Source: Alphaproteobacteria bacterium
GTDB lineage: Bacteria; Pseudomonadota; Alphaproteobacteria; Elsterales; Elsteraceae
Direction of reading: 5' to 3'
DNA length: 54,940 nucleotides
NCBI GenBank assembly: GCA_013298565.1
Contig: JAAFIC010000012.1
Coordinates: 1 to 54,940, forward strand
In this document: in pieces, positions 1 through 54,940 of the stretch
How positions within the stretch are numbered: position 1 is the first letter of the stretch
How the letters are laid out: each line of letters begins with the position of its first letter
The notes under the pieces: model-generated
Seen by the model: only the letters and a program-made list of their open reading frames with translations
What the model was told of the DNA's origin: nothing
The model's database searches: none
Program-made: the position numbers and the translations under genes

Positions 1-1
1 T

Positions 2-1534
2 GTGCTGTACCGGGGCGAACAACTCGCCCTGGTGGAATTCCTGCCGCTGGATGCCGAAAACTGGATCGTCTGCGGAAATGCGCTGCGGCTCGATTGGCTG
101 ACCGTCTGCCCGCCGGAGGGGAAAAATGTGAAGGTGCGCGGCGACACGCTCTTCGACGCACCGCAGGATCAATCAGAGGCCGAGTTTGAGAACGAGGGGG
201 GAGAGACGTATATTTGCGGGAATCCGCCTTATTTAGGGAGCCAATGGCGAAACGTCGAGCAACAAGCGGACATGGATGCCATCTTTTCAATAGAAACAAA
301 GAGCTATAAAGATTTGGACTATGTAGCAGCATGGTTCATGAAGGCGGCTCGATTTATAGAATTACAGCGAGGAGAGGTCGCATTTGTTGCCACAAAAACT
401 ATCTGCCAAGGCATTCAAGTTTCAATGTTATGGCCACATATCTTAAAACGTGAAATTAAAATATCTTTTGCATACAGACCATTTACTTGGAATAATCTAG
501 CAAAACTTAATGCTGGTGTGACGTGCGTTGTGGTCGGCGTGTCGAAAACACCTCCCCTTGATCGAAAAATATTTGATGACAATTCGATAAAATTAGCGAA
601 AAATATTGGCCCGTATCTTCTCGATATGTCGAATATTATAATCTCAAAATCTGCGGTCGCCTTAAATGGTCTCCCCAAGATGGATTATGGTAATAAACCA
701 TCGGATGGCGGGCATCTTATATTTGAAGAGATTAAGGATGTTAAGGAATTATGCTCATCTCATCGAGGGGCTGAGAAATTCTTAAAAAAATATGTAGGAT
801 CATTTGAGTTTATTAGGTCTACATTTCGTCATTGCCTCTGGATTGAGGAACAAAGTCGGGATGAAGCTTTTACGATTCCAGAGATAAGAAATCGCATTGA
901 TCGAGTTTTCGAAGTTAGATCATCAAGTAAAGGAAAGCAGTCCAACGAAGGGGCGCGATCCCCTCACCGCTTCGTGTATGCTCCGCACCGTGATGGGACG
1001 TCTCTTATAGTTCCACGGGTCTCCTCAGAAAACAGACCTTATCTTCCCTGTGGATTTCTTAATGAGGATAGTATTATTGCCGATACTGCGGCTGCTGTTT
1101 ACAACGCTCCAATTTGGTTGTTAGGTGTTTTGGCTAGTAGACTCCATCAACAATGGATCGCTAACGTTTGCGTTCGTTTGAGGACAGACTATAGATACTC
1201 AAACACGTTAGGATATAACACCTTCCCAGTCCCCAGCCTTACCGAGAATAACAAGGCCGATCTCACCCGCTGCGCCGAGGATATCCTGTTGGCGCGGGAG
1301 GCGCATTTTCCCGCCACCATTGCCGATCTCTATGATCCCGAGGCCATGCCCGAAAACCTGCGCGCGGCCCATGACCGGAACGATGAGGTGCTGGAGCGCA
1401 TCTACATCGGGCGGCGGTTCAAGAATGATACCGAACGGCTGGAAAAACTGTTTGAACTCTATACGAAAATGACCGTCGGGGCGGGCACGGCGAAACCGCG
1501 CCGACCGAAAGCGGCGGGCAGGGTGAGCGTCTGA
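2..1534 (+). CDS. MmeI/YeeA-like N6-adenine DNA methyltransferase, C-terminal part
   Basis: The frame is open to the left window edge, so about 510 C-terminal residues of a longer protein are seen. The catalytic NPPY motif of amino-methyltransferases is at residues 74-77. It is followed by a target-recognition region ending near the motif YRYSNTLGYNTFPVP and a helical tail (EDILLAREAHFP ... RNDEVLERIYIGRRFKND), the layout of MmeI/YeeA-type class I SAM-dependent enzymes. The SAM-binding motif I and any N-terminal nuclease lie outside the window, so it is unknown whether this is a stand-alone modification enzyme or a type IIG/IIL enzyme. Roughly 280-1230 is clearly AT-richer than both flanks, suggesting a swapped recognition domain. 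The stop codon overlaps the next start (TGATG), so the genes are translationally coupled. Confidence 0.85.
   Translation: MLYRGEQLALVEFLPLDAENWIVCGNALRLDWLTVCPPEGKNVKVRGDTLFDAPQDQSEAEFENEGGETYICGNPPYLGSQWRNVEQQADMDAIFSIETKSYKDLDYVAAWFMKAARFIELQRGEVAFVATKTICQGIQVSMLWPHILKREIKISFAYRPFTWNNLAKLNAGVTCVVVGVSKTPPLDRKIFDDNSIKLAKNIGPYLLDMSNIIISKSAVALNGLPKMDYGNKPSDGGHLIFEEIKDVKELCSSHRGAEKFLKKYVGSFEFIRSTFRHCLWIEEQSRDEAFTIPEIRNRIDRVFEVRSSSKGKQSNEGARSPHRFVYAPHRDGTSLIVPRVSSENRPYLPCGFLNEDSIIADTAAAVYNAPIWLLGVLASRLHQQWIANVCVRLRTDYRYSNTLGYNTFPVPSLTENNKADLTRCAEDILLAREAHFPATIADLYDPEAMPENLRAAHDRNDEVLERIYIGRRFKNDTERLEKLFELYTKMTVGAGTAKPRRPKAAGRVSV
1393..1471 (+). repeat. Direct repeat copy 1 (3' end of the methyltransferase gene)
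   Basis: This 79-base stretch recurs at 2633-2711. The first 60 bases are identical and only two mismatches are seen overall. It encodes the methyltransferase C-terminal helix (ERIYIGRRFKND...LYTKM). The second copy encodes most of the mini-ORF at 2544-2771. Confidence 0.95.
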
Positions 1535-2547
1535 TGGCGGGCGAGATCATTCTGTACACTACCGAAGACGGTTCTGCCGTCCTTCAACTGCGCGCGCACA
1601 AGGGCTCCGTTTGGCTAACGCAGGCGGAGATGGCCGAGCTTTTTCAGACGAGTGTTTCCAATATAAATAAGCATATCAAAGGGATAATCGCTGAGGGCGA
1701 ACAGCCCCCGGCAACTATTGAGCTTTACTCAAGAGTTCAAACCGAAGGACAGCGGACGATTGAACGGCAGGTGGCACATTATAGTCTGCCCATGATCCTT
1801 GCCGTCGGCTTTCGCGTTCGCAGCCCGCGTGGCGCGCAATTCCGGCGTTGGGCCGCCGCCACTCTGTCCGAGTATCTGGTCAAGGGTTTTGTCATGGATG
1901 ACGCCCGCTTGAAAGACCCGGAAGCCGATTATTTCGAGGAACTGTTGGCGCGAATCCGCGACATCCGATCTTCAGAAAAGCTCTTCTACAAGAAAATACT
2001 CGACGTTTACACCACAAGCGTGGATTACGATCCGAAGGCGGAAACCTCAAATCTGTTTTTTCAAACCGTGCAGAACAAAATGCACTGGGCCGCGCATGGC
2101 CATACTGCTGCCGAGATTGTGGTTGAGCGCGCGGATGCGAACAAGGATTACATGGGGTTGACCGCTTGGGCTGCCCAACCGAAAGGCGGACCACCGCGTA
2201 AAGCTGATGCCGTTATCGCTAAGAATTATCTGACCGGGGAAGAGCTTGAGACGCTGAACCGTATTGTCACGGCGTATTTAGAATTTGCTGAGGTGCAGGC
2301 GATGAACCGCAAGCCGATGACCATGCGCGACTGGATCGGTAAACTTGATGACTTTCTGCGCCTGAGCGACCGCGAGGTATTGAAGCACGCTGGGCGTGTT
2401 TCCGCCGAAGTGGCGACGCTGAAAAGCGGGCAGGAATTCGACCGCTGGCATCGCCGCGCAATCGAAGAACCGAGCGCGGTGGAACGACATTTTATCGAGG
2501 CAGTGGGCCGTGCTAAGACACTGGCGAAAGGCACAAAGAAGCAATGA
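1534..2547 (+). CDS. RhuM family protein
   Basis: This 337-residue protein matches the RhuM ('virulence protein RhuM') family. It has an N-terminal helix-turn-helix-like segment (VWLTQAEMAELFQTSVSNINKHI, residues about 27-49), a central Bro/KilA-like segment (LPMILAVGFRVRSPRGAQFRRWA) and a conserved C-terminal half (LFFQTVQNKMHWAAHGHTAAEI). RhuM genes are common passengers in restriction-modification and other defence islands; their biochemical role is not established. It starts inside the TGATG overlap with the methyltransferase and ends in an ATGA overlap with the next ORF, so it is part of the same transcript. It has no membrane segment or signal peptide. Its even, GC-rich composition differs from the AT-rich middle of the gene before it. 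Confidence 0.85.
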   Translation: MAGEIILYTTEDGSAVLQLRAHKGSVWLTQAEMAELFQTSVSNINKHIKGIIAEGEQPPATIELYSRVQTEGQRTIERQVAHYSLPMILAVGFRVRSPRGAQFRRWAAATLSEYLVKGFVMDDARLKDPEADYFEELLARIRDIRSSEKLFYKKILDVYTTSVDYDPKAETSNLFFQTVQNKMHWAAHGHTAAEIVVERADANKDYMGLTAWAAQPKGGPPRKADAVIAKNYLTGEELETLNRIVTAYLEFAEVQAMNRKPMTMRDWIGKLDDFLRLSDREVLKHAGRVSAEVATLKSGQEFDRWHRRAIEEPSAVERHFIEAVGRAKTLAKGTKKQ

Positions 2548-2771
2548 CCCAGGTTGTGCTCATGATTTCGGTTTCCGACGCCCACAACGATTATCTAGCC
2601 AGGGCTACCGAATTGGGCGTGCGGCCAAAACAGGAGCGCATCTACATCGGGCGGCGGTTCAAGAATGATACCGAACGGCTGGAAAAACTGTTCGATCTCT
2701 ATACGAAAATGGCGGCGGCGGCAGGCAGCGTAAAATCTGCGCCGAAATCCCGCCGAGGTGGGAGCGCGTGA
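2544..2771 (+). CDS. Chimeric mini-ORF: helicase-like N-terminus joined to a methyltransferase C-terminus
   Basis: This 75-residue ORF overlaps its neighbours at both ends (ATGA with RhuM, GTGA with the DUF1016 gene). Residues about 32-56 repeat the methyltransferase C-terminus almost exactly (direct repeat 1393-1471 / 2633-2711). Residues about 8-31 (ISVSDA...ATELGVRPKQE) resemble the start of the downstream helicase (VSVSYA...ANELGMRPMQE), and 11 bases are identical there (2566-2576 and 3845-3855). It is therefore most likely a recombination scar that joined pieces of two operon genes. It still has an open frame and coupled start and stop, so it may be translated, but no catalytic domain fits in it. 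Calling it a pseudogene would be equally reasonable. Confidence 0.6.
   Translation: MTQVVLMISVSDAHNDYLARATELGVRPKQERIYIGRRFKNDTERLEKLFDLYTKMAAAAGSVKSAPKSRRGGSA
2633..2711 (+). repeat. Direct repeat copy 2 (inside the mini-ORF)
   Basis: Second copy of the 79-base repeat at 1393-1471. The mismatches are at the codons for Phe/Phe (ttt to ttc) and Glu/Asp (gaa to gat), so the reading frame is kept. Confidence 0.95.
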
Positions 2772-3811
2772 GCGATAGCCCCGTCAGCCTCACCCTGCCC
2801 CCTGCGGGCTATGCCGACTGGCTGGCCGATCTTAAAACCCGCATTCATACGGCCCAGCAGCGGGCCACTTTGGCGGTTAACCGCGAGTTGGTGTTGCTGT
2901 ACTGGCACATCGGGCGGGATATTCTGACGCGGCAGGCGGACCAGGGGTGGGGTGCCAAGGTTATTGAGCGGCTGGCGCAGGATTTGCGGTCGGCCTTCCC
3001 GGAGATGAAGGGGTTTTCCCGCGCGAATCTGATGTACATGCGCGCATTTGCCCAAGCTTGGCCGGATGCTGACACTGTCCAACAGGCTGTTGGACAATTG
3101 CCTTGGGGCCATAACCTCGTGTTGTTGACCCGCCTAAAAGACCCGCTGCAACGCTTGGCCTACGCCCAAAGCGCCCTGGCCCATGGCTGGTCGCGCAATG
3201 TTCTGAATATCCATATCGAGACCCGCCTGCTGGAGCGCACGGGCACCGCGACTACCAATTTTGACGCGCGCTTGCCCAAACCTTATTCCGATTTGGCGCG
3301 CGAGTCTTTGAAAGACCCCTACCGCTTCGATTTTCTCGGCCTGACAGAAGAAGCGCAGGAGCGTGAGATCGAAACCGCGCTGGTGCGGCATGTGACCGAC
3401 TTTCTGCTGAAACTCGGCGCGGGCTTCGCCTTTGTCGGGCGGCAAGTGCTGCTAGAGGTAGGGGGTGAAGATTTTTTCATCGGCCTGCTTTTCTATCACC
3501 TCAAGCTGCGCTGTTATGTGGTGATCGAACTCAAGGGTGGCCCGTTCAAGCCTGAGCATCTAGGCCAATTGGGCTTCTACCTGACGGCGGTAGATCGCCA
3601 AATGAAAGCCGAACACGATAGCCCCACCATCGGTCTGCTCCTCTGCAAAAGCCGAAACAAAGTGGTGGCGGAATATGCGTTGGGCGACAAATCCCAGCCG
3701 ATGGGGATTGCCGAATATAAGCTAGCTCAATCCCTGCCTGCCGAATTTGAAACCAGCCTGCCTAGCATTGAACAAATCGAGCGTGAATTAACGAAGGATG
3801 ATGAGCCATGA
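2768..3811 (+). CDS. DUF1016 / YhcG-type PD-(D/E)XK nuclease family protein
   Basis: This 347-residue protein has the two-part DUF1016 layout. The N-terminal helical domain contains LVLLYWHIGRDIL (about 41-53) and GFSRANLMYMRAF; the C-terminal domain has the YhcG nuclease fold signature LLFYHLKLRCYVVIELK (about 240-256). The usual catalytic core is a conserved Asp in FYIDLLFYH followed by E-x-K. Here E254 and K256 are present, but the Asp position is Gly239 (codon GGC at 3482-3484, one base from GAC), so the nuclease may be inactive. Asp235 might substitute. The gene starts with GTG in a GTGA overlap with the mini-ORF and ends in ATGA with the helicase. YhcG proteins often travel with restriction-modification genes. 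Confidence 0.88.
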   Translation: MSDSPVSLTLPPAGYADWLADLKTRIHTAQQRATLAVNRELVLLYWHIGRDILTRQADQGWGAKVIERLAQDLRSAFPEMKGFSRANLMYMRAFAQAWPDADTVQQAVGQLPWGHNLVLLTRLKDPLQRLAYAQSALAHGWSRNVLNIHIETRLLERTGTATTNFDARLPKPYSDLARESLKDPYRFDFLGLTEEAQEREIETALVRHVTDFLLKLGAGFAFVGRQVLLEVGGEDFFIGLLFYHLKLRCYVVIELKGGPFKPEHLGQLGFYLTAVDRQMKAEHDSPTIGLLLCKSRNKVVAEYALGDKSQPMGIAEYKLAQSLPAEFETSLPSIEQIERELTKDDEP

Positions 3812-5871
3812 CCGGTTTGGCCGATAAGGGCGCAATTCCCACCGTTTCGGTTTCCTACGCCCGCACCGGGCGTTCGACCAAGGCCAACGAACTTGGGATG
3901 CGCCCCATGCAGGAGCAAGCCTATGGTCGGCGGGGCGAGCAATATCTGCTGATTAAATCGCCCCCGGCCTCGGGTAAAAGCCGCGCCTTGATGTTCATTG
4001 CTCTCGATAAGCTGCACCATCAGGGGCTGAAGCAGGCGATTATCGTTGTGCCCGAACAATCCATCGGCGCGAGCTTTGCCGATGAACCCCTTACCGAGTA
4101 CGGGTTTTGGGCGGATTGGACCGTGGTACCCAAGTGGAACCTCTGCAACGCCCCCGGCACCGATGGCGGCAAGGTGAATGCAGTGGGGGCTTTTTTGGCG
4201 AGTGAGGACCGCATATTGGTCTGCACCCACGCCAGCTTCCGCTTTGCCGTGGATCGCTTCGGCCTTGACGCCTTCGATGGTCGGCTGATCGCCGTGGATG
4301 AATTCCACCATGTTTCCGCCAATCCCGATAACAAGCTCGGCGCGCACTTGGGGGGCTTCATCGCCCGCGACAAGATTCACCTTGTGGCCATGACCGGTTC
4401 TTACTTCCGGGGCGATGCCGTGGCCGTGCTGACCCCGCAGGATGAGGCAAAATTCGATACCATCACCTATACGTACTACCAGCAATTGAACGGGTACGAG
4501 CATCTGAAGGCGCTCGATATCGGCTATTTCTTTTATGCGGGTTCCTATACCGATGAAATTCTGGCGGTTCTGGACCCGGACCGGAAGACGATCCTCCACA
4601 TCCCCAGCGTCAATTCCCGCGAAAGCACGAAGGATAAGATCCGCGAGGTGGAGCATATTCTGCACGCTTTGGGAACATGGGAAGGCACCGATCCCGCGAC
4701 CGGCTTCTACTGCGTTAAAACCCCGGCGGGCCGCGTGCTGCGGATCGCCGATCTGGTGGATGATAGCGACCCCCCGCGCCGGGCGCGGGTTCTGGCGGCT
4801 CTAAAAGACCCGGCGCAGAAGCACAACCGCGACCATGTGGATATCATCATCGCCCTTGGCATGGCGAAGGAAGGCTTCGATTGGATCTGGTGCGAACACG
4901 CGCTAACCATCGGCTACCGCTCTAGCCTGACGGAAATCGTGCAGATTATTGGCCGCGCAACGCGCGATGCGCCGGGAAAGCCCCGGACGAAGTTTACCAA
5001 TCTCATCGCCGAGCCGGATGCCACCGAACAGGCGGTGGTGGAAGCGGTCAACGACATGCTGAAAGCCATCGCCGCCAGCCTGTTGATGGAGCAAGTCATC
5101 AACCCCCGCTGCGAGTTTACCCCCAAGCGCGCCGACAACGGCCCCACGCCGGGGTTCGACTATGGCGACGAGGGGTATGATCCCCACCGCTGTAATATTG
5201 GGTTCAACGAGGAAAGCGGAACCTATCAGATCGAAATCAAGGGGCTTGCTGAACCCAAGAGCGAGGCGGCACAACGGATTTGCCGCGAGGATCTGAACGA
5301 GGTGATCGCGGCCTTCGTGCAGGATAAACCTTCGTTGGAACGCGGCCTGTTCGATGAAGAATTGGTTCCGGTAGAGCTAACACAACTCCGTCTCGGCAAA
5401 ATTATCCGCGACCGCTACCCGGAGTTGGACGAAGCCGATCAGGAAGCGGTGCGGCAGCACGCCATCGCTGCGCTCACCCTCACGCAAAAAGCCAAGGGGG
5501 CCGCTCTTGGCGAGGAAGATAGCGAGGTTGCAACCGGGAACACCGCTTTCATCGACGGTGTGCGGCGGTTTGTGAATGTCCGCGATCTGGATATCGACCT
5601 GATCGACAGTATCAACCCCTTCGGCGCGGCCTATGCCATTCTCTCGAAGGCGATGGATGCCGCGCGCCTCGCTCAGATCGAAGCGGTGATCGCCGCCAAG
5701 CACACGTCAATCACGCCGGAGGATGCTAAAGCCTGGGCAAAGCGCGCTGTACAGTTCAAGAAAGAGCGTGGACGCCTGCCCGCACCGACATCGGCCAATC
5801 CCTACGAACGGCTGATGGCAGAAGGGGCCGCCGCCTTCGTGCGCTTTAAGGATGACGGACGCTATGAGTGA
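3808..5871 (+). CDS. DEAD/DEAH-box superfamily 2 helicase
   Basis: This 687-residue protein carries SF2 helicase motifs in order: Walker A-like PPASGKS (about 52-58), DEFHH (164-168) as the DExH box, TGS (196-198) as motif III, and QIIGRATR (379-386) as motif VI. The C-terminal ~270 residues match no domain I recognise. It probably translocates on DNA using ATP and supplies the motor for the nuclease and methyltransferase encoded in the same operon. It starts in an ATGA overlap with the DUF1016 gene and its 3' end overlaps the GIY-YIG gene, which suggests a stoichiometric complex. The N-terminal ~30 residues resemble the start of the mini-ORF at 2544. Confidence 0.88.
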   Translation: MTGLADKGAIPTVSVSYARTGRSTKANELGMRPMQEQAYGRRGEQYLLIKSPPASGKSRALMFIALDKLHHQGLKQAIIVVPEQSIGASFADEPLTEYGFWADWTVVPKWNLCNAPGTDGGKVNAVGAFLASEDRILVCTHASFRFAVDRFGLDAFDGRLIAVDEFHHVSANPDNKLGAHLGGFIARDKIHLVAMTGSYFRGDAVAVLTPQDEAKFDTITYTYYQQLNGYEHLKALDIGYFFYAGSYTDEILAVLDPDRKTILHIPSVNSRESTKDKIREVEHILHALGTWEGTDPATGFYCVKTPAGRVLRIADLVDDSDPPRRARVLAALKDPAQKHNRDHVDIIIALGMAKEGFDWIWCEHALTIGYRSSLTEIVQIIGRATRDAPGKPRTKFTNLIAEPDATEQAVVEAVNDMLKAIAASLLMEQVINPRCEFTPKRADNGPTPGFDYGDEGYDPHRCNIGFNEESGTYQIEIKGLAEPKSEAAQRICREDLNEVIAAFVQDKPSLERGLFDEELVPVELTQLRLGKIIRDRYPELDEADQEAVRQHAIAALTLTQKAKGAALGEEDSEVATGNTAFIDGVRRFVNVRDLDIDLIDSINPFGAAYAILSKAMDAARLAQIEAVIAAKHTSITPEDAKAWAKRAVQFKKERGRLPAPTSANPYERLMAEGAAAFVRFKDDGRYE

Positions 5872-7042
5872 GGATGATCTCGACGATCTGCGCGCCGAAC
5901 TGAGCGACTATGCCGCGCCGCAGAAGCAAGGGGGCCGAACAGCGCGGGAAGAGCGGATCATCGCCGGATTCGAGGAAATCCAGCGCTTCGTCGATGACCA
6001 TAGCCGCGTGCCGCAGTATGGGGACGACTGCGATATTTTCGAGCGGCTTTACGCCGTTCGCCTCGACCGGATTCGCGCTCAAGCCGATTGTCGCACCCTG
6101 CTGGAACCCCTGGATCATCAAGGCTTGCTGACCGCATCCGAGGTGAATTCCTCCGATGATACGCTCAGTGATGATGAACTTCTGGCGGAATTAGGGGGGC
6201 TGAAGGGCGCGGCGGAGAGCGTAACCACCCTGCGCCACGTTCGCTCCGGCGCCGAAAAGCGTGCCGCCGAGGATGTCGCGGCCCGCACCGCCTGCGCGGA
6301 CTTCGACCGTTTCGCCCCGTTGTTTCGGCAGGTTCAAGCCGATCTCGAAGCGGGCCTTCGGTCCGCCCGTCCTTTCGAGTTGAAATCGGAAATCGAAACC
6401 GGGCGGTTCTTCATCGTCGGTGGACAGAAGGCTTATGTGGCCGAAAAAGGGGAAGAATTCACCAATGCGAACGGGCAGCGCGAGGCGCGCCTGCGGGTGA
6501 TCTTCGATAACGGCACAGAGAGCAACCTGCTCATGCGCTCGCTGCAACGGGCCTTGAACGATGATCGGGCGGGACGCCGAATTTCAGACCCCGAAGCAGG
6601 ACCGCTCTTCGCCGGGGTCCGCGCGGAAGGCGACGTGCCAAGCGGCATTGTCTACGTTCTACGCAGTAAGTCCGACCATCCGGTTGTGGCCCAAAACCGC
6701 GACCTTATTCACAAAATCGGCGTCACCACCGAGAGTGTGGAGCGGCGTGTCGCCGGGGCGAACCTCCAGCCCACCTTTCTCATGGCGAGTGTCGAGGTGG
6801 TCGCGAGCTATACCCTCTACCACATCCACCGCAACAAGCTGGAAGCGCTGATTCACCGTGTTTTCGCTTCGGCGCGGCTGGAAATAGAAATTCCCGACCG
6901 GTTTGGACGTCTCGTTGCTCCAGAGGAATGGTTCCTCGTTCCGCTGTTCGTCATTGATGAAGCCGTCGAACGGATCAAAGATGGCACGATCACCAATTAC
7001 ATCTACGACCCAAGCCTAGCGCGGCTAGAGCGTCTTGCGTAA
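5864..7042 (+). CDS. GIY-YIG nuclease family protein (T5orf172/Mug113-like)
   Basis: This protein has 392 residues from ATG 5864. That start is preferred over ATG 5852 because AAGGA (5848-5852) lies 11 bases before it. The C-terminal ~130 residues form a GIY-YIG-type domain: GIVYVLR (about 261-267), HKIGVT, an Arg pair (ERRV) and the metal-binding Glu in NKLEALIH, ending with EEWF. The N-terminal region (REERIIAGFEEIQRFVDDH, VPQYGDD.DIFERLYAVRLDR) is of a type I recall next to helicases of this kind. It is predicted to cut or nick DNA. The last codons and the TAA stop (7040-7042) lie inside the left arm of the intergenic repeat at 7026-7326, so the repeat appears to have replaced the native C-terminus. 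Confidence 0.85.
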   Translation: MSEDDLDDLRAELSDYAAPQKQGGRTAREERIIAGFEEIQRFVDDHSRVPQYGDDCDIFERLYAVRLDRIRAQADCRTLLEPLDHQGLLTASEVNSSDDTLSDDELLAELGGLKGAAESVTTLRHVRSGAEKRAAEDVAARTACADFDRFAPLFRQVQADLEAGLRSARPFELKSEIETGRFFIVGGQKAYVAEKGEEFTNANGQREARLRVIFDNGTESNLLMRSLQRALNDDRAGRRISDPEAGPLFAGVRAEGDVPSGIVYVLRSKSDHPVVAQNRDLIHKIGVTTESVERRVAGANLQPTFLMASVEVVASYTLYHIHRNKLEALIHRVFASARLEIEIPDRFGRLVAPEEWFLVPLFVIDEAVERIKDGTITNYIYDPSLARLERLA

Positions 7043-7326
7043 AGGTTGACGCAAAACGCTCTCGCTTTCTTTTAGCCCTCGCCGGGCGGGCGCATCCGCG
7101 CCCTTGGCCGCCGCCTCAATGGCGGCTTTTAGAGCATCGTGCGTCAATTATGACTCACGATGCTCTCGCTTTCTTTTAGCCCTCGCCGCCCGGTGCGTTT
7201 GACGCGCCAAGCGCATCGCCGGGCGCATCCGCGCCCTTGGCCGCCGCCTCACCCGACACGCTTGGCGTGTCAAACACGCCTGATGCGGCTTATAGAGCCG
7301 CGCCAGAGTTAAGGCGCGCGGCTCTA
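7026..7326. repeat. Mosaic intergenic hairpin repeat, copy 1 (301 bp, composite)
   Basis: This element runs from TAGAGC to GCTCTA. It contains three hairpins (7027-7062, 7131-7166 and about 7294-7325), each starting AGAGC and ending GCTCT. They are separated by two versions of a spacer that begins CGCTTTCTTTTAGCCCTCGCC and contains the perfect hairpin GGGCGCATCCGCGCCC. The first spacer ends in GCCGCC-(8 nt)-GGCGGC-TTTT, a terminator-like structure. Related copies are at 29255, 36249, 37326 and 38185. The layout resembles RIME-type mosaic elements of alphaproteobacteria. Confidence 0.9.
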
Positions 7327-7520
7327 GCTTGCGTTGGGCGCGGGACACCATCTGGGTGAGGGTAAGGCCGATATCGACCGCCTTCGCCACCAATTCCGCC
7401 ATGAGCGCCGTCAGGCGGTGTTGATCGTGTGCGGGGTCTTCCGATGGAACGAATATGGCGTTCTTGCTCAAGAGGCGCTTCCGCCGCGAGCCGATAGGCT
7501 TCCTGGAGTTCGACCGCGCC
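7327..7520 (-). pseudogene. Decayed gene fragment cut by the repeat
   Basis: On the minus strand, 7327 to about 7430 reads HRLTALMAELVAKAVDIGL and then TLTQMVSRAQRK, which looks like real coding sequence. Upstream, another frame reads VELQEAYRLAAEAPLEQE, also coding-like, so a frameshift seems to separate two parts of one old gene. The frame then runs straight into the repeat at 7326, where the residues become repeat-derived. I do not recognise the family. From about 7560 to 7658 the sequence is AT-rich and I see no gene in it. Confidence 0.4.
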
Positions 7521-7658
7521 GAGGTATCAGCGGACCGGAGGTGCCGGGCGGTCTACCTCACGCTTTCGGGGATTTCTCGACTATTTTACCGATCCAATTT
7601 TCCGGCCTGAAAATCAAAAAATCAAATAAAACTACTGTGTCAAGAACTTAAGGGAAAG

Positions 7659-7734
7659 TGGTGCCCAGAGCCGGGATCGAACCAGCGACACTGCGATTTT
7701 CAGTCGCATGCTCTACCAACTGAGCTATCTGGGC
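7659..7734 (-). tRNA. tRNA-Phe (GAA)
   Basis: A complete 76-base cloverleaf on the minus strand. The 7-bp acceptor stem GCCCAGA/TCTGGGC is 7734-7728 with 7669-7663; the D arm is GCTC...GAGC, the anticodon loop CTGAAAA (GAA at 7701-7699), and the T arm GCTGG-TTCGATC-CCGGC. Discriminator A and CCA are encoded (CCA at 7661-7659). Its 3' end points toward the defence-like operon. Confidence 0.97.
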
Positions 7735-7837
7735 ATTCATTTGAACGAACGCCGTTTGAACGAAAACTCGTATAGCCGAGCCACCGGGGGCCTGTCTAGG
7801 AGTTTTATCTTTGCACTCCTGCCACCGCTATAGAGAG

Positions 7838-8059
7838 CTAATCCTCATCGCGCGGCGGCATCGTTTGGCTGAAGGCTTCTGCCGCCTCATCCTCTTCCAA
7901 CGGTTGCCCCGGAACCCGGTAAGATTCGGTCAACCAGCGCCCCAAATCAAGCTGTTGGCAGCGTTCCGAGCAAAAGGGGCGCACGCGCGGGGCGCTGGCG
8001 CGATTGCAGATTGGGCAGCCGCCGCCCACGCGCACAGCGATAGGCTCGAAAACGGTCAT
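7838..8059 (-). CDS. yacG: DNA gyrase inhibitor YacG
   Basis: This 73-residue protein has the YacG zinc-finger pattern CPIC near residues 16-19 and CSERC near 30-34, followed by [15 protein letters not shown], the usual conserved stretch. YacG binds zinc and inhibits DNA gyrase by contacting GyrB. The acidic C-terminal tail is typical of alphaproteobacterial versions. Its ATG overlaps the stop of the ribonuclease E/G-like gene upstream (ATGA), so the two are coupled in a maf-rng-yacG operon. The opposite strand carries a longer open frame here, which is a shadow. Confidence 0.93.
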
Positions 8060-9354
8060 CGCGCGTCTCTCTCTTCCAAACTGAACCGGGGGGCTTGGCC
8101 CAACCGCGCTGCCGCCGCCGCGCGTGCCGCTTGGCCTTGCGGGGTATCAAGCCACGCCAACACCGCAGCCGGGACCGGGACGGGCTGACCGTCGCTTCCC
8201 GTGTAAATAAGGCGGCGCAGGGCAGCCAGCGCTTGCCCTTCTGGCCCTAGCAACAGATCACGCAACGGTGGGCCGCGATGGGGCCGAGTGAGTTCGATCA
8301 AGCCGCCGCGCGTAGCGCCCAGCAGGTCCGTTGCCACAGGATCACGCGCCAGCCGCGCCTTGAACACCTCCAGCGCTCGGTTGAGCGCGGCTGTTGGTAA
8401 GCGTGGCGGATCTATAACGATCAAGCCGCCCAAGCTCCGCAGGCGCAGATGGCGGGCAATCTCACTCAAGCAGGCCGTAACCAGAGCTTCCGGCGCGCGG
8501 GGATCGCCGCCTTTATCAATATCAATAGCGACCAAGGCGCGGGTTGGCTCGATGCTCAGGCGCGCGCCGCCAGGCATCTCGACTTCGGCGGCACAGGCTT
8601 CGGCCAGTTCCGCCTCGATCTCTAGGCGCGCGAACGGATCGGCCAAAGCCGGCGCGGTTTGAGCGGCATAGCCCGCCGCCCGAAGTTCGGGAGCCAGCGT
8701 GAGCGGGGACAGGATCGTGTCGGCAGATTGGGCGGAAAGCGCGCTCAAAACCCGCAACAAGGGCGAGGCCGCGCCATTGGCAGGACCGGGCGGCCCGTCG
8801 CGCTTAATCGCATCCGCTTGGGCCAGCAATGCCGCTAAATCTTGCGTCAGCGCTTTCCGGTAAACACCGGCGGCGGCGGGCAGCGCTGTTAAGCCATAGC
8901 CCGCTCCTAACCGCTCTGCGGGCACCATCTCCGCTAACAGCAGCCGCAACCGAGTGCGTTCGGTCTCGGGAAGATGTCGGGAGATGGATAATTCGCCGCT
9001 ACGGCCCTCGAGCCACGATAACGACAGGCGGGTTCCCCCCCACTCCAGCGACCGGGTAACGCCCATCGGCTTGTCGCCCGAGGCAGCCCTGCTCACCTGC
9101 ACCAGCACGCGCGCGCCAAGCGGCAGGGCAGCAGCCCCTATGCCGCCCAAGAAGGCTTCCGCCCCCGTCCCAATATCAATAAACGCGCCAACATCGGGCA
9201 AAACCGCACGCACAATGCCCCGGCAGGGCGTCCCCAATGGCAAATCGCCAATGCGGGCGGTGGCGAATGCCGCACATAGCCCACCGATCAGCCGAACGCC
9301 GCGCACTTCGCCCGGCCCTTCGGAGAGAATGATCCCCGCGTCAGGCCGTTCCAT
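8056..9354 (-). CDS. Ribonuclease E/G family protein (short RNase G-like form)
   Basis: From ATG 9354, which overlaps the maf stop (TGATG), this is 432 residues; a longer start at 9366 is less likely. The order of conserved parts is the S1-like segment ([24 protein letters not shown]), the strand [10 protein letters not shown] carrying the first catalytic Asp, and [10 protein letters not shown] carrying the second, as in RNase E/G. It lacks the zinc-link Cys motif and most of the small domain of full-length RNase G, so it is a shortened paralogue. Such copies beside maf and yacG are common in alphaproteobacteria. Whether it cleaves RNA without the zinc-link is not known from sequence. Confidence 0.85.
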
Positions 9355-9929
9355 CACGCGGCGCAAAACCCTATGCCGTCAAGCATCGCGGCAACATCCG
9401 ACACAGAAAGGCCGACGATGTTGGAGTAAGAACCGCTAATGGCGGTTACATGACGGGCAAACAGCCCTTGAATCGCATAGCCCCCCGCCTTGCCGTGCCA
9501 CTCGCCGCTGGCAAGATAGGCGGCAATATCGGCCTCGGTGAGGCGTTTGACAGTCACGCGGGTGGTGATAAGCCGGGAGCGGCGCACCCCCTCCGGCCCG
9601 GCCAACCCTATGCCGCCGTGAACCCGGTGACTGCGGCCCGACAGCAGCCGCAAACAGGCCAGCGCCGTCGCCTCATCTTCCGCTTTCGGCAGAATCCGAC
9701 GCCCAACCGCAACCACCGTATCAGCGGCCAGCACAAAACTGCCGGGATGACGGGGCGCAACCGCCGCCGCCTTCTCTTCCGCCAAGCGCAGCGCGTGGCG
9801 GGGCGGCAATTCGCGGGCGTAAGGAGTTTCGGTGAGATCAGCCGGATCGACGGCAGCCGGAACAATCCCGATCTGGCGCAGCAAATCGAGACGCCTCGGC
9901 GAGGCGGACGCCAGGATTAAGGGGGTCAC
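9354..9929 (-). CDS. maf: Maf family nucleoside triphosphate pyrophosphatase
   Basis: This 191-residue protein starts with GTG and opens with PLILASASPRRLDLL, the Maf signature (SxSxRR). Other conserved parts are VLAADTVVAVGRRILPKAED and the C-terminal GKAGGYAIQGLFARHV. Maf enzymes hydrolyse non-canonical or excess NTPs to NMP and pyrophosphate and are linked to septum control. It ends by overlapping the RNase E/G-like start (TGATG) and lies 160 bases downstream of the infA start region on the same strand, so infA-maf-rng-yacG may be one transcript. Confidence 0.95.
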   Translation of the reverse strand: MTPLILASASPRRLDLLRQIGIVPAAVDPADLTETPYARELPPRHALRLAEEKAAAVAPRHPGSFVLAADTVVAVGRRILPKAEDEATALACLRLLSGRSHRVHGGIGLAGPEGVRRSRLITTRVTVKRLTEADIAAYLASGEWHGKAGGYAIQGLFARHVTAISGSYSNIVGLSVSDVAAMLDGIGFCAA

Positions 9930-9975
9930 GATAGCAACGAAATCACGATATTAACGAGATCACGGTAGCAATACG

Positions 9976-10194
9976 TTATTTGAAGCGGAACGTAATGCGA
10001 CCTTTGGTAAGGTCGTAGGGCGTCATTTCCACATTCACGCGGTCGCCCGCCAGAACGCGAATACGGTTCTTACGCATCTTGCCCGAGGTATGAGCCAGAA
10101 CTTCGTGATTATTATCCAGCTTCACGCGAAACATCGCATTCGGCAGCAGTTCCGACACCGTGCCGGAGAACTCGATCGCTTCTTCCTTCGCCAT
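9976..10194 (-). CDS. infA: Translation initiation factor IF-1
   Basis: This 72-residue protein is a single S1/OB-fold domain starting [19 protein letters not shown] and ending ITFRFK, nearly identical to known alphaproteobacterial IF-1. It binds the A site of the 30S subunit during initiation. The start at 10194 is chosen because the purine-rich AAGGA lies just before it on the minus strand and the length is exactly that of the family; the open frame extends further upstream without homology. In many alphaproteobacteria infA is followed by maf and preceded by a small phosphatase gene, as here. Confidence 0.97.
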
Positions 10195-10338
10195 AGTCTT
10201 CCTTGAACGAGACAATGAGAAAGCGCCCCAACAGCCGGTGAAATCCGGGTGAGGACGCATTTGGTGCTCTTAAGTGATGCTTTGGGTGCGCGCGGTCAAG
10301 CAAAACCTGTGCAGGGCGGGTCTGCTTACAAAAACGGA

Positions 10339-10782
10339 TCACAAAAAACGATCCGCAATCCGATCCGCCAGCTTATCGCGCACGAGGCGGTAGGCGGCCA
10401 GCCGCTCCTCGCGGTTTCCTTCTGCACCCGACGGGTCTTCGGTCGGCCAATACTCGACATCGACCGACTGCGTGCGGGTTAGCTCTAACGCGCGGTGATG
10501 GGCTTCCGGTGATAGGGTAACAATCAGATCGAAGTTGGTATCTTCTAAATCTTCCAGCAGCGTCGGGTAGTGGCGGCGCAGATCGACCCCCAACTCCCCC
10601 ATCACGGCAGTAACAAAACCGTCTGCCTGCCCCTCGCGCACGCCGGCTGAGGCCACATACACCTTTCGCCCGTGGCTTTGACGCAGAAGCGCCATCGCCA
10701 TAGGCGAGCGTACGGCATTGTACGTGCACATGAAGAGAATAGAGCTCGGCAGTCGAGGCCGATCCAATAGACCGGGCAGCAT
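10339..10782 (-). CDS. Low-molecular-weight phosphotyrosine phosphatase / arsenate reductase-like protein
   Basis: This 147-residue protein has the active-site loop CTYNAVRS (C-x5-R-S) near its N-terminus and the general-acid Asp in TEDPSG near residue 120, the signature of the LMW-PTP fold. It probably hydrolyses a phosphoprotein or phosphometabolite; the arsenate-reductase alternative cannot be excluded. The start at 10782 gives the normal family length; the frame is open about 58 codons further upstream without matching sequence. It sits directly upstream of infA on the same strand, as in related alphaproteobacteria, and is divergent from hemA with about 146 bases between starts. Confidence 0.85.
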
Positions 10783-10928
10783 TTGATAGCAGTATGCCTG
10801 AGACCCCCTGGGCAAACAAGATCCTAGGCAAACACGGTATTGCTCTGCACAAAACGGATGGCTGCTGTGTTGGCGTTGAAGTGAACTGCCGGATTTGCCT
10901 TTCAGCGCGGGCGCGCTATGGTTGTTCC

Positions 10929-12143
10929 ATGCAGTATGAAGATTTTTTTGCGGCACAGGTCGCAGCCTTGAAACGCGAGGGGCGTTACCGCGTCTTTGCC
11001 GATCTCGAACGGCAAGCTGGGCGCTTTCCGTTAGCGCTGTACCACTGCCCCAGCGGGCGGCGCGACGTGACGGTCTGGTGCTCGAACGATTATCTTGGCA
11101 TGGGCCAGCACCCCCACGTGCGGGCGGCGATGCACGAGGCGATCGACCGGCTCGGTACTGGCGCGGGCGGCACGCGCAATATCGCAGGCACTACCCATGA
11201 ACATGTGCTGCTGGAACAATCGCTCGCGGCCCTGCATGGGAAGGAGGCGGCGTTGGTCTTCACCTCAGGCTATGTGGCGAATGAAACCAGCCTTGCCACC
11301 TTGGGCAAGATGATGCCGAATTGCGTCATTTTTTCGGACGCGCTCAACCATAACTCGATGATCGCGGGCATTCGCAATTCTGGCGCTGAAAAGCACGTGT
11401 TTCGCCACAATGATCCTGCCGATCTTGAAGCGAAGCTAAGGCAAGTGGACCCAAAACGCCCTAAGCTGATTGCTTTTGAGAGCGTTTATTCCATGGATGG
11501 GGATATTGCCCCAATCGCGGCCTTCTGCGATCTGGCCGAACGCTATGGTGCGTTTACCTACCTTGATGAAGTTCACGCGGTCGGCATGTACGGCCCGCGC
11601 GGCGGCGGCGTGGCGCAAGAACGCGGGATTGAGCACCGTTTGCATGTGATCCAAGGCACGCTCGGCAAAGCCTTCGGCATGGTCGGCGGCTATATTGCCG
11701 GATCTGCGGCGATGGTGGATTTCGTGCGCTCGAATGCCCCCGGCTTTATTTTCACCACCGCCCTGCCCCCCGTGATTGCCGCCGGTGCCCGCGCCAGCAT
11801 CAATCATCTGATGCAAAGCAACCGGGAGCGGCACGGCCAGCGGGACCGAGTGGCTTTGGTGAAACAGCGCCTAACCGCCGTCGGGTTGCCCTTGCTGGAC
11901 AGCGAAAGCCACATCGTTCCCGTCATGATCGGCGATGCCAGCCTTGCCAAGCAAGTGACCGACCTGCTGCTGGACCGGCACGATATTTACGTTCAGCCCA
12001 TCAACTACCCCACCGTTCCTCGCGGCACGGAGCGCATTCGCATAACCCCCGGCCCTCTGCATACCGATGCGATGATAGATCATCTGATAACGGCGTTGCT
12101 CGATGTGTGGCAGGTGCTGGCATTGAAGAAAGAGGCGGCGTAA
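10929..12143 (+). CDS. hemA: 5-aminolevulinate synthase
   Basis: This 404-residue PLP enzyme condenses glycine and succinyl-CoA to 5-aminolevulinate, the first step of tetrapyrrole synthesis by the Shemin pathway typical of alphaproteobacteria. It starts [10 protein letters not shown], the usual start; the 45 extra codons of the longer frame show no homology. Conserved parts are [25 protein letters not shown], the PLP-binding Asp in [13 protein letters not shown], and the Schiff-base Lys in QGTLGKAFG. It is monocistronic by appearance: the upstream gene is divergent and the next gene converges on it with an 11-base gap. Confidence 0.97.
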
Positions 12144-12154
12144 GGGCTACTGCC

Positions 12155-13057
12155 TTAAGCCGCTGTGCCGCGCAACTCGGGCCGAACCGCGCCTATCGGG
12201 TCTTGGTGAATAATAATCTGCGCGCGGGGGAAGGCGGCTAGAAGCGCGGCTTCGACATTATGGCTGATTTGATGAGCTTCAATGAGGGGCAGCGCATCGG
12301 GCAACTCCAAATGAAGCTGAATGAACAGATCCGGCCCGGCCTCGCGCGTGCGGAGGTCATGGGCGCCCGCCACCCCCGGCACGCTGCGGATAATCGCGAT
12401 AATCTGCTGGCGCACGGTATCGGACACTTCCCGGTCCATCAGCACTTGATAGGCTCGCAGACCAATCTCCCAGGCAGAGCGGACGACAATCGCCCCGACG
12501 AGCAGCCCCAGCAGCGGATCGAGCCAGGGCAAACCCAGGCGCTCCGTCGCCCACAGGCCGACCATGACAATGATGTTGGTGATAAGATCGCTGACGTAGT
12601 GGAGGCGGTCGCCCTCCACGGCAAGCGAGGGTGTGCGGCTCAATACCCACCGTTGAAATAGCACCAGCGCCAACGTCAAGACGATAGCGACCAGCGATAC
12701 ACCAATGCCGATGCTCGGCAGCGTTATCGGTTGCGGCGTAATGAAGCGCTGCACCGCTTCGATCAACAGCAAGCTGGCCGATCCCATAATGAAGGCCGCC
12801 TGCGCCAAGCCCGCCAGCGGCTCCAGCTTACCATGCCCGAAGCGGTGCTCCTCATCGGCAGGGCGCTGCGCCCCGCGCACGGCAACCAGCGTTAGCAGAG
12901 AGGCGACGGCATCCAGCGTCGAATCAATCAAGCTGGACAGCATCGTGACTGCGCCCGTGGCCAGATACGCCCAGCTTTTCAAGCCGATAAGCAGTAGGGC
13001 GACGAGCACGGCGGCTTCCGTCGCACGCTGCGGCCAGCGAGAATAGGGTTCGGTCAT
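12155..13057 (-). CDS. Cation diffusion facilitator (FieF/YiiP-like) metal exporter
   Basis: This 300-residue inner-membrane protein has about six membrane segments in the first ~200 residues and a cytoplasmic C-terminal metal-binding domain. The transport-site residues are visible as D-x-x-x-D in SLIDSTLDAVAS (helix II) and H-x-x-x-D in LHYVSDLITN (helix V), the DD-HD set of zinc/iron FieF-type exporters. The EEHRFGHGKLEPLAGL loop and the C-terminal HDLRTREAG and IHQDP segments also fit. It exports divalent metal in exchange for protons. It converges with hemA and lies 19 bases downstream of pdxH on the same strand, possibly co-transcribed. Confidence 0.92.
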   Translation of the reverse strand: MTEPYSRWPQRATEAAVLVALLLIGLKSWAYLATGAVTMLSSLIDSTLDAVASLLTLVAVRGAQRPADEEHRFGHGKLEPLAGLAQAAFIMGSASLLLIEAVQRFITPQPITLPSIGIGVSLVAIVLTLALVLFQRWVLSRTPSLAVEGDRLHYVSDLITNIIVMVGLWATERLGLPWLDPLLGLLVGAIVVRSAWEIGLRAYQVLMDREVSDTVRQQIIAIIRSVPGVAGAHDLRTREAGPDLFIQLHLELPDALPLIEAHQISHNVEAALLAAFPRAQIIIHQDPIGAVRPELRGTAA

Positions 13058-13076
13058 CGCAGAATTAGCCTAACAA

Positions 13077-13694
13077 TCACGGAAACAGACGAAACGTGGA
13101 CCAAGCCTCGCCCGCGCGTTCGTACACAAGGCGGTCATGCAGCCGATAGGGCATACCTTGCCAAAATTCCACGCGCTCGGGCACAACGCGAAAGCCGGTC
13201 CAGTGCGGCGGGCGGGGAATTTCGCCCTCCGGGTAGCGTGCCTCCACTTCGGCCACGCGCGCTTCCAACAGCGGGCGTTCCGGCAAAGGCTGCGATTGGT
13301 CCGACGCCCAAGCCCCAATCTGGCTGCCGCGCGGGCGGGAGTGATAGTAGCTATCGGCCTCCTCGGCCCCAACAAGGCTGGCTTTGCCTTCGATCCGCAC
13401 TTGGCGCTCCAGCGTCTTCCAGTGGAAGGTGAGCGCGCAGAAGGGGTTCCCCAACAGCTCGCCGCCTTTGCGCGACTGCGTATTGGTGTAGAAAACAAAG
13501 CCCGCCGGATCGAACCCCTTCATCAACACAATGCGAGCGGAGGGCCGCCCCTCGGCTGAGACCGTTGCCAGCGCCATCGCGTTCGGATCGTTGATCTCGC
13601 GCGCCGACGCCTCCGCGAACCACGCACCGAACTGAGTGAACGGGCCGTCCATAACCGTTAGGGCCACTGCCGAAACCGGGCGATCAATCAGCAT
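13077..13694 (-). CDS. pdxH: Pyridoxine/pyridoxamine 5'-phosphate oxidase
   Basis: This 205-residue FMN enzyme oxidises PNP/PMP to pyridoxal phosphate. Conserved parts include ALATVSAEGRPSARIVLMKG, the FMN- and substrate-binding segment FVFYTNTQSRKGGEL, FHWKTLERQVRIEG and SQIGAWASDQSQ, ending with the family tail VYERAGEAWSTFRLFP. The start at 13694 gives the normal length; the frame continues upstream into the dnaJ promoter region without homology. It is divergent from the DnaJ-like gene. Confidence 0.96.
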   Translation of the reverse strand: MLIDRPVSAVALTVMDGPFTQFGAWFAEASAREINDPNAMALATVSAEGRPSARIVLMKGFDPAGFVFYTNTQSRKGGELLGNPFCALTFHWKTLERQVRIEGKASLVGAEEADSYYHSRPRGSQIGAWASDQSQPLPERPLLEARVAEVEARYPEGEIPRPPHWTGFRVVPERVEFWQGMPYRLHDRLVYERAGEAWSTFRLFP

Positions 13695-13887
13695 TCTTTT
13701 ATCCTTTCTGCCGCACGCCGCCGAAGATAGAGACGACGCCGAACCAGTATGGTGTACCGCGCTCCCTTGAACCAGAGGCGTCGCCGTTATATGTGAAGTG
13801 TGTGGGATAGGGGTGAGCGCCGACCGATGCAAGGCATGGGCTTGCCTCCAATCGCCAGAATATACAAAAGACAGGTAAACTTTTTCC

Positions 13888-14814
13888 ATGCGTGATCCGT
13901 ACGAGGTTTTAGGCGTGTCCCGAACGGCGGATGCGGATGCGATTAAAAGCGCGTACCGCAAGCTCGCTAAACAGTTTCACCCGGACGTTAATCCGGGCGA
14001 TAAGGGGATTGAAACCAAGTTCAAAGATATTTCGGCAGCCCATGACCTGCTGTCGGACCCGGAGAAGCGCGCGCGCTACGACCGGGGTGAAATTGATGGG
14101 GGCGGCAACGAGCGCCCCCGCGCCAAGCGTGCGGGGGCTGGCGCGGGCGGCTTCGGCGGGTTCGGCGGCTTTGGCGGCTTCGGCCAAAAGGGCAACGGCG
14201 GGTTCGATTTTGATGCCGATGATATTTTCGATGGGTTCCGCACGCGCGGCAATACGGGCAGCGCGGGTAAACGCCGAGGGGCCGATGTTTCCTACGGCTT
14301 AACAATAGATTTCGTTACGGCAGCCAACGGCGGCAAGCGCCGCGTAACCACTGCCGATGGCCGCTCGCTGGACGTTAATATCCCTCCAGGCACGGAAGAT
14401 TCCAATAAGCTGCGCCTGCGCGGCCAAGGCCAACCCGGTTTCAACGGCGGGCCGGAAGGCGATGCCTTTATCGAAATCCATGTTGATGCCCATCCGTTCT
14501 TCGTGGCCAAGGGCAAGGATATTCACCTAGAAGTACCGGTCACGCTGCAAGAGGCCATTCTCGGTGCCTCGGTAACAGTGCCGACGATTGATGGGCGCGT
14601 TGCCGTAAAAGTGCCGCGCGGCTCCAACTCCGGCAGCATCTTACGCCTGCGCGGCAAAGGTATTCCCAGCAAAGACGGCGCGCACGGCGACCAATACGTG
14701 AAACTTGTGGTCATGCTTCCCGAAAAACTCGACCCGGAGCTTGCGAGCTTCCTCGAAAAATGGGGGCCGAAAAACCCCTACGAGGTTAGAGGTAAGCTGA
14801 ACGGCTTGGGCTAG
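13888..14814 (+). CDS. DnaJ-class chaperone without zinc finger (CbpA-like)
   Basis: This 308-residue protein has an N-terminal J domain ([18 protein letters not shown]...) with the HPD motif at about residues 31-33 (FHPDVNPGD). A Gly/Phe-rich linker (about 85-115) follows, with repeated GGFGGFG units. The C-terminal domains ([43 protein letters not shown]) bind clients. The Cys-rich zinc-finger of true DnaJ is absent, so it is a class B/CbpA-type co-chaperone of DnaK. It starts with ATG at 13888 and is divergent from pdxH, a common alphaproteobacterial pairing. Confidence 0.93.
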
Positions 14815-14913
14815 AATACAATGGCAATCAATTAAAATTTAATTAACCTTGTAGTCTTTCTGCGCACCTTATGGTATCTAAGCCGAATAATTTTCAGGAT
14901 CGGTGAGGATGAG

Positions 14914-15501
14914 ATGGTGAAGGCTTGGGTCATCGCAGTAGGGCTAGGGGCTTTGGTTCCAACGGCGGTTTTAGCGCAAACTTGGTCCGAAGCAAAACCC
15001 ATCAATAAAGATGAATCCCCGCTGGAGCTAAAGCTACAGGGCTGGGGAAAAGCTGCAATCAAAACGGCGCGCCAAGCTATCGGCGAAACGGATGACCGAC
15101 GAGGTACATCTTACTTCCATAGTGTCTTTTATCAAAACCAGAGCTATGAAGCCTATGTAAGTTTTCACGAAGCGGCACATTTTGTTAATTGGAACCAGAA
15201 TACTATTCAAAATATTACCAAGCGTTACTTCAAGGAAGACGATATTGAGTTCGGCTCCTACATCGACGTGGATCATGGCCGCGCAGATTATCGGACCATT
15301 CCGTTAAAATTCACTAAAAACGGAAAAGCGGTAAACTGCTGGACCTTCCGCGCCTACTGGGATCGCTTCTCGTCCGATGGCTATCTCTGCTCACGCACGA
15401 GCACGCCTGCCTCGGAAGCCATTATCCGCACCTTCATCACTCACATCGCCTATAAAACGGTGCTAGAGCCGAAGGACGAGGCCGCGTTACCAACGCCGTA
15501 A
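14914..15501 (+). CDS. Exported protein of unknown family (paralogue A)
   Basis: This 195-residue protein has a Sec signal peptide (KAWVIAVGLGALVPTAVLA, probable cleavage before QTWSEA). I do not recognise a named domain. Its C-terminal part has a pattern shared with the proteins at 22609-23277 and 23288-23992: Cys-x2-FRAYW, then a Gly-Tyr-Leu-Cys, then Pro...A and a THI motif. The two Cys could form a disulfide in the periplasm. The middle region differs from the other two, so it is the divergent member. It is a single gene following an AT-rich intergenic stretch after the DnaJ-like gene. Confidence 0.7.
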   Translation: MVKAWVIAVGLGALVPTAVLAQTWSEAKPINKDESPLELKLQGWGKAAIKTARQAIGETDDRRGTSYFHSVFYQNQSYEAYVSFHEAAHFVNWNQNTIQNITKRYFKEDDIEFGSYIDVDHGRADYRTIPLKFTKNGKAVNCWTFRAYWDRFSSDGYLCSRTSTPASEAIIRTFITHIAYKTVLEPKDEAALPTP

Positions 15502-15634
15502 CGGACCAGCGCGCACTCTATCGTGTCAAGGCGCAGGCGGCCTAAGTCAAGGTAGGGATTGAAGCGATAGGGTGTAACTTCTCTCCTGATCAGGGCGAAC
15601 TGAGCCTAAGTGTCCCAGAGAAGAGAGGCCCGCC

Positions 15635-16081
15635 ATGTCCCCCACTCTTACCCGCCTGCTGCCGTGGCCGCCCGCGCTGTTTATCGCTTGGGTTTTCATC
15701 TGGTATCTTCAATATAAATTCACGGGCCACCCCGGCAGTGTGTATCTTTTCGATATTCTAACGAAGTGGCTTGGGTTCGAGGGCTATGAAGCTGTTATGC
15801 GGATTGGCACCGGCACGCTGGAACTTATCGCCTCGTTGCTCGTTCTCTACCCGCGCACACAGGCCATCGGCGGCTTAATGTCCACGGGCATTATGACCGG
15901 CGCGATTTTCTTTCACATCGCCAGCCCACTGGGCATTGACCCGTATAACGACGGGGCCGATCTGTTTAAGAAAGCCTGCGCGGTTTGGGTGTTGGGTCTC
16001 TTCATCGCCTTCCTGCGCCGGGATGATCTCGTGGCTTTGTGGGCGCTCTTCCGCGCAAAACGCCCCGCGACTGCTGGCTAA
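15635..16081 (+). CDS. DoxX-like small integral membrane protein
   Basis: This 148-residue protein has four predicted membrane segments (about 10-25, 55-75, 78-97, 115-130). The pattern of TGTLELIASLLVLYPRTQAIGGLMSTGIMTGAIFFH is like DoxX/YphA-type proteins. The exact function is unknown; DoxX relatives associate with redox or thiol metabolism. A purine-rich GAGAGG site lies six bases before ATG 15635. The downstream OpgC-like gene begins 13 bases after its stop with a strong Shine-Dalgarno site that overlaps the stop codon, so the two form an operon. Confidence 0.75.
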   Translation: MSPTLTRLLPWPPALFIAWVFIWYLQYKFTGHPGSVYLFDILTKWLGFEGYEAVMRIGTGTLELIASLLVLYPRTQAIGGLMSTGIMTGAIFFHIASPLGIDPYNDGADLFKKACAVWVLGLFIAFLRRDDLVALWALFRAKRPATAG

Positions 16082-16094
16082 GGAGGTCCGTCCC

Positions 16095-17261
16095 GTGTCC
16101 GTCGCGCTTGAAACCTTGGCTCTTGCGGCAGAAAAATCCCTGGCAACAAAACCTTTGGCAATCCCAACGCGCGCGCGCGACCCACGGTTGGATGTTGTGC
16201 GCGGCATTGCCCTGTTCATCATCTTTATCGCGCATGTGCCGAGCAACTGGCTGTGGAGCCTGATCCCCGCCCGTTTTGGCCTAAGCGATGCCACCGATAG
16301 CTTCGTGTTCATCTCCGGCATTGCCTCGGCCATTGCTTTCGGTGGTACGTTTCTACGGCATGGGTTTTGGACGGGGACCGGGCGAATTGTTTACCGTTGC
16401 GCGCAACTGACCGTCGCTCACCTGTTCTTAGTCTTCGCGATTATCGGCGTCGCCTATCAAGGCGGGTTGCTGACGGGCCGCGATTTAGTCGGGGCTTTGG
16501 GCGTCGAACATCTGCTCGCTCATCCGGCGCAAGCGATTTCCGAAGCGTTCTGGCTGCACTGGGTGCCCGCATCGCTTGATATCATGCCGGTCTATATCGT
16601 GCTGCTGGCGATGGTGCCGGGCATGATGCTGCTGGAAAAGCTAGATCGGCGGTTGCCGCTGCTGGCGTCCCTTACTCTCTACCTTGCCAATGCCGCCTAT
16701 GGCCTCGATCCGATTGCCGATAGCGCAACCGGGCGGCAGTGGCTGCTAAACCCGTTTGCGTGGCAGGCGATCTTTTTCCTCGGCTTTGGCTTCAAGCGCG
16801 GCTGGCTGCCGGTGCCGCCGCGCACGCTGGTTTTGACGATTCTCGCGTGGGGAATGATCGCGGTCGGCGTGATTTTTCGGGTTCTACCGGATGGCTTCGG
16901 CCTCGGTGATGCGCCTTTGTGGCAGGCTTTGGGCGCGCAGCTTGATAAAACCAACGTCGATCTCTTCCGCCTCGCTCATTTCCTCGCCACGGCCTATCTG
17001 CTGCACGGGCTGTTGCTGGCAAAGCCGGGGATTGCGTGCGCGGTAGTGCTTCGGCCCTTCGAGCGGCTGGGACAACAGGGGCTGTCGGTGTTCGTCGGCG
17101 GCATGATCGCAGCCAATATCGCCGGGCTTATCATTCTGACCGTAGGCGATGGGTTGGTGGGGCAAGTCCTCATCAACCTCGGCGGCTTTCTGGCGCTCTA
17201 TGGCATCGCCCGGCTGATGGCCTGGTATAAATCGGCCCCGTGGGGTGTTAAGAAGGCTTAA
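16095..17261 (+). CDS. OpgC-family membrane acyltransferase-like protein
   Basis: This 388-residue polytopic membrane protein has about ten hydrophobic segments. It opens with DPRLDVVRGIALFIIFIAHVP, the OpgC/acyltransferase-3 start, with the conserved Arg and His, and continues DATDSFVFISGIASAIAFGG, a strong OpgC match. OpgC proteins transfer succinyl groups to periplasmic glucans in other bacteria; the substrate here is unknown. The start is GTG 16095, because AAGGAGGT (16080-16087) precedes it; the frame is open further upstream only inside the DoxX-like gene. Its stop overlaps the convergent esterase gene by four bases. Confidence 0.87.
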   Translation: MSVALETLALAAEKSLATKPLAIPTRARDPRLDVVRGIALFIIFIAHVPSNWLWSLIPARFGLSDATDSFVFISGIASAIAFGGTFLRHGFWTGTGRIVYRCAQLTVAHLFLVFAIIGVAYQGGLLTGRDLVGALGVEHLLAHPAQAISEAFWLHWVPASLDIMPVYIVLLAMVPGMMLLEKLDRRLPLLASLTLYLANAAYGLDPIADSATGRQWLLNPFAWQAIFFLGFGFKRGWLPVPPRTLVLTILAWGMIAVGVIFRVLPDGFGLGDAPLWQALGAQLDKTNVDLFRLAHFLATAYLLHGLLLAKPGIACAVVLRPFERLGQQGLSVFVGGMIAANIAGLIILTVGDGLVGQVLINLGGFLALYGIARLMAWYKSAPWGVKKA

Positions 17262-18139
17262 CCCGCGCAAGCTTTCAGGCGCGGACCAAGCCACGCAAGC
17301 GCGTCGGCTAGTCCCTGCCGCCAGGTGCCCCAGGAATGCCCGCCGTCGATCACCCGGAACTCGGACGCCAGCCCCAAGCGTTGCACCTCGATATGCAGCT
17401 TGGCACTGCCAACCAAAATTGAGGGATAATCATCATCCCCCGCCGCGAACCACAGATCGGGGCGCGGGCCGGGTGCCGGTAACGCCGCCAAGGCCAGGAA
17501 CGGGTTGGCGGCATTGTAGCGGGCAGGCTCTATCGGTTGACCAAACACGGCCCCGAACATGCGAAACCGCGCCAAGACTGATGGATCGGCGTTCGGCGGC
17601 ACAGGATCGAACAGACTACCCGACAGGCTGATGATGGTGCCGTAACGGTCCGGGTGACGCAGCCCCTGCAAAACCGCGCCAAGCCCGCCCATCGACAGAC
17701 CCGCAACCGCCCGGCCCGTGCGGCAGGCGTGCGTGGGGAGCTTGGCATCAATGGCCGGAATTAAATCGTCAGATAAGGTGGTGGCGACTGGCCCGAACGC
17801 TTCGCTATCGACATACCAGCTATTACCGACGCCGGGCATGACCGCGAACAGCGGCGGGATCACCCCCCCGGCAATGGCACTATCGAGCACCTCAGCAACC
17901 CGGCCCGGCCCCGGCCAGTCGGTCTCGTCCCCGCGCAGGCCGTGGTAGAGATAGAGAACGGGCAAACGGCCTGTCCCCGCCTCCGGCGCATAGAGTTGAT
18001 AGGGCAACGCCCGCCCCAAGCGGGAGTTCCCAAGCGTCTCGGCGGTAATCCGCCCCCCTGCCCACGCGGGTGCCGCTAACAGCACTCCCGCGAGCAGAAG
18101 GGGCAGCACCCTAGAAGGCACCACGATAGGCGTTCGCAT
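17258..18139 (-). CDS. Secreted esterase-D/feruloyl-esterase-like alpha/beta hydrolase
   Basis: This protein has 293 residues from ATG 18139 (a start 15 bases earlier is possible). A signal peptide (LPLLLAGVLLAAPAWAGG) is followed by an alpha/beta hydrolase: oxyanion region LYLYHGLRGDETDW, nucleophile elbow GLSMGG (Ser), the acid in WFAAGDDDYPS, and catalytic His in DGGHSWGTW. It resembles putative esterases of the esterase D/antigen 85 group. It probably acts on esters in the periplasm. It overlaps the 3' end of the TPP-enzyme gene and ends a four-gene minus-strand operon. Confidence 0.82.
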   Translation of the reverse strand: MRTPIVVPSRVLPLLLAGVLLAAPAWAGGRITAETLGNSRLGRALPYQLYAPEAGTGRLPVLYLYHGLRGDETDWPGPGRVAEVLDSAIAGGVIPPLFAVMPGVGNSWYVDSEAFGPVATTLSDDLIPAIDAKLPTHACRTGRAVAGLSMGGLGAVLQGLRHPDRYGTIISLSGSLFDPVPPNADPSVLARFRMFGAVFGQPIEPARYNAANPFLALAALPAPGPRPDLWFAAGDDDYPSILVGSAKLHIEVQRLGLASEFRVIDGGHSWGTWRQGLADALAWLGPRLKACAG

Positions 18140-19730
18140 CGACCGCCGCCGCAATCAGACTAAAGCCATCGGCGGCGATTGCCCGTCCTAGCGCCGCGCG
18201 CAGAGCTTCAACACTGTCAACCGTCTCGCCCGCGCCGCCGAACGCCCGCGCCAAGGCGGCATAATCGGTGCGCCCCATCGCAACCCCAGCGGGCGCGAGA
18301 CCCGCTTGCGCCTGCTTAAGCGCGATTAAAGCAAGGCTAACATCTTGCACAACCAGCACGACCACCTTCAGCCCGGCATCGCGCACGGTACCAAGCTCGC
18401 CCAAGGTCATCTCTAACCCGCCGTCGCCCATAATCGCGATGATCGGACCCGGCACGCCTGCGCGCGCCGCGCCAATTGCCAGCGGCAAGGCCGCCCCCAT
18501 CGTACAAAACCCCGCCGACTGCAATACCGAGAGGGGCCGCTGCGCCTGCCACATCTGGCTGAACAGAATGCGATGCGCGCCACTATCGACGGTCACGGTC
18601 GCACTCTCCGGCAAGGCCGCGTGCAAGGCGGCGAACACGGCGTGCGGCCCCCACGCTGTCGGCGGCGCGAAGAAAGTGTGCAGTGCCGCCCGTGTCGTCC
18701 CCACTTGCCCTGCGGCCCAGCGCGGCGGCGGCGCGCTTTTCCCCAAGGCCCAGTTGAGTGCCGCAATCGTGCCCGGCAGTGGCCCGATGACCTGCTGGTC
18801 GATGCGGTGCATCCCGTGATCGGCAGGATATGCTGTGAGGTCGATCACTTGGGCGGTCGCGGGAAACGCATCACACCAACCCACGCGCATTTCGATGGGA
18901 TCGTAGCCGATTGTCAGGATCAGATCGGCCTTGGCGATGAGGTCCAGCAACAGCGTATCGGCTTTCGGCGACAGGCCCGCGCCGCCTAAGCTGAGGGGAT
19001 GATCTTCCGGCACTAGCCCCTTCGCCTTATAAGTCGTGATGACCGGAATGCGCTGTTGGTCCATCAGCAACGTCATTGCGGCTGCCGCCCCGCAGCGTGC
19101 TGCCTCGAACCCCGCCAGGATGATTGGGTGGCGGCTATGGGCGATCTTATCGGCCACCGCGCGCATTATAGGATCATCCCCCGCCGGAACCGGATGCAGC
19201 CGCACCGGCGGCTTAACGGGGTGGGACGCAGCGGGTGCATCTTGCGCCGCCAGTGCGGGCGACAGATCAATATGCACTGGCCCCGCTGGCGCACGCACAG
19301 CCAGCGCGAGCGCACGGGCAATGGTTTCTGCCGCGCCCTCTGCCGCAATCTCGAAGCTCGCTTTTACCAACGGGCGCAACAAGGCAGCATGATCGAGAAT
19401 TTGATGGGTATAGCGCCCACGCACGCCGTGCTCGACGATGCCGGAAATAATCAGCAGCGGCACTTGCTCCTGCTGCGCGTCGGCAATCCCGTTCACCGCA
19501 TTGGCAAGGCCCGGCCCCAGCGTGGTGAGCAGTAGACCGGGCGCACCCGTGACTGCCGAAGCCCCCGCCGCCATCATCGCCGCCGCTGTTTCGTTCCGGG
19601 CGAGCGTGAAGGCGATTCCGGCGGCGTTCAGCGCGTCCAGCATCGTCACTACCTCGCCGCCCGGCATCCCGAAGGCGTGGCGAACGCCGTGCGCCGAAAG
19701 GGTCTGGGCGATCAAATCGGCAATCCGCAT
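18111..19730 (-). CDS. Thiamine-pyrophosphate-dependent enzyme, acetolactate-synthase-like
   Basis: This 539-residue protein starts MRIADLIAQTLSAHGV one base after the stop of the CoA-transferase gene, hence is coupled. The N-terminal domain has the catalytic Glu in LARNETAAAMMAAG, the middle domain is NAD/FAD-like, and the C-terminal TPP/Mg site is GDGGLEMTLGELGTVRDAG, where the usual second-site Asn pair is replaced by QD (VVQDVS). It belongs to the acetolactate synthase/benzoylformate decarboxylase superfamily, but the substrate cannot be told from sequence. The CoA-transferase neighbour recalls oxalyl-CoA decarboxylase systems, yet the N-terminal motifs do not match that enzyme. Confidence 0.82.
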   Translation of the reverse strand: MRIADLIAQTLSAHGVRHAFGMPGGEVVTMLDALNAAGIAFTLARNETAAAMMAAGASAVTGAPGLLLTTLGPGLANAVNGIADAQQEQVPLLIISGIVEHGVRGRYTHQILDHAALLRPLVKASFEIAAEGAAETIARALALAVRAPAGPVHIDLSPALAAQDAPAASHPVKPPVRLHPVPAGDDPIMRAVADKIAHSRHPIILAGFEAARCGAAAAMTLLMDQQRIPVITTYKAKGLVPEDHPLSLGGAGLSPKADTLLLDLIAKADLILTIGYDPIEMRVGWCDAFPATAQVIDLTAYPADHGMHRIDQQVIGPLPGTIAALNWALGKSAPPPRWAAGQVGTTRAALHTFFAPPTAWGPHAVFAALHAALPESATVTVDSGAHRILFSQMWQAQRPLSVLQSAGFCTMGAALPLAIGAARAGVPGPIIAIMGDGGLEMTLGELGTVRDAGLKVVVLVVQDVSLALIALKQAQAGLAPAGVAMGRTDYAALARAFGGAGETVDSVEALRAALGRAIAADGFSLIAAAVDANAYRGAF

Positions 19731-19731
19731 A

Positions 19732-20997
19732 TCAAGCCTCCGAAGGGGCGGCGGCCCCAAAGGCCCCGCGCGTAGTGAAATCCTGAAGCTCTTCCGCACT
19801 GAGGCCCAGCATCTCCGTCATTACCGCGTGCCGATCTTGATCGAGATGCGGCGGCGGGCGGTCGTAGGCCACGGGCGTGCGGCTGAACTTCAGCGGGTTC
19901 CCGAGCAACCGAACCGGCCCGGTATCCCCCGGCCCATCCAGCGTCACCACCATCTCACGCGCCTTGGTGTGGGGGTTGTCAAGGGCTTCCGCAATGCTGG
20001 CCACCGGCCCTGCGGGGACTTGGCAGCGCGCCAAGCGCGCCGACCACCCCGCCACGGTATCACCCGCAAGCACCGGCAGTAGGGCTTCTTCCAAGGCATC
20101 GACGGCGCTAATGCGATCGCGGTTGCGGCGAAAGCGCGGATCGTCGGCCAGCGACGGCACCCCAAGCTCGGTCACAAAGCGGCGAAACTGCTCATCATTG
20201 CCCACAGCCACCACAATATACCCATCGGCCACCGGATAGGTTTGATAAGGGGCGATATTGGGGTGGCGATTGCCCAAGCGCTGCGGCACGCGGTCTGACA
20301 CCAGATAATTGGTGGCGGCATTAATCAGCCAGGAGAGTTGGGAATCATAGAGGGCGAGATCAATACTCTGCCCCTCGCCCGTCGCATCGCGGTGCCGAAG
20401 CGCCGCCAGCAGGCCAACCGTGGCGTAAAGCCCGCAAACGACATCGGCAATCCCAACGCCAACCTTCACCGGCTCCCCGCCCTTGGCATCGGGCTGACCG
20501 GTAATGCTCATGATTCCGCCCATCGCCTGTACCAGAAAATCATAGCCGATACGGTCGGAATACGGCCCCGTTTGACCAAAGCCGGAAATGGAGCACCAGA
20601 TTAGATCGGGTTTCACCTGCCTCAGCGCCGAATAATCGAGGCCCCGCCGCGCCAGATCCCCCGGTTTATAGTTTTCGATCACCACATCGGCAGTCGCCAC
20701 CAAGCGCCGGATAAGATCGGCCCCCGCGTCTGTCGCAAGATCAATAGCAACTGACTGCTTATTGCGATTGGCGCAAAGGTAATAGGCCGATAGGTCCGTC
20801 TCCTGCCCCCCAGCATTCTGAACGAACGGCGGCCCCCAGGTGCGGGTATCGTCGCCGGTGCCAGGGCGTTCGATCTTGATGACTTCCGCCCCCAAATCGC
20901 CCAGCAACTGCGTGCAGGTTGGCCCTGCCAGAATCCGCGATAAATCGAGCACGCGCACGCCCGCAAGGGCGCGGGGGGACAGGGGGGAAGCCGTCAT
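19732..20997 (-). CDS. CaiB/BaiF family (class III) CoA-transferase
   Basis: This 421-residue protein moves CoA between carboxylic acids. Family features include VRVLDLSRILAGPTCTQLLGDLGAEVIKIE, the CANRNKQS segment, the active-site Asp near VENYKPGDLARRGLDY, and SGFGQTGPYSDRIGYDFLVQAMGG. The physiological acid is unknown; formyl-CoA:oxalate, succinyl-CoA:mesaconate and carnitine enzymes share the fold. It lies 15 bases after the TPR gene and one base before the TPP-enzyme start, all on the minus strand. Confidence 0.92.
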   Translation of the reverse strand: MTASPLSPRALAGVRVLDLSRILAGPTCTQLLGDLGAEVIKIERPGTGDDTRTWGPPFVQNAGGQETDLSAYYLCANRNKQSVAIDLATDAGADLIRRLVATADVVIENYKPGDLARRGLDYSALRQVKPDLIWCSISGFGQTGPYSDRIGYDFLVQAMGGIMSITGQPDAKGGEPVKVGVGIADVVCGLYATVGLLAALRHRDATGEGQSIDLALYDSQLSWLINAATNYLVSDRVPQRLGNRHPNIAPYQTYPVADGYIVVAVGNDEQFRRFVTELGVPSLADDPRFRRNRDRISAVDALEEALLPVLAGDTVAGWSARLARCQVPAGPVASIAEALDNPHTKAREMVVTLDGPGDTGPVRLLGNPLKFSRTPVAYDRPPPHLDQDRHAVMTEMLGLSAEELQDFTTRGAFGAAAPSEA

Positions 20998-21012
20998 GCA
21001 AACTCGCTAAAC

Positions 21013-22386
21013 TCAGGCGTGATGCCGCCACTGCGACGGCCCGTGTGCTACGGTAGCGGGGGCTGGAGCCGTCGCCAAGGTCTGAAACATCCGCTCGGCG
21101 AAGCGATCTACCCGCCGCCGCTCCGCGCGCATTCGTAGCAGGGTTGCGGCTTCCTTGCGATTGCCCTGCCGGGCGGCACTCTGGGCGAGGGCGCGCATGA
21201 ATACATCGCGCTGGGCATGACTGCCACCGAGCAGCGGCAGGCGCTCGGCAAGCTCCGGCAAATCGAGGCGCGGACGCTGCCCTTGCGCCGCCCGCAGCAG
21301 GGTTTGCGCCAGATCGCGCGCCACCAGGGCCGCAACGCGGGCTTGATCGCCCTCGCCTTCTGCCCGCGCGCCGATCATGGCCACGCACTCATGCGCGCTG
21401 GCAAAATCGCCGGTTGCGAGCAACGACAAGAGATGATGCAGGGCCGCGAACATCAACGTGCCATCGGTTTTGCGCTGGCGTGCCCGCTCCGCCAACTCTC
21501 CCCAGCGCGTGCCGACAGCGGTGCCCTGTTCGGCCAAGCGCCACAACAGGGAGGCGGCGTTGGTGATGTCGCGGAAATCATCGGTCGAATGGGCGCGAAT
21601 TTCGGTATCATAGAGGTGCAACGCCACGTCGGCCTCGCCCTGCTCCAGGTGAAATAGGCCCTGATGCCACGCGAGATGATAGGCAAAATTGTTGCAGCCG
21701 GTCCAAGACGCGCGCTGCTGATTGATCCAAGCAATGCCATCGGCGGGTTGGTGGCGCATTTCATACACATGAGCGACGGCATGAATGCCCCAAGCGTCTT
21801 TCGGCTCGGCCAAAGTGGCGGCGCGGCCCGTGCGCTCGGCCTCCTCATAACGCCCGGCTTCTTCCAGCCCAAAGGCATGACAGCCGAGGAAATAGCCGTA
21901 GCCATCCAGCGCCGGATCATAGGCCGGGGCGAGGGCTTCCGTGCATTTCAACATGCCCGCGAGGTCGCCCACCATGAAGCGCAGCGCGTGGCTGAGTTTC
22001 AGCGGCAGAAACACGGTCGGGCGCGCGTCGGTAATCGTTTCCAACAAATCGGCAGCAGTGTGGAATTTGCCTTCGGTGGCGCGGCGCAGGGCGAACACCA
22101 GCAAGGTTTCATCTTCCGAGCCGCCGCCCTTGGCCTGAAGCGCCTGTTCTGCCGACAACAGCGCCGCCTCCGCCCCAAGCTGAAGCTCCGAGCGGGCGAG
22201 AATAACTTGCGCGAACCCCTTCAAACAGTGCGCGGCCACCAACTGCGGATCGGCGGCCAGCGCCTCAGCCAAAGCCGCGCCCGCGCCAGGACGATGGGCC
22301 GCCACCTCATCGGTCGCGCGCTCGAAAGCAGCGATAGCGTCGGGATGCTCGGCGGTATGAGCCAGCCGGAAGATATCTTGGATCAT
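21013..22386 (-). CDS. TTC38-like tetratricopeptide repeat protein
   Basis: This 457-residue, fully helical protein resembles the TTC38 family, with conserved parts such as LKLSHALRFMVGDLAGML, DGYGYFLGCHAFGLEEAGRYEEAE and DAWGIHAVAHVYEMR and the motif NFAYHLAWHQGLFHLE. Members are cytosolic proteins of unknown function. It starts after an AGGAG site and is the first gene of a four-gene operon with the CoA-transferase, TPP enzyme and esterase. A short tandem GC-rich repeat lies just upstream. A role as partner or organiser for these enzymes is only inferred. Confidence 0.82.
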   Translation of the reverse strand: MIQDIFRLAHTAEHPDAIAAFERATDEVAAHRPGAGAALAEALAADPQLVAAHCLKGFAQVILARSELQLGAEAALLSAEQALQAKGGGSEDETLLVFALRRATEGKFHTAADLLETITDARPTVFLPLKLSHALRFMVGDLAGMLKCTEALAPAYDPALDGYGYFLGCHAFGLEEAGRYEEAERTGRAATLAEPKDAWGIHAVAHVYEMRHQPADGIAWINQQRASWTGCNNFAYHLAWHQGLFHLEQGEADVALHLYDTEIRAHSTDDFRDITNAASLLWRLAEQGTAVGTRWGELAERARQRKTDGTLMFAALHHLLSLLATGDFASAHECVAMIGARAEGEGDQARVAALVARDLAQTLLRAAQGQRPRLDLPELAERLPLLGGSHAQRDVFMRALAQSAARQGNRKEAATLLRMRAERRRVDRFAERMFQTLATAPAPATVAHGPSQWRHHA

Positions 22387-22404
22387 CTCACGCTCCTGGG
22401 GTCG

Positions 22405-22432
22405 GGCCTGGGGTGGGGCCTGGGGTGGGGCC
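22405..22432. repeat. 12-bp tandem repeat upstream of the TPR gene
   Basis: GGCCTGGGGTGG occurs twice in tandem and is followed by a partial third copy (GGCC). It lies just before the ribosome-binding region of the minus-strand TPR gene. Copy-number change here might affect its expression; that is inference. Confidence 0.7.
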
Positions 22433-22608
22433 GATGATTGGCGCGCTCTGATTCTGGTTCGCCAAGACGTGAGGGAAGGTTACACAGAAACCTGTGGGGT
22501 AATGGCGGCACGCTCTAATCGTGCCCGGCCCTACCCGTTCAACGAGATCGTCTGGACCAACCCATATCGGAAATGCGATGGTTGCATCGAATTTTGCGGA
22601 GGTCCCGG

Positions 22609-23277
22609 ATGCTGCGCTTTATGCTTCTCGCGGGTGTTTTGATCCTGAGCCTTTCCGGGTCCGAGACCGAAAAAGCGCTGACGGCGTGCGAGGAGCATGA
22701 TTTTAAGAAATTTCGCGCACCGCCCATAGACACGATCATGACGAGAAATCCCGGCGAGTTCGATATTGAGCCATCTAAAGCCGAGCTACGCTTTTATCTC
22801 GAAGATTGGAATGACGCATTAAAGCGCGCGGTGAATGGCGTAGGCACTCAATTAACATTCTGGGAGTATAGCTGGTCAGAAACGCAAAATTACTGTTTTT
22901 ACCATCGCGCATCTTCTCGCATGGGTCGCAGAAATATTATATATCATCCCATTGAGAGAGGCGCGGAAACAATTTTTGAGTCCGAAACTACAGAAATTAT
23001 CAAAAAAGATACGTTTCTTATTAATAATAAGAATTATGAAACATTGTATTTAATATACACATTGAGAAATAAAAAAAATTATTGCACCATATTTCGAGCA
23101 TCATGGGAGGGAGAAGAACAGCCAATTTCCTCAGGCGGTGTATATGGCTTTCTCTGCACCTCAAAGAACCGACCGATGCCTCCCGATGCTCTTGAAACGA
23201 TGTTGACGCATATCACGCATTTGCTCGGCCCCTCCGATCCGCCGCTAGACATCGGCACCATGCCGGTCCCTCAGTAA
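22609..23277 (+). CDS. Exported protein of unknown family (paralogue B)
   Basis: This protein has 222 residues from ATG 22609, chosen because GGAGG at 22598-22602 lies six bases before it. A signal-like N-terminus (LRFMLLAGVLILSLSGS) is followed by TACEEHDFKKFRAPP, shared almost exactly with the next gene. Further shared parts are EYSWSET..YC and the C-terminal core NYCTIFRASW...GFLC...MPPDAL..MLTHI. I know no named domain. The centre (about 22960-23110) is AT-rich compared with the rest of the window, a sign of foreign origin or relaxed selection. It is separated by only 10 bases from its paralogue, so they form an operon. Confidence 0.72.
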   Translation: MLRFMLLAGVLILSLSGSETEKALTACEEHDFKKFRAPPIDTIMTRNPGEFDIEPSKAELRFYLEDWNDALKRAVNGVGTQLTFWEYSWSETQNYCFYHRASSRMGRRNIIYHPIERGAETIFESETTEIIKKDTFLINNKNYETLYLIYTLRNKKNYCTIFRASWEGEEQPISSGGVYGFLCTSKNRPMPPDALETMLTHITHLLGPSDPPLDIGTMPVPQ

Positions 23278-23287
23278 GGCTGCCGCA

Positions 23288-23992
23288 ATGATTCGATACT
23301 TTGCCCTTCCTCTCTGCCTCGGATTGATGGGGTACCAAAACGGCACAACCTCCCTCTCCGTACCGGCACAACCGAGTCCCCAAACCGCCTGCGAAGAGCA
23401 CGACCGGGAAAACTTTAAAGCGCCGCCGAAAAGAATATTCCTACCCCCCAATAACGGTGTCTTCGACATTTCACCCGAGCATGCGAGAATCGGATTTTAT
23501 TTTAAGGAATGGTACAATGCGCCCAAGCGGGTAATAAGGGGCCGGACCGGCGATGGAGCCGTTTGGCAATATAGCTGGTCTGAAACCGACGATTACTGCC
23601 TATTTCATATCAATTACGTTCATCTAAAAGCCGTTTTTAAACCAGATAGCGATATTTTAAAAACTAATATCAATTTCGGCATAATAGACACGCTACAGCG
23701 TGAAAATTTACAAGCTTTAGGTAAAAATTACGAGGTCTTGCACGCGACATTCATAAAAAATGGCGCAACCAATTATTGTAGCCAATTCCGTGCCTATTGG
23801 CGTGATGAGAATAAGTATGATGATCTATGGCAGAATATGGCTTCCGGTTGGCTCTGTACGTCGCGTCACCGCACCATGCCGCCGGACGCGCTGAAAATAC
23901 TGCTCACCCATATCATCGACAAGTCCGCCGAAGAAGGGGTGCCGCTACCGCAGGAGATTGTTCGCATGCCCACCCCTGGCAAGGTGCCATAG
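23288..23992 (+). CDS. Exported protein of unknown family (paralogue C)
   Basis: This 234-residue protein has an N-terminal hydrophobic segment (MIRYFALPLCLGLMG), then TACEEHDRENFKAPP, QYSWSETDDYC and the C-terminal core NYCSQFRAYW...SGWLCTSRHRTMPPDAL..LLTHI. It is a tandem duplicate of the preceding gene and a distant relative of the one at 14914. The conserved Cys pairs suggest an exported, disulfide-bonded fold. The Cys in PLCLG could be a weak lipobox, but the consensus is poor. The function is unknown. The gene ends 109 bases before fabI. Confidence 0.72.
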   Translation: MIRYFALPLCLGLMGYQNGTTSLSVPAQPSPQTACEEHDRENFKAPPKRIFLPPNNGVFDISPEHARIGFYFKEWYNAPKRVIRGRTGDGAVWQYSWSETDDYCLFHINYVHLKAVFKPDSDILKTNINFGIIDTLQRENLQALGKNYEVLHATFIKNGATNYCSQFRAYWRDENKYDDLWQNMASGWLCTSRHRTMPPDALKILLTHIIDKSAEEGVPLPQEIVRMPTPGKVP

Positions 23993-24101
23993 CCCCCCTC
24001 ACCAAGCAGGCTTTGCCCCGCCGCGCGTCATCCGTTAGGATGCGCTGCGCTTTTGCCCCTGGTGGGCTGGAAACTCGGTGTTTAGACAAGGAAAAGAGTG
24101 A

Positions 24102-24920
24102 ATGGTCTCTGCTGCTCCCCTGATGCACGGTAAACGCGGGCTGGTTATGGGCCTCGCCAACGATAAATCAATTGCCTGGGGCATTTCGCAGGCGCTGGCC
24201 GCCCACGGGGCGGAGTTGGCCTTCACCTTCCAGGGCGATGCGCTGGAAAAGCGCGTGCGGCCCTTGGCGGCGCAACTGGGCGCGACGGAAATCATGCCCT
24301 GCGATGTGAGCGACCTAGGCTCGGTCGATGCCGTGTTCGCCCATCTCGAAAAAGTGTGGGGCAAGCTCGATTTCGTTGTTCACGCTATCGGCTTTTCTAA
24401 TAAGGAAGAGTTGAAGGGCAAGTACGTCGATACCAGCCTCGATAATTTCCTGATGACAATGAATATCTCGGTCTATTCCTTCACTGCTGTTGCCCAGCGG
24501 GCGGCGAAGTTGATGACCAACGGCGGCAGTCTGCTCACCCTCACCTATTACGGCGCAGAACGGGTAATGCCGCATTACAATGTGATGGGCGTGGCGAAAG
24601 CGGCGCTGGAATCTTCCGTTCGCTATCTTGCCGTCGATTTAGGCGGGCAGAATATCCGCGTCAACGCTCTGTCGGCAGGCCCGATGAAGACGCTCGCGGC
24701 GTCGGGCATTGGCGACTTCCGCTATATTCTGAAATGGAACCAGTATAACTCGCCGCTAAAGCGCAATACCACCTTGGAAGACGTGGGCGGCTCGGCGCTG
24801 TATTTACTGTCCGACCTTTCCAGCGGCGTTACGGGCGAAACCCATCACGTCGATAGCGGCTATCATGTGGTCGGCATGAAGGCCGTGGACGCGCCCGACA
24901 TTAATGTTTCAAAGGACTAA
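24102..24920 (+). CDS. fabI: Enoyl-[acyl-carrier-protein] reductase (NADH)
   Basis: This 272-residue atypical SDR enzyme catalyses the last reduction of each fatty-acid elongation cycle. The NADH-binding start is [20 protein letters not shown], and the catalytic pair is Tyr and Lys in Y-N-V-M-G-V-A-K (Y-x6-K), preceded by the other FabI Tyr (LTYYGAERV). [15 protein letters not shown] is the substrate-binding loop. The gene is followed after five bases by aroC, which has its ribosome-binding site inside the fabI 3' end; fabI-aroC linkage is common in alphaproteobacteria. Confidence 0.96.
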
Positions 24921-24925
24921 GCGTC

Positions 24926-25996
24926 TTGGCCGGTAATTCTTTTGGCAGCGTGTTTCGGTTTACCACCTGGGGGGAGAGCCACGGCCCGGCTTTGGGCTGT
25001 GTTGTGGATGGCGTGCCGCCGCGCCTTCCCCTCACCGAGGCTGATATTCAGCCCTGGCTCGATAAACGCCGCCCCGGCCAAAACCGCTTCACGACGCAGC
25101 GGCGCGAGCCGGACGCGGTGAAAATCCTCTCCGGTGTGTTCGAGGGCCAAACGACGGGCACGCCGATTTCCTTGATGATCGAGAATGTCGATCAGCGCTC
25201 CAAGGATTACGGCAATATCGCTCACGCCTACCGGCCCGGCCATGCCGATTTTACCTATGATGCCAAATACGGCATTCGGGATTATCGCGGCGGCGGGCGG
25301 TCTTCCGCGCGCGAAACCGCCGCCCGTGTTGCGGCAGGCGCAATCGCGCGCAAAGTGCTGGGGCCGGAGGTCGTGATTCGCGGCGCTTTGGTCCAACTCG
25401 GCACGCAGAAAATCGACCGCGCGGCATGGGACTGGGATCAGGCCGACGAAAACCCGTTCTTCTGCCCCGATGCGGGGGCCGTGGCGCGCTGGACCGACTA
25501 TCTCGACGGCATTCGCAAAGACGGCTCCTCTTGCGGGGCGATCATCGAAGTGGTGGCGTCGGGCGTTCCAGCAGGGTGGGGCACCCCGCTGTACGAAAAA
25601 CTCGACAGCGAAATCGCCCGCGCGATGATGACCATTAACGCGGTCAAGGGGGTCGAAATCGGCGATGGGTTCGAAACGGCAGCTTTGCGCGGGGAAGAGA
25701 ATGCCGATGAAATTCGCATGGTAAACGGCACGCCGCAGTTTCTCTCCAACCACGCGGGCGGAATCTTGGGCGGGATTTCCACGGGCCAAGATATTATCGT
25801 GCGCCTGGCGATTAAGCCGACCAGCTCGATTCTCATTCCCCGCCAAAGCATTAACGCAGCGGGCGAGGAAATCGACGTGCAAACCAAAGGCCGCCACGAC
25901 CCCTGCGTCGGCATTCGCGGCGTGCCGGTGGCGGAAGCGATGCTGGCGCTGGTGCTGGTCGATCAAATGATGCGCCACCGGGCGCAGTGTGGGTGA
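24926..25996 (+). CDS. aroC: Chorismate synthase
   Basis: This 356-residue FMN-dependent enzyme converts EPSP to chorismate, the end of the shikimate pathway. Signatures are [40 protein letters not shown] split over residues about 48-70, [29 protein letters not shown], and [13 protein letters not shown]. It begins with TTG at 24926, with AAAGGA (24911-24916) upstream inside fabI. A long antisense frame is a shadow of its strong codon bias. Confidence 0.96.
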
Positions 25997-26018
25997 AGAA
26001 AACCTGGAAGGCCGCGCA

Positions 26019-26300
26019 ATGACCGATCCGCTCTTTCCGTCCGTCTTCGATGCTCTCACGGCATCGCCTGCCGAAGCGGCCAATCTCACCGCCCGCGCCG
26101 ATATGATCCTGTGCATTCGGGACCGGGTAGCCTCCTGGGCGCTCTCGCAGGATCAAGCTGCGGAACGGTTGGGCCTGACCCGCCCCCGCCTAAACGATCT
26201 CATGCGCGGAAAACTTGAAAAATTTTTGCTCGATGCTCTCGTCAATATTGCAGCCTCGGCAGGCTTTAAGTTACGGCTTCATCTGGAGGATGCCGCATAA
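26019..26300 (+). CDS. XRE-type helix-turn-helix protein (HigA-like, orphan)
   Basis: This 93-residue protein has a helix-turn-helix at about residues 40-65 (LSQDQAAERLGLTRPRLNDLMRG), of the HTH_37 kind found in HigA-like antitoxins and phage-derived regulators. The start at 26019 has GGAAGG seven bases before it; a GTG 30 bases upstream is possible. No HigB/Gp49-like toxin gene is seen next to it, so it is either a lone regulator or an antitoxin that lost its partner. It lies just after aroC and is probably read on the same transcript. Confidence 0.8.
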   Translation: MTDPLFPSVFDALTASPAEAANLTARADMILCIRDRVASWALSQDQAAERLGLTRPRLNDLMRGKLEKFLLDALVNIAASAGFKLRLHLEDAA

Positions 26301-26463
26301 GGCGGCAGTGCGCCGGGCGGTGAGGTCGCGCAGGCTGTCGCCGTAAAATTGACCAAATCACTAGATTTACTCGCCTTGCGGAATTTACGTTACGATGACC
26401 AACTGTGTCGATAAGGGTCCGTCCTCCGAGGCCCCCTCGCGACGCACGATAGGGAGAGCCGCC

Positions 26464-28197
26464 ATGGGCCGGTTTTTGGTAGGCTGTTTGAGCATTCTGG
26501 GTGTTCTGTTTCTGCTGCTCGCGGGCGGTATCGGTTATCTCGCCTGGCGCGGGTTTAGCAGTTTCCAGGAGGCGAGCGCGCCTGAGTTACCCAGCCATTT
26601 GCTGCTGACCCTCTCGATTGAGGGACAGCCGCCCGCCAGCAGCAGCAACAGCCCCTTCAAAGCCTTCACTGGCGATGGCCTGTCGTTGCGCGATATCGTC
26701 AGCCGCATTGATGGCGCAGCGAAAGATGGGCGCGTGCAGGGGTTGTTCGTCGATTTCTCCAACGCCCAACTCTCCCCTGCCGCCGCTCAAGATATTGCCG
26801 CTGCCGTGCAGCGCTTCAAAGCCAAGCGCAAACCCACCTATGCTTTTGCCGATACGATGGGCGAAGCGGGCGGTGCTACCTTCACCTATGCCCTTGCCGC
26901 TCAGTTCGACCGTGTGTGGCTACAACCCGCCGGAGCCTTGGGCATCGACGGGTTAGCGCTGGAACGCCCCTACCTTGCGGACGCGCTGAAGAGTATTGGC
27001 GTCGCCCCCCGTCTCGATCAACGCCACGAGTTCAAGGGCGGGATTGATATGTTTACGGAGATGGGCCTATCGCCCGCGCTACGCGGCTCCTTACAAAAAC
27101 TCACCGACGATCTGCTAACCCAAGCCATCGAGATGATCGCCAAGGGCCGCAATATCTCCGCCGATGACGCCAAAGCTGCTATTGATACCGCGCCGATTGC
27201 GGCGCAAGACGCCGTAACGCAAAGCCTGATCGACCAGATGGGCTATCGCAGCGATGCCCTGCGCGCGCTGAAAGATACTAGCCGCACTCAAGCCACCGTT
27301 TCCCTTGCTGATTATCGCGCACCCGACACGCTACCGAATGCCGCCCTGCACGTCGCTGTGATCGAAGCGGCGGGGCCGGTCGCGCGCGGCGGCGAAGGGG
27401 ATGATCCTTTTGCCGAAGACGGCAGCTTTGCCGCAGGCCGCGTCGTGGCCGCGTTCACCGCCGCTGTGCAAGACCCGACGGTGAAAGGCATACTCTTCCG
27501 CATCGATTCGCCCGGCGGCTCCTATGTGGCGTCCGACACTATTTGGCAGGCCGTACGCACCGCGCAAGATGCCGGGAAGCCCGTCGTTGCCGTAATGGGT
27601 ACCTATGCGGCTTCCGGCGGTTATTTCGTCGCGGCCCCCGCCGATAAGATCGTGGCGCAGCCCGGCACCCTCACTGGCTCTATCGGCGTCTATAGCGGTA
27701 AATTCGTGCTGACGGGCCTTTGGGATAAGCTCGGCATTCGTTGGGAGCGGGTCGGCAGCGGTGCCTCGGCAGGCCAAAATAGCCTCAACCGCGACTTCAC
27801 GCCGGCGGAATGGGCGCGGTTCCAGGAAAACCTGGACCGCATCTATGCCGATTTCACTCAGCGCGTCGCTGCAGGCCGTAAAATTCCGATGGAGAAGATG
27901 GACGCGCTCGCCCGTGGTCGCATCTGGAGCGGCGCTTCGGCCAAGGAAGCCGGGTTGGTGGACCGTCTTGGCGGCATGACCGAGGCCACCGAGGAAATGC
28001 GCGCCCTGCTGCGCCAACCCGTCGATACCCCGCTCCGCCTCATCAATTACCCAGCCCCGCAGAATAGCTTCGATAAGGCGCTGAAATTTGTCTCGAAACT
28101 AGAACAAACCGCCACGCGGATCGAGGGCGTGCGGACGAAAGTGGAGCCGTTGCTGAATGGCGAGAGCCTGTATATGCCGCTCGACGTGAACCGCTGA
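26464..28197 (+). CDS. sppA: Signal peptide peptidase SppA, long (67K) type
   Basis: This protein has 577 residues from ATG 26464, preferred over 26395 because AGGGAGAG precedes it and the N-terminus then begins with the membrane anchor (FLVGCLSILGVLFLLLAGGIGYLAW). Two homologous ClpP-like domains follow. The catalytic Lys is seen in EFKGGIDMFTEMGLSP (near 190) and the nucleophile Ser in YAASGGYFVAAPADKIVAQP (near 390), as in E. coli SppA. It cleaves remnant signal peptides in the inner membrane. Confidence 0.94.
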   Translation: MGRFLVGCLSILGVLFLLLAGGIGYLAWRGFSSFQEASAPELPSHLLLTLSIEGQPPASSSNSPFKAFTGDGLSLRDIVSRIDGAAKDGRVQGLFVDFSNAQLSPAAAQDIAAAVQRFKAKRKPTYAFADTMGEAGGATFTYALAAQFDRVWLQPAGALGIDGLALERPYLADALKSIGVAPRLDQRHEFKGGIDMFTEMGLSPALRGSLQKLTDDLLTQAIEMIAKGRNISADDAKAAIDTAPIAAQDAVTQSLIDQMGYRSDALRALKDTSRTQATVSLADYRAPDTLPNAALHVAVIEAAGPVARGGEGDDPFAEDGSFAAGRVVAAFTAAVQDPTVKGILFRIDSPGGSYVASDTIWQAVRTAQDAGKPVVAVMGTYAASGGYFVAAPADKIVAQPGTLTGSIGVYSGKFVLTGLWDKLGIRWERVGSGASAGQNSLNRDFTPAEWARFQENLDRIYADFTQRVAAGRKIPMEKMDALARGRIWSGASAKEAGLVDRLGGMTEATEEMRALLRQPVDTPLRLINYPAPQNSFDKALKFVSKLEQTATRIEGVRTKVEPLLNGESLYMPLDVNR

Positions 28198-28393
28198 GGT
28201 GAAGGCAAATCGCGTGCGGCGGGACTGACCCGTGACAAGCCTGTGCTTGACACACAGTTAGCGCGGTTGACGGGTGCCTAAGAGACCGAAAACCGCCCCC
28301 CCTCACGAGGCGCCGCAAGAGACAGGTAAGCGCAAACACCGACTTCTGTCGAAAGGCGAGATAGCTCGCGCGACAAACAAAACAGAAGACCGA

Positions 28394-28422
28394 TTGTCAA
28401 AGAGCTTCCTGCTTATTAATAT
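28394..28422 (+). promoter_or_regulatory. Candidate promoter of the GntR-type regulator gene
   Basis: TTGTCA (28394-28399) and TAATAT (28417-28422) are separated by exactly 17 bases. The -10 element lies inside the operator-like palindrome at 28415-28429, which fits autorepression. If the transcript begins near 28430, the ATG at 28436 would have almost no leader; a GTG at 28451 is the alternative start. Confidence 0.45.
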
Positions 28423-28429
28423 GATAAAC
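28415..28429. promoter_or_regulatory. Candidate operator 1 of the DgoR-like regulator
   Basis: ATTAAT-ATG-ATAAAC. The right half is identical to the perfect palindrome at 30364-30378; the two share ATATGATAAAC (11 bases). It is located between the regulator's -10 region and its ATG, suggesting autoregulation. Confidence 0.5.
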
Positions 28430-28435
28430 ATATAA

Positions 28436-29257
28436 ATGTACGGACGGGCTGTGGCTACACTCATCAATTCCACTTTCGGAAGCCGGAAAGCCGATGCGCT
28501 GGCGGGCGTCATTGAAGTACGCGGGATCCTCGGTGCTGCTGTGACGGAGCTTGGTACGCGCATTGTGGGCAGTGCATGGGCACCCGGCGAGGCAATTCCG
28601 ACGGAAGCTGACCTCTGCGACGAAATGGGGGTTGGCCGCTCGGTCATCCGCGAGGCCTTTCGTATCATCGGTGCCAAGGGCCTAATTAGAAGCCGCACGT
28701 CTGACGGTACCCGCGTTTTGCCGCGCAGCGAGTGGCGATTGCTGGACCCCGATGTCATGGACTGGCGGATCAAGGCGGGCGACACCGTGGCGTTGTTGCA
28801 CGACCTGCTCAAGGTACGGCTGGTGCTGGAGCCTGGCGTCGTACACACGGCGACCATCGTGGCGACGGAGGATGCGCGCGCGCGCATCCGAACGGCATGG
28901 CAAACCATGGAGCACGTCTACCGGACCCCTGACCCCGACTATGCCGAACGTCGCCGCAGGTTCATTTCAGCCGATCTGGAGTTTCACCGCGCCTTTCTCG
29001 CGGCTGTTGACTCCGACCTGCTATCGCAACTTTTTGCCGTGATTGAGGCAGCACTGGGCCTTTTGCTCGACGTTCAAATGGCGGCACGCGGCTACACCAC
29101 TCACATGATCGGGATGGAGGAGAGCCAGGAACTGCACGCCGCAGTCTTTGCCGAATTTGAACGAAGGGACGCCGAGGCCGCTCAATCGGCGATGCGGCGC
29201 CTGATCGGACGTGCCATACGCGACGCACATGATGGTTTCGAGCAACGAACACTCTAG
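28436..29257 (+). CDS. GntR/FadR-family regulator, DgoR-like
   Basis: This 273-residue protein has a winged helix (PGEAIPTEADLCDEMGVGRSVIREAFRI, about 50-77) and a C-terminal FCD effector domain (DLEFHRAFLAAVDSDLL, metal-binding Asp/His). The segment PRSEWRLLDPDVMDWRI between them matches DgoR, the repressor of D-galactonate genes. The context of a galactonate dehydratase and a sugar importer supports control by a sugar acid. The promoter carries an operator-like site found again before the importer operon. The stop codon TAG (29255-29257) is the first bases of the repeat copy 2. The start is ATG 28436 or GTG 28451. Confidence 0.85.
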   Translation: MYGRAVATLINSTFGSRKADALAGVIEVRGILGAAVTELGTRIVGSAWAPGEAIPTEADLCDEMGVGRSVIREAFRIIGAKGLIRSRTSDGTRVLPRSEWRLLDPDVMDWRIKAGDTVALLHDLLKVRLVLEPGVVHTATIVATEDARARIRTAWQTMEHVYRTPDPDYAERRRRFISADLEFHRAFLAAVDSDLLSQLFAVIEAALGLLLDVQMAARGYTTHMIGMEESQELHAAVFAEFERRDAEAAQSAMRRLIGRAIRDAHDGFEQRTL

Positions 29258-29451
29258 AGCGTCTTGCGTAAAGGTTGACGCAAGACGCTCTCGCTTTCTT
29301 TTAGCCCTCGCCGCCCGGTGCGTTTGACGCGCCAAGCGCATCGCCGGGCGCATCCGCGCCCTTGGCCGCCGCCTCACCCGACACGCTTGGCGTGTCAAAC
29401 ACGCCTGAGGCGGCTTTTAGAGCCGTGCCAGAGTTAAGGCGCGCGGCTCTA
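29255..29451. repeat. Mosaic intergenic hairpin repeat, copy 2 (197 bp)
   Basis: TAGAGC...GCTCTA with a perfect 14-bp hairpin at its left end (AGAGCGTCTTGCGT/ACGCAAGACGCTCT) and a nested structure in the centre: GCCGCCTCA...TGAGGCGGC-TTTT enclosing GACACGC-ttg-GCGTGTC. The right end is another AGAGCC...GGCTCT hairpin. It gives the stop codon of the regulator gene. Confidence 0.9.
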
Positions 29452-29558
29452 GAGATTTTTTAGGTCGATCCTGATGGCGGTGTCTGCCACCATCAATGCA
29501 GCCAGGCCGGGCAGAGAGAACGGGCGCGAGCGGGGTACCCCTTTTTCAAATCGCCCCC

Positions 29559-30335
29559 CTACTCATACATCCGAATGCTGACGCCACCGTCGATCACGAT
29601 GTTTTCACCAATCATGAACCTCGCTTCGTTCGAGGCAAGCAAGGCCGCCACCGCCGCCACTTCGTCGGGGCGGCACAAGCGCCCCGGTGGCTGTTTCGCT
29701 TCTGTCGCAGCTCGAGCGGCCACCGGGTCTGGATGTCGATTGAAATCATCCTGAGCAATCTGCGTATCGGTATAGCCCGGCGAAATCGCATTCACAGCAA
29801 TACCACGATCCGCATATTCTAGCCCCAACGATCGCGTTAGCCCCAGCAAAGCGTGCTTTGCCACTGGATAGGGAAATGTGTGCTTGATGACCGTGAAGGC
29901 GTGGTTCGATATGATGTTGATAATAGCACCATCGCGGCGTGCTAGCATATCGGGTAGGACGGCTTTGGCGCAGTTCCACGCCCCTTCCAGATCGACCGAC
30001 AGGCAGCGTCGCCAATCCTCCGGGGTCATCTCCAGCGGTTCGCGGAAGACCGCGATGCCGGCATTATTAACCAACACGTCGGCAGACCCCAACTGCGCTT
30101 TTGCTGCCTGAACCATAGTCCGCACCGACTGAGCGTCGGCGACATCGCACTCTACAGCAATCACGCGCGCGCCGGTTTGCCGAGAGATGGCTTCGGCGGT
30201 TGCGTTTCCTCGGGTCTCATTAATATCGGCAATCATGACCGACGCGCCTTCATGGGCAAATCGAGCCACGATAGCAGCACCGATGCCTTGGCCGCCGCCC
30301 GTTACGATGGCAACTCTGCCGCTCAATCTCCTCAC
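29559..30335 (-). CDS. SDR-family sugar dehydrogenase (galactose/arabinose 1-dehydrogenase candidate)
   Basis: This 258-residue classical short-chain dehydrogenase has the NAD(P) motif TGGGQGIG (about 12-19), NNAGIAV, and the catalytic Tyr-x3-Lys in YPVAKHALLGLTRS with a Ser upstream in IISNHAF. It shares features with SDR D-galactose/L-arabinose 1-dehydrogenases that oxidise aldoses to lactones, an inference supported by the adjacent importer and galactonate dehydratase. It is divergent from the importer operon; the shared 87-base intergenic region holds two operator-like sites, so both directions may be controlled together. Confidence 0.78.
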   Translation of the reverse strand: MRRLSGRVAIVTGGGQGIGAAIVARFAHEGASVMIADINETRGNATAEAISRQTGARVIAVECDVADAQSVRTMVQAAKAQLGSADVLVNNAGIAVFREPLEMTPEDWRRCLSVDLEGAWNCAKAVLPDMLARRDGAIINIISNHAFTVIKHTFPYPVAKHALLGLTRSLGLEYADRGIAVNAISPGYTDTQIAQDDFNRHPDPVAARAATEAKQPPGRLCRPDEVAAVAALLASNEARFMIGENIVIDGGVSIRMYE

Positions 30336-30363
30336 TTTTTCCTCCCTCTTTCATCAAATTTGT

Positions 30364-30378
30364 GTTTATATGATAAAC
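30364..30378. promoter_or_regulatory. Candidate operator 2 (perfect palindrome GTTTAT-ATG-ATAAAC)
   Basis: A perfect inverted repeat with a 3-base centre, between the divergent dehydrogenase and importer genes. It shares 11 bases with the site before the GntR-family gene (28415-28429), pointing to that regulator. Confidence 0.6.
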
Positions 30379-30379
30379 G

Positions 30380-30394
30380 GTTTAAGTGATAAAA
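30380..30394. promoter_or_regulatory. Candidate operator 3 (GTTTAA-GTG-ATAAAA)
   Basis: Matches the perfect palindrome at 30364-30378 at 12 of 15 positions and lies 16 bases downstream, so the two would be on nearly the same face of the helix. It lies 29 bases before the ATG of the binding-protein gene. Confidence 0.45.
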
Positions 30395-30422
30395 CCATAA
30401 AAAATCTACCGGGGAGGATACG

Positions 30423-31391
30423 ATGAACTTTAGGAATACGCTTACGGCGTCTGTCATGGTTGCCGCCAGTTTGGCATCTGGCACAGCGTTCGCCCAAGAC
30501 AAGTTGCTGGTCGCCATCTATAAGAGCGGCACGCAGCAATACTTCATCGACCAGGCCGCCGGTTTTACCAAAGCGGCCAAAGAGCTGGGCTACAAGGCTC
30601 AAATCATCAACGTCGAGCTAGATTCAAACCTTGCCATCAGCGCCGTCTCAGACGCTATCGCCGCCGGTGCTAAGGCTATGGCCATCACTGCACCCGATCA
30701 AGCCATCGGGCCGGCCGTTGCAAAAGCCGCTGCCGCTGCGCGCATTCCACTGATTGCCACTGATGACCCCCTGAAAGATGGTACGGGCGCGGATGTGCCC
30801 TTCGCGGGTTTTGACGGCGTGGCTATGGGAACCAAGGTTGGCAATAAGGCGGGCGAACTGCTGGCAGCAGCGGGTTGGCTGAACGATCCCGGTCTTGGGG
30901 TCTTACTGGTTACTGTTCCTACGGTTTCGGTCTGTAACGACCGCACCAATGCCCAAAAGGCACGGATGATCGCGTCTGGTGTGAAGGAAAAAAACTTCAT
31001 TACCGTCGCGTATGATGGCACAACGGATGTGTCGCTCAGCGCCTCGGGTCCGGTGATTACGGCCCATCCAGGGGTCACTAAATGGGTTGTGACATCCTGC
31101 AACGACGAAGGTGTGCTGGGTGCAACCAACGCCCTTAAGAACGCAGGCATTTCGGCAGCCGACGTGATTGCGGTTGGTCTGGGTGCCTATGAGGCTTGCC
31201 GTCCTTGGAAAGCAGGGCTTAGAACTGGCTTCAAAGCGGCGCTGTATATTTCAGGGGTCGATGTGGGCGATGCCGCAGCGCGCGCGCTGGTCAATGCGCT
31301 CGAAAACGGTAAGCCACTGCCTGCCAAGACCGTGGCGAATACCACGATCGTGGATCCGGTGACCTACAAAGACATCATGCCCTGCCCGTGA
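30423..31391 (+). CDS. Periplasmic sugar-binding protein of an ABC importer (AraF-like)
   Basis: This 322-residue protein has a Sec signal peptide (TASVMVAASLASGTAFA, cleavage before QDKLL) and a type I periplasmic-binding fold. The order of conserved parts (VDSAI-type helix, ITAPDQAIGPAV, IPLIATDD, HPGVTKWVVTSCNDEGVLG, GISAADVIAVGLG) parallels the L-arabinose/galactose-binding protein AraF. It delivers the sugar to the importer encoded by the next two genes. A GGGGAGG site precedes the ATG. The sugar is probably L-arabinose or D-galactose, which share binding proteins and downstream chemistry; this is inference. Confidence 0.85.
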   Translation: MNFRNTLTASVMVAASLASGTAFAQDKLLVAIYKSGTQQYFIDQAAGFTKAAKELGYKAQIINVELDSNLAISAVSDAIAAGAKAMAITAPDQAIGPAVAKAAAAARIPLIATDDPLKDGTGADVPFAGFDGVAMGTKVGNKAGELLAAAGWLNDPGLGVLLVTVPTVSVCNDRTNAQKARMIASGVKEKNFITVAYDGTTDVSLSASGPVITAHPGVTKWVVTSCNDEGVLGATNALKNAGISAADVIAVGLGAYEACRPWKAGLRTGFKAALYISGVDVGDAAARALVNALENGKPLPAKTVANTTIVDPVTYKDIMPCP

Positions 31392-31448
31392 CCTACCCCT
31401 GAGTTGGCGGGCCTACGGCACAGGCTCGCCACCTTCTTTGGAAATCCG

Positions 31449-32951
31449 ATGAAGAATACAATCCTCGACATCAAAAGCGTGGGTAAATCCTTTCCTGGCG
31501 TGCGGGCGCTTCAGAATTTGTCGATGGCGGTCGCACGTGGCGAAGTGGTGGCCTTTGTGGGCGAGAACGGTGCCGGCAAATCGACCCTCCTTAAAATATT
31601 GTCAGGTGACTACCAGCTCGATCAGGGTCAAATTCTTCTGGACGGGGCCGATGTCTTGCACGCCTCGCCGTTGGCGGCCCGCAACGCCGGGTTCCGCCTA
31701 GTGCGCCAAGAACCGGAAATCGTTCCCGATATCTCCGTGGCCGAAAACATTTTTGTCGGCGAATATCCCAGCCGCAGTTTCGGTCGGGTGGACGTCAACG
31801 CGATGCGCGCCGAAGTGATCGCCCTGCTGCAACGCTATGGCTTTTCGGACCTGATCGACATTTCCGCGACAGGGCGAAGCCTGTCCCCCGCGCAGATGCA
31901 CGTGGTCGAAATCATGCGGGCGTTGAAGCCTGGCGTGAAGGTCGTGGCTTTCGACGAGCCGACATCATCGCTGACCTCGGACGAGGTGGCGCGCTTGTTC
32001 GATCTTATCCGCAAGCTCAAAGCCGAAGGTCTCGGGATCATCTATGTCTCCCACCGCCTGCAAGAGGTTATGGCGATCTCGGACCGAGTGATCGTGCTGA
32101 AAGACGGCCAGAAAACTGGTGACCTTACCACCGCCGACACGACCGAAGACGCGATTGTGCGCCTAATGGTCGGGCGAGAGATGATCTACGGCTTTAAGCG
32201 GGAGGCAACGACGCGCGACGACGTGGTTCTGGAAGTCGAAGGCTTATCCAGCCCCTGGCATCGTGACATCTCGTTCAATATCCGCGCAGGCGAGATCCTC
32301 GGCTTTGCCGGGCTGGTTGGAGCGGGCCGCACGGAACTGGCTAAGGTGATCTTTGGCGAATATCGCCGTTTCGGGGGCAAGATAGCGTTATTTGGACAGG
32401 AGCGCGACATCCGCTCCCCGGCAGAAGCAATCCGCGCCGATATCGGTTTTGCCCCGGAAAACCGCAAGGCCGAGGGGCTGATTCTCGGCCGGTCGGTAAT
32501 CGACAACGCCGCCATGGCTGTCTATACGCGATTGGCGCGCTGGGGCATGTTGCGGATAGGACAGATGGTTGACGCTGTTGGCCCGGTTATTCGCCAGTTA
32601 GAGGTCAAGACTCCGTCGCTATGGCAAGAGGTAGGAAAGCTCTCGGGCGGCAACCAGCAAAAAGTAGTGCTGGCGCGCTGGTTAGTTGCAGGGCCGCGAT
32701 TGCTGATTTTGGACGAACCGACCCGCGCGGTCGATGTGGGGGCCAAAGCCGAAATCTACCGTCTCATAGACCGTTTGGCCAAGGACGGTATGGCAATCAT
32801 GCTGATCTCGTCGGAAATGCCCGAGCTGCTGGCCTTATCCGACCGCATCGTAGTGATGCACGGCGGGCGACTTTCTCACCCGATTGAAAAACAAGATGCC
32901 ACAGAAGAGGCCATCGTCGCCTTGGCCATTGGCACCGGAGCGGCAGCATGA
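31449..32951 (+). CDS. Sugar ABC importer ATPase with two nucleotide-binding domains (AraG/MglA-like)
   Basis: This protein has 500 residues from ATG 31449; a TTG 45 bases upstream is less likely. The first domain has Walker A GENGAGKST (about 39-47) and Walker B VVAFDEPTSSL. The second has the degenerate P-loop GLVGAGRTEL, signature LSGGNQQK and Walker B LLILDEPTRAVDVG. This is the layout of AraG, MglA and RbsA. It powers sugar uptake. It overlaps the permease gene by four bases (ATGA). Confidence 0.92.
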   Translation: MKNTILDIKSVGKSFPGVRALQNLSMAVARGEVVAFVGENGAGKSTLLKILSGDYQLDQGQILLDGADVLHASPLAARNAGFRLVRQEPEIVPDISVAENIFVGEYPSRSFGRVDVNAMRAEVIALLQRYGFSDLIDISATGRSLSPAQMHVVEIMRALKPGVKVVAFDEPTSSLTSDEVARLFDLIRKLKAEGLGIIYVSHRLQEVMAISDRVIVLKDGQKTGDLTTADTTEDAIVRLMVGREMIYGFKREATTRDDVVLEVEGLSSPWHRDISFNIRAGEILGFAGLVGAGRTELAKVIFGEYRRFGGKIALFGQERDIRSPAEAIRADIGFAPENRKAEGLILGRSVIDNAAMAVYTRLARWGMLRIGQMVDAVGPVIRQLEVKTPSLWQEVGKLSGGNQQKVVLARWLVAGPRLLILDEPTRAVDVGAKAEIYRLIDRLAKDGMAIMLISSEMPELLALSDRIVVMHGGRLSHPIEKQDATEEAIVALAIGTGAAA

Positions 32952-34000
32952 CCGCTGGAGAATTAAAGATGACGACCCGTTCCCCGGAAAGCCCCATATT
33001 TCGACTGACCCGCTTTATGGGCGCTGAGAATATTTCGCTTATTATCGCGCTGATTCTTCTTGTACTGGCGGTGTCGAGCCAAACCGAATTTCTGTTTTCA
33101 TCGCGCAATCTGTTTAACATCGGTCAGAATATGGCCGTGGTCGGCCTGATCGCCGTCGGCATGACATTGGTAATCGTCTCTAATGGGCTGGATATCTCCG
33201 TAGGGTCGATTGCGGGCTGCGCCTCGGTCGTTTGCGCGTTGATCGTTACGGGATCGGGCAGTGTTCCGGGTGGCCTCGCGGGTGGCCTCGCTGTCGGGGC
33301 CGTGCTGGGTTTGGTTAACGCGCTCATCATCAACTATCTGCGCGTTAATGCGGTGGTGGCAACGCTCGCCACCATGTCCGCCTTTCGCGGTATAGCCTTT
33401 CTGATCGCCCCCGACGGACGGCCCGTGGGCGTGCTCGACCCTACCTTCGCGTTGCTTGGATCGGGCCGATTCTTGCAATTAGGCAGCTTTCCAGGCATTC
33501 CGATTGCGTTCGCGATCTTGATCGGCGTGGCGATTGTCGGCTACTTCGTGATGTCTTCTACTGTGTTCGGTCGCTCTATCTATGCGATGGGCGGCAACCC
33601 TGCCGCAGCGCGCCTTGCAGGGATCAATCTCAACAGGATGCGGCTCTGGATCTATGCCATTTCCGGTGCTTTGTCCGGCCTTGCAGGGGTCATCGTTACA
33701 GCGCGGACATCTTCAGGGCAACCTGCCTCGGGTACCCAAGGGCTGGAGTTAGAGGCGATCACGGCCGTCTTTCTGGGGGGTGCGTTGTTAGCAGGGGGTA
33801 AGGGCACCATCGTTGGGTCGATGCTGGCCGTTTTGCTGCTCGCGGTTTTGTCCAACGGCATGAATTTGCTGGGAATTCCAACTTTTTATCAACTCGTTGC
33901 GAAAGGCTTGTTGCTGGTCCTCGCCGTGGCCATCGGTCAATGGCGGATGGCTTCAGCCGAACGGCACCAGACGAAATTGATGGCCTCGGGAGGACACTAA
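32948..34000 (+). CDS. Sugar ABC importer permease (AraH/RbsC-like)
   Basis: This 350-residue inner-membrane protein has about ten membrane segments. It carries the family signature MTLVIVSNGLDISVGSIAG near 75-95, VNAVVATLATMSAFRG, and the C-terminal GTQGLELEAITAVFLGGALLAGGKGTIVGS. It forms the channel with the AraG-like ATPase. It starts in an ATGA overlap with the ATPase; ATG 32969 also has a GGAG site and cannot be excluded. The epimerase-like gene follows after one base. Confidence 0.9.
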   Translation: MTAGELKMTTRSPESPIFRLTRFMGAENISLIIALILLVLAVSSQTEFLFSSRNLFNIGQNMAVVGLIAVGMTLVIVSNGLDISVGSIAGCASVVCALIVTGSGSVPGGLAGGLAVGAVLGLVNALIINYLRVNAVVATLATMSAFRGIAFLIAPDGRPVGVLDPTFALLGSGRFLQLGSFPGIPIAFAILIGVAIVGYFVMSSTVFGRSIYAMGGNPAAARLAGINLNRMRLWIYAISGALSGLAGVIVTARTSSGQPASGTQGLELEAITAVFLGGALLAGGKGTIVGSMLAVLLLAVLSNGMNLLGIPTFYQLVAKGLLLVLAVAIGQWRMASAERHQTKLMASGGH

Positions 34001-34001
34001 A

Positions 34002-34856
34002 GTGCTGAGCATCGGGAATGATCGCCTTAGCCTTTCGATATCGCCCGACTATGGTGCCAGGGTTTTGTCACTGACGGATCGCAACAGCGGCCGCCAGTGG
34101 CTGGTTACGGGTCCACAGAGTTCCTATCCGGGCGAGGGCACGGCCTATGGTGCCGACGAGGCTGTCGGTTGGGACGAGTGTTTCCCGACCGTCCTTTCCT
34201 GCGATCATCCCGCCTGGGGGGGGCGGTTGCGCGATCACGGCGTGCTTTGGGGGCGTCACTGGAGCGTCGATCTGATAGCCCCGGAGTGCGTTGAAACACG
34301 GTTCGAGACCTCCCTGTTCCGCTTCACACGGCGGCTAACAGTAGCAGGTGCAGCTGCGGTGGCGAACTACCGCGTGAGCAATCTTGGTCCACGGCAACTG
34401 CCCTATCTCTGGAGCCAGCATTGCCTACTGGCCACCAGCCGGGGCGACCGGATCTTCTTGGCCGGACATGAAAGGCTGCGTATCGGGGAGGATCCGTTCG
34501 TCTGGCCCACCTATCAGGGCCGCGATTTGAGCATCGTTGGGCCGCCGGATGAGGGCGTTGCCCTGAAAGCCTATTCCGAAACGCCGCGCCGCGCATCAGC
34601 GACCATCGTAGGACCCAATGGCGGCATCACTCTTGATTGGGACGATGTGCCAGCCTTCGGACTATGGCTCTGCTATGGCGGCTGGCCCAAGGGAAATCCG
34701 GTGAATCAGGTTGCGCTGGAGCCAACCACGGCCGCCGTCGATAACCTTGCCGATGCTGACACCCTTGGACAGGCCCGGATGCTTGGCCTGAACGAGATGC
34801 ACAGTTGGTCAGTCCGAATGACCCTGACCGACCGGGACGACAGGATACGGCGTTGA
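34002..34856 (+). CDS. Aldose 1-epimerase/galactose-mutarotase-like protein
   Basis: This 284-residue protein is a beta-sandwich of the galactose mutarotase superfamily: an N-terminal SPDYGARVLSLTDRNSGRQW, a DECFPTV segment, RDHGVLWGRHW with the conserved His, and YLWSQHCLLA. It probably interconverts sugar anomers so the dehydrogenase sees its preferred form. The start is GTG 34002, one base after the permease stop, so it is coupled. A short ORF and the dehydratase follow. Confidence 0.78.
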   Translation: MLSIGNDRLSLSISPDYGARVLSLTDRNSGRQWLVTGPQSSYPGEGTAYGADEAVGWDECFPTVLSCDHPAWGGRLRDHGVLWGRHWSVDLIAPECVETRFETSLFRFTRRLTVAGAAAVANYRVSNLGPRQLPYLWSQHCLLATSRGDRIFLAGHERLRIGEDPFVWPTYQGRDLSIVGPPDEGVALKAYSETPRRASATIVGPNGGITLDWDDVPAFGLWLCYGGWPKGNPVNQVALEPTTAAVDNLADADTLGQARMLGLNEMHSWSVRMTLTDRDDRIRR

Positions 34857-34916
34857 GCAAAAAGCATGGACCCGTGGTCAGGGGGCGCTGAAGCAGTGTT
34901 GGAAGGAGCAATCAAG

Positions 34917-35054
34917 ATGAGCGAGACCAATCAGACAAAGGCACCGCTGTGCGCCCGGCCCGTGGCGACAAAGGGTACCTGGACCGACGGGCCGACCAAT
35001 ATGCAGATCACAGACCTCGCGGCCAGTGGCCCCGTGGTGGAGGCCCAAGGCTGA
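34917..35054 (+). CDS. 45-residue ORF with strong ribosome-binding site, unknown
   Basis: MSETNQTKAPLCARPVATKG... runs 45 residues and stops one base before the galactonate dehydratase start. GGAAGGAG (34901-34908) is eight bases before the ATG, the best Shine-Dalgarno site in the operon. It has no signal peptide or membrane segment; I recognise no family. It may be a leader that couples translation to the dehydratase, or a remnant of a lost gene. Confidence 0.5.
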   Translation: MSETNQTKAPLCARPVATKGTWTDGPTNMQITDLAASGPVVEAQG

Positions 35055-35055
35055 C

Positions 35056-36204
35056 ATGAAGATTATCTCGCTTAAAACTTTTCTGGTCCCGCCACGCTGG
35101 CTGTTTCTGAAAGTGGAAACGGATGAAGGCATCTCCGGTTGGGGCGAACCTGTGCTGGAGGGTCACGCTGAAACGCTGGCCACGAAGATCGCCGAGCTTA
35201 GCGATATGGTCGTGGGCCGCGATCCCCGCCATATCGAAGACATCTGGCAGATGCTGTATCGGAACGGCTGCTACCGTGGCGGCCCGGTGCTGATGAGCGC
35301 CATCTCCGGTCTGGACACCGCGCTGTGGGACATTAAGGGGCGTGCCCTCGGCGTACCGGTGAATGAATTACTGGGCGGCCCAGTGCGCCAGTCGGTTCGC
35401 AGCTATTGCTGGATTGGCGGCGACCGGCCTTCAGGACTGATTGAAGGGGCGATCAAGCTGCGAGATCAGGGCTTTGATGCGGTGAAATTCAATATTTGTG
35501 AAGAATTGCAAATTGTTGATACTTACGCAAAAGTTGACGGCATCATTCAGCGATTGTTCGAGTTGCGCGAAGCGGTCGGCTCTAGCATGGATCTTGCCTT
35601 CGATTTTCACGGGCGGGTCCATTTGCCTATGGCGCGGGTGCTTTTGAAAGAACTGGAACCACTGCGCCCGATCTTTGTCGAGGATGCCGTGGTTTCTGCA
35701 ATGGTCGAGAGCCTGGCAGATTTAGCCCGCGCCACCTCAATCCCGTTGTGTATCGGCGAACGGCTGCATTCCCGCTATGATTTCAAGCGTGTGTTTGAAT
35801 TGCGGGCGGCGCAAGTAATTAACCCTGATCCAGCACACGTCGGCGGCATTTCGGAAACCGTGCGGATCGGGCATTGGGCCGAAGCCTATGACATCGCACT
35901 AGCCCCGCATTGCCCGCTTGGGCCAATTGCGCTGGCAGCCTGTCTTCAGGTTAACGCCGTTTGCCACAACGCCTTCATTCAGGAGCAAAGCCTGGGCATT
36001 CACTATAATCAAGGGGGTGACCTGACCGATTATACTCGCCCCGGACAGGGCTTTACGCTCACGAACGGCCAGCTTCAAATTCCTAACGGCCCCGGCCTTG
36101 GCATCGAAGTTGATGAAGAACGCGTGGTGGAGGCTGCCCGCAGCGGCCACAAATGGCGCGCGCCAGTCTGGCGCCACAAGGATGGCTCGATTGCGGAATG
36201 GTAG
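35056..36204 (+). CDS. dgoD: D-galactonate dehydratase
   Basis: This 382-residue enolase-superfamily enzyme has exactly the length of E. coli DgoD. It dehydrates D-galactonate to 2-keto-3-deoxygalactonate. Metal ligands are seen at Asp in LAFDFHGRVHLP, Glu in IFVEDAV and Glu in IGERLHSRYDF, and the catalytic His in APHCPLGPIALA; the His in DFHG and Glu in FIQEQSLG also match. It starts one base after the 45-residue ORF. Related enzymes act on other sugar acids, but the match is close enough to give the symbol. Confidence 0.9.
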   Translation: MKIISLKTFLVPPRWLFLKVETDEGISGWGEPVLEGHAETLATKIAELSDMVVGRDPRHIEDIWQMLYRNGCYRGGPVLMSAISGLDTALWDIKGRALGVPVNELLGGPVRQSVRSYCWIGGDRPSGLIEGAIKLRDQGFDAVKFNICEELQIVDTYAKVDGIIQRLFELREAVGSSMDLAFDFHGRVHLPMARVLLKELEPLRPIFVEDAVVSAMVESLADLARATSIPLCIGERLHSRYDFKRVFELRAAQVINPDPAHVGGISETVRIGHWAEAYDIALAPHCPLGPIALAACLQVNAVCHNAFIQEQSLGIHYNQGGDLTDYTRPGQGFTLTNGQLQIPNGPGLGIEVDEERVVEAARSGHKWRAPVWRHKDGSIAEW

Positions 36205-36248
36205 CCGATCTAACGTCAAATAGACGGCTGATCGCCGGAAATTCGTCT

Positions 36249-36346
36249 TAGAGCAAATCCCGAGCGGGTGGGGTCGACCCGTCCGACATTTTCAAACAGG
36301 CTCTTAGAGCGATTGACGTGAGCCAAAGCGAACGAAAAACGCTCTA
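36249..36346. repeat. Mosaic intergenic hairpin repeat, copy 3 (98 bp)
   Basis: Two modules share a central TA: 36249-36306 (TAGAGCAAATCCCGAGCGGG...GCTCTTA) and 36305-36346 (TAGAGCG...CGCTCTA). The second contains TGAGCCAAAGCGAACG in its loop, which recurs in copy 5 with a changed but still paired stem. It separates dgoD from the aldolase gene. Confidence 0.85.
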
Positions 36347-36371
36347 GTAATCAAAGCCAGAGTATTTTTGC

Positions 36372-36400
36372 CAGGTCTTGAGCGGGGCCGCCAAGACCTG
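36372..36400. repeat. Perfect 9-bp inverted repeat (CAGGTCTTG/CAAGACCTG)
   Basis: An 11-base loop separates the arms. No T-run follows on either strand, so it is not a standard terminator. It may be a regulatory site of the downstream aldolase gene, 60 bases away. Confidence 0.55.
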
Positions 36401-36459
36401 CCTCGCGCTACGACACCCGAGGCCGAGGGAGTCACTGATTTTCTTAAGGAGGCCGCACT

Positions 36460-37323
36460 TTGAGAGTATTCACGGGCATCCACTGCGTGCTTTTCGCGCT
36501 ATTTGATGCAAGCGAAAGGCTAGACCGCACCGCCATGGCAGCGCAAGCCGACTATGTAAGACAGGCAGGAGCCGATGGGGTCACAGTGCTCGGCCTTGCA
36601 ACTGAAGTTGGCAAACTGACGTTTGCCGAGAGATGCCGGTTGATCGACTGGGCTGCCGAGGACATCCAAGACCTGCCACTTTCGGTTACGATTGCCGGAA
36701 ATTCTGTGGCCGAACAAACGGAGTTGATCCGCCACGCTGAGGCGGCTGGCGCTGCTTGGCTCATCCTACAGCCGCCGCTGGTGGGGGCCTATCCGGCTTC
36801 AGAGTATATCGAGTTCTTCGCCAGGGTTGGGGCTGAAACTCGGCTGCCTTTCGCTATTCAAAATGCCCCGCAATACCTTGGTCGGTCTTTGTCGGACGAA
36901 GACATCGCAGTGTTGCGGGCCAGATGCATCAATTTTACCCTCATCAAATCCGAAACCTCAGCCATTGACCTCGCTGGTCTGGTAACGCGCGTCGGCGGTT
37001 CCCTTACCATCTTGAACGGGCGCGGTGGCCTTGAGATGACGGATTGCCTGAAGGCTGGCTGCGAGGGATTTGTGGTAGCACCAGATGTTTTGCCGGGTGT
37101 CGTCGCGTGCTACCGTGCCTGGGCATCTGGCGAGATCGACTTGGCGCTTTTGGAGTATGAGAGACTTCTGCCTGCCGCCAGTTTTTCCATGCAATCGCTC
37201 GAACATCTCATCTGCTATGGCAAGCGCATCTTTGGCGCACGCAGCGGTATCGCAATCTGTGACAGATCCCCGGCATTGCGCCCGACCGAGTTTGGGCTGA
37301 CGACGGCAGGTGCTTGGGCGTGA
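36460..37323 (+). CDS. DHDPS-family aldolase/dehydratase for a 2-keto-3-deoxy sugar acid
   Basis: This 287-residue (beta/alpha)8 protein is of the dihydrodipicolinate synthase/N-acetylneuraminate lyase superfamily. The Schiff-base Lys is in FTLIKSETS (about 163-171) and an early TEVGK resembles the family's GTTGE. It probably cleaves 2-keto-3-deoxygalactonate, or dehydrates 2-keto-3-deoxy-L-arabonate as in Azospirillum. Context favours a role after the galactonate dehydratase. The start is TTG 36460 with AAGGAGG (36446-36452) before it. A repeat separates it from dgoD, so it may have its own promoter. Confidence 0.75.
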   Translation: MRVFTGIHCVLFALFDASERLDRTAMAAQADYVRQAGADGVTVLGLATEVGKLTFAERCRLIDWAAEDIQDLPLSVTIAGNSVAEQTELIRHAEAAGAAWLILQPPLVGAYPASEYIEFFARVGAETRLPFAIQNAPQYLGRSLSDEDIAVLRARCINFTLIKSETSAIDLAGLVTRVGGSLTILNGRGGLEMTDCLKAGCEGFVVAPDVLPGVVACYRAWASGEIDLALLEYERLLPAASFSMQSLEHLICYGKRIFGARSGIAICDRSPALRPTEFGLTTAGAWA

Positions 37324-37325
37324 AT

Positions 37326-37452
37326 GAGAGCAAATCCCGAGCGGGCGGGCGCATCCGCGCCCTTGGCCGCAGCCTCACCCGACACGCTTGGCGTGTCAAA
37401 CACGCCTGATGCTGCTTTTAGAGCTGCGTGCGATTAATCGCACGCAGCTCTA
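37326..37452. repeat. Mosaic intergenic hairpin repeat, copy 4 (127 bp) with perfect palindrome
   Basis: The left end GAGCAAATCCCGAGCGGG is shared with copies 3 and 5; the centre matches copies 1 and 2 (GGGCGCATCCGCGCCC, GACACGCTTGGCGTGTC). The stem GCAGCCTCA...TGATGCTGC carries a compensatory change relative to GCCGC/GCGGC in copies 1 and 2. The right end (37419-37452) is a perfect 34-bp palindrome and supplies the TAG stop of tlyA. Confidence 0.9.
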
Positions 37453-38184
37453 GCGTTTCCGCGCCGCAATCAAAAACTCCCTATTGCCATCCGGCCCTTC
37501 AATGGGGCTGGGGGCGAGGCCGAATACCTGCCACCCCTCTGCCTCGCTCAACCACGCCTGAATTTTAGCGCAGACCGCCGCGTGCTGCGCCGCATCCCGC
37601 ACAATCCCGCCTTTGCCAAGATTGCCGCGCCCTACCTCGAACTGCGGTTTGATGAGGGCCACCAGCGTGCAGCCGGGGGCGGCGAGGGCTAAGGCGGCGG
37701 GCAGCACCAGCATTAGCGAAATAAAGCTGGCATCGCAGACGATCCAGTTGGGCGGGCCGAGGCGGGCCAGATGAACGGCGGTTAAATCGCGCGCATTGGT
37801 CTGCTCTAGCGCTTCAACGCGGGGATCGGTGCGGAGTTTTTCGGCAAGTTGGTCTTGACCGACATCGACTGCGAGAACCGCCTCGGCCCCGCGCGCCAGC
37901 AGCACTTCCGTAAAGCCGCCGGTAGAGGCCCCAATATCGAGCGCCCTTGCCCCCGCAGGCTCGAGCCTGAAAGCCGCAAGCGCGCCCAGCAGCTTCAACG
38001 CCCCGCGCGATACCCACGGATGATCGGGCACCAACACGCACACAGCCGCAGGATCGGCAACCTCCGCCCCCGGTTTGGTTGTGATTTTCCCGGCAAGCTC
38101 AACCTGCCCCGCCAAGATCATCTGCCGCGCCCGCTCGCGCGATGCCGCGTGACCGTGGGCAACGAGGGTTTGATCGAGCCGCAT
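37450..38184 (-). CDS. tlyA: TlyA-family rRNA 2'-O-methyltransferase
   Basis: This 244-residue protein has an N-terminal S4 RNA-binding domain (RLDQTLVAHGHAASRERARQ) and an FtsJ-like Rossmann fold: SAM site LDIGASTGGFTEVLL (about 82-96) and catalytic residues with DVGQDQL and ALIKPQFEVGR. TlyA enzymes methylate 16S/23S rRNA; 'hemolysin A' is an old name. It is the last gene of an operon (histone deacetylase-like, xseB, ispA, dxs, tlyA). Its stop TAG is the edge of repeat copy 4, and repeat copy 5 touches its start codon. Confidence 0.92.
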   Translation of the reverse strand: MRLDQTLVAHGHAASRERARQMILAGQVELAGKITTKPGAEVADPAAVCVLVPDHPWVSRGALKLLGALAAFRLEPAGARALDIGASTGGFTEVLLARGAEAVLAVDVGQDQLAEKLRTDPRVEALEQTNARDLTAVHLARLGPPNWIVCDASFISLMLVLPAALALAAPGCTLVALIKPQFEVGRGNLGKGGIVRDAAQHAAVCAKIQAWLSEAEGWQVFGLAPSPIEGPDGNREFLIAARKR

Positions 38185-38290
38185 TAGAGCAAATCCCGAG
38201 CGGGTGGAAGCACCCGCGACGACGCATTTGCGTTACAAAACAAAATCATAGAGTGGTTTACCTGAGCCAAAGCGAACGGAAACCGCTCTA
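38185..38290. repeat. Mosaic intergenic hairpin repeat, copy 5 (106 bp)
   Basis: The left module has GCAAAT...ATTTGC enclosing GCGGGTG-gaag-CACCCGC. The right module is AGAGTGGTTT-(TGAGCCAAAGCGAACG)-AAACCGCTCT, whose loop matches copy 3 but whose stem differs and still pairs. It fills the tlyA/dxs spacer and supplies the TAG stop of dxs. Confidence 0.88.
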
Positions 38291-40198
38291 TGCGCTTAAG
38301 GCAGCGGCATTTCCCAAACCAAGGGCCTGTTCCACTGTCGCGGCAATCTTGCGAGCGGAGAGGCCCGCTTCATCATATTGTTTGGCAGGGTTGTCGTGGT
38401 CGATGAACACATCAGGCAGCACCAGCGGGCGCATTTTTAACCCGCGATCCAAGTGCCCACTGAGCGCGAGATGATGCAGCACGAGGCTGCTGAACCCGCC
38501 GACCGAGCCTTCTTCTACCGTTATCAGCACCTCATGCTCAGCAGCGAGCCTTTCCACAAGGTCTGTATCAAGCGGTTTGGCGAAGCGGGCGTCGGCCACC
38601 GTCACCGGCAGGCCGCGTTGCGCCAGCATCTCGGCGGCACTCAGCACTTCGGCAAGCCGCGTACCGTAGGAGAGGATGGCCGCGCGCCCGCCTTCTTTCA
38701 GAATCCGGCCCTTGCCAATGGGTAGTACGCTGCCGCGCTCCGGCAAATCCAACCCCACCCCCTCGCCGCGCGGGTAGCGGAAGGCGATGGGGCCAGCGTC
38801 GTAGGCGGCGGCGGTCGCCACCATATGCATCAACTCCACCTCGTCGGAGGCGGCCATCAGCACCATATTCGGCACCGCACCCAGAAAAGCGGTATCGAAG
38901 CTCCCGGCGTGGGTTGCGCCATCGGCCCCCACCAATCCAGCGCGGTCGATCGCGAAGCGGACGGGCAGGTTCTGGATTGCCACATCATGCACGATCTGAT
39001 CGTAGGCGCGCTGAAGGAAGGTGGAGTAAATCGCGCAGAACGGCTTCAGCCCTTCGCACGCTAACCCTGCCGCGAAGGTTACGGCGTGCTGTTCGGCAAT
39101 TCCCACATCGAAAATGCGCGTGGGGAACAGTTTGCCAAAGCCCGACAGCCCCGTGCCGGACGGCATGGCGGCAGTGATCGCGATAATTCGGTTATCGGCG
39201 TGGGCTTCAGCAATCAGCCCGCGCGCAAAGACCTCGGTATAGCTCGGCACATTACTAGCAGGCTTGGCTTGCGTGCCGGTCAGCACGTCGAACTTGCTCA
39301 CCCCGTGGTACTTGTCGGCAGCCTCTTCGGCAGGCTTATAGCCCCGGCCTTTTTGCGTGACCACATGGATCAGCACGGGGCCTTCGTCGGGCATATCGCG
39401 GACATTGCGAAGCACGGGCAGCAAATGATCTAGGTTATGCCCATCAATGGGGCCGATGTAATAGAAGCCCAGTTCCTCGAACAAGGTGCCGCCCGAAACC
39501 ATACCGCGCGCATATTCTTCGGCCTTGCGCGCCGCGCGCGTTACCTTCGGCCCGAGCGCTTGGGCCACGTCTTTCGCCAGATGCCGCAACGAGCGGTAGG
39601 ATTTAGAGGAAATCAGCCGCGACAGATACGCGCTCATCGCCCCTACCGGGCGGGCGATGGACATGTCGTTATCGTTGAGGATCACCACCAAGCGCGAACG
39701 CATGGCCCCTGCGTTATTCATCGCCTCATAGGCCATGCCCGCGCTCATCGCGCCGTCGCCGATAACGGCGATTATATTGCGCGCTTCACCCTTTAGGTCA
39801 CGCGCCACGGCCATACCCAGCCCAGCAGAGATGGAGGTAGAGCTGTGGGCCGCACCGAACGGATCGAACACGCTTTCCGTGCGCCGCGTGAAGCCCGATA
39901 GCCCCCCTGATTGGCGCAACGTGCGAATACGGTCGCGCCGCCCGGTTAGGATTTTATGGGGATAGGCTTGGTGGCCCACATCCCAGATTAAGCGATCATG
40001 GGGCGTTTTGAACACGGCGTGCAGGGCCACGGTCAGTTCCACCACGCCCAAGCCCGCACCTAAATGCCCGCCGGTGCGGCTAACCGCGTCGATCATCTCA
40101 GCCCGCACTTCTGCCGCCACCGCGCACAACGCTTCGGAATCGAGCGCACGCAGGCCATCAGGCAGCGTGAGTTCATCGAGTAGGGGCGTGTTTACCAT
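38288..40198 (-). CDS. dxs: 1-deoxy-D-xylulose-5-phosphate synthase
   Basis: This 636-residue TPP enzyme makes DXP from pyruvate and glyceraldehyde 3-phosphate, the first step of the MEP isoprenoid pathway. Signatures include [27 protein letters not shown], the TPP/Mg motif [18 protein letters not shown], catalytic Glu in [16 protein letters not shown] and the C-terminal transketolase domain ([13 protein letters not shown]). It lies 29 bases after ispA on the same strand, as in many alphaproteobacteria. Confidence 0.97.
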
Positions 40199-40227
40199 CG
40201 AAATTGGTCCAAAAAGGGCAAGAAAAG

Positions 40228-41148
40228 TTACGCGCGACGTTCGACAACAAACCGCGCCACATCGCGCAACCTATCCGCACTGGGGCCGAAAGCATCGAGG
40301 TGCGCGCAGGCTTGTTCGGCCAGAAGGATCGCTTGTGCGCGGGCGCGCTCCACCCCCAGGATAGACACGAAGGTTGCCTTATTAGCACTCGCATCCTTGC
40401 CGGTGTCCTTACCGGTTTCAGCGCTGGAGCTTTCGACATCCAGCAAATCATCGACAATCTGGAAGGCTAGCCCAAGATCGTGGGCGTAGGCGTTGAGCGC
40501 GTGGCGCATCTGCTGCGGTGCTTTGCCCAAAATCGCCCCAGCCTCGCAGGAAAAGGCGATGATCGCGCCCGTCTTCAGCCGTTGCAGCCGCGTGATCGCA
40601 CCAATTTCGAGCGGCAGGCTTTCGGTTTCGGCCTGCAAATCCATCATCTGCCCGCCGCACATGCCCGCAATCCCCGCTGCCTGCGCGAGTTCTTTGACAA
40701 GCTCGATCCGCACTGCCGGATCGCCGTGAACGCCCGCATCGGCCAAAACCTCGAAGGCGCGGGTCAGCAGCGCATCGCCGGCCAGGATTGCCGTGGCTTC
40801 ATCGTACATGCGGTGAACCGTGGGGCGGCCCCGGCGCAGTTCCGCATCATCCATCGCGGGTAGATCGTCGTGAATAAGCGAATAGGTGTGCAGCATCTCC
40901 ACTGCCGCCGCCACTTTCACGGCAGACGAGGGCGAGACGTTAAACAGTGCCGCCGATTCAACGACCAGAAAAGGCCGCAACCGCTTGCCGCCGCCTAAGA
41001 CTGCGTAACGCATGGCCGCCGACAGGCGCGCTTCGCCGCTCTCGCCACCGCCATCGGGGATGAGCCGATCCAGCATAGCCTGAACGTCGGTCGCCACGTC
41101 GGCCATCGCGGTTTGCAAAGGCAAGGAGCGGCCTTCAAGATTGGGCAT
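40228..41148 (-). CDS. ispA: Polyprenyl synthetase (farnesyl diphosphate synthase type)
   Basis: This protein has 306 residues from ATG 41148. The first Asp-rich motif is [17 protein letters not shown] and the second [11 protein letters not shown], with [12 protein letters not shown] and [10 protein letters not shown] in between, typical of IspA-type geranyl/farnesyl diphosphate synthases. It condenses IPP with allylic diphosphates. The start overlaps the end of xseB by 14 bases and has GGAG seven bases before it on the minus strand. Confidence 0.94.
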
Positions 41149-41374
41149 CGAACGGCTCCGTTCCGACCGCACCGTTTGGCCCGGCAACGATTTTATCTAT
41201 TTTGGCCTGGGCTTCCGCCAGTTTTGCATCGCAGTGGCGGCGCAGGCGCACCCCCCGGTCATAGGCCCCAACGGCATCATCGAGCTTGCCTTTGCCCGAT
41301 TCAAGATCGCGCACAATGGCTTCCAGTTGCGCCATCGCGTCCTCGAAGCTCAACCCTGCAATATCATCGCTCAT
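41135..41374 (-). CDS. xseB: Exodeoxyribonuclease VII small subunit
   Basis: This 79-residue helical protein has the XseB core SFEDAMAQLEAIVRDLESG and LDDAVGAYDRGVRLRRHCDAKL. It joins XseA to form exonuclease VII, which degrades single-stranded DNA. It lies between the deacetylase-like gene and ispA, in the usual alphaproteobacterial order; xseA is not in this window. Confidence 0.95.
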   Translation of the reverse strand: MSDDIAGLSFEDAMAQLEAIVRDLESGKGKLDDAVGAYDRGVRLRRHCDAKLAEAQAKIDKIVAGPNGAVGTEPFDAQS

Positions 41375-41395
41375 TGCGGCCCTGCACCCTTCCCA

Positions 41396-42352
41396 TCACG
41401 AAACATCCGGCGCGGCCATCAGCGCCAACACATGCGCTGCCGTACTCTCCGCCAACGCGCCAAGGTCATACCCGCCCTCTAAGGTCGAAACAACCCGCCC
41501 GTCACACACATAGGCGGCAACGCGCAAAATTTCACGGGTGACCCATTGATAATCCGGCTCGAACAGCGCCATTGATGCCAGCGGATCATCGGCATGACCA
41601 TCGAACCCCGCTGAGATAAAGATGAAATCCGGCGAAAATTCGGAGAGGGCCGGCAGAATATGCTCCGAGAAGGCATGACGGAAATCGCTCGACCCCGCCC
41701 CCGGAGCCAGGGGGACGTTCAGGATATTGCCAACGCCGCGCTCGCTGCGCCCGCCCGTGCCGGGATAGAGCGGAAATTGGTGCGTAGAGGCAAAGAATAC
41801 GGCCGGTTCCGCCTCGAAAATCGCCTGAGTGCCATTGCCGTGATGCACATCGAAGTCGATAATCGCCACGCGCTTCACGCCATACTGCGCCCGCACATAG
41901 GCCGCACCCACCGCGACATTATTAAAGAAACAAAACCCCATCGACTGACGGGCTTCGGCATGGTGCCCCGGCGGGCGCACCGCGCAGAAGGCGTTCGACG
42001 CCTCCCCCGCCATAACGGCATCGACGGCAGCGCAAACCGCCCCGGCGGCGCGCAACGCCGCTTCCTTCGTGCCGGTAGAGGCAATGGTATCGGTATCAAT
42101 CGCTAGAGGCTGCTCCACCCCATCCGGCTGTGCCCCAGGGAGAGCGGATAACATGCCTTCGACGAAATCGCGCGGATGGACGCGCGCCAATTGATCCAGG
42201 GCTGCCAACGGGGCGTCGCGCCGCAACAACGCCTCAAACTCCGGCGCATCCAGGCGGGCCAGCACCGCGCGCAAGCGATCCGGGCGCTCGGGGTGCATTG
42301 GGCCGGGATCGTGGTGCAGGCAGGCTTCGTGCGTGAGGAGCAGGGTCGTCAT
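41396..42352 (-). CDS. Histone deacetylase-like amidohydrolase (class II/AcuC-like)
   Basis: This 318-residue protein has all zinc-hydrolase motifs of the histone deacetylase superfamily: RPPGHHAEARQSMGFCFFNN, IIDFDVHHGNGTQ, SAGFDGHADDP and the C-terminal STLEGGYDL. It removes acetyl or similar acyl groups from small molecules or proteins; the natural substrate is not known. It precedes xseB by 21 bases and heads the operon that runs to tlyA. Confidence 0.92.
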   Translation of the reverse strand: MTTLLLTHEACLHHDPGPMHPERPDRLRAVLARLDAPEFEALLRRDAPLAALDQLARVHPRDFVEGMLSALPGAQPDGVEQPLAIDTDTIASTGTKEAALRAAGAVCAAVDAVMAGEASNAFCAVRPPGHHAEARQSMGFCFFNNVAVGAAYVRAQYGVKRVAIIDFDVHHGNGTQAIFEAEPAVFFASTHQFPLYPGTGGRSERGVGNILNVPLAPGAGSSDFRHAFSEHILPALSEFSPDFIFISAGFDGHADDPLASMALFEPDYQWVTREILRVAAYVCDGRVVSTLEGGYDLGALAESTAAHVLALMAAPDVS

Positions 42353-42427
42353 CTTGGCTCTTATGCTCTTTCGTCGGATCTCTTGCCTCGGCTACAGGCG
42401 CGGTGCTGCCTTTCGGGCGCGATATGA

Positions 42428-42691
42428 CTATTCCCCGCCCCTTGTCGCAGCGCAACCCGCTTGCACCAAAAACCGCCACCCAGTGACCATATCCTGAATT
42501 TCGAGGAGATTATGGCCTGCCGCGCGGCAAAAATCGGGAAAATCCCGATGGGTGTTCGGATCATCCGAAAGCAGCCATATCTGCTGACCGGGATGAAGCG
42601 CCTGCGCTGCTTTACGAAAGCGCAGAATCGGTAAAGGACACCGCAGGCCAGTACAATCAAGCGTTAAAATGTCATTCGCACCATCGCCCAC
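42428..42691 (-). CDS. TusA/SirA-family sulfurtransferase-like protein
   Basis: This 87-residue protein has the TusA fold with the active-site Cys in LDCTGLRCPLPILRFRKA (C-P-x-P) and a second half DPNTHRDFPDFCRAAGHNLLE. It relays sulfur in pathways such as tRNA thiolation. The start is GTG. The next gene on this strand begins 75 bases downstream; the GGDEF/EAL gene diverges upstream. Confidence 0.87.
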   Translation of the reverse strand: MGDGANDILTLDCTGLRCPLPILRFRKAAQALHPGQQIWLLSDDPNTHRDFPDFCRAAGHNLLEIQDMVTGWRFLVQAGCAATRGGE

Positions 42692-42858
42692 GGTTCAGTT
42701 CGGTCCCCTTCATAGCGCACTTAGGAGTGCCGTTACAATCTTATGCGAACCCTAATTTTGTTAAAATACCGTTGGTGATTACGCTGTATGAATGTAGATT
42801 AATATTGCCGTCGTACCACGCTACGGCTTCACCTTCCATTCGGATTTGTGCATTCCCC

Positions 42859-44781
42859 GTGCCCCAAAGCATTCCCCTTCTAACCCAACCCTACGAGCGG
42901 CGCATTCGGCGTCAAATGACCGTGTTGGCCGATATTGGGGCGCGTCCGGTGCGCTCGCAAGCCGATCTTTCGGCGTGTTTGAACGATGTCCTGCTGATCG
43001 CCAGCGAAATGCTGCAAATCTCGCGCTGTAGCCTGTGGCAATTTACCCCGGACGGGTCGGGAATTGAGTGTACGGCCTATGTTGATGATCCGGGGGTGCC
43101 CAGTATTATTGGCATGATGTTTACGTCACGCCAATTTCCTGAATATTTCAATGAGATCCGCACCCATCGCCTGTTCATCAGCGATAATACCCTGGTCGAT
43201 CCTCGGCTAAGCTCGCTTAAGCATTACTTTGACGGAGCATGGATTGGCGCGATTCTGGATGCGCCTATTTTGATCGGCGGCCAAAACTGGGGCGTTCTAT
43301 GCTGCGAGCATCGCGGCGGCCCGCGTCAGTGGTTGGTGGAAGAGCAAAGTTTCGTCGCCAATCTGGCCGATTGCGTTGCCATCGCCGTCAGTAACCTTCA
43401 GCGGGCCGAGGCGGAAGAGCGTTTAGGCCAAGCCGAAGGGCGGCTGCGGGCGTTACTCTCGACCCAAGAACTGCAAATTGCCGCCATTGCGATCGACCCG
43501 CTGACGAAACTGCCAAACCGCGACGCCTTACGCCTACGTCTCAATGCCCTGGTGAGCGAGCGGCAAGCTTACGCCATTCTTTGCATTGATTGCGACGATC
43601 TTGCCAAGGTCAACGACAGTCTTGGCCATGCGGCGGGAGACCTTGCACTTTCGATGCTAGCGCAACGGCTGGATCATCACGCCACCAAGTTCGGCATGTT
43701 GGCCCGCCTGCGCTCGGACGAGTTTGCGCTGCTCGTTCCCGGCGTCATGAAGCCTGCGGATCTGGAGACGATTGCCGAGGTGCTGTTGACCGAAGTGCGT
43801 AGCCCCGTAACCATCGACGGGCATACGCTGACCCAATCTATCAGCCTGGGTATCGCCCTGCCCGACCGGTTGGACGATGATCCTGACGAAGTGATCCGCA
43901 ACGCCGCAACCGCCATGCGCCGCGCGAAAGAGCAAGGCGGTGGCACCTTTACTCACTTCAACCCAACCATGCGCCATCAGGCCGTCGCCCGGTTGCGGCT
44001 CGAAGCCGATCTGGTCGCAGCCCTCAGCCAGGACGAGTTGCAGCTTTTCTTTCAACCGATCATCGCCTTGAGCGACCGACGCCTCGTTGGTTTCGAGGGT
44101 TTGGTGCGCTGGATTCACCCATCCGAGGGCATCATCATGCCTGGGCAGTTCATTGAGCAGGCTGAAGAATCGAGCCTTATTCTCGACATAGGCGCGCATC
44201 TGTTCCACCAAGCCTGCACGCAAGCTGCCCGCTGGCGCGCGCGATTGGGCGCAGAGGCACCGACAATTAGCATAAATCTTTCTGCCCGCCAATTCGCCGA
44301 CCCGGCCCTCTTGCGGATGATAGATACGTCTCTGGAAACCACTTGCGTCCCCGGTTCGGCCCTTAAGCTGGAAGTAACCGAAACCTCGATTCTCTCTCAC
44401 GCCGATTTAGTGCTAAACCAGATTCACGCGCTGCGGGAGCGCGGGTTGGCTGTGGTGATTGATGATTTTGGCACGGGCTATTCCAGCTTTAGCCACCTGC
44501 TTCAGTTCCCCATCGACGGGCTGAAGATAGATAAGCGCTTTGTGTCGCAAATCGGCCAGGACAGACGGTCCACCGCCATCGTCGATGCGATGATTACGCT
44601 CGCCCGCTCACTGGAGCTTAATTTGGTGGCGGAAGGCATTGAGACACCGGAAGTCGCCAATTATCTCACGGCACACGGCTGCTGGGGCGGACAGGGGTAT
44701 CTATTCGACCGCCCCCTCACGGCGGAAGCGGCTATGCAGCGGATCGAACAGATGCAATCGCACGCTCTACCAGGAACTTAA
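42859..44781 (+). CDS. GAF-GGDEF-EAL cyclic-di-GMP signalling protein
   Basis: This protein has about 640 residues if GTG 42859 is the start; 42727 (GTG) and 42916 (ATG) are possible. The layout is a GAF domain (LIASEMLQISRCSLW...DRG-type, about 30-190), a coiled linker, a diguanylate cyclase-like domain and an EAL domain. The GGDEF signature is RLRSDEF, so cyclase activity is doubtful. In the EAL domain E-x-L is EGL (FEGLVRW), while DDFGTGYSS, DGLKIDKRF and VAEGIE are intact, so it may act as a phosphodiesterase. It converges with the DUF423 gene by a four-base overlap. Confidence 0.88.
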   Translation: MPQSIPLLTQPYERRIRRQMTVLADIGARPVRSQADLSACLNDVLLIASEMLQISRCSLWQFTPDGSGIECTAYVDDPGVPSIIGMMFTSRQFPEYFNEIRTHRLFISDNTLVDPRLSSLKHYFDGAWIGAILDAPILIGGQNWGVLCCEHRGGPRQWLVEEQSFVANLADCVAIAVSNLQRAEAEERLGQAEGRLRALLSTQELQIAAIAIDPLTKLPNRDALRLRLNALVSERQAYAILCIDCDDLAKVNDSLGHAAGDLALSMLAQRLDHHATKFGMLARLRSDEFALLVPGVMKPADLETIAEVLLTEVRSPVTIDGHTLTQSISLGIALPDRLDDDPDEVIRNAATAMRRAKEQGGGTFTHFNPTMRHQAVARLRLEADLVAALSQDELQLFFQPIIALSDRRLVGFEGLVRWIHPSEGIIMPGQFIEQAEESSLILDIGAHLFHQACTQAARWRARLGAEAPTISINLSARQFADPALLRMIDTSLETTCVPGSALKLEVTETSILSHADLVLNQIHALRERGLAVVIDDFGTGYSSFSHLLQFPIDGLKIDKRFVSQIGQDRRSTAIVDAMITLARSLELNLVAEGIETPEVANYLTAHGCWGGQGYLFDRPLTAEAAMQRIEQMQSHALPGT

Positions 44782-45161
44782 CTCGAAAATCGGCTCTTAA
44801 AACCGGCAAAGCCAAACACGAGCCAACCGAGAATAAGGCACGCGCCACCCAAAGGCACAATCGGCCCCAGGCTGATGCCGCGCCAGGCAAGGCTGTAAAG
44901 CCCCCCACAAAATCCAAAAATACCCAGGGTAAACAGCAGCGCGGCGGCGCTTTGCCCCCAGCGGGGAAACGGGGCGAGCGCCACAACTGCCAGCGCTAAA
45001 GCATGAAACAGTTGCAGGTGGCTCGCCATCGCGGCCATCTCGGAGGCCAGTGGCCCATGAGCAGAGGCCGCTGCCGCCATGACCGCCGTTGCGCCGATCC
45101 CGCCCGCCAAGGCCAGCAGCCCAGCCCGGAACTCCACGCCCCGAAACTCGACACGCGGCAT
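44778..45161 (-). CDS. DUF423 small membrane protein (YgdD-like)
   Basis: This 127-residue protein has four membrane segments and the family motifs ATAVMAAAASAHG, HALALAVVAL, LFTLGIFGFCGGLYSLA and LGPIVPLGGACLILGWL. The function is unknown. It starts six bases after the tatA stop on the same strand. Confidence 0.88.
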   Translation of the reverse strand: MPRVEFRGVEFRAGLLALAGGIGATAVMAAAASAHGPLASEMAAMASHLQLFHALALAVVALAPFPRWGQSAAALLFTLGIFGFCGGLYSLAWRGISLGPIVPLGGACLILGWLVFGFAGFKSRFSS

Positions 45162-45167
45162 GGCGGG

Positions 45168-45455
45168 TTACGAAACCTTCGTGTCGGCCTGCGGGGAAAC
45201 CGGCGAAACCGCAGGCGGCGGCGGCACTTGCAGACCCGCGACCGGACCTTGCGGCGCAGGCGTCGGGGCCGGCGCGGGAGCAGCCGCAGGGGTTGCCGTT
45301 GCCGGAGCCGTATCGCTATCGTCGCTCAAACCGCGCTTGAAGGCTTTGATGCCCTTGGCAAGATCGCCCATGGCCGACGGCACTTTCTTGGCACCGAAAA
45401 GCAGAATGATGATCACCGCGACCACCAACCAATGCCAAATGCTAAAGCTACCCAT
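45168..45455 (-). CDS. tatA: Sec-independent translocase subunit TatA
   Basis: This protein has 95 residues from ATG 45455: a single membrane helix ([35 protein letters not shown]), the Phe-Gly hinge, then an amphipathic helix and an Ala/Pro-rich tail of about 45 residues. TatA forms the pore for folded proteins with twin-arginine signals. tatB and tatC are not adjacent, unlike the usual tatABC block, so they should be elsewhere. Confidence 0.93.
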
Positions 45456-45566
45456 ACCCGTTTCCTTTCGTTGCCCCGGCCTATTCCCACTGTCCCGCAC
45501 ACGCGGGTTAGAGGGCGGACCCTAGCGCCTGTTTATGGCGACTGCATGACAGTGCCCCTGATAAGG

Positions 45567-46199
45567 CTAATTAAGCCCTGAGAAGAGCGCGCGCAAGCCG
45601 CCCGCCATCATTTCAACCCCAATCGCCGCCAACAACAGCCCGAACAGGCGGTTGATGATGTTGAGACCGAAGCGGCCCAACTTTTCGCCAATCGGCACCG
45701 CAAGGCGCAGCGACCAGTATAAACCCGCCGCGACGACCACAATACAGATAATCACGCCCAACTGATGCCAAAGGCTTGGAATACGGTGGCCTTCGACAAT
45801 AACCGACGAAATAGCCCCCGGCCCGGCCAGCAGTGGAATGCCAAGCGGCACCACTCCGCTAGAAGTCCGGTCTTCGGTCGCTACCGCCTCCTCCGCCGAC
45901 TGCTGAACGGAAGAAACCTTGGCCGACAGCATCGAGAGCGACATGAGTACCAACACCAAACCGCCACCAACGCGGAAGGAGTGGATCGAGGCACCCAAAA
46001 CGCTCAACACAGCATCGCCCGAAAGCGACGCCGCAATCAGCACTCCAGCCACCGTCCGCGCCGCCGTCAAAGCGGTTAAACGCTGCTGCTGCGGCGTTTC
46101 GCCTTGGGTAAGGGTTAGGAACGTGGGTAAAGCCGCAAAAGGCGTTAGAATCGCAAACAGCGAAACTAAAAACCGCACATAATCGGAAAATTCACCCAA
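45567..46199 (-). CDS. MarC/UPF0056 family membrane protein
   Basis: This 210-residue protein has six membrane segments and the MarC features VSLFAILTPFAALPTFLTLT, GGGLVLVLMSLSML and GIPLLAGPGAISSVI. MarC was once linked to antibiotic resistance but its function is unclear. The start is TTG 46199. It lies 21 bases after the TerC gene on the same strand. Confidence 0.9.
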   Translation of the reverse strand: MGEFSDYVRFLVSLFAILTPFAALPTFLTLTQGETPQQQRLTALTAARTVAGVLIAASLSGDAVLSVLGASIHSFRVGGGLVLVLMSLSMLSAKVSSVQQSAEEAVATEDRTSSGVVPLGIPLLAGPGAISSVIVEGHRIPSLWHQLGVIICIVVVAAGLYWSLRLAVPIGEKLGRFGLNIINRLFGLLLAAIGVEMMAGGLRALFSGLN

Positions 46200-46220
46200 G
46201 TTACCGCCCTCTCGTTAGGC

Positions 46221-46892
46221 TTATTTAACACCGACTAAAGGCAGCACTTCAAAAACCCCGTCGTAGATCATCTTGAAGGCAATATAGCCGATCATGACAA
46301 GGCCGATATAAGCAATCCAATGATAGCGAGAAAGCAGACGTGCAATAATAGTGGACGCCACCGCCATGAGAATAACCGACACGGCAAGACCGATAACCAT
46401 AATCATTTCATGGTCGCGCGCGGCCCCCGCCACTGCCAGAACATTATCGAGCGACATTGATACATCGGCAATCATGATCTGAACCAGGGCTTGACGCAGC
46501 GTCTTCGTCGGCACTTCTGGCGCAGCGGCTTTGGCGTTGGCCTCGCTTAACAGATCGTCGGTAGCGTTCTTAAGGGCTTCAGCGGCTTTTTGGTCGGCCC
46601 GCTGATCCATAATTTCACGCCACATTTTCCAGCAAACCCACAGGAGTAACACCCCCCCCGCCAACACCAGCCCAGTGATTGATAGCAGTTGCACTGTCAT
46701 CAGCGAAAACATAATTCGCAAGATCGCAGCGGCAGCAATGCCCAAGAAAATCGCGCGCGTGCGAATATTCGCAGGAAGCCCAGCGACCGCCATGCCCACC
46801 ACAATTGCATTGTCCCCGGCCAAGACCAAATCGACCATTAAGACTTGAAAAAGGGCCGATAGAGCGCCCGGCTCGAGGAATTCTTGAAACAC
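46221..46892 (-). CDS. TerC/YjbE-family integral membrane protein
   Basis: This protein has 223 residues from GTG 46892; the frame is open further, but that part is upstream leader. Conserved acidic helices are VDLVLAGDNAIVVGMAV and ADVSMSLDNVLAVAG, the metal-binding motifs of TerC exporters, some of which release manganese. The 31-base gap to the ExoD gene leaves no room for the yybP-ykoY riboswitch often found before terC genes. Confidence 0.9.
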   Translation of the reverse strand: MFQEFLEPGALSALFQVLMVDLVLAGDNAIVVGMAVAGLPANIRTRAIFLGIAAAAILRIMFSLMTVQLLSITGLVLAGGVLLLWVCWKMWREIMDQRADQKAAEALKNATDDLLSEANAKAAAPEVPTKTLRQALVQIMIADVSMSLDNVLAVAGAARDHEMIMVIGLAVSVILMAVASTIIARLLSRYHWIAYIGLVMIGYIAFKMIYDGVFEVLPLVGVK

Positions 46893-46923
46893 TATGGGGG
46901 GATTCCCTTTCTGTTGAGTGTTT

Positions 46924-47583
46924 TTAGGAAAATAGCGAAAGCAGGGCCAGCTTGATAACTTCAATACCAATGTGAATTACCAGACCGACGACCGAGGCGG
47001 CAAAAATACTGGTTCCCCACCCCGCCACCATCATCAACCCATCCCGCGCCAAAATGGCGAGAGCCATGAGAAGAACGGCAAAAGCCGGCAGAAAATTCCC
47101 GAATATAATCGGCGCGCACAGAATGATCGCCATGATCAAAATGACCAACCCCGCCACACGCTCGGCAGGTGGGCCAACGAAGCGGTGGTGCCGCGATTTT
47201 AGACGCCGCTCGACTTTGGCGAGATAAGGGTTTGCGCGATCAAGCAACCTTAGAAGATCGTCACGCGGTAGGGTTTTGCGGCGCAGGAACGCGGGCAGCC
47301 ACGGCGCTTGGTGCCCCAGCAGCAGTTGTGCGGCAAAAATCGCCATCGGCAACCCGAAGAGCGTGGAAAGACCCGGCGGGCTAGGCAACGGAATGGAGTT
47401 CGGTATTGCCAGCAGCAACAGCAGCAAGCCGAACGCCCGGTGGCCGACCCCTTTCAGCAAATCATCCAGCGAAATCCGTTCCTCTGGATGGTCGGCAATG
47501 AGGCGACGCAGCAGCACGGACGCAGGCTCCGGCGTTTCCTCAACGCCGCCCGTCGTGGCGTCGAGACCGCTTTCAGCCGTCAT
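46924..47583 (-). CDS. ExoD family protein
   Basis: This 219-residue protein matches ExoD of exopolysaccharide synthesis: LLKGVGHRAFGLLLLLLAIPNSIPLP, GLPMAIFAAQLLLGHQAPWLP and a C-terminal membrane region. ExoD influences exopolysaccharide production and alkaline tolerance in Rhizobium; its molecular role is unknown. It starts with ATG 47583. Confidence 0.87.
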   Translation of the reverse strand: MTAESGLDATTGGVEETPEPASVLLRRLIADHPEERISLDDLLKGVGHRAFGLLLLLLAIPNSIPLPSPPGLSTLFGLPMAIFAAQLLLGHQAPWLPAFLRRKTLPRDDLLRLLDRANPYLAKVERRLKSRHHRFVGPPAERVAGLVILIMAIILCAPIIFGNFLPAFAVLLMALAILARDGLMMVAGWGTSIFAASVVGLVIHIGIEVIKLALLSLFS

Positions 47584-47602
47584 CGTCTGGCTCCGAGCGC
47601 GA

Positions 47603-47881
47603 TCACCCGAGGCGCAGTTTCAGAATCAAAATCGCAACAATCGGGATCAGCGTCACCCCATTGGCGATGGTTATCGGGCGATTGCCAATCAGCAGCCCAT
47701 AGGTCAACCACGTCGCAACTCCCAAGGTCAGCAAAAGATACGTCACGAGCGACAATCCGCGCGTGTCCCGCCGATAGATCGTTCTGACCGCCTGCGGAAA
47801 AAAGGCTGCGGTGGTCAAAAAACTCGCGGCCAACCCAATGAGTTCGACGAGATCAGGCAGCTTTCCGAAAAACTCGGCCAT
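47603..47881 (-). CDS. SemiSWEET sugar transporter (PQ-loop)
   Basis: This protein has 92 residues from ATG 47881 with AAGGGA before it. It forms one three-helix bundle: the first helix has LIGLAASFLTTAAFFPQAV with the PQ motif, then the third has TIANGVTLIPIVAILILKL. SemiSWEETs dimerise to pass sugars across the inner membrane. It lies 41 bases after the KamA-like gene on the same strand. Confidence 0.88.
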   Translation of the reverse strand: MAEFFGKLPDLVELIGLAASFLTTAAFFPQAVRTIYRRDTRGLSLVTYLLLTLGVATWLTYGLLIGNRPITIANGVTLIPIVAILILKLRLG

Positions 47882-47922
47882 CGTCGCGTCCCTTTGGGTG
47901 AAAATACGGAGGAAATGCGGCA

Positions 47923-49020
47923 TTAATCAATACGGGTTTTCAACACGATCGCGGTAGGCGTGTTTTCAACACTATCGCGATAGGCGTGGCGCTGTCCGTT
48001 GGGATCGGTAATCCACCAGCCGCCCTGCCCATCTGGGGCGACATAATCCGCCGAAACCGGCACTTTGCCGTATCCTCCTGGAATATCGAGCATATAGGTA
48101 GGCAGCGCCAAGCCCGACACAGGCCCCCGCAAGGCGCGCATCAGGACCATGCCCTCGGCCAATGACAGCCGAAAATGCGACGTGCCGGGGGCAAGATCAC
48201 CATGATGAAGATAATGGGGCTTTACCCGCAGGCTTACCATCGTGCGGAACAGCTCGGTCAGCGCCGCCACCTGATCATTCACCCCGCGCAACAGCACTGA
48301 TTGGCCGAACAGCGGGATACCCGCATCCACCAGGGCCGCAATCGCCCGCCGCGCCGCCGGGCCAAACTCTTCAGCATGATTGGCGTGAAGCAGCACATGA
48401 ACCGGCAACCGCCCAGTTAGCGCTGCGATAAGCTCGGGCGTAATCCGCTCCGGCGCAACCACGGGCACGCGGGTGTGGATACGGAGGACGCCCAAGTGGG
48501 CAATATCATCAAGCCGGGATTTGAGCGCCTGCAAGCGACGCGGCGAGACGACCAGCGGATCGCCGCCCGTCAGAATAACCTCCCAGAGAGCCGGGTTCGC
48601 CGCGATATAGGCGAGGGCGGCGTCAATCTCCTCGGCACTCAAGGCGTCTTTGCCCGGCCCCACCATTTCGCGACGGAAGCAGAAGCGGCAGTAAACGGCG
48701 CAGACGGAAACGAGCTTCAGCAACAGCCGGTCAGGATAGCGATGCACAATGCCCGGCACGGGGCTGTGAGGGGCATCGCCAATCGGGTCTTCCCGCTCGT
48801 GAGGATGGGTAATGAGTTCGCGGGAATCGGGCAGAAACTGCCGCGATAGCCCCGGCCCCGCGCCCTCTTGGAGGGCTTTTACCAGTGTTGGCGTAACAGC
48901 AACAGCATAACGCGCGGCAACGGGGGCAAGCGCGTCGGCTTCGGCAGCCGCAATCAACCCCGCCTCGGCTAATGCGGCGGGGGAGCGAAGCGATGGGGAG
49001 AGTTGGGAAAGCGCGGTCAT
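47923..49020 (-). CDS. Lysine 2,3-aminomutase/EpmB-like radical SAM protein
   Basis: This 365-residue radical SAM enzyme has the cluster motif CAVYCRFCFR (C-x3-C-x2-C, about 107-116), a PLP-binding region and the GGDPLVVSPRRL segment. In EpmB-type enzymes a beta-lysine is made for elongation factor P; free-lysine mutase is the alternative. epmA and efp are not in the window. The last ~20 codons contain a 26-bp tandem duplication (47937-47988), which shifts the frame between copies and has rewritten the C-terminus. Confidence 0.88.
   Translation of the reverse strand: MTALSQLSPSLRSPAALAEAGLIAAAEADALAPVAARYAVAVTPTLVKALQEGAGPGLSRQFLPDSRELITHPHEREDPIGDAPHSPVPGIVHRYPDRLLLKLVSVCAVYCRFCFRREMVGPGKDALSAEEIDAALAYIAANPALWEVILTGGDPLVVSPRRLQALKSRLDDIAHLGVLRIHTRVPVVAPERITPELIAALTGRLPVHVLLHANHAEEFGPAARRAIAALVDAGIPLFGQSVLLRGVNDQVAALTELFRTMVSLRVKPHYLHHGDLAPGTSHFRLSLAEGMVLMRALRGPVSGLALPTYMLDIPGGYGKVPVSADYVAPDGQGGWWITDPNGQRHAYRDSVENTPTAIVLKTRID
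47937..47988. repeat. 26-bp tandem duplication at the 3' end of the KamA-like gene
   Basis: Copies 47937-47962 and 47963-47988 are directly adjacent, with two mismatches. Because 26 is not a multiple of three, the second copy is read in another frame, giving HAYRDSVEN then TPTAIVLK. Confidence 0.9.
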
Positions 49021-49073
49021 AGGTCCGCTCTATACCCCATCCCTCCCCGCCTCGCTACAGTGTGCGGTGCAGA

Positions 49074-49772
49074 TCAACCCGGTAAATCGGCGAGCAGCAG
49101 GCTGCCAGCCCCGCGCGCATCAAGGCTGAGCAAATCGAGATCACCAACCGCAAGCCCGTCGCGCGCGCTCATCTCCTGACCGTTGACCGCAAACTGGCCC
49201 TCGAACCCAACTAGATAGGCTTTTCGGCCCGCAGCCAGACGGTGCTCGATTTTACCGCCGTCCACCAGATGCGCCACATACAGGGTTGCATCCTGGTTAA
49301 TCGGCATCGTGCCGGGAATTCCCTGACCGGAGGCGAGCGGGATCAAGCGGCCTGGATCGCCTACCCCCGGTAGCGTGCGGGTTTCCCAGTTCGGCTTAAG
49401 TCCCTTGCCGTTCGGCATGATCCAGATTTGAAACAGCGTCGTGTCGGACTCTTCAAGGTTATATTCCGCGTGCTGAATACCGGTTCCGGCAGACATTACC
49501 TGCACCTGCCCGGCTTCTGTGCGGCCCTTATTGCCAAGGTTATCCTCGTGGCTAATGGCGCCGGAACGAACATAGGTGATGATTTCCATATCGCGGTGCG
49601 AATGCGGATCGAACCCAGTGCGCGGGCGAATCTTATCATCGTTCCACACCCGCAGCGGCCCCCAGCCCATGCGCGCCGGATCGGCGTAATCGGAGAAACT
49701 GAAGTGGTAGCGGGCAGATAACCAGCCAATATCCATCCGCCCGAGGCTGTTGAAGGGTCGATAATCGAGCAT
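49074..49772 (-). CDS. Pirin family protein (YhhW-like)
   Basis: This 232-residue bicupin has the iron-binding HxH in PHSHRDMEIITYV, His in TGIQHAEYN and Glu in the next strand. YhhW-type pirins can oxidise quercetin; the physiological substrate is unknown. A GGAG site lies seven bases before the ATG. Confidence 0.92.
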   Translation of the reverse strand: MLDYRPFNSLGRMDIGWLSARYHFSFSDYADPARMGWGPLRVWNDDKIRPRTGFDPHSHRDMEIITYVRSGAISHEDNLGNKGRTEAGQVQVMSAGTGIQHAEYNLEESDTTLFQIWIMPNGKGLKPNWETRTLPGVGDPGRLIPLASGQGIPGTMPINQDATLYVAHLVDGGKIEHRLAAGRKAYLVGFEGQFAVNGQEMSARDGLAVGDLDLLSLDARGAGSLLLADLPG

Positions 49773-49920
49773 TTTAGTCTCCGTATATCAAAATATCAAA
49801 GTGCCTTGATCGAAACCGAGCGAGGCGATTCGCGAACGGCGGGGGGGATCGAGGAAACTCTTGCCTTCCGCGACCCCGCCCCGTCGGAAATTAGGCTGCA
49901 AGATCATACTGGCGGCAAAA

Positions 49921-52008
49921 CTACCGCCCCTCCCGCCACCACGCCAGTCCAAGCGCCCCGCCCGCGAGCAGCAACATGAGCCACGCCGGGAGCAGCGGTA
50001 GGCGCGTGAGGCCGCTCACGTCATAATCTCGGCGTTCGGGCAGACCAATCCAGCCGCGCCCGCTTGTGGCGCGCCCCGGCTCTGTTCGGCGCAGGTCAGA
50101 AATGCCATCACGCAGCCATTGGATCGAGCCGCCCGTTGCAACCGTCACGGGTTGCAGCACGGCGGCGGTTGCGCGCACGTCGCTCATTTCCTTCGGGTTG
50201 ATTGTGCCAACGGCAATCACCCGCTGCAAACTCCCCTCCGCCAGCCGATAAACCCCCGGCCCCGCAAGGGGAGCCGTGCCGGACGCAACGCCATCCCGTT
50301 CCGTAAGGATAAGCGTGCGGGTGCCGCCATCGGGATCGGTAATAGCCACAGCCCGGCTTTGCCCCGGCGGGAGGGGCGTAAGACTGCGGCGGGTGATGTG
50401 CAGCGCATCGCCACGCACTGCCGCCACCAAATCTTCCTCTTCCAGCGACGGCTCTTTCATCAGCCAATGGGCGAGGCGGCGCAGCAGTTCGGCCTGCGGG
50501 CCGCCGCCATCGTACCCGCGCGACCACAGCCAGAGTTGATCGCTCAAAATTTGCGCGACGCGCCCTTCGCCCACCCGGTCGAGAATAACGAGGGGCGACG
50601 CCCCCGGCCCAGTCATCACCACCTGCCCGCGCCCTGCGGTAACATCGACGGCACGAAACCAGCGGCCCCAAGAGGGCGGTGCGCCAGTTTGCGGGAAGCC
50701 TGCGCCCTCAAGCCCCTGCGTGACCGGATGCCGCCAGCCGAGCGCGGTAACTTCCGGGCGAAACGGGCCTTCGAGCAGTTTCCCGGTCGGTTGCCCTGGC
50801 AGAATCGTGCCAATCGGCGAAGCGAACAGCCCTTGGTTGGTGGCGAACGCCGGGGCCGCTACTTCCAACACCGCGCCGCCACGCTCCACATAATTGGCCA
50901 CGGCTTGCAGGTAGGTCGCTGGGATCAGGCTATTGCGCCGCCGATACCGGTCGAAAATAATCAGATCGAACTCGTTCAGCTTCACCTCGAACAGCTCGCG
51001 GATCGGGAAGGCGATCAGCGACAGCTCGTTGACGGGCGTCAAATCCATCACTCGGTCAGCCGGGCGCAGAATGGTGAAATGGACGAGATCGACGGACGGG
51101 TCGGCTTTGAGCAAATTCCGCCACGTCCGCTCCCCCGGATGCGGCTCGCCCGAAATCAGCAGCACGCGCAGCCGATCACGGATACCATTCACGGTCAGCG
51201 CAGCGCGGTTGTTTTGCAGCGTGAGTTCCTGCGGCCCCGGCGGCGTTGTTATTTCCACCACCGATTGCCCGCCGTGGCGCGGGGCGATTTCAACCGCTAC
51301 ATCTTCGTTAGCAGGCACGTTCAGCGCGCGCGTATCGGCCCCATCCAGTTGGATCGTGACCGGAACGGTGGCAGCGCCGCCCGCAGGCTCTTCCACTCGA
51401 AAGCTGAACAGCGCGGGTTTATCGACCAGGGCAAAGCTGGGGCTGGAGAGAATCACCAGCCGCCGGTCCCCCTCCCCCGGTGCGCCCGTCAACAGTGTGT
51501 GGATTGGCCCCGGCAGCGCCGATAGATCGGCGGGGGTATCGTGAACCTGCCCATCGGTGAGCAGAATCGCCCCGGCAAACCGCTGGCGCGGCACGTCTTC
51601 CATCGCCTGATCGAGTGCGCCCATCAGGGCCGTGCCGTCGGCATTCGTGCGCCCGGCACGCACGATCCGCAGATCGAGATTAGGCAGGCGCGCCCCTGCC
51701 TCTTGCAGCGCTTTCATCGCCGCGTCGGTTTGAGCCGGGCGATCCAGCAGGGTTTGACTGGGGCTGTCATCCACCACCACCAGGGCAATATCTTTGGCAT
51801 AACGCCGGGTTTCCGACACCAAAGCCGGATCGAGCAACGCCAGCAGCCCTAAGATTAGCGCCGCCGCGCGCCAGCCACTCCCGCGCGCCCGGTGCCATAG
51901 CCCAAAGCCAACCAGCGCCGCCCCCACCAGCGCTAGCGCCGCCAGCGCCCACAGCGGCAGCATCGGCGTGAAGGCGATTTGTACGCCATCGCCGAACAGG
52001 CCGTTCAT
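49921..52008 (-). CDS. Large membrane protein of the DUF58/DUF4159 cluster (VWA-like region)
   Basis: This 695-residue protein has two N-terminal membrane helices, a VWA-like stretch (IALVVVDDSPSQTLL, AILLTDGQVHD), a central Ig-like part, a glutamine-amidotransferase-like segment (FDLIIFDRYRR) and a C-terminal anchor (LPLLPAWLMLLLAGGALGLAW). The function is not known; relatives follow DUF58 and MoxR ATPase genes in alphaproteobacteria and may form a cell-envelope complex. It overlaps the DUF4159 gene by four bases. A 468-codon frame on the other strand is a shadow. Confidence 0.75.
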   Translation of the reverse strand: MNGLFGDGVQIAFTPMLPLWALAALALVGAALVGFGLWHRARGSGWRAAALILGLLALLDPALVSETRRYAKDIALVVVDDSPSQTLLDRPAQTDAAMKALQEAGARLPNLDLRIVRAGRTNADGTALMGALDQAMEDVPRQRFAGAILLTDGQVHDTPADLSALPGPIHTLLTGAPGEGDRRLVILSSPSFALVDKPALFSFRVEEPAGGAATVPVTIQLDGADTRALNVPANEDVAVEIAPRHGGQSVVEITTPPGPQELTLQNNRAALTVNGIRDRLRVLLISGEPHPGERTWRNLLKADPSVDLVHFTILRPADRVMDLTPVNELSLIAFPIRELFEVKLNEFDLIIFDRYRRRNSLIPATYLQAVANYVERGGAVLEVAAPAFATNQGLFASPIGTILPGQPTGKLLEGPFRPEVTALGWRHPVTQGLEGAGFPQTGAPPSWGRWFRAVDVTAGRGQVVMTGPGASPLVILDRVGEGRVAQILSDQLWLWSRGYDGGGPQAELLRRLAHWLMKEPSLEEEDLVAAVRGDALHITRRSLTPLPPGQSRAVAITDPDGGTRTLILTERDGVASGTAPLAGPGVYRLAEGSLQRVIAVGTINPKEMSDVRATAAVLQPVTVATGGSIQWLRDGISDLRRTEPGRATSGRGWIGLPERRDYDVSGLTRLPLLPAWLMLLLAGGALGLAWWREGR

Positions 52009-54821
52009 TGCCCAAGCCTTTCCAGAATGGTCGTGACGTGAACTTGATCGGCCTTATAATTCCCCGTGAGCGCGTACATGACGATGTTGACCCCCGTGCG
52101 GTAGGCCATCTCGCGCTGCACTTCCCCGCCCGGCGAGACTGGGTAGAGGGGGGTTCCGTCCTTATCCATCGCCCAGGCACCGGCTAGGTCCGATTGGGTC
52201 ATGAGAATGTTCGATACTTCATCGCCGCCCGCCGTGGGGTTCGCCTGCACCCACAGGGGGGAGGCAGCTTCGCGGCCCGGAAACTCTTGCAACAGGTAGA
52301 AGGTTTTGGTCAGCACATGGTCTGCCCCGGCAGGCACCAGCGGCGGAATATCCAGCCCGCGCACGAGCGCCCGCAGCCGCCGGGTACCCGCACCAGGGCT
52401 GAAACTATCACCGTAAGGGCCGTCGCGCGTATCGAACAGCAACGTGCCGCCGGTACGGAGATAAAGGTTGATCCGCGCCAACGCTTCGGGGCTTGGCAGC
52501 GGTTGCCCGTCGGTCATCGGCCAGTAAATCAGCGGAAAGAAGGCCAACTCATCGCGCTCGATCTCCACTGGTATCGGCGCTGCGGCATCTACCGCTGTGC
52601 GCCGTTGCAAAATATAGGAGAGGCCCTCAAGCCCGGATTTGCTAATGGCATCGACGGTTGCATCGCCCGTGCGGATATAGGCGAGGCGGAAATCCAGCGC
52701 GGACTTCAGCGCGAACTCTTGAACCTGCGGGTCCATGTAAGGCGCAGGGGTTTGCGCCTGACCGGACGGCGGCATCAGGACCGCGAGCGCCACGGCAGCA
52801 ACCCCGACTTTCCCAAAGTGCCAGCGCCCGCGCGCCGACAGCAGCCCGCGCAAAGCGTAGGCGACGATCAGATCGAGCAAAAATAGCAGCAGTGCCAACG
52901 TGAACAACCAAGGCCGCAGATCAACTTCCGCCGAACCGTGCAGAGGCGCGAGGTTCACCCCCGAGGGCAAGGCCCCCGGCGTGGTCCGAAGCGAGAGAAG
53001 CTCGGTCACAGTGCCCCCAGTCAAATTCAGCGCCCGTTGCGCGGTTTCGGTGCCGCTGGTGCCATAAAGTCCTGGTGGATGGCGCGGCCCGACTGTAACA
53101 GCCCCCGCGCGCGCCACAGCTTCGGCCCCCGATGCGGGCGGTCCCAGCCGCGCGAACCCATCCAAACTTTGCAGCGGCGGTACGGGAAGACCGCCTTCCG
53201 TCCCCGTCTGCGCGGCACCCGGCGTGGCCTGCGAGAGGGCAATCAGCCGCTCCAGCATTTCGATGAACAGGCCGCTGACCGGAAGGCTCGACCAATCGGC
53301 GCTGGCGGGTACGTGCATGAGCACTAGCCAGCCTTCGCCCGCAGGGGCCGCTGTAACCAAGGGGGTTCCGTCGGAAAGTTGCGCCCAGGTGCGCCCCGCT
53401 AAATCCGGCCCTGGTTCGGCCAGCACTTGCCGCTTTACCGTCACATCGGCAGGAAGGGCGAGGCCCGAAAACGGCGAGGTTACGGCAAACGGGGCCAGCG
53501 GCATCGGCACGGTCCATTGCAGTGCCGTCCCCAAAGCGCGGTCGCCCGGTCGCAGGCGCACGGGCAGCAACACCGGCCCCTCATCGGCTTCCGTCGCGGC
53601 AAGGCGCGGCCCGGCAAAGCGCAGCAGCACGCCTCCCGCCTCCACATACGCCCGCAGACGAGTGCGTTGATCGACGGTGGCGCTTTCCGCATCGGTCCAG
53701 ATGAGCACCGAGGGCGGCTTTCGCAGCAGATCGTCCAGCGATGCCCGCGCTAGATTGGCGACGGGGGCCAGCGCGCGATCGAGATAATAGGGATCATCCA
53801 GCAACGACTGCGTGCGGTCCAACGCCCCGCTGCTGATAAGCCCGACCGAGCGGCGCTGCCAGCCTTGATCGAGCAGCACGGTGCCGCCCACCGTAGGCCG
53901 GGTTTCCGGGCGCGGCACGAGATCGAGCCGCGCCAAATCGTTCCGGCGCTCCGGCGGAATGGTGAAGGACAAGCTGGCTTGTTTCTCGCCCTCGGCGAAC
54001 CGCAGGCTCGGTTGCGCTATCACCTGCCCGCCTTGCGTGAGCAGGCGCAGGTTGGCGGTTTCGGCAGCACTCGCCTCCGCCCGGCGCACGTGCAGTTCGA
54101 TGCGATTGGCAGCGGTGGCGGAGGTTGCGCGCGGTGGCGGCATCACCAAGAGCGGCAACCGATCCGGCCCGCGCAGCTCGAGCGACCCTAGTTGCACGAG
54201 GCGCGCCAACAGCGGTGTCATGGCGGCATCGGTCTGGCCGTCGCTGAGGTAGAGAATCGAAATAATCGCGCCCGGCTCGAAGGCTTTCAACGCCGTTAGC
54301 GCCGCCCCCCGGTCTGTCGGCCACGGATGGGGCTGCACGGAGCCTAAACGGTCCCGCACATCGGCGGCACGGCGCGGGCCGAACAGCGACGGCGCGGCAT
54401 CATCGCCCGCCCGCGCAGTCGTTAGCAACGCGACAGGACGGCCTTGACGGTCGGCCTGATCCAAAACTGCCGAGGCGGCCACTACCCGACGATCCCAATC
54501 CGCCGCAGATCCCCAACCGTCATCAAGCACGAGCAGCAATGGCCCGGTTCCGCTGAGGGGCGCTGCGGGGTTGAGCAAAGGCCGGGCGAGTGCCAGCACG
54601 AGCAAAGCCGCAACGGTGAGGCGCAAAACCAGCAACCACCAGGGCGTGCGCGCTGCCGTTTCCTCCTGGCTTTCAAGCCCCAGCAGAAAGCGCAAGGCCG
54701 GAAACCGGAGGCTGAGGGGCGTCGGCGGGATTACCCGCAGCAGCAACCACAGCGCGGGAAGCGCGAGCAGCGCTGCCAAGATCCACGGTGCGGCAAAGGC
54801 GAGCGGCCCCAACACAATCAT
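52005..54821 (-). CDS. DUF4159 protein with N-terminal BatA-like domain
   Basis: This 938-residue protein has two N-terminal membrane helices typical of BatA (PALWLLLRVIPPTPLSLRFP, then LRLTVAALLVLALARPLLNP), a VWA-like domain (LLLVLDDGWGSA, ISILYLSDGQTDAA), a central region, a membrane pair near 640-670 and a C-terminal DUF4159 domain (FPLIYWPMTDGQPLPSPEAL, TGGTLLFDTRDG, HVLTKTFYLLQEFPG). It is predicted to work with the DUF58 protein and an MoxR ATPase upstream. Its ATG overlaps the DUF58 stop and its stop overlaps the next gene. Confidence 0.85.
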   Translation of the reverse strand: MIVLGPLAFAAPWILAALLALPALWLLLRVIPPTPLSLRFPALRFLLGLESQEETAARTPWWLLVLRLTVAALLVLALARPLLNPAAPLSGTGPLLLVLDDGWGSAADWDRRVVAASAVLDQADRQGRPVALLTTARAGDDAAPSLFGPRRAADVRDRLGSVQPHPWPTDRGAALTALKAFEPGAIISILYLSDGQTDAAMTPLLARLVQLGSLELRGPDRLPLLVMPPPRATSATAANRIELHVRRAEASAAETANLRLLTQGGQVIAQPSLRFAEGEKQASLSFTIPPERRNDLARLDLVPRPETRPTVGGTVLLDQGWQRRSVGLISSGALDRTQSLLDDPYYLDRALAPVANLARASLDDLLRKPPSVLIWTDAESATVDQRTRLRAYVEAGGVLLRFAGPRLAATEADEGPVLLPVRLRPGDRALGTALQWTVPMPLAPFAVTSPFSGLALPADVTVKRQVLAEPGPDLAGRTWAQLSDGTPLVTAAPAGEGWLVLMHVPASADWSSLPVSGLFIEMLERLIALSQATPGAAQTGTEGGLPVPPLQSLDGFARLGPPASGAEAVARAGAVTVGPRHPPGLYGTSGTETAQRALNLTGGTVTELLSLRTTPGALPSGVNLAPLHGSAEVDLRPWLFTLALLLFLLDLIVAYALRGLLSARGRWHFGKVGVAAVALAVLMPPSGQAQTPAPYMDPQVQEFALKSALDFRLAYIRTGDATVDAISKSGLEGLSYILQRRTAVDAAAPIPVEIERDELAFFPLIYWPMTDGQPLPSPEALARINLYLRTGGTLLFDTRDGPYGDSFSPGAGTRRLRALVRGLDIPPLVPAGADHVLTKTFYLLQEFPGREAASPLWVQANPTAGGDEVSNILMTQSDLAGAWAMDKDGTPLYPVSPGGEVQREMAYRTGVNIVMYALTGNYKADQVHVTTILERLGQ

Positions 54822-54940
54822 AGCGCCTCCCCCCCCCGCGCCCGGCCCGCGCCATCGCTTAACTGCTGATAGAGCGCGACGAGGGCGACAGTCGGCGCTT
54901 GGTCGGTGCTATGCCGGGTGAAGCTCCAACCCAGCCGCCG
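54818..54940 (-). CDS. DUF58 family protein, C-terminal end only
   Basis: The frame is open to the right window edge; 40 residues are seen (LGWSFTRHSTDQAPTVALV, then ALYQQLS), a strong DUF58 C-terminal pattern. The TGA at 54820-54818 overlaps the DUF4159 start (ATGA). The rest of the gene lies outside the window. Confidence 0.8.
   Translation of the reverse strand, partial: RRLGWSFTRHSTDQAPTVALVALYQQLSDGAGRARGGEAL

Follow-up and report, generated by a model that had tools for sequence, protein, structure and literature searches.

Three paralogous genes of Elstera code for putatively exported proteins of a lineage-restricted family with a likely Mog1/PsbP/DUF1795 fold

Folds of the Mog1/PsbP kind are widespread in protein–protein interaction domains (PMC3792639). 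DcrB is a membrane-anchored periplasmic protein of the Mog1p/PsbP type (PMC7716261), the Eag chaperones of the DUF1795 type wrap the transmembrane helices of effectors (PMC12881460), and Tsi3, which blocks a muramidase, has distant similarity to Mog1p and PsbP (PMC3792639). Here these systems are compared with the products of three genes, paralogues A, B and C, found in the window, i.e. the whole 54,940-nucleotide stretch of DNA analysed, which derives from the genome of a freshwater Elstera bacterium. The genes and the AT-rich parts of the tandem pair are:

14914..15501, + strand: paralogue A (195 aa), with a signal segment (VLA^Q), a predicted PsbP/Mog1-like domain and Cys142/Cys159
22609..23277, + strand: paralogue B (222 aa), with four cysteines, a signal segment, TACEEHD, YSWSET..YC and the Cys/GxLC core at the C-terminus
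22896..23110, + strand: AT-rich interior of B, GC 0.32, with blocks down to 0.20
23288..23992, + strand: paralogue C, 234 aa; four cysteines outside the signal segment
23601..23780, + strand: AT-rich interior of C, GC 0.32

An in-frame ATG is also present upstream of B, at 22573. Since GGAGG directly precedes 22609, the sequence favours the latter position as the start of B, and the protein translated from it opens straight with the hydrophobic segment. The gap between B and C is 10 bp, so the two probably form one operon. The initial annotation had described the tandem copies as AT-rich inside, in agreement with the GC content of 0.20–0.38 in 60-bp blocks versus 0.60 for the window, and had assigned a hydrophobic export segment to all three proteins. 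Such N-terminal segments are indeed present, weakest in C; the export call is in each case made from hydropathy alone, with no trained predictor.

B and C align over their full length with 34% identity (BLASTP, E 2e-44). Paralogue A, the membership of which had been left open to refutation by a lack of significant alignment, matches B with E 2e-7 and C with E 6e-8, in both cases confined to the C-terminal 70–85 residues; sequence alignment of A with B/C is poor in the first 120 residues. Scoring the pairs against 1000 shuffles gave z values of 68 (B/C), 11.7 (A/C) and 10.7 (A/B), with no shuffle scoring as high, and profile–profile comparison of the A subfamily with the B/C subfamily gave a probability of 97.4% (E 1.5e-11), the C-terminal 71 columns being the only part aligned. 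The reported succession of Cys, FRA(Y/S)W, GxLC, P..A and THI was recovered in this order in A, B and C, as were TACEEHD and YSWSET..YC in the tandem pair. With relatives added, only two cysteines, the glycine of G-x-x-C, one isoleucine and two prolines are invariant. FRAYW is replaced by YRAYW or FTGVF and GxLC by GxIC, while the THI motif is missing from the most distant member. In these alignments, the core that stays invariant across the wider set is Cys...Gly-x-x-Cys rather than the whole FRAYW/THI pattern, and every full-length member combines a signal-like segment with this C-terminal core in one alignment. As judged from their sequences, A, B and C are three paralogues of one family, related by common descent. 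Comparison of C with its orthologue in E. litoralis yielded dN 0.17, dS 1.02 and dN/dS 0.16, against a dN/dS of about 0.04–0.06 for the adjoining fabI and dnaJ. Thus, C is constrained, yet it changes several times faster than its neighbours; this supports a real gene under purifying selection with fast protein change.

The surroundings of the three genes include two conserved neighbours and one protein without a Pfam family:

13888..14814, + strand: DnaJ-like gene with DnaJ and DnaJ_C domains; conserved to the left of A
21013-22386, - strand: 457-aa protein with no Pfam match at E 0.001
24102..24920, + strand: enoyl-ACP reductase of the FabI type; conserved to the right of B/C or of the copy at the corresponding position

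The 457-aa protein lies between A and B/C together with a weakly DoxX-like gene, an OpgC-like gene, an esterase, a TPP enzyme and a CoA-transferase. Elsewhere in the window, a likely defence cluster occupies positions 2-7042 (+ strand). It starts with part of a Type IIG restriction enzyme-methyltransferase (PADLOC, 3.6e-159), cut by the contig start, followed by a PDC-S05 gene (RhuM type) and a PDC-S02 gene (DUF1016/nuclease type), and ends with helicase-like and GIY-YIG-like genes that have no PADLOC matches.

Apart from three Elstera genomes, the only genome to yield relatives was one other from the same bacterial family (G004), in line with the suggestion that these are lineage-specific genes. 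In two other Elstera genomes, an orthologue of A likewise follows the dnaJ-like gene. One of these, G002, holds two A-type copies with 50% mutual identity, the first after the dnaJ-like gene (L009, 1468-2046) and the second before fabI (L012, 1501-2085). In E. litoralis, a fragment of A follows dnaJ and an orthologue of C with 71% identity precedes fabI, both of them cut by contig ends. Both positions are occupied in each Elstera genome and are consequently common to all three. On the fabI side, one species has an A-type copy and two have B/C-type copies, and this difference between G002 on the one hand and the window and E. litoralis on the other suggests either replacement or separate loss. 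In the tree, B/C stand apart from the rest with full support, and the root is unsure owing to a long branch. Beyond these, neither 385 genomes from the class, nor a largely overlapping set of 386 relatives, nor 398 genomes of the phylum yielded a convincing relative. Weak matches outside the family (in G363, G133, G263, G123, G280 and others) overlap thiolase-like, formate-THF-ligase-like or other unrelated genes, or cross stops, and were put down to chance. A scan of genome contigs returned the truncated E. litoralis copy as its sole match. Plasmid records and viral contigs yielded no relatives, so that an origin from mobile elements is unsupported.

The initial annotation had found no named domain in these proteins, and the profile searches likewise assigned them to no known sequence family. 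For the A, B, C family, all Pfam, NCBIfam and PADLOC models stayed below their cut-offs, and a sequence search of the PDB returned nothing. Matches to DnaT, DUF2002, UxuA and UL25 (Pfam/NCBIfam) concerned scattered members only, far under the cut-offs, and were discarded. PF08786 gave no match in seven members even at E 10, nor did any other profile of a Mog1/PsbP-fold family match by sequence. The accompanying implication that the proteins are of no known kind was not supported by the structure prediction that had also been suggested, as the models of both A and C point to the Mog1/PsbP/DUF1795 fold. AlphaFold2 was run on mature C and on the following part of A, with an alignment made up of the three window sequences in each case:

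14977..15498, + strand: mature part of A as modelled, predicted Mog1/PsbP-like topology

The mean pLDDT was 54 for A, reaching about 70–74 in residues 91-140 of the model, and 53 for C. Both low-confidence models agree in a beta-beta-alpha-beta4-alpha topology, with an antiparallel sheet flanked by helices. For A, the top matches from Foldseek and VIA were EagT6, SciW, PA94 (1tu1), Mog1, PsbP and DcrB (Z 10.4-9.4; SciW: Z 10.4, rmsd 4.0, 133 aligned; DcrB: Z 10.2, rmsd 3.5, 114 aligned). For C, they were Apa, the Rv0999 orthologue, PsbP, DcrB, SciW and LpqN (Z 8.9-8.1; Apa: Z 8.9, rmsd 3.4, 126 aligned; DcrB: Z 8.6, rmsd 3.0, 109 aligned), and matches outside the Mog1/PsbP/DUF1795 fold begin near Z 5.7. 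The top Foldseek TM-scores were 0.4–0.5 (A) and about 0.3–0.4 (C). Most of the top matches of the two models are proteins that we take to be of the Mog1/PsbP/DUF1795 fold. The low model confidence leaves room for doubt: with pLDDT values of 53-54, a thin alignment common to both models and no sequence-level support, the match could be an artefact of strand-rich models, and the genes would then represent a secreted family, specific to this lineage, with a different fold. We regard this as unlikely, albeit deserving of some weight, because A and C, two diverged proteins with about 22% identity, converge on one topology and the same superfamily tops both structure searches. The models thus make it likely that the family has the Mog1/PsbP/DUF1795 fold, as a divergent member of a known superfamily.

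All seven sequences (7/7) keep both the cysteine preceding FRAYW and the cysteine of GxLC. Full-length members have exactly two (A type and G004) or four (B and C) cysteines outside the signal segment, counts that would fit an oxidised periplasmic protein. In the A model, Cys121 and Cys138 (mature numbering, equal to Cys142 and Cys159) lie opposite each other on strands 117-128 and 131-139. Similarly, residues 133 and 159 of the C model are nearly opposite, within about one step, on strands 129-140 and 150-160. The invariant cysteines are hence predicted to stand opposite one another in the last beta-hairpin and to form a disulfide.

The domain in G004 carries a signal segment and was detected using A alone (E 5.9e-6); an hhalign comparison with a profile of A-type proteins only gave a probability of 96.3% and E 2e-9. 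In this relative (L011, 455-2079) the domain is followed by a DUF4189-like region, below cut-off, and a Trypsin_2 region in another, overlapping frame; the frame break may be a draft sequencing error or a real gene defect. The location of the domain ahead of a trypsin-like protease suggests a protein-binding or protease-partner duty. Taken further, the domain could serve secreted trypsin-like proteases as a partner or as an inhibitory module, acting in trans on a separate protease in Elstera. The hhalign match and the domain order in G004 are consistent with such a role, as is a stand-alone protease in the window's genome, which shares 45% identity with the trypsin region of G004. Still, the fusion is a single case with the frame broken between domain and trypsin part, other Elstera genomes have no matching protease at E 1e-5, and the domain is absent from the other proteins related to the G004 protease; we therefore consider this role improbable. 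The same low standing is given to the broader proposal that a new sequence family of exported, disulfide-pinned proteins restricted to the Elstera family, occurring both as separate paralogues and N-terminal to a trypsin-like protease, constitutes a periplasmic protease-partner system specific to this lineage. The stand-alone protease (L035, 892-2184, - strand; C55 of the window's own genome) has a hydrophobic segment near its N-terminus and no N-terminal domain.

The fold would also be compatible with orphan periplasmic immunity proteins, tandem, fast-evolving and AT-rich, that block toxins of competing bacteria in the manner of the T6SS immunity protein TplEi. TplEi, of similar fold, is among the structural matches (Z 7.9 for C, 6.9 for A), the distant resemblance of Tsi3 to Mog1p and PsbP (PMC3792639) points in the same direction, and tandem duplication with fast divergence under purifying selection would be in keeping with it. 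Conversely, no toxin-like gene was found among the neighbours from dnaJ to fabI, which are metabolic or household genes and one protein without a Pfam match; the two chromosomal positions, after dnaJ and before fabI, are kept across species, and PADLOC gave no match. The T6SS sheath gene (PF05943, VipB/TssC) is likewise missing from all three Elstera genomes (0/3), although the target could still belong to foreign attackers. In combination, these observations make an immunity function very unlikely.

Protease partnership and orphan immunity are weaker rivals of periplasmic binding. With moderate confidence we favour an exported periplasmic, lineage-restricted family, probably of the Mog1/PsbP/DUF1795 fold, which is pinned by a disulfide and acts by binding. 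A, B and C would be exported to the periplasm via the N-terminal segment, where Cys142 and Cys159 of A would be oxidised to a disulfide across the last beta-hairpin; B and C would have an additional, second cysteine pair. By analogy with other domains of this fold the proteins would have no active site and would function by binding rather than catalysis, the target possibly being a protein or a hydrophobic segment, so that they might act as scaffolds for an envelope protein or as its chaperone-like partners. From these analogies we infer that a periplasmic binding or scaffold function is most likely. The analysis offers a testable fold for proteins left blank by sequence databases, a modest, lineage-specific gain in annotation. 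It also raises the possibility that the PsbP/Mog1/DcrB fold may drift until profiles no longer register any similarity, leaving a cysteine pair as the chief invariant core, and the protease link, if true, would hint at a novel means by which secreted proteases are steered.

Among known systems, DcrB/DUF1795 (PF08786; Salmonella DcrB, 6e8a) resembles the window proteins in predicted topology, in inferred periplasmic location and in being a single small domain, with Z values of 10.2 (A) and 8.6 (C). They differ from DcrB in carrying an invariant cysteine pair and in lacking a clear lipobox where the export segment ends; their sequences do not match, and PF08786 was found in none of the 31 genomes searched (Elstera and other relatives). 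As regards the lipid-modified cysteine of DcrB, the candidates LTAC (B) and QTAC (C) precede EEHD well past the hydrophobic segment, and A has none. The Eag T6SS chaperones of the DUF1795 type (EagT6, SciW) are the best Foldseek matches of the A model. However, Eag proteins serve T6SS effectors, whereas the window proteins carry export segments and Elstera has no TssC/VipB; a role as Eag chaperones was rejected, as the lack of the sheath gene excludes it. PsbP/CyanoP (2xb3) is a fold relative of the models (Z 9.8 for A, 8.7 for C) with no sequence similarity. Sequence similarity is likewise absent for the secreted mycobacterial domains LpqN, MTC28 and Apa, which have this fold but belong to another phylum; among the VIA matches of the C model, Apa ranks first (Z 8.9). 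For the trypsin-like secreted proteases that have a DUF4189-like region, the connection is G004, where the domain precedes such a region, while the window proteins have no protease part. Most likely, then, the fold superfamily is the known element, and the new one is an unnamed, lineage-restricted sequence family within it.
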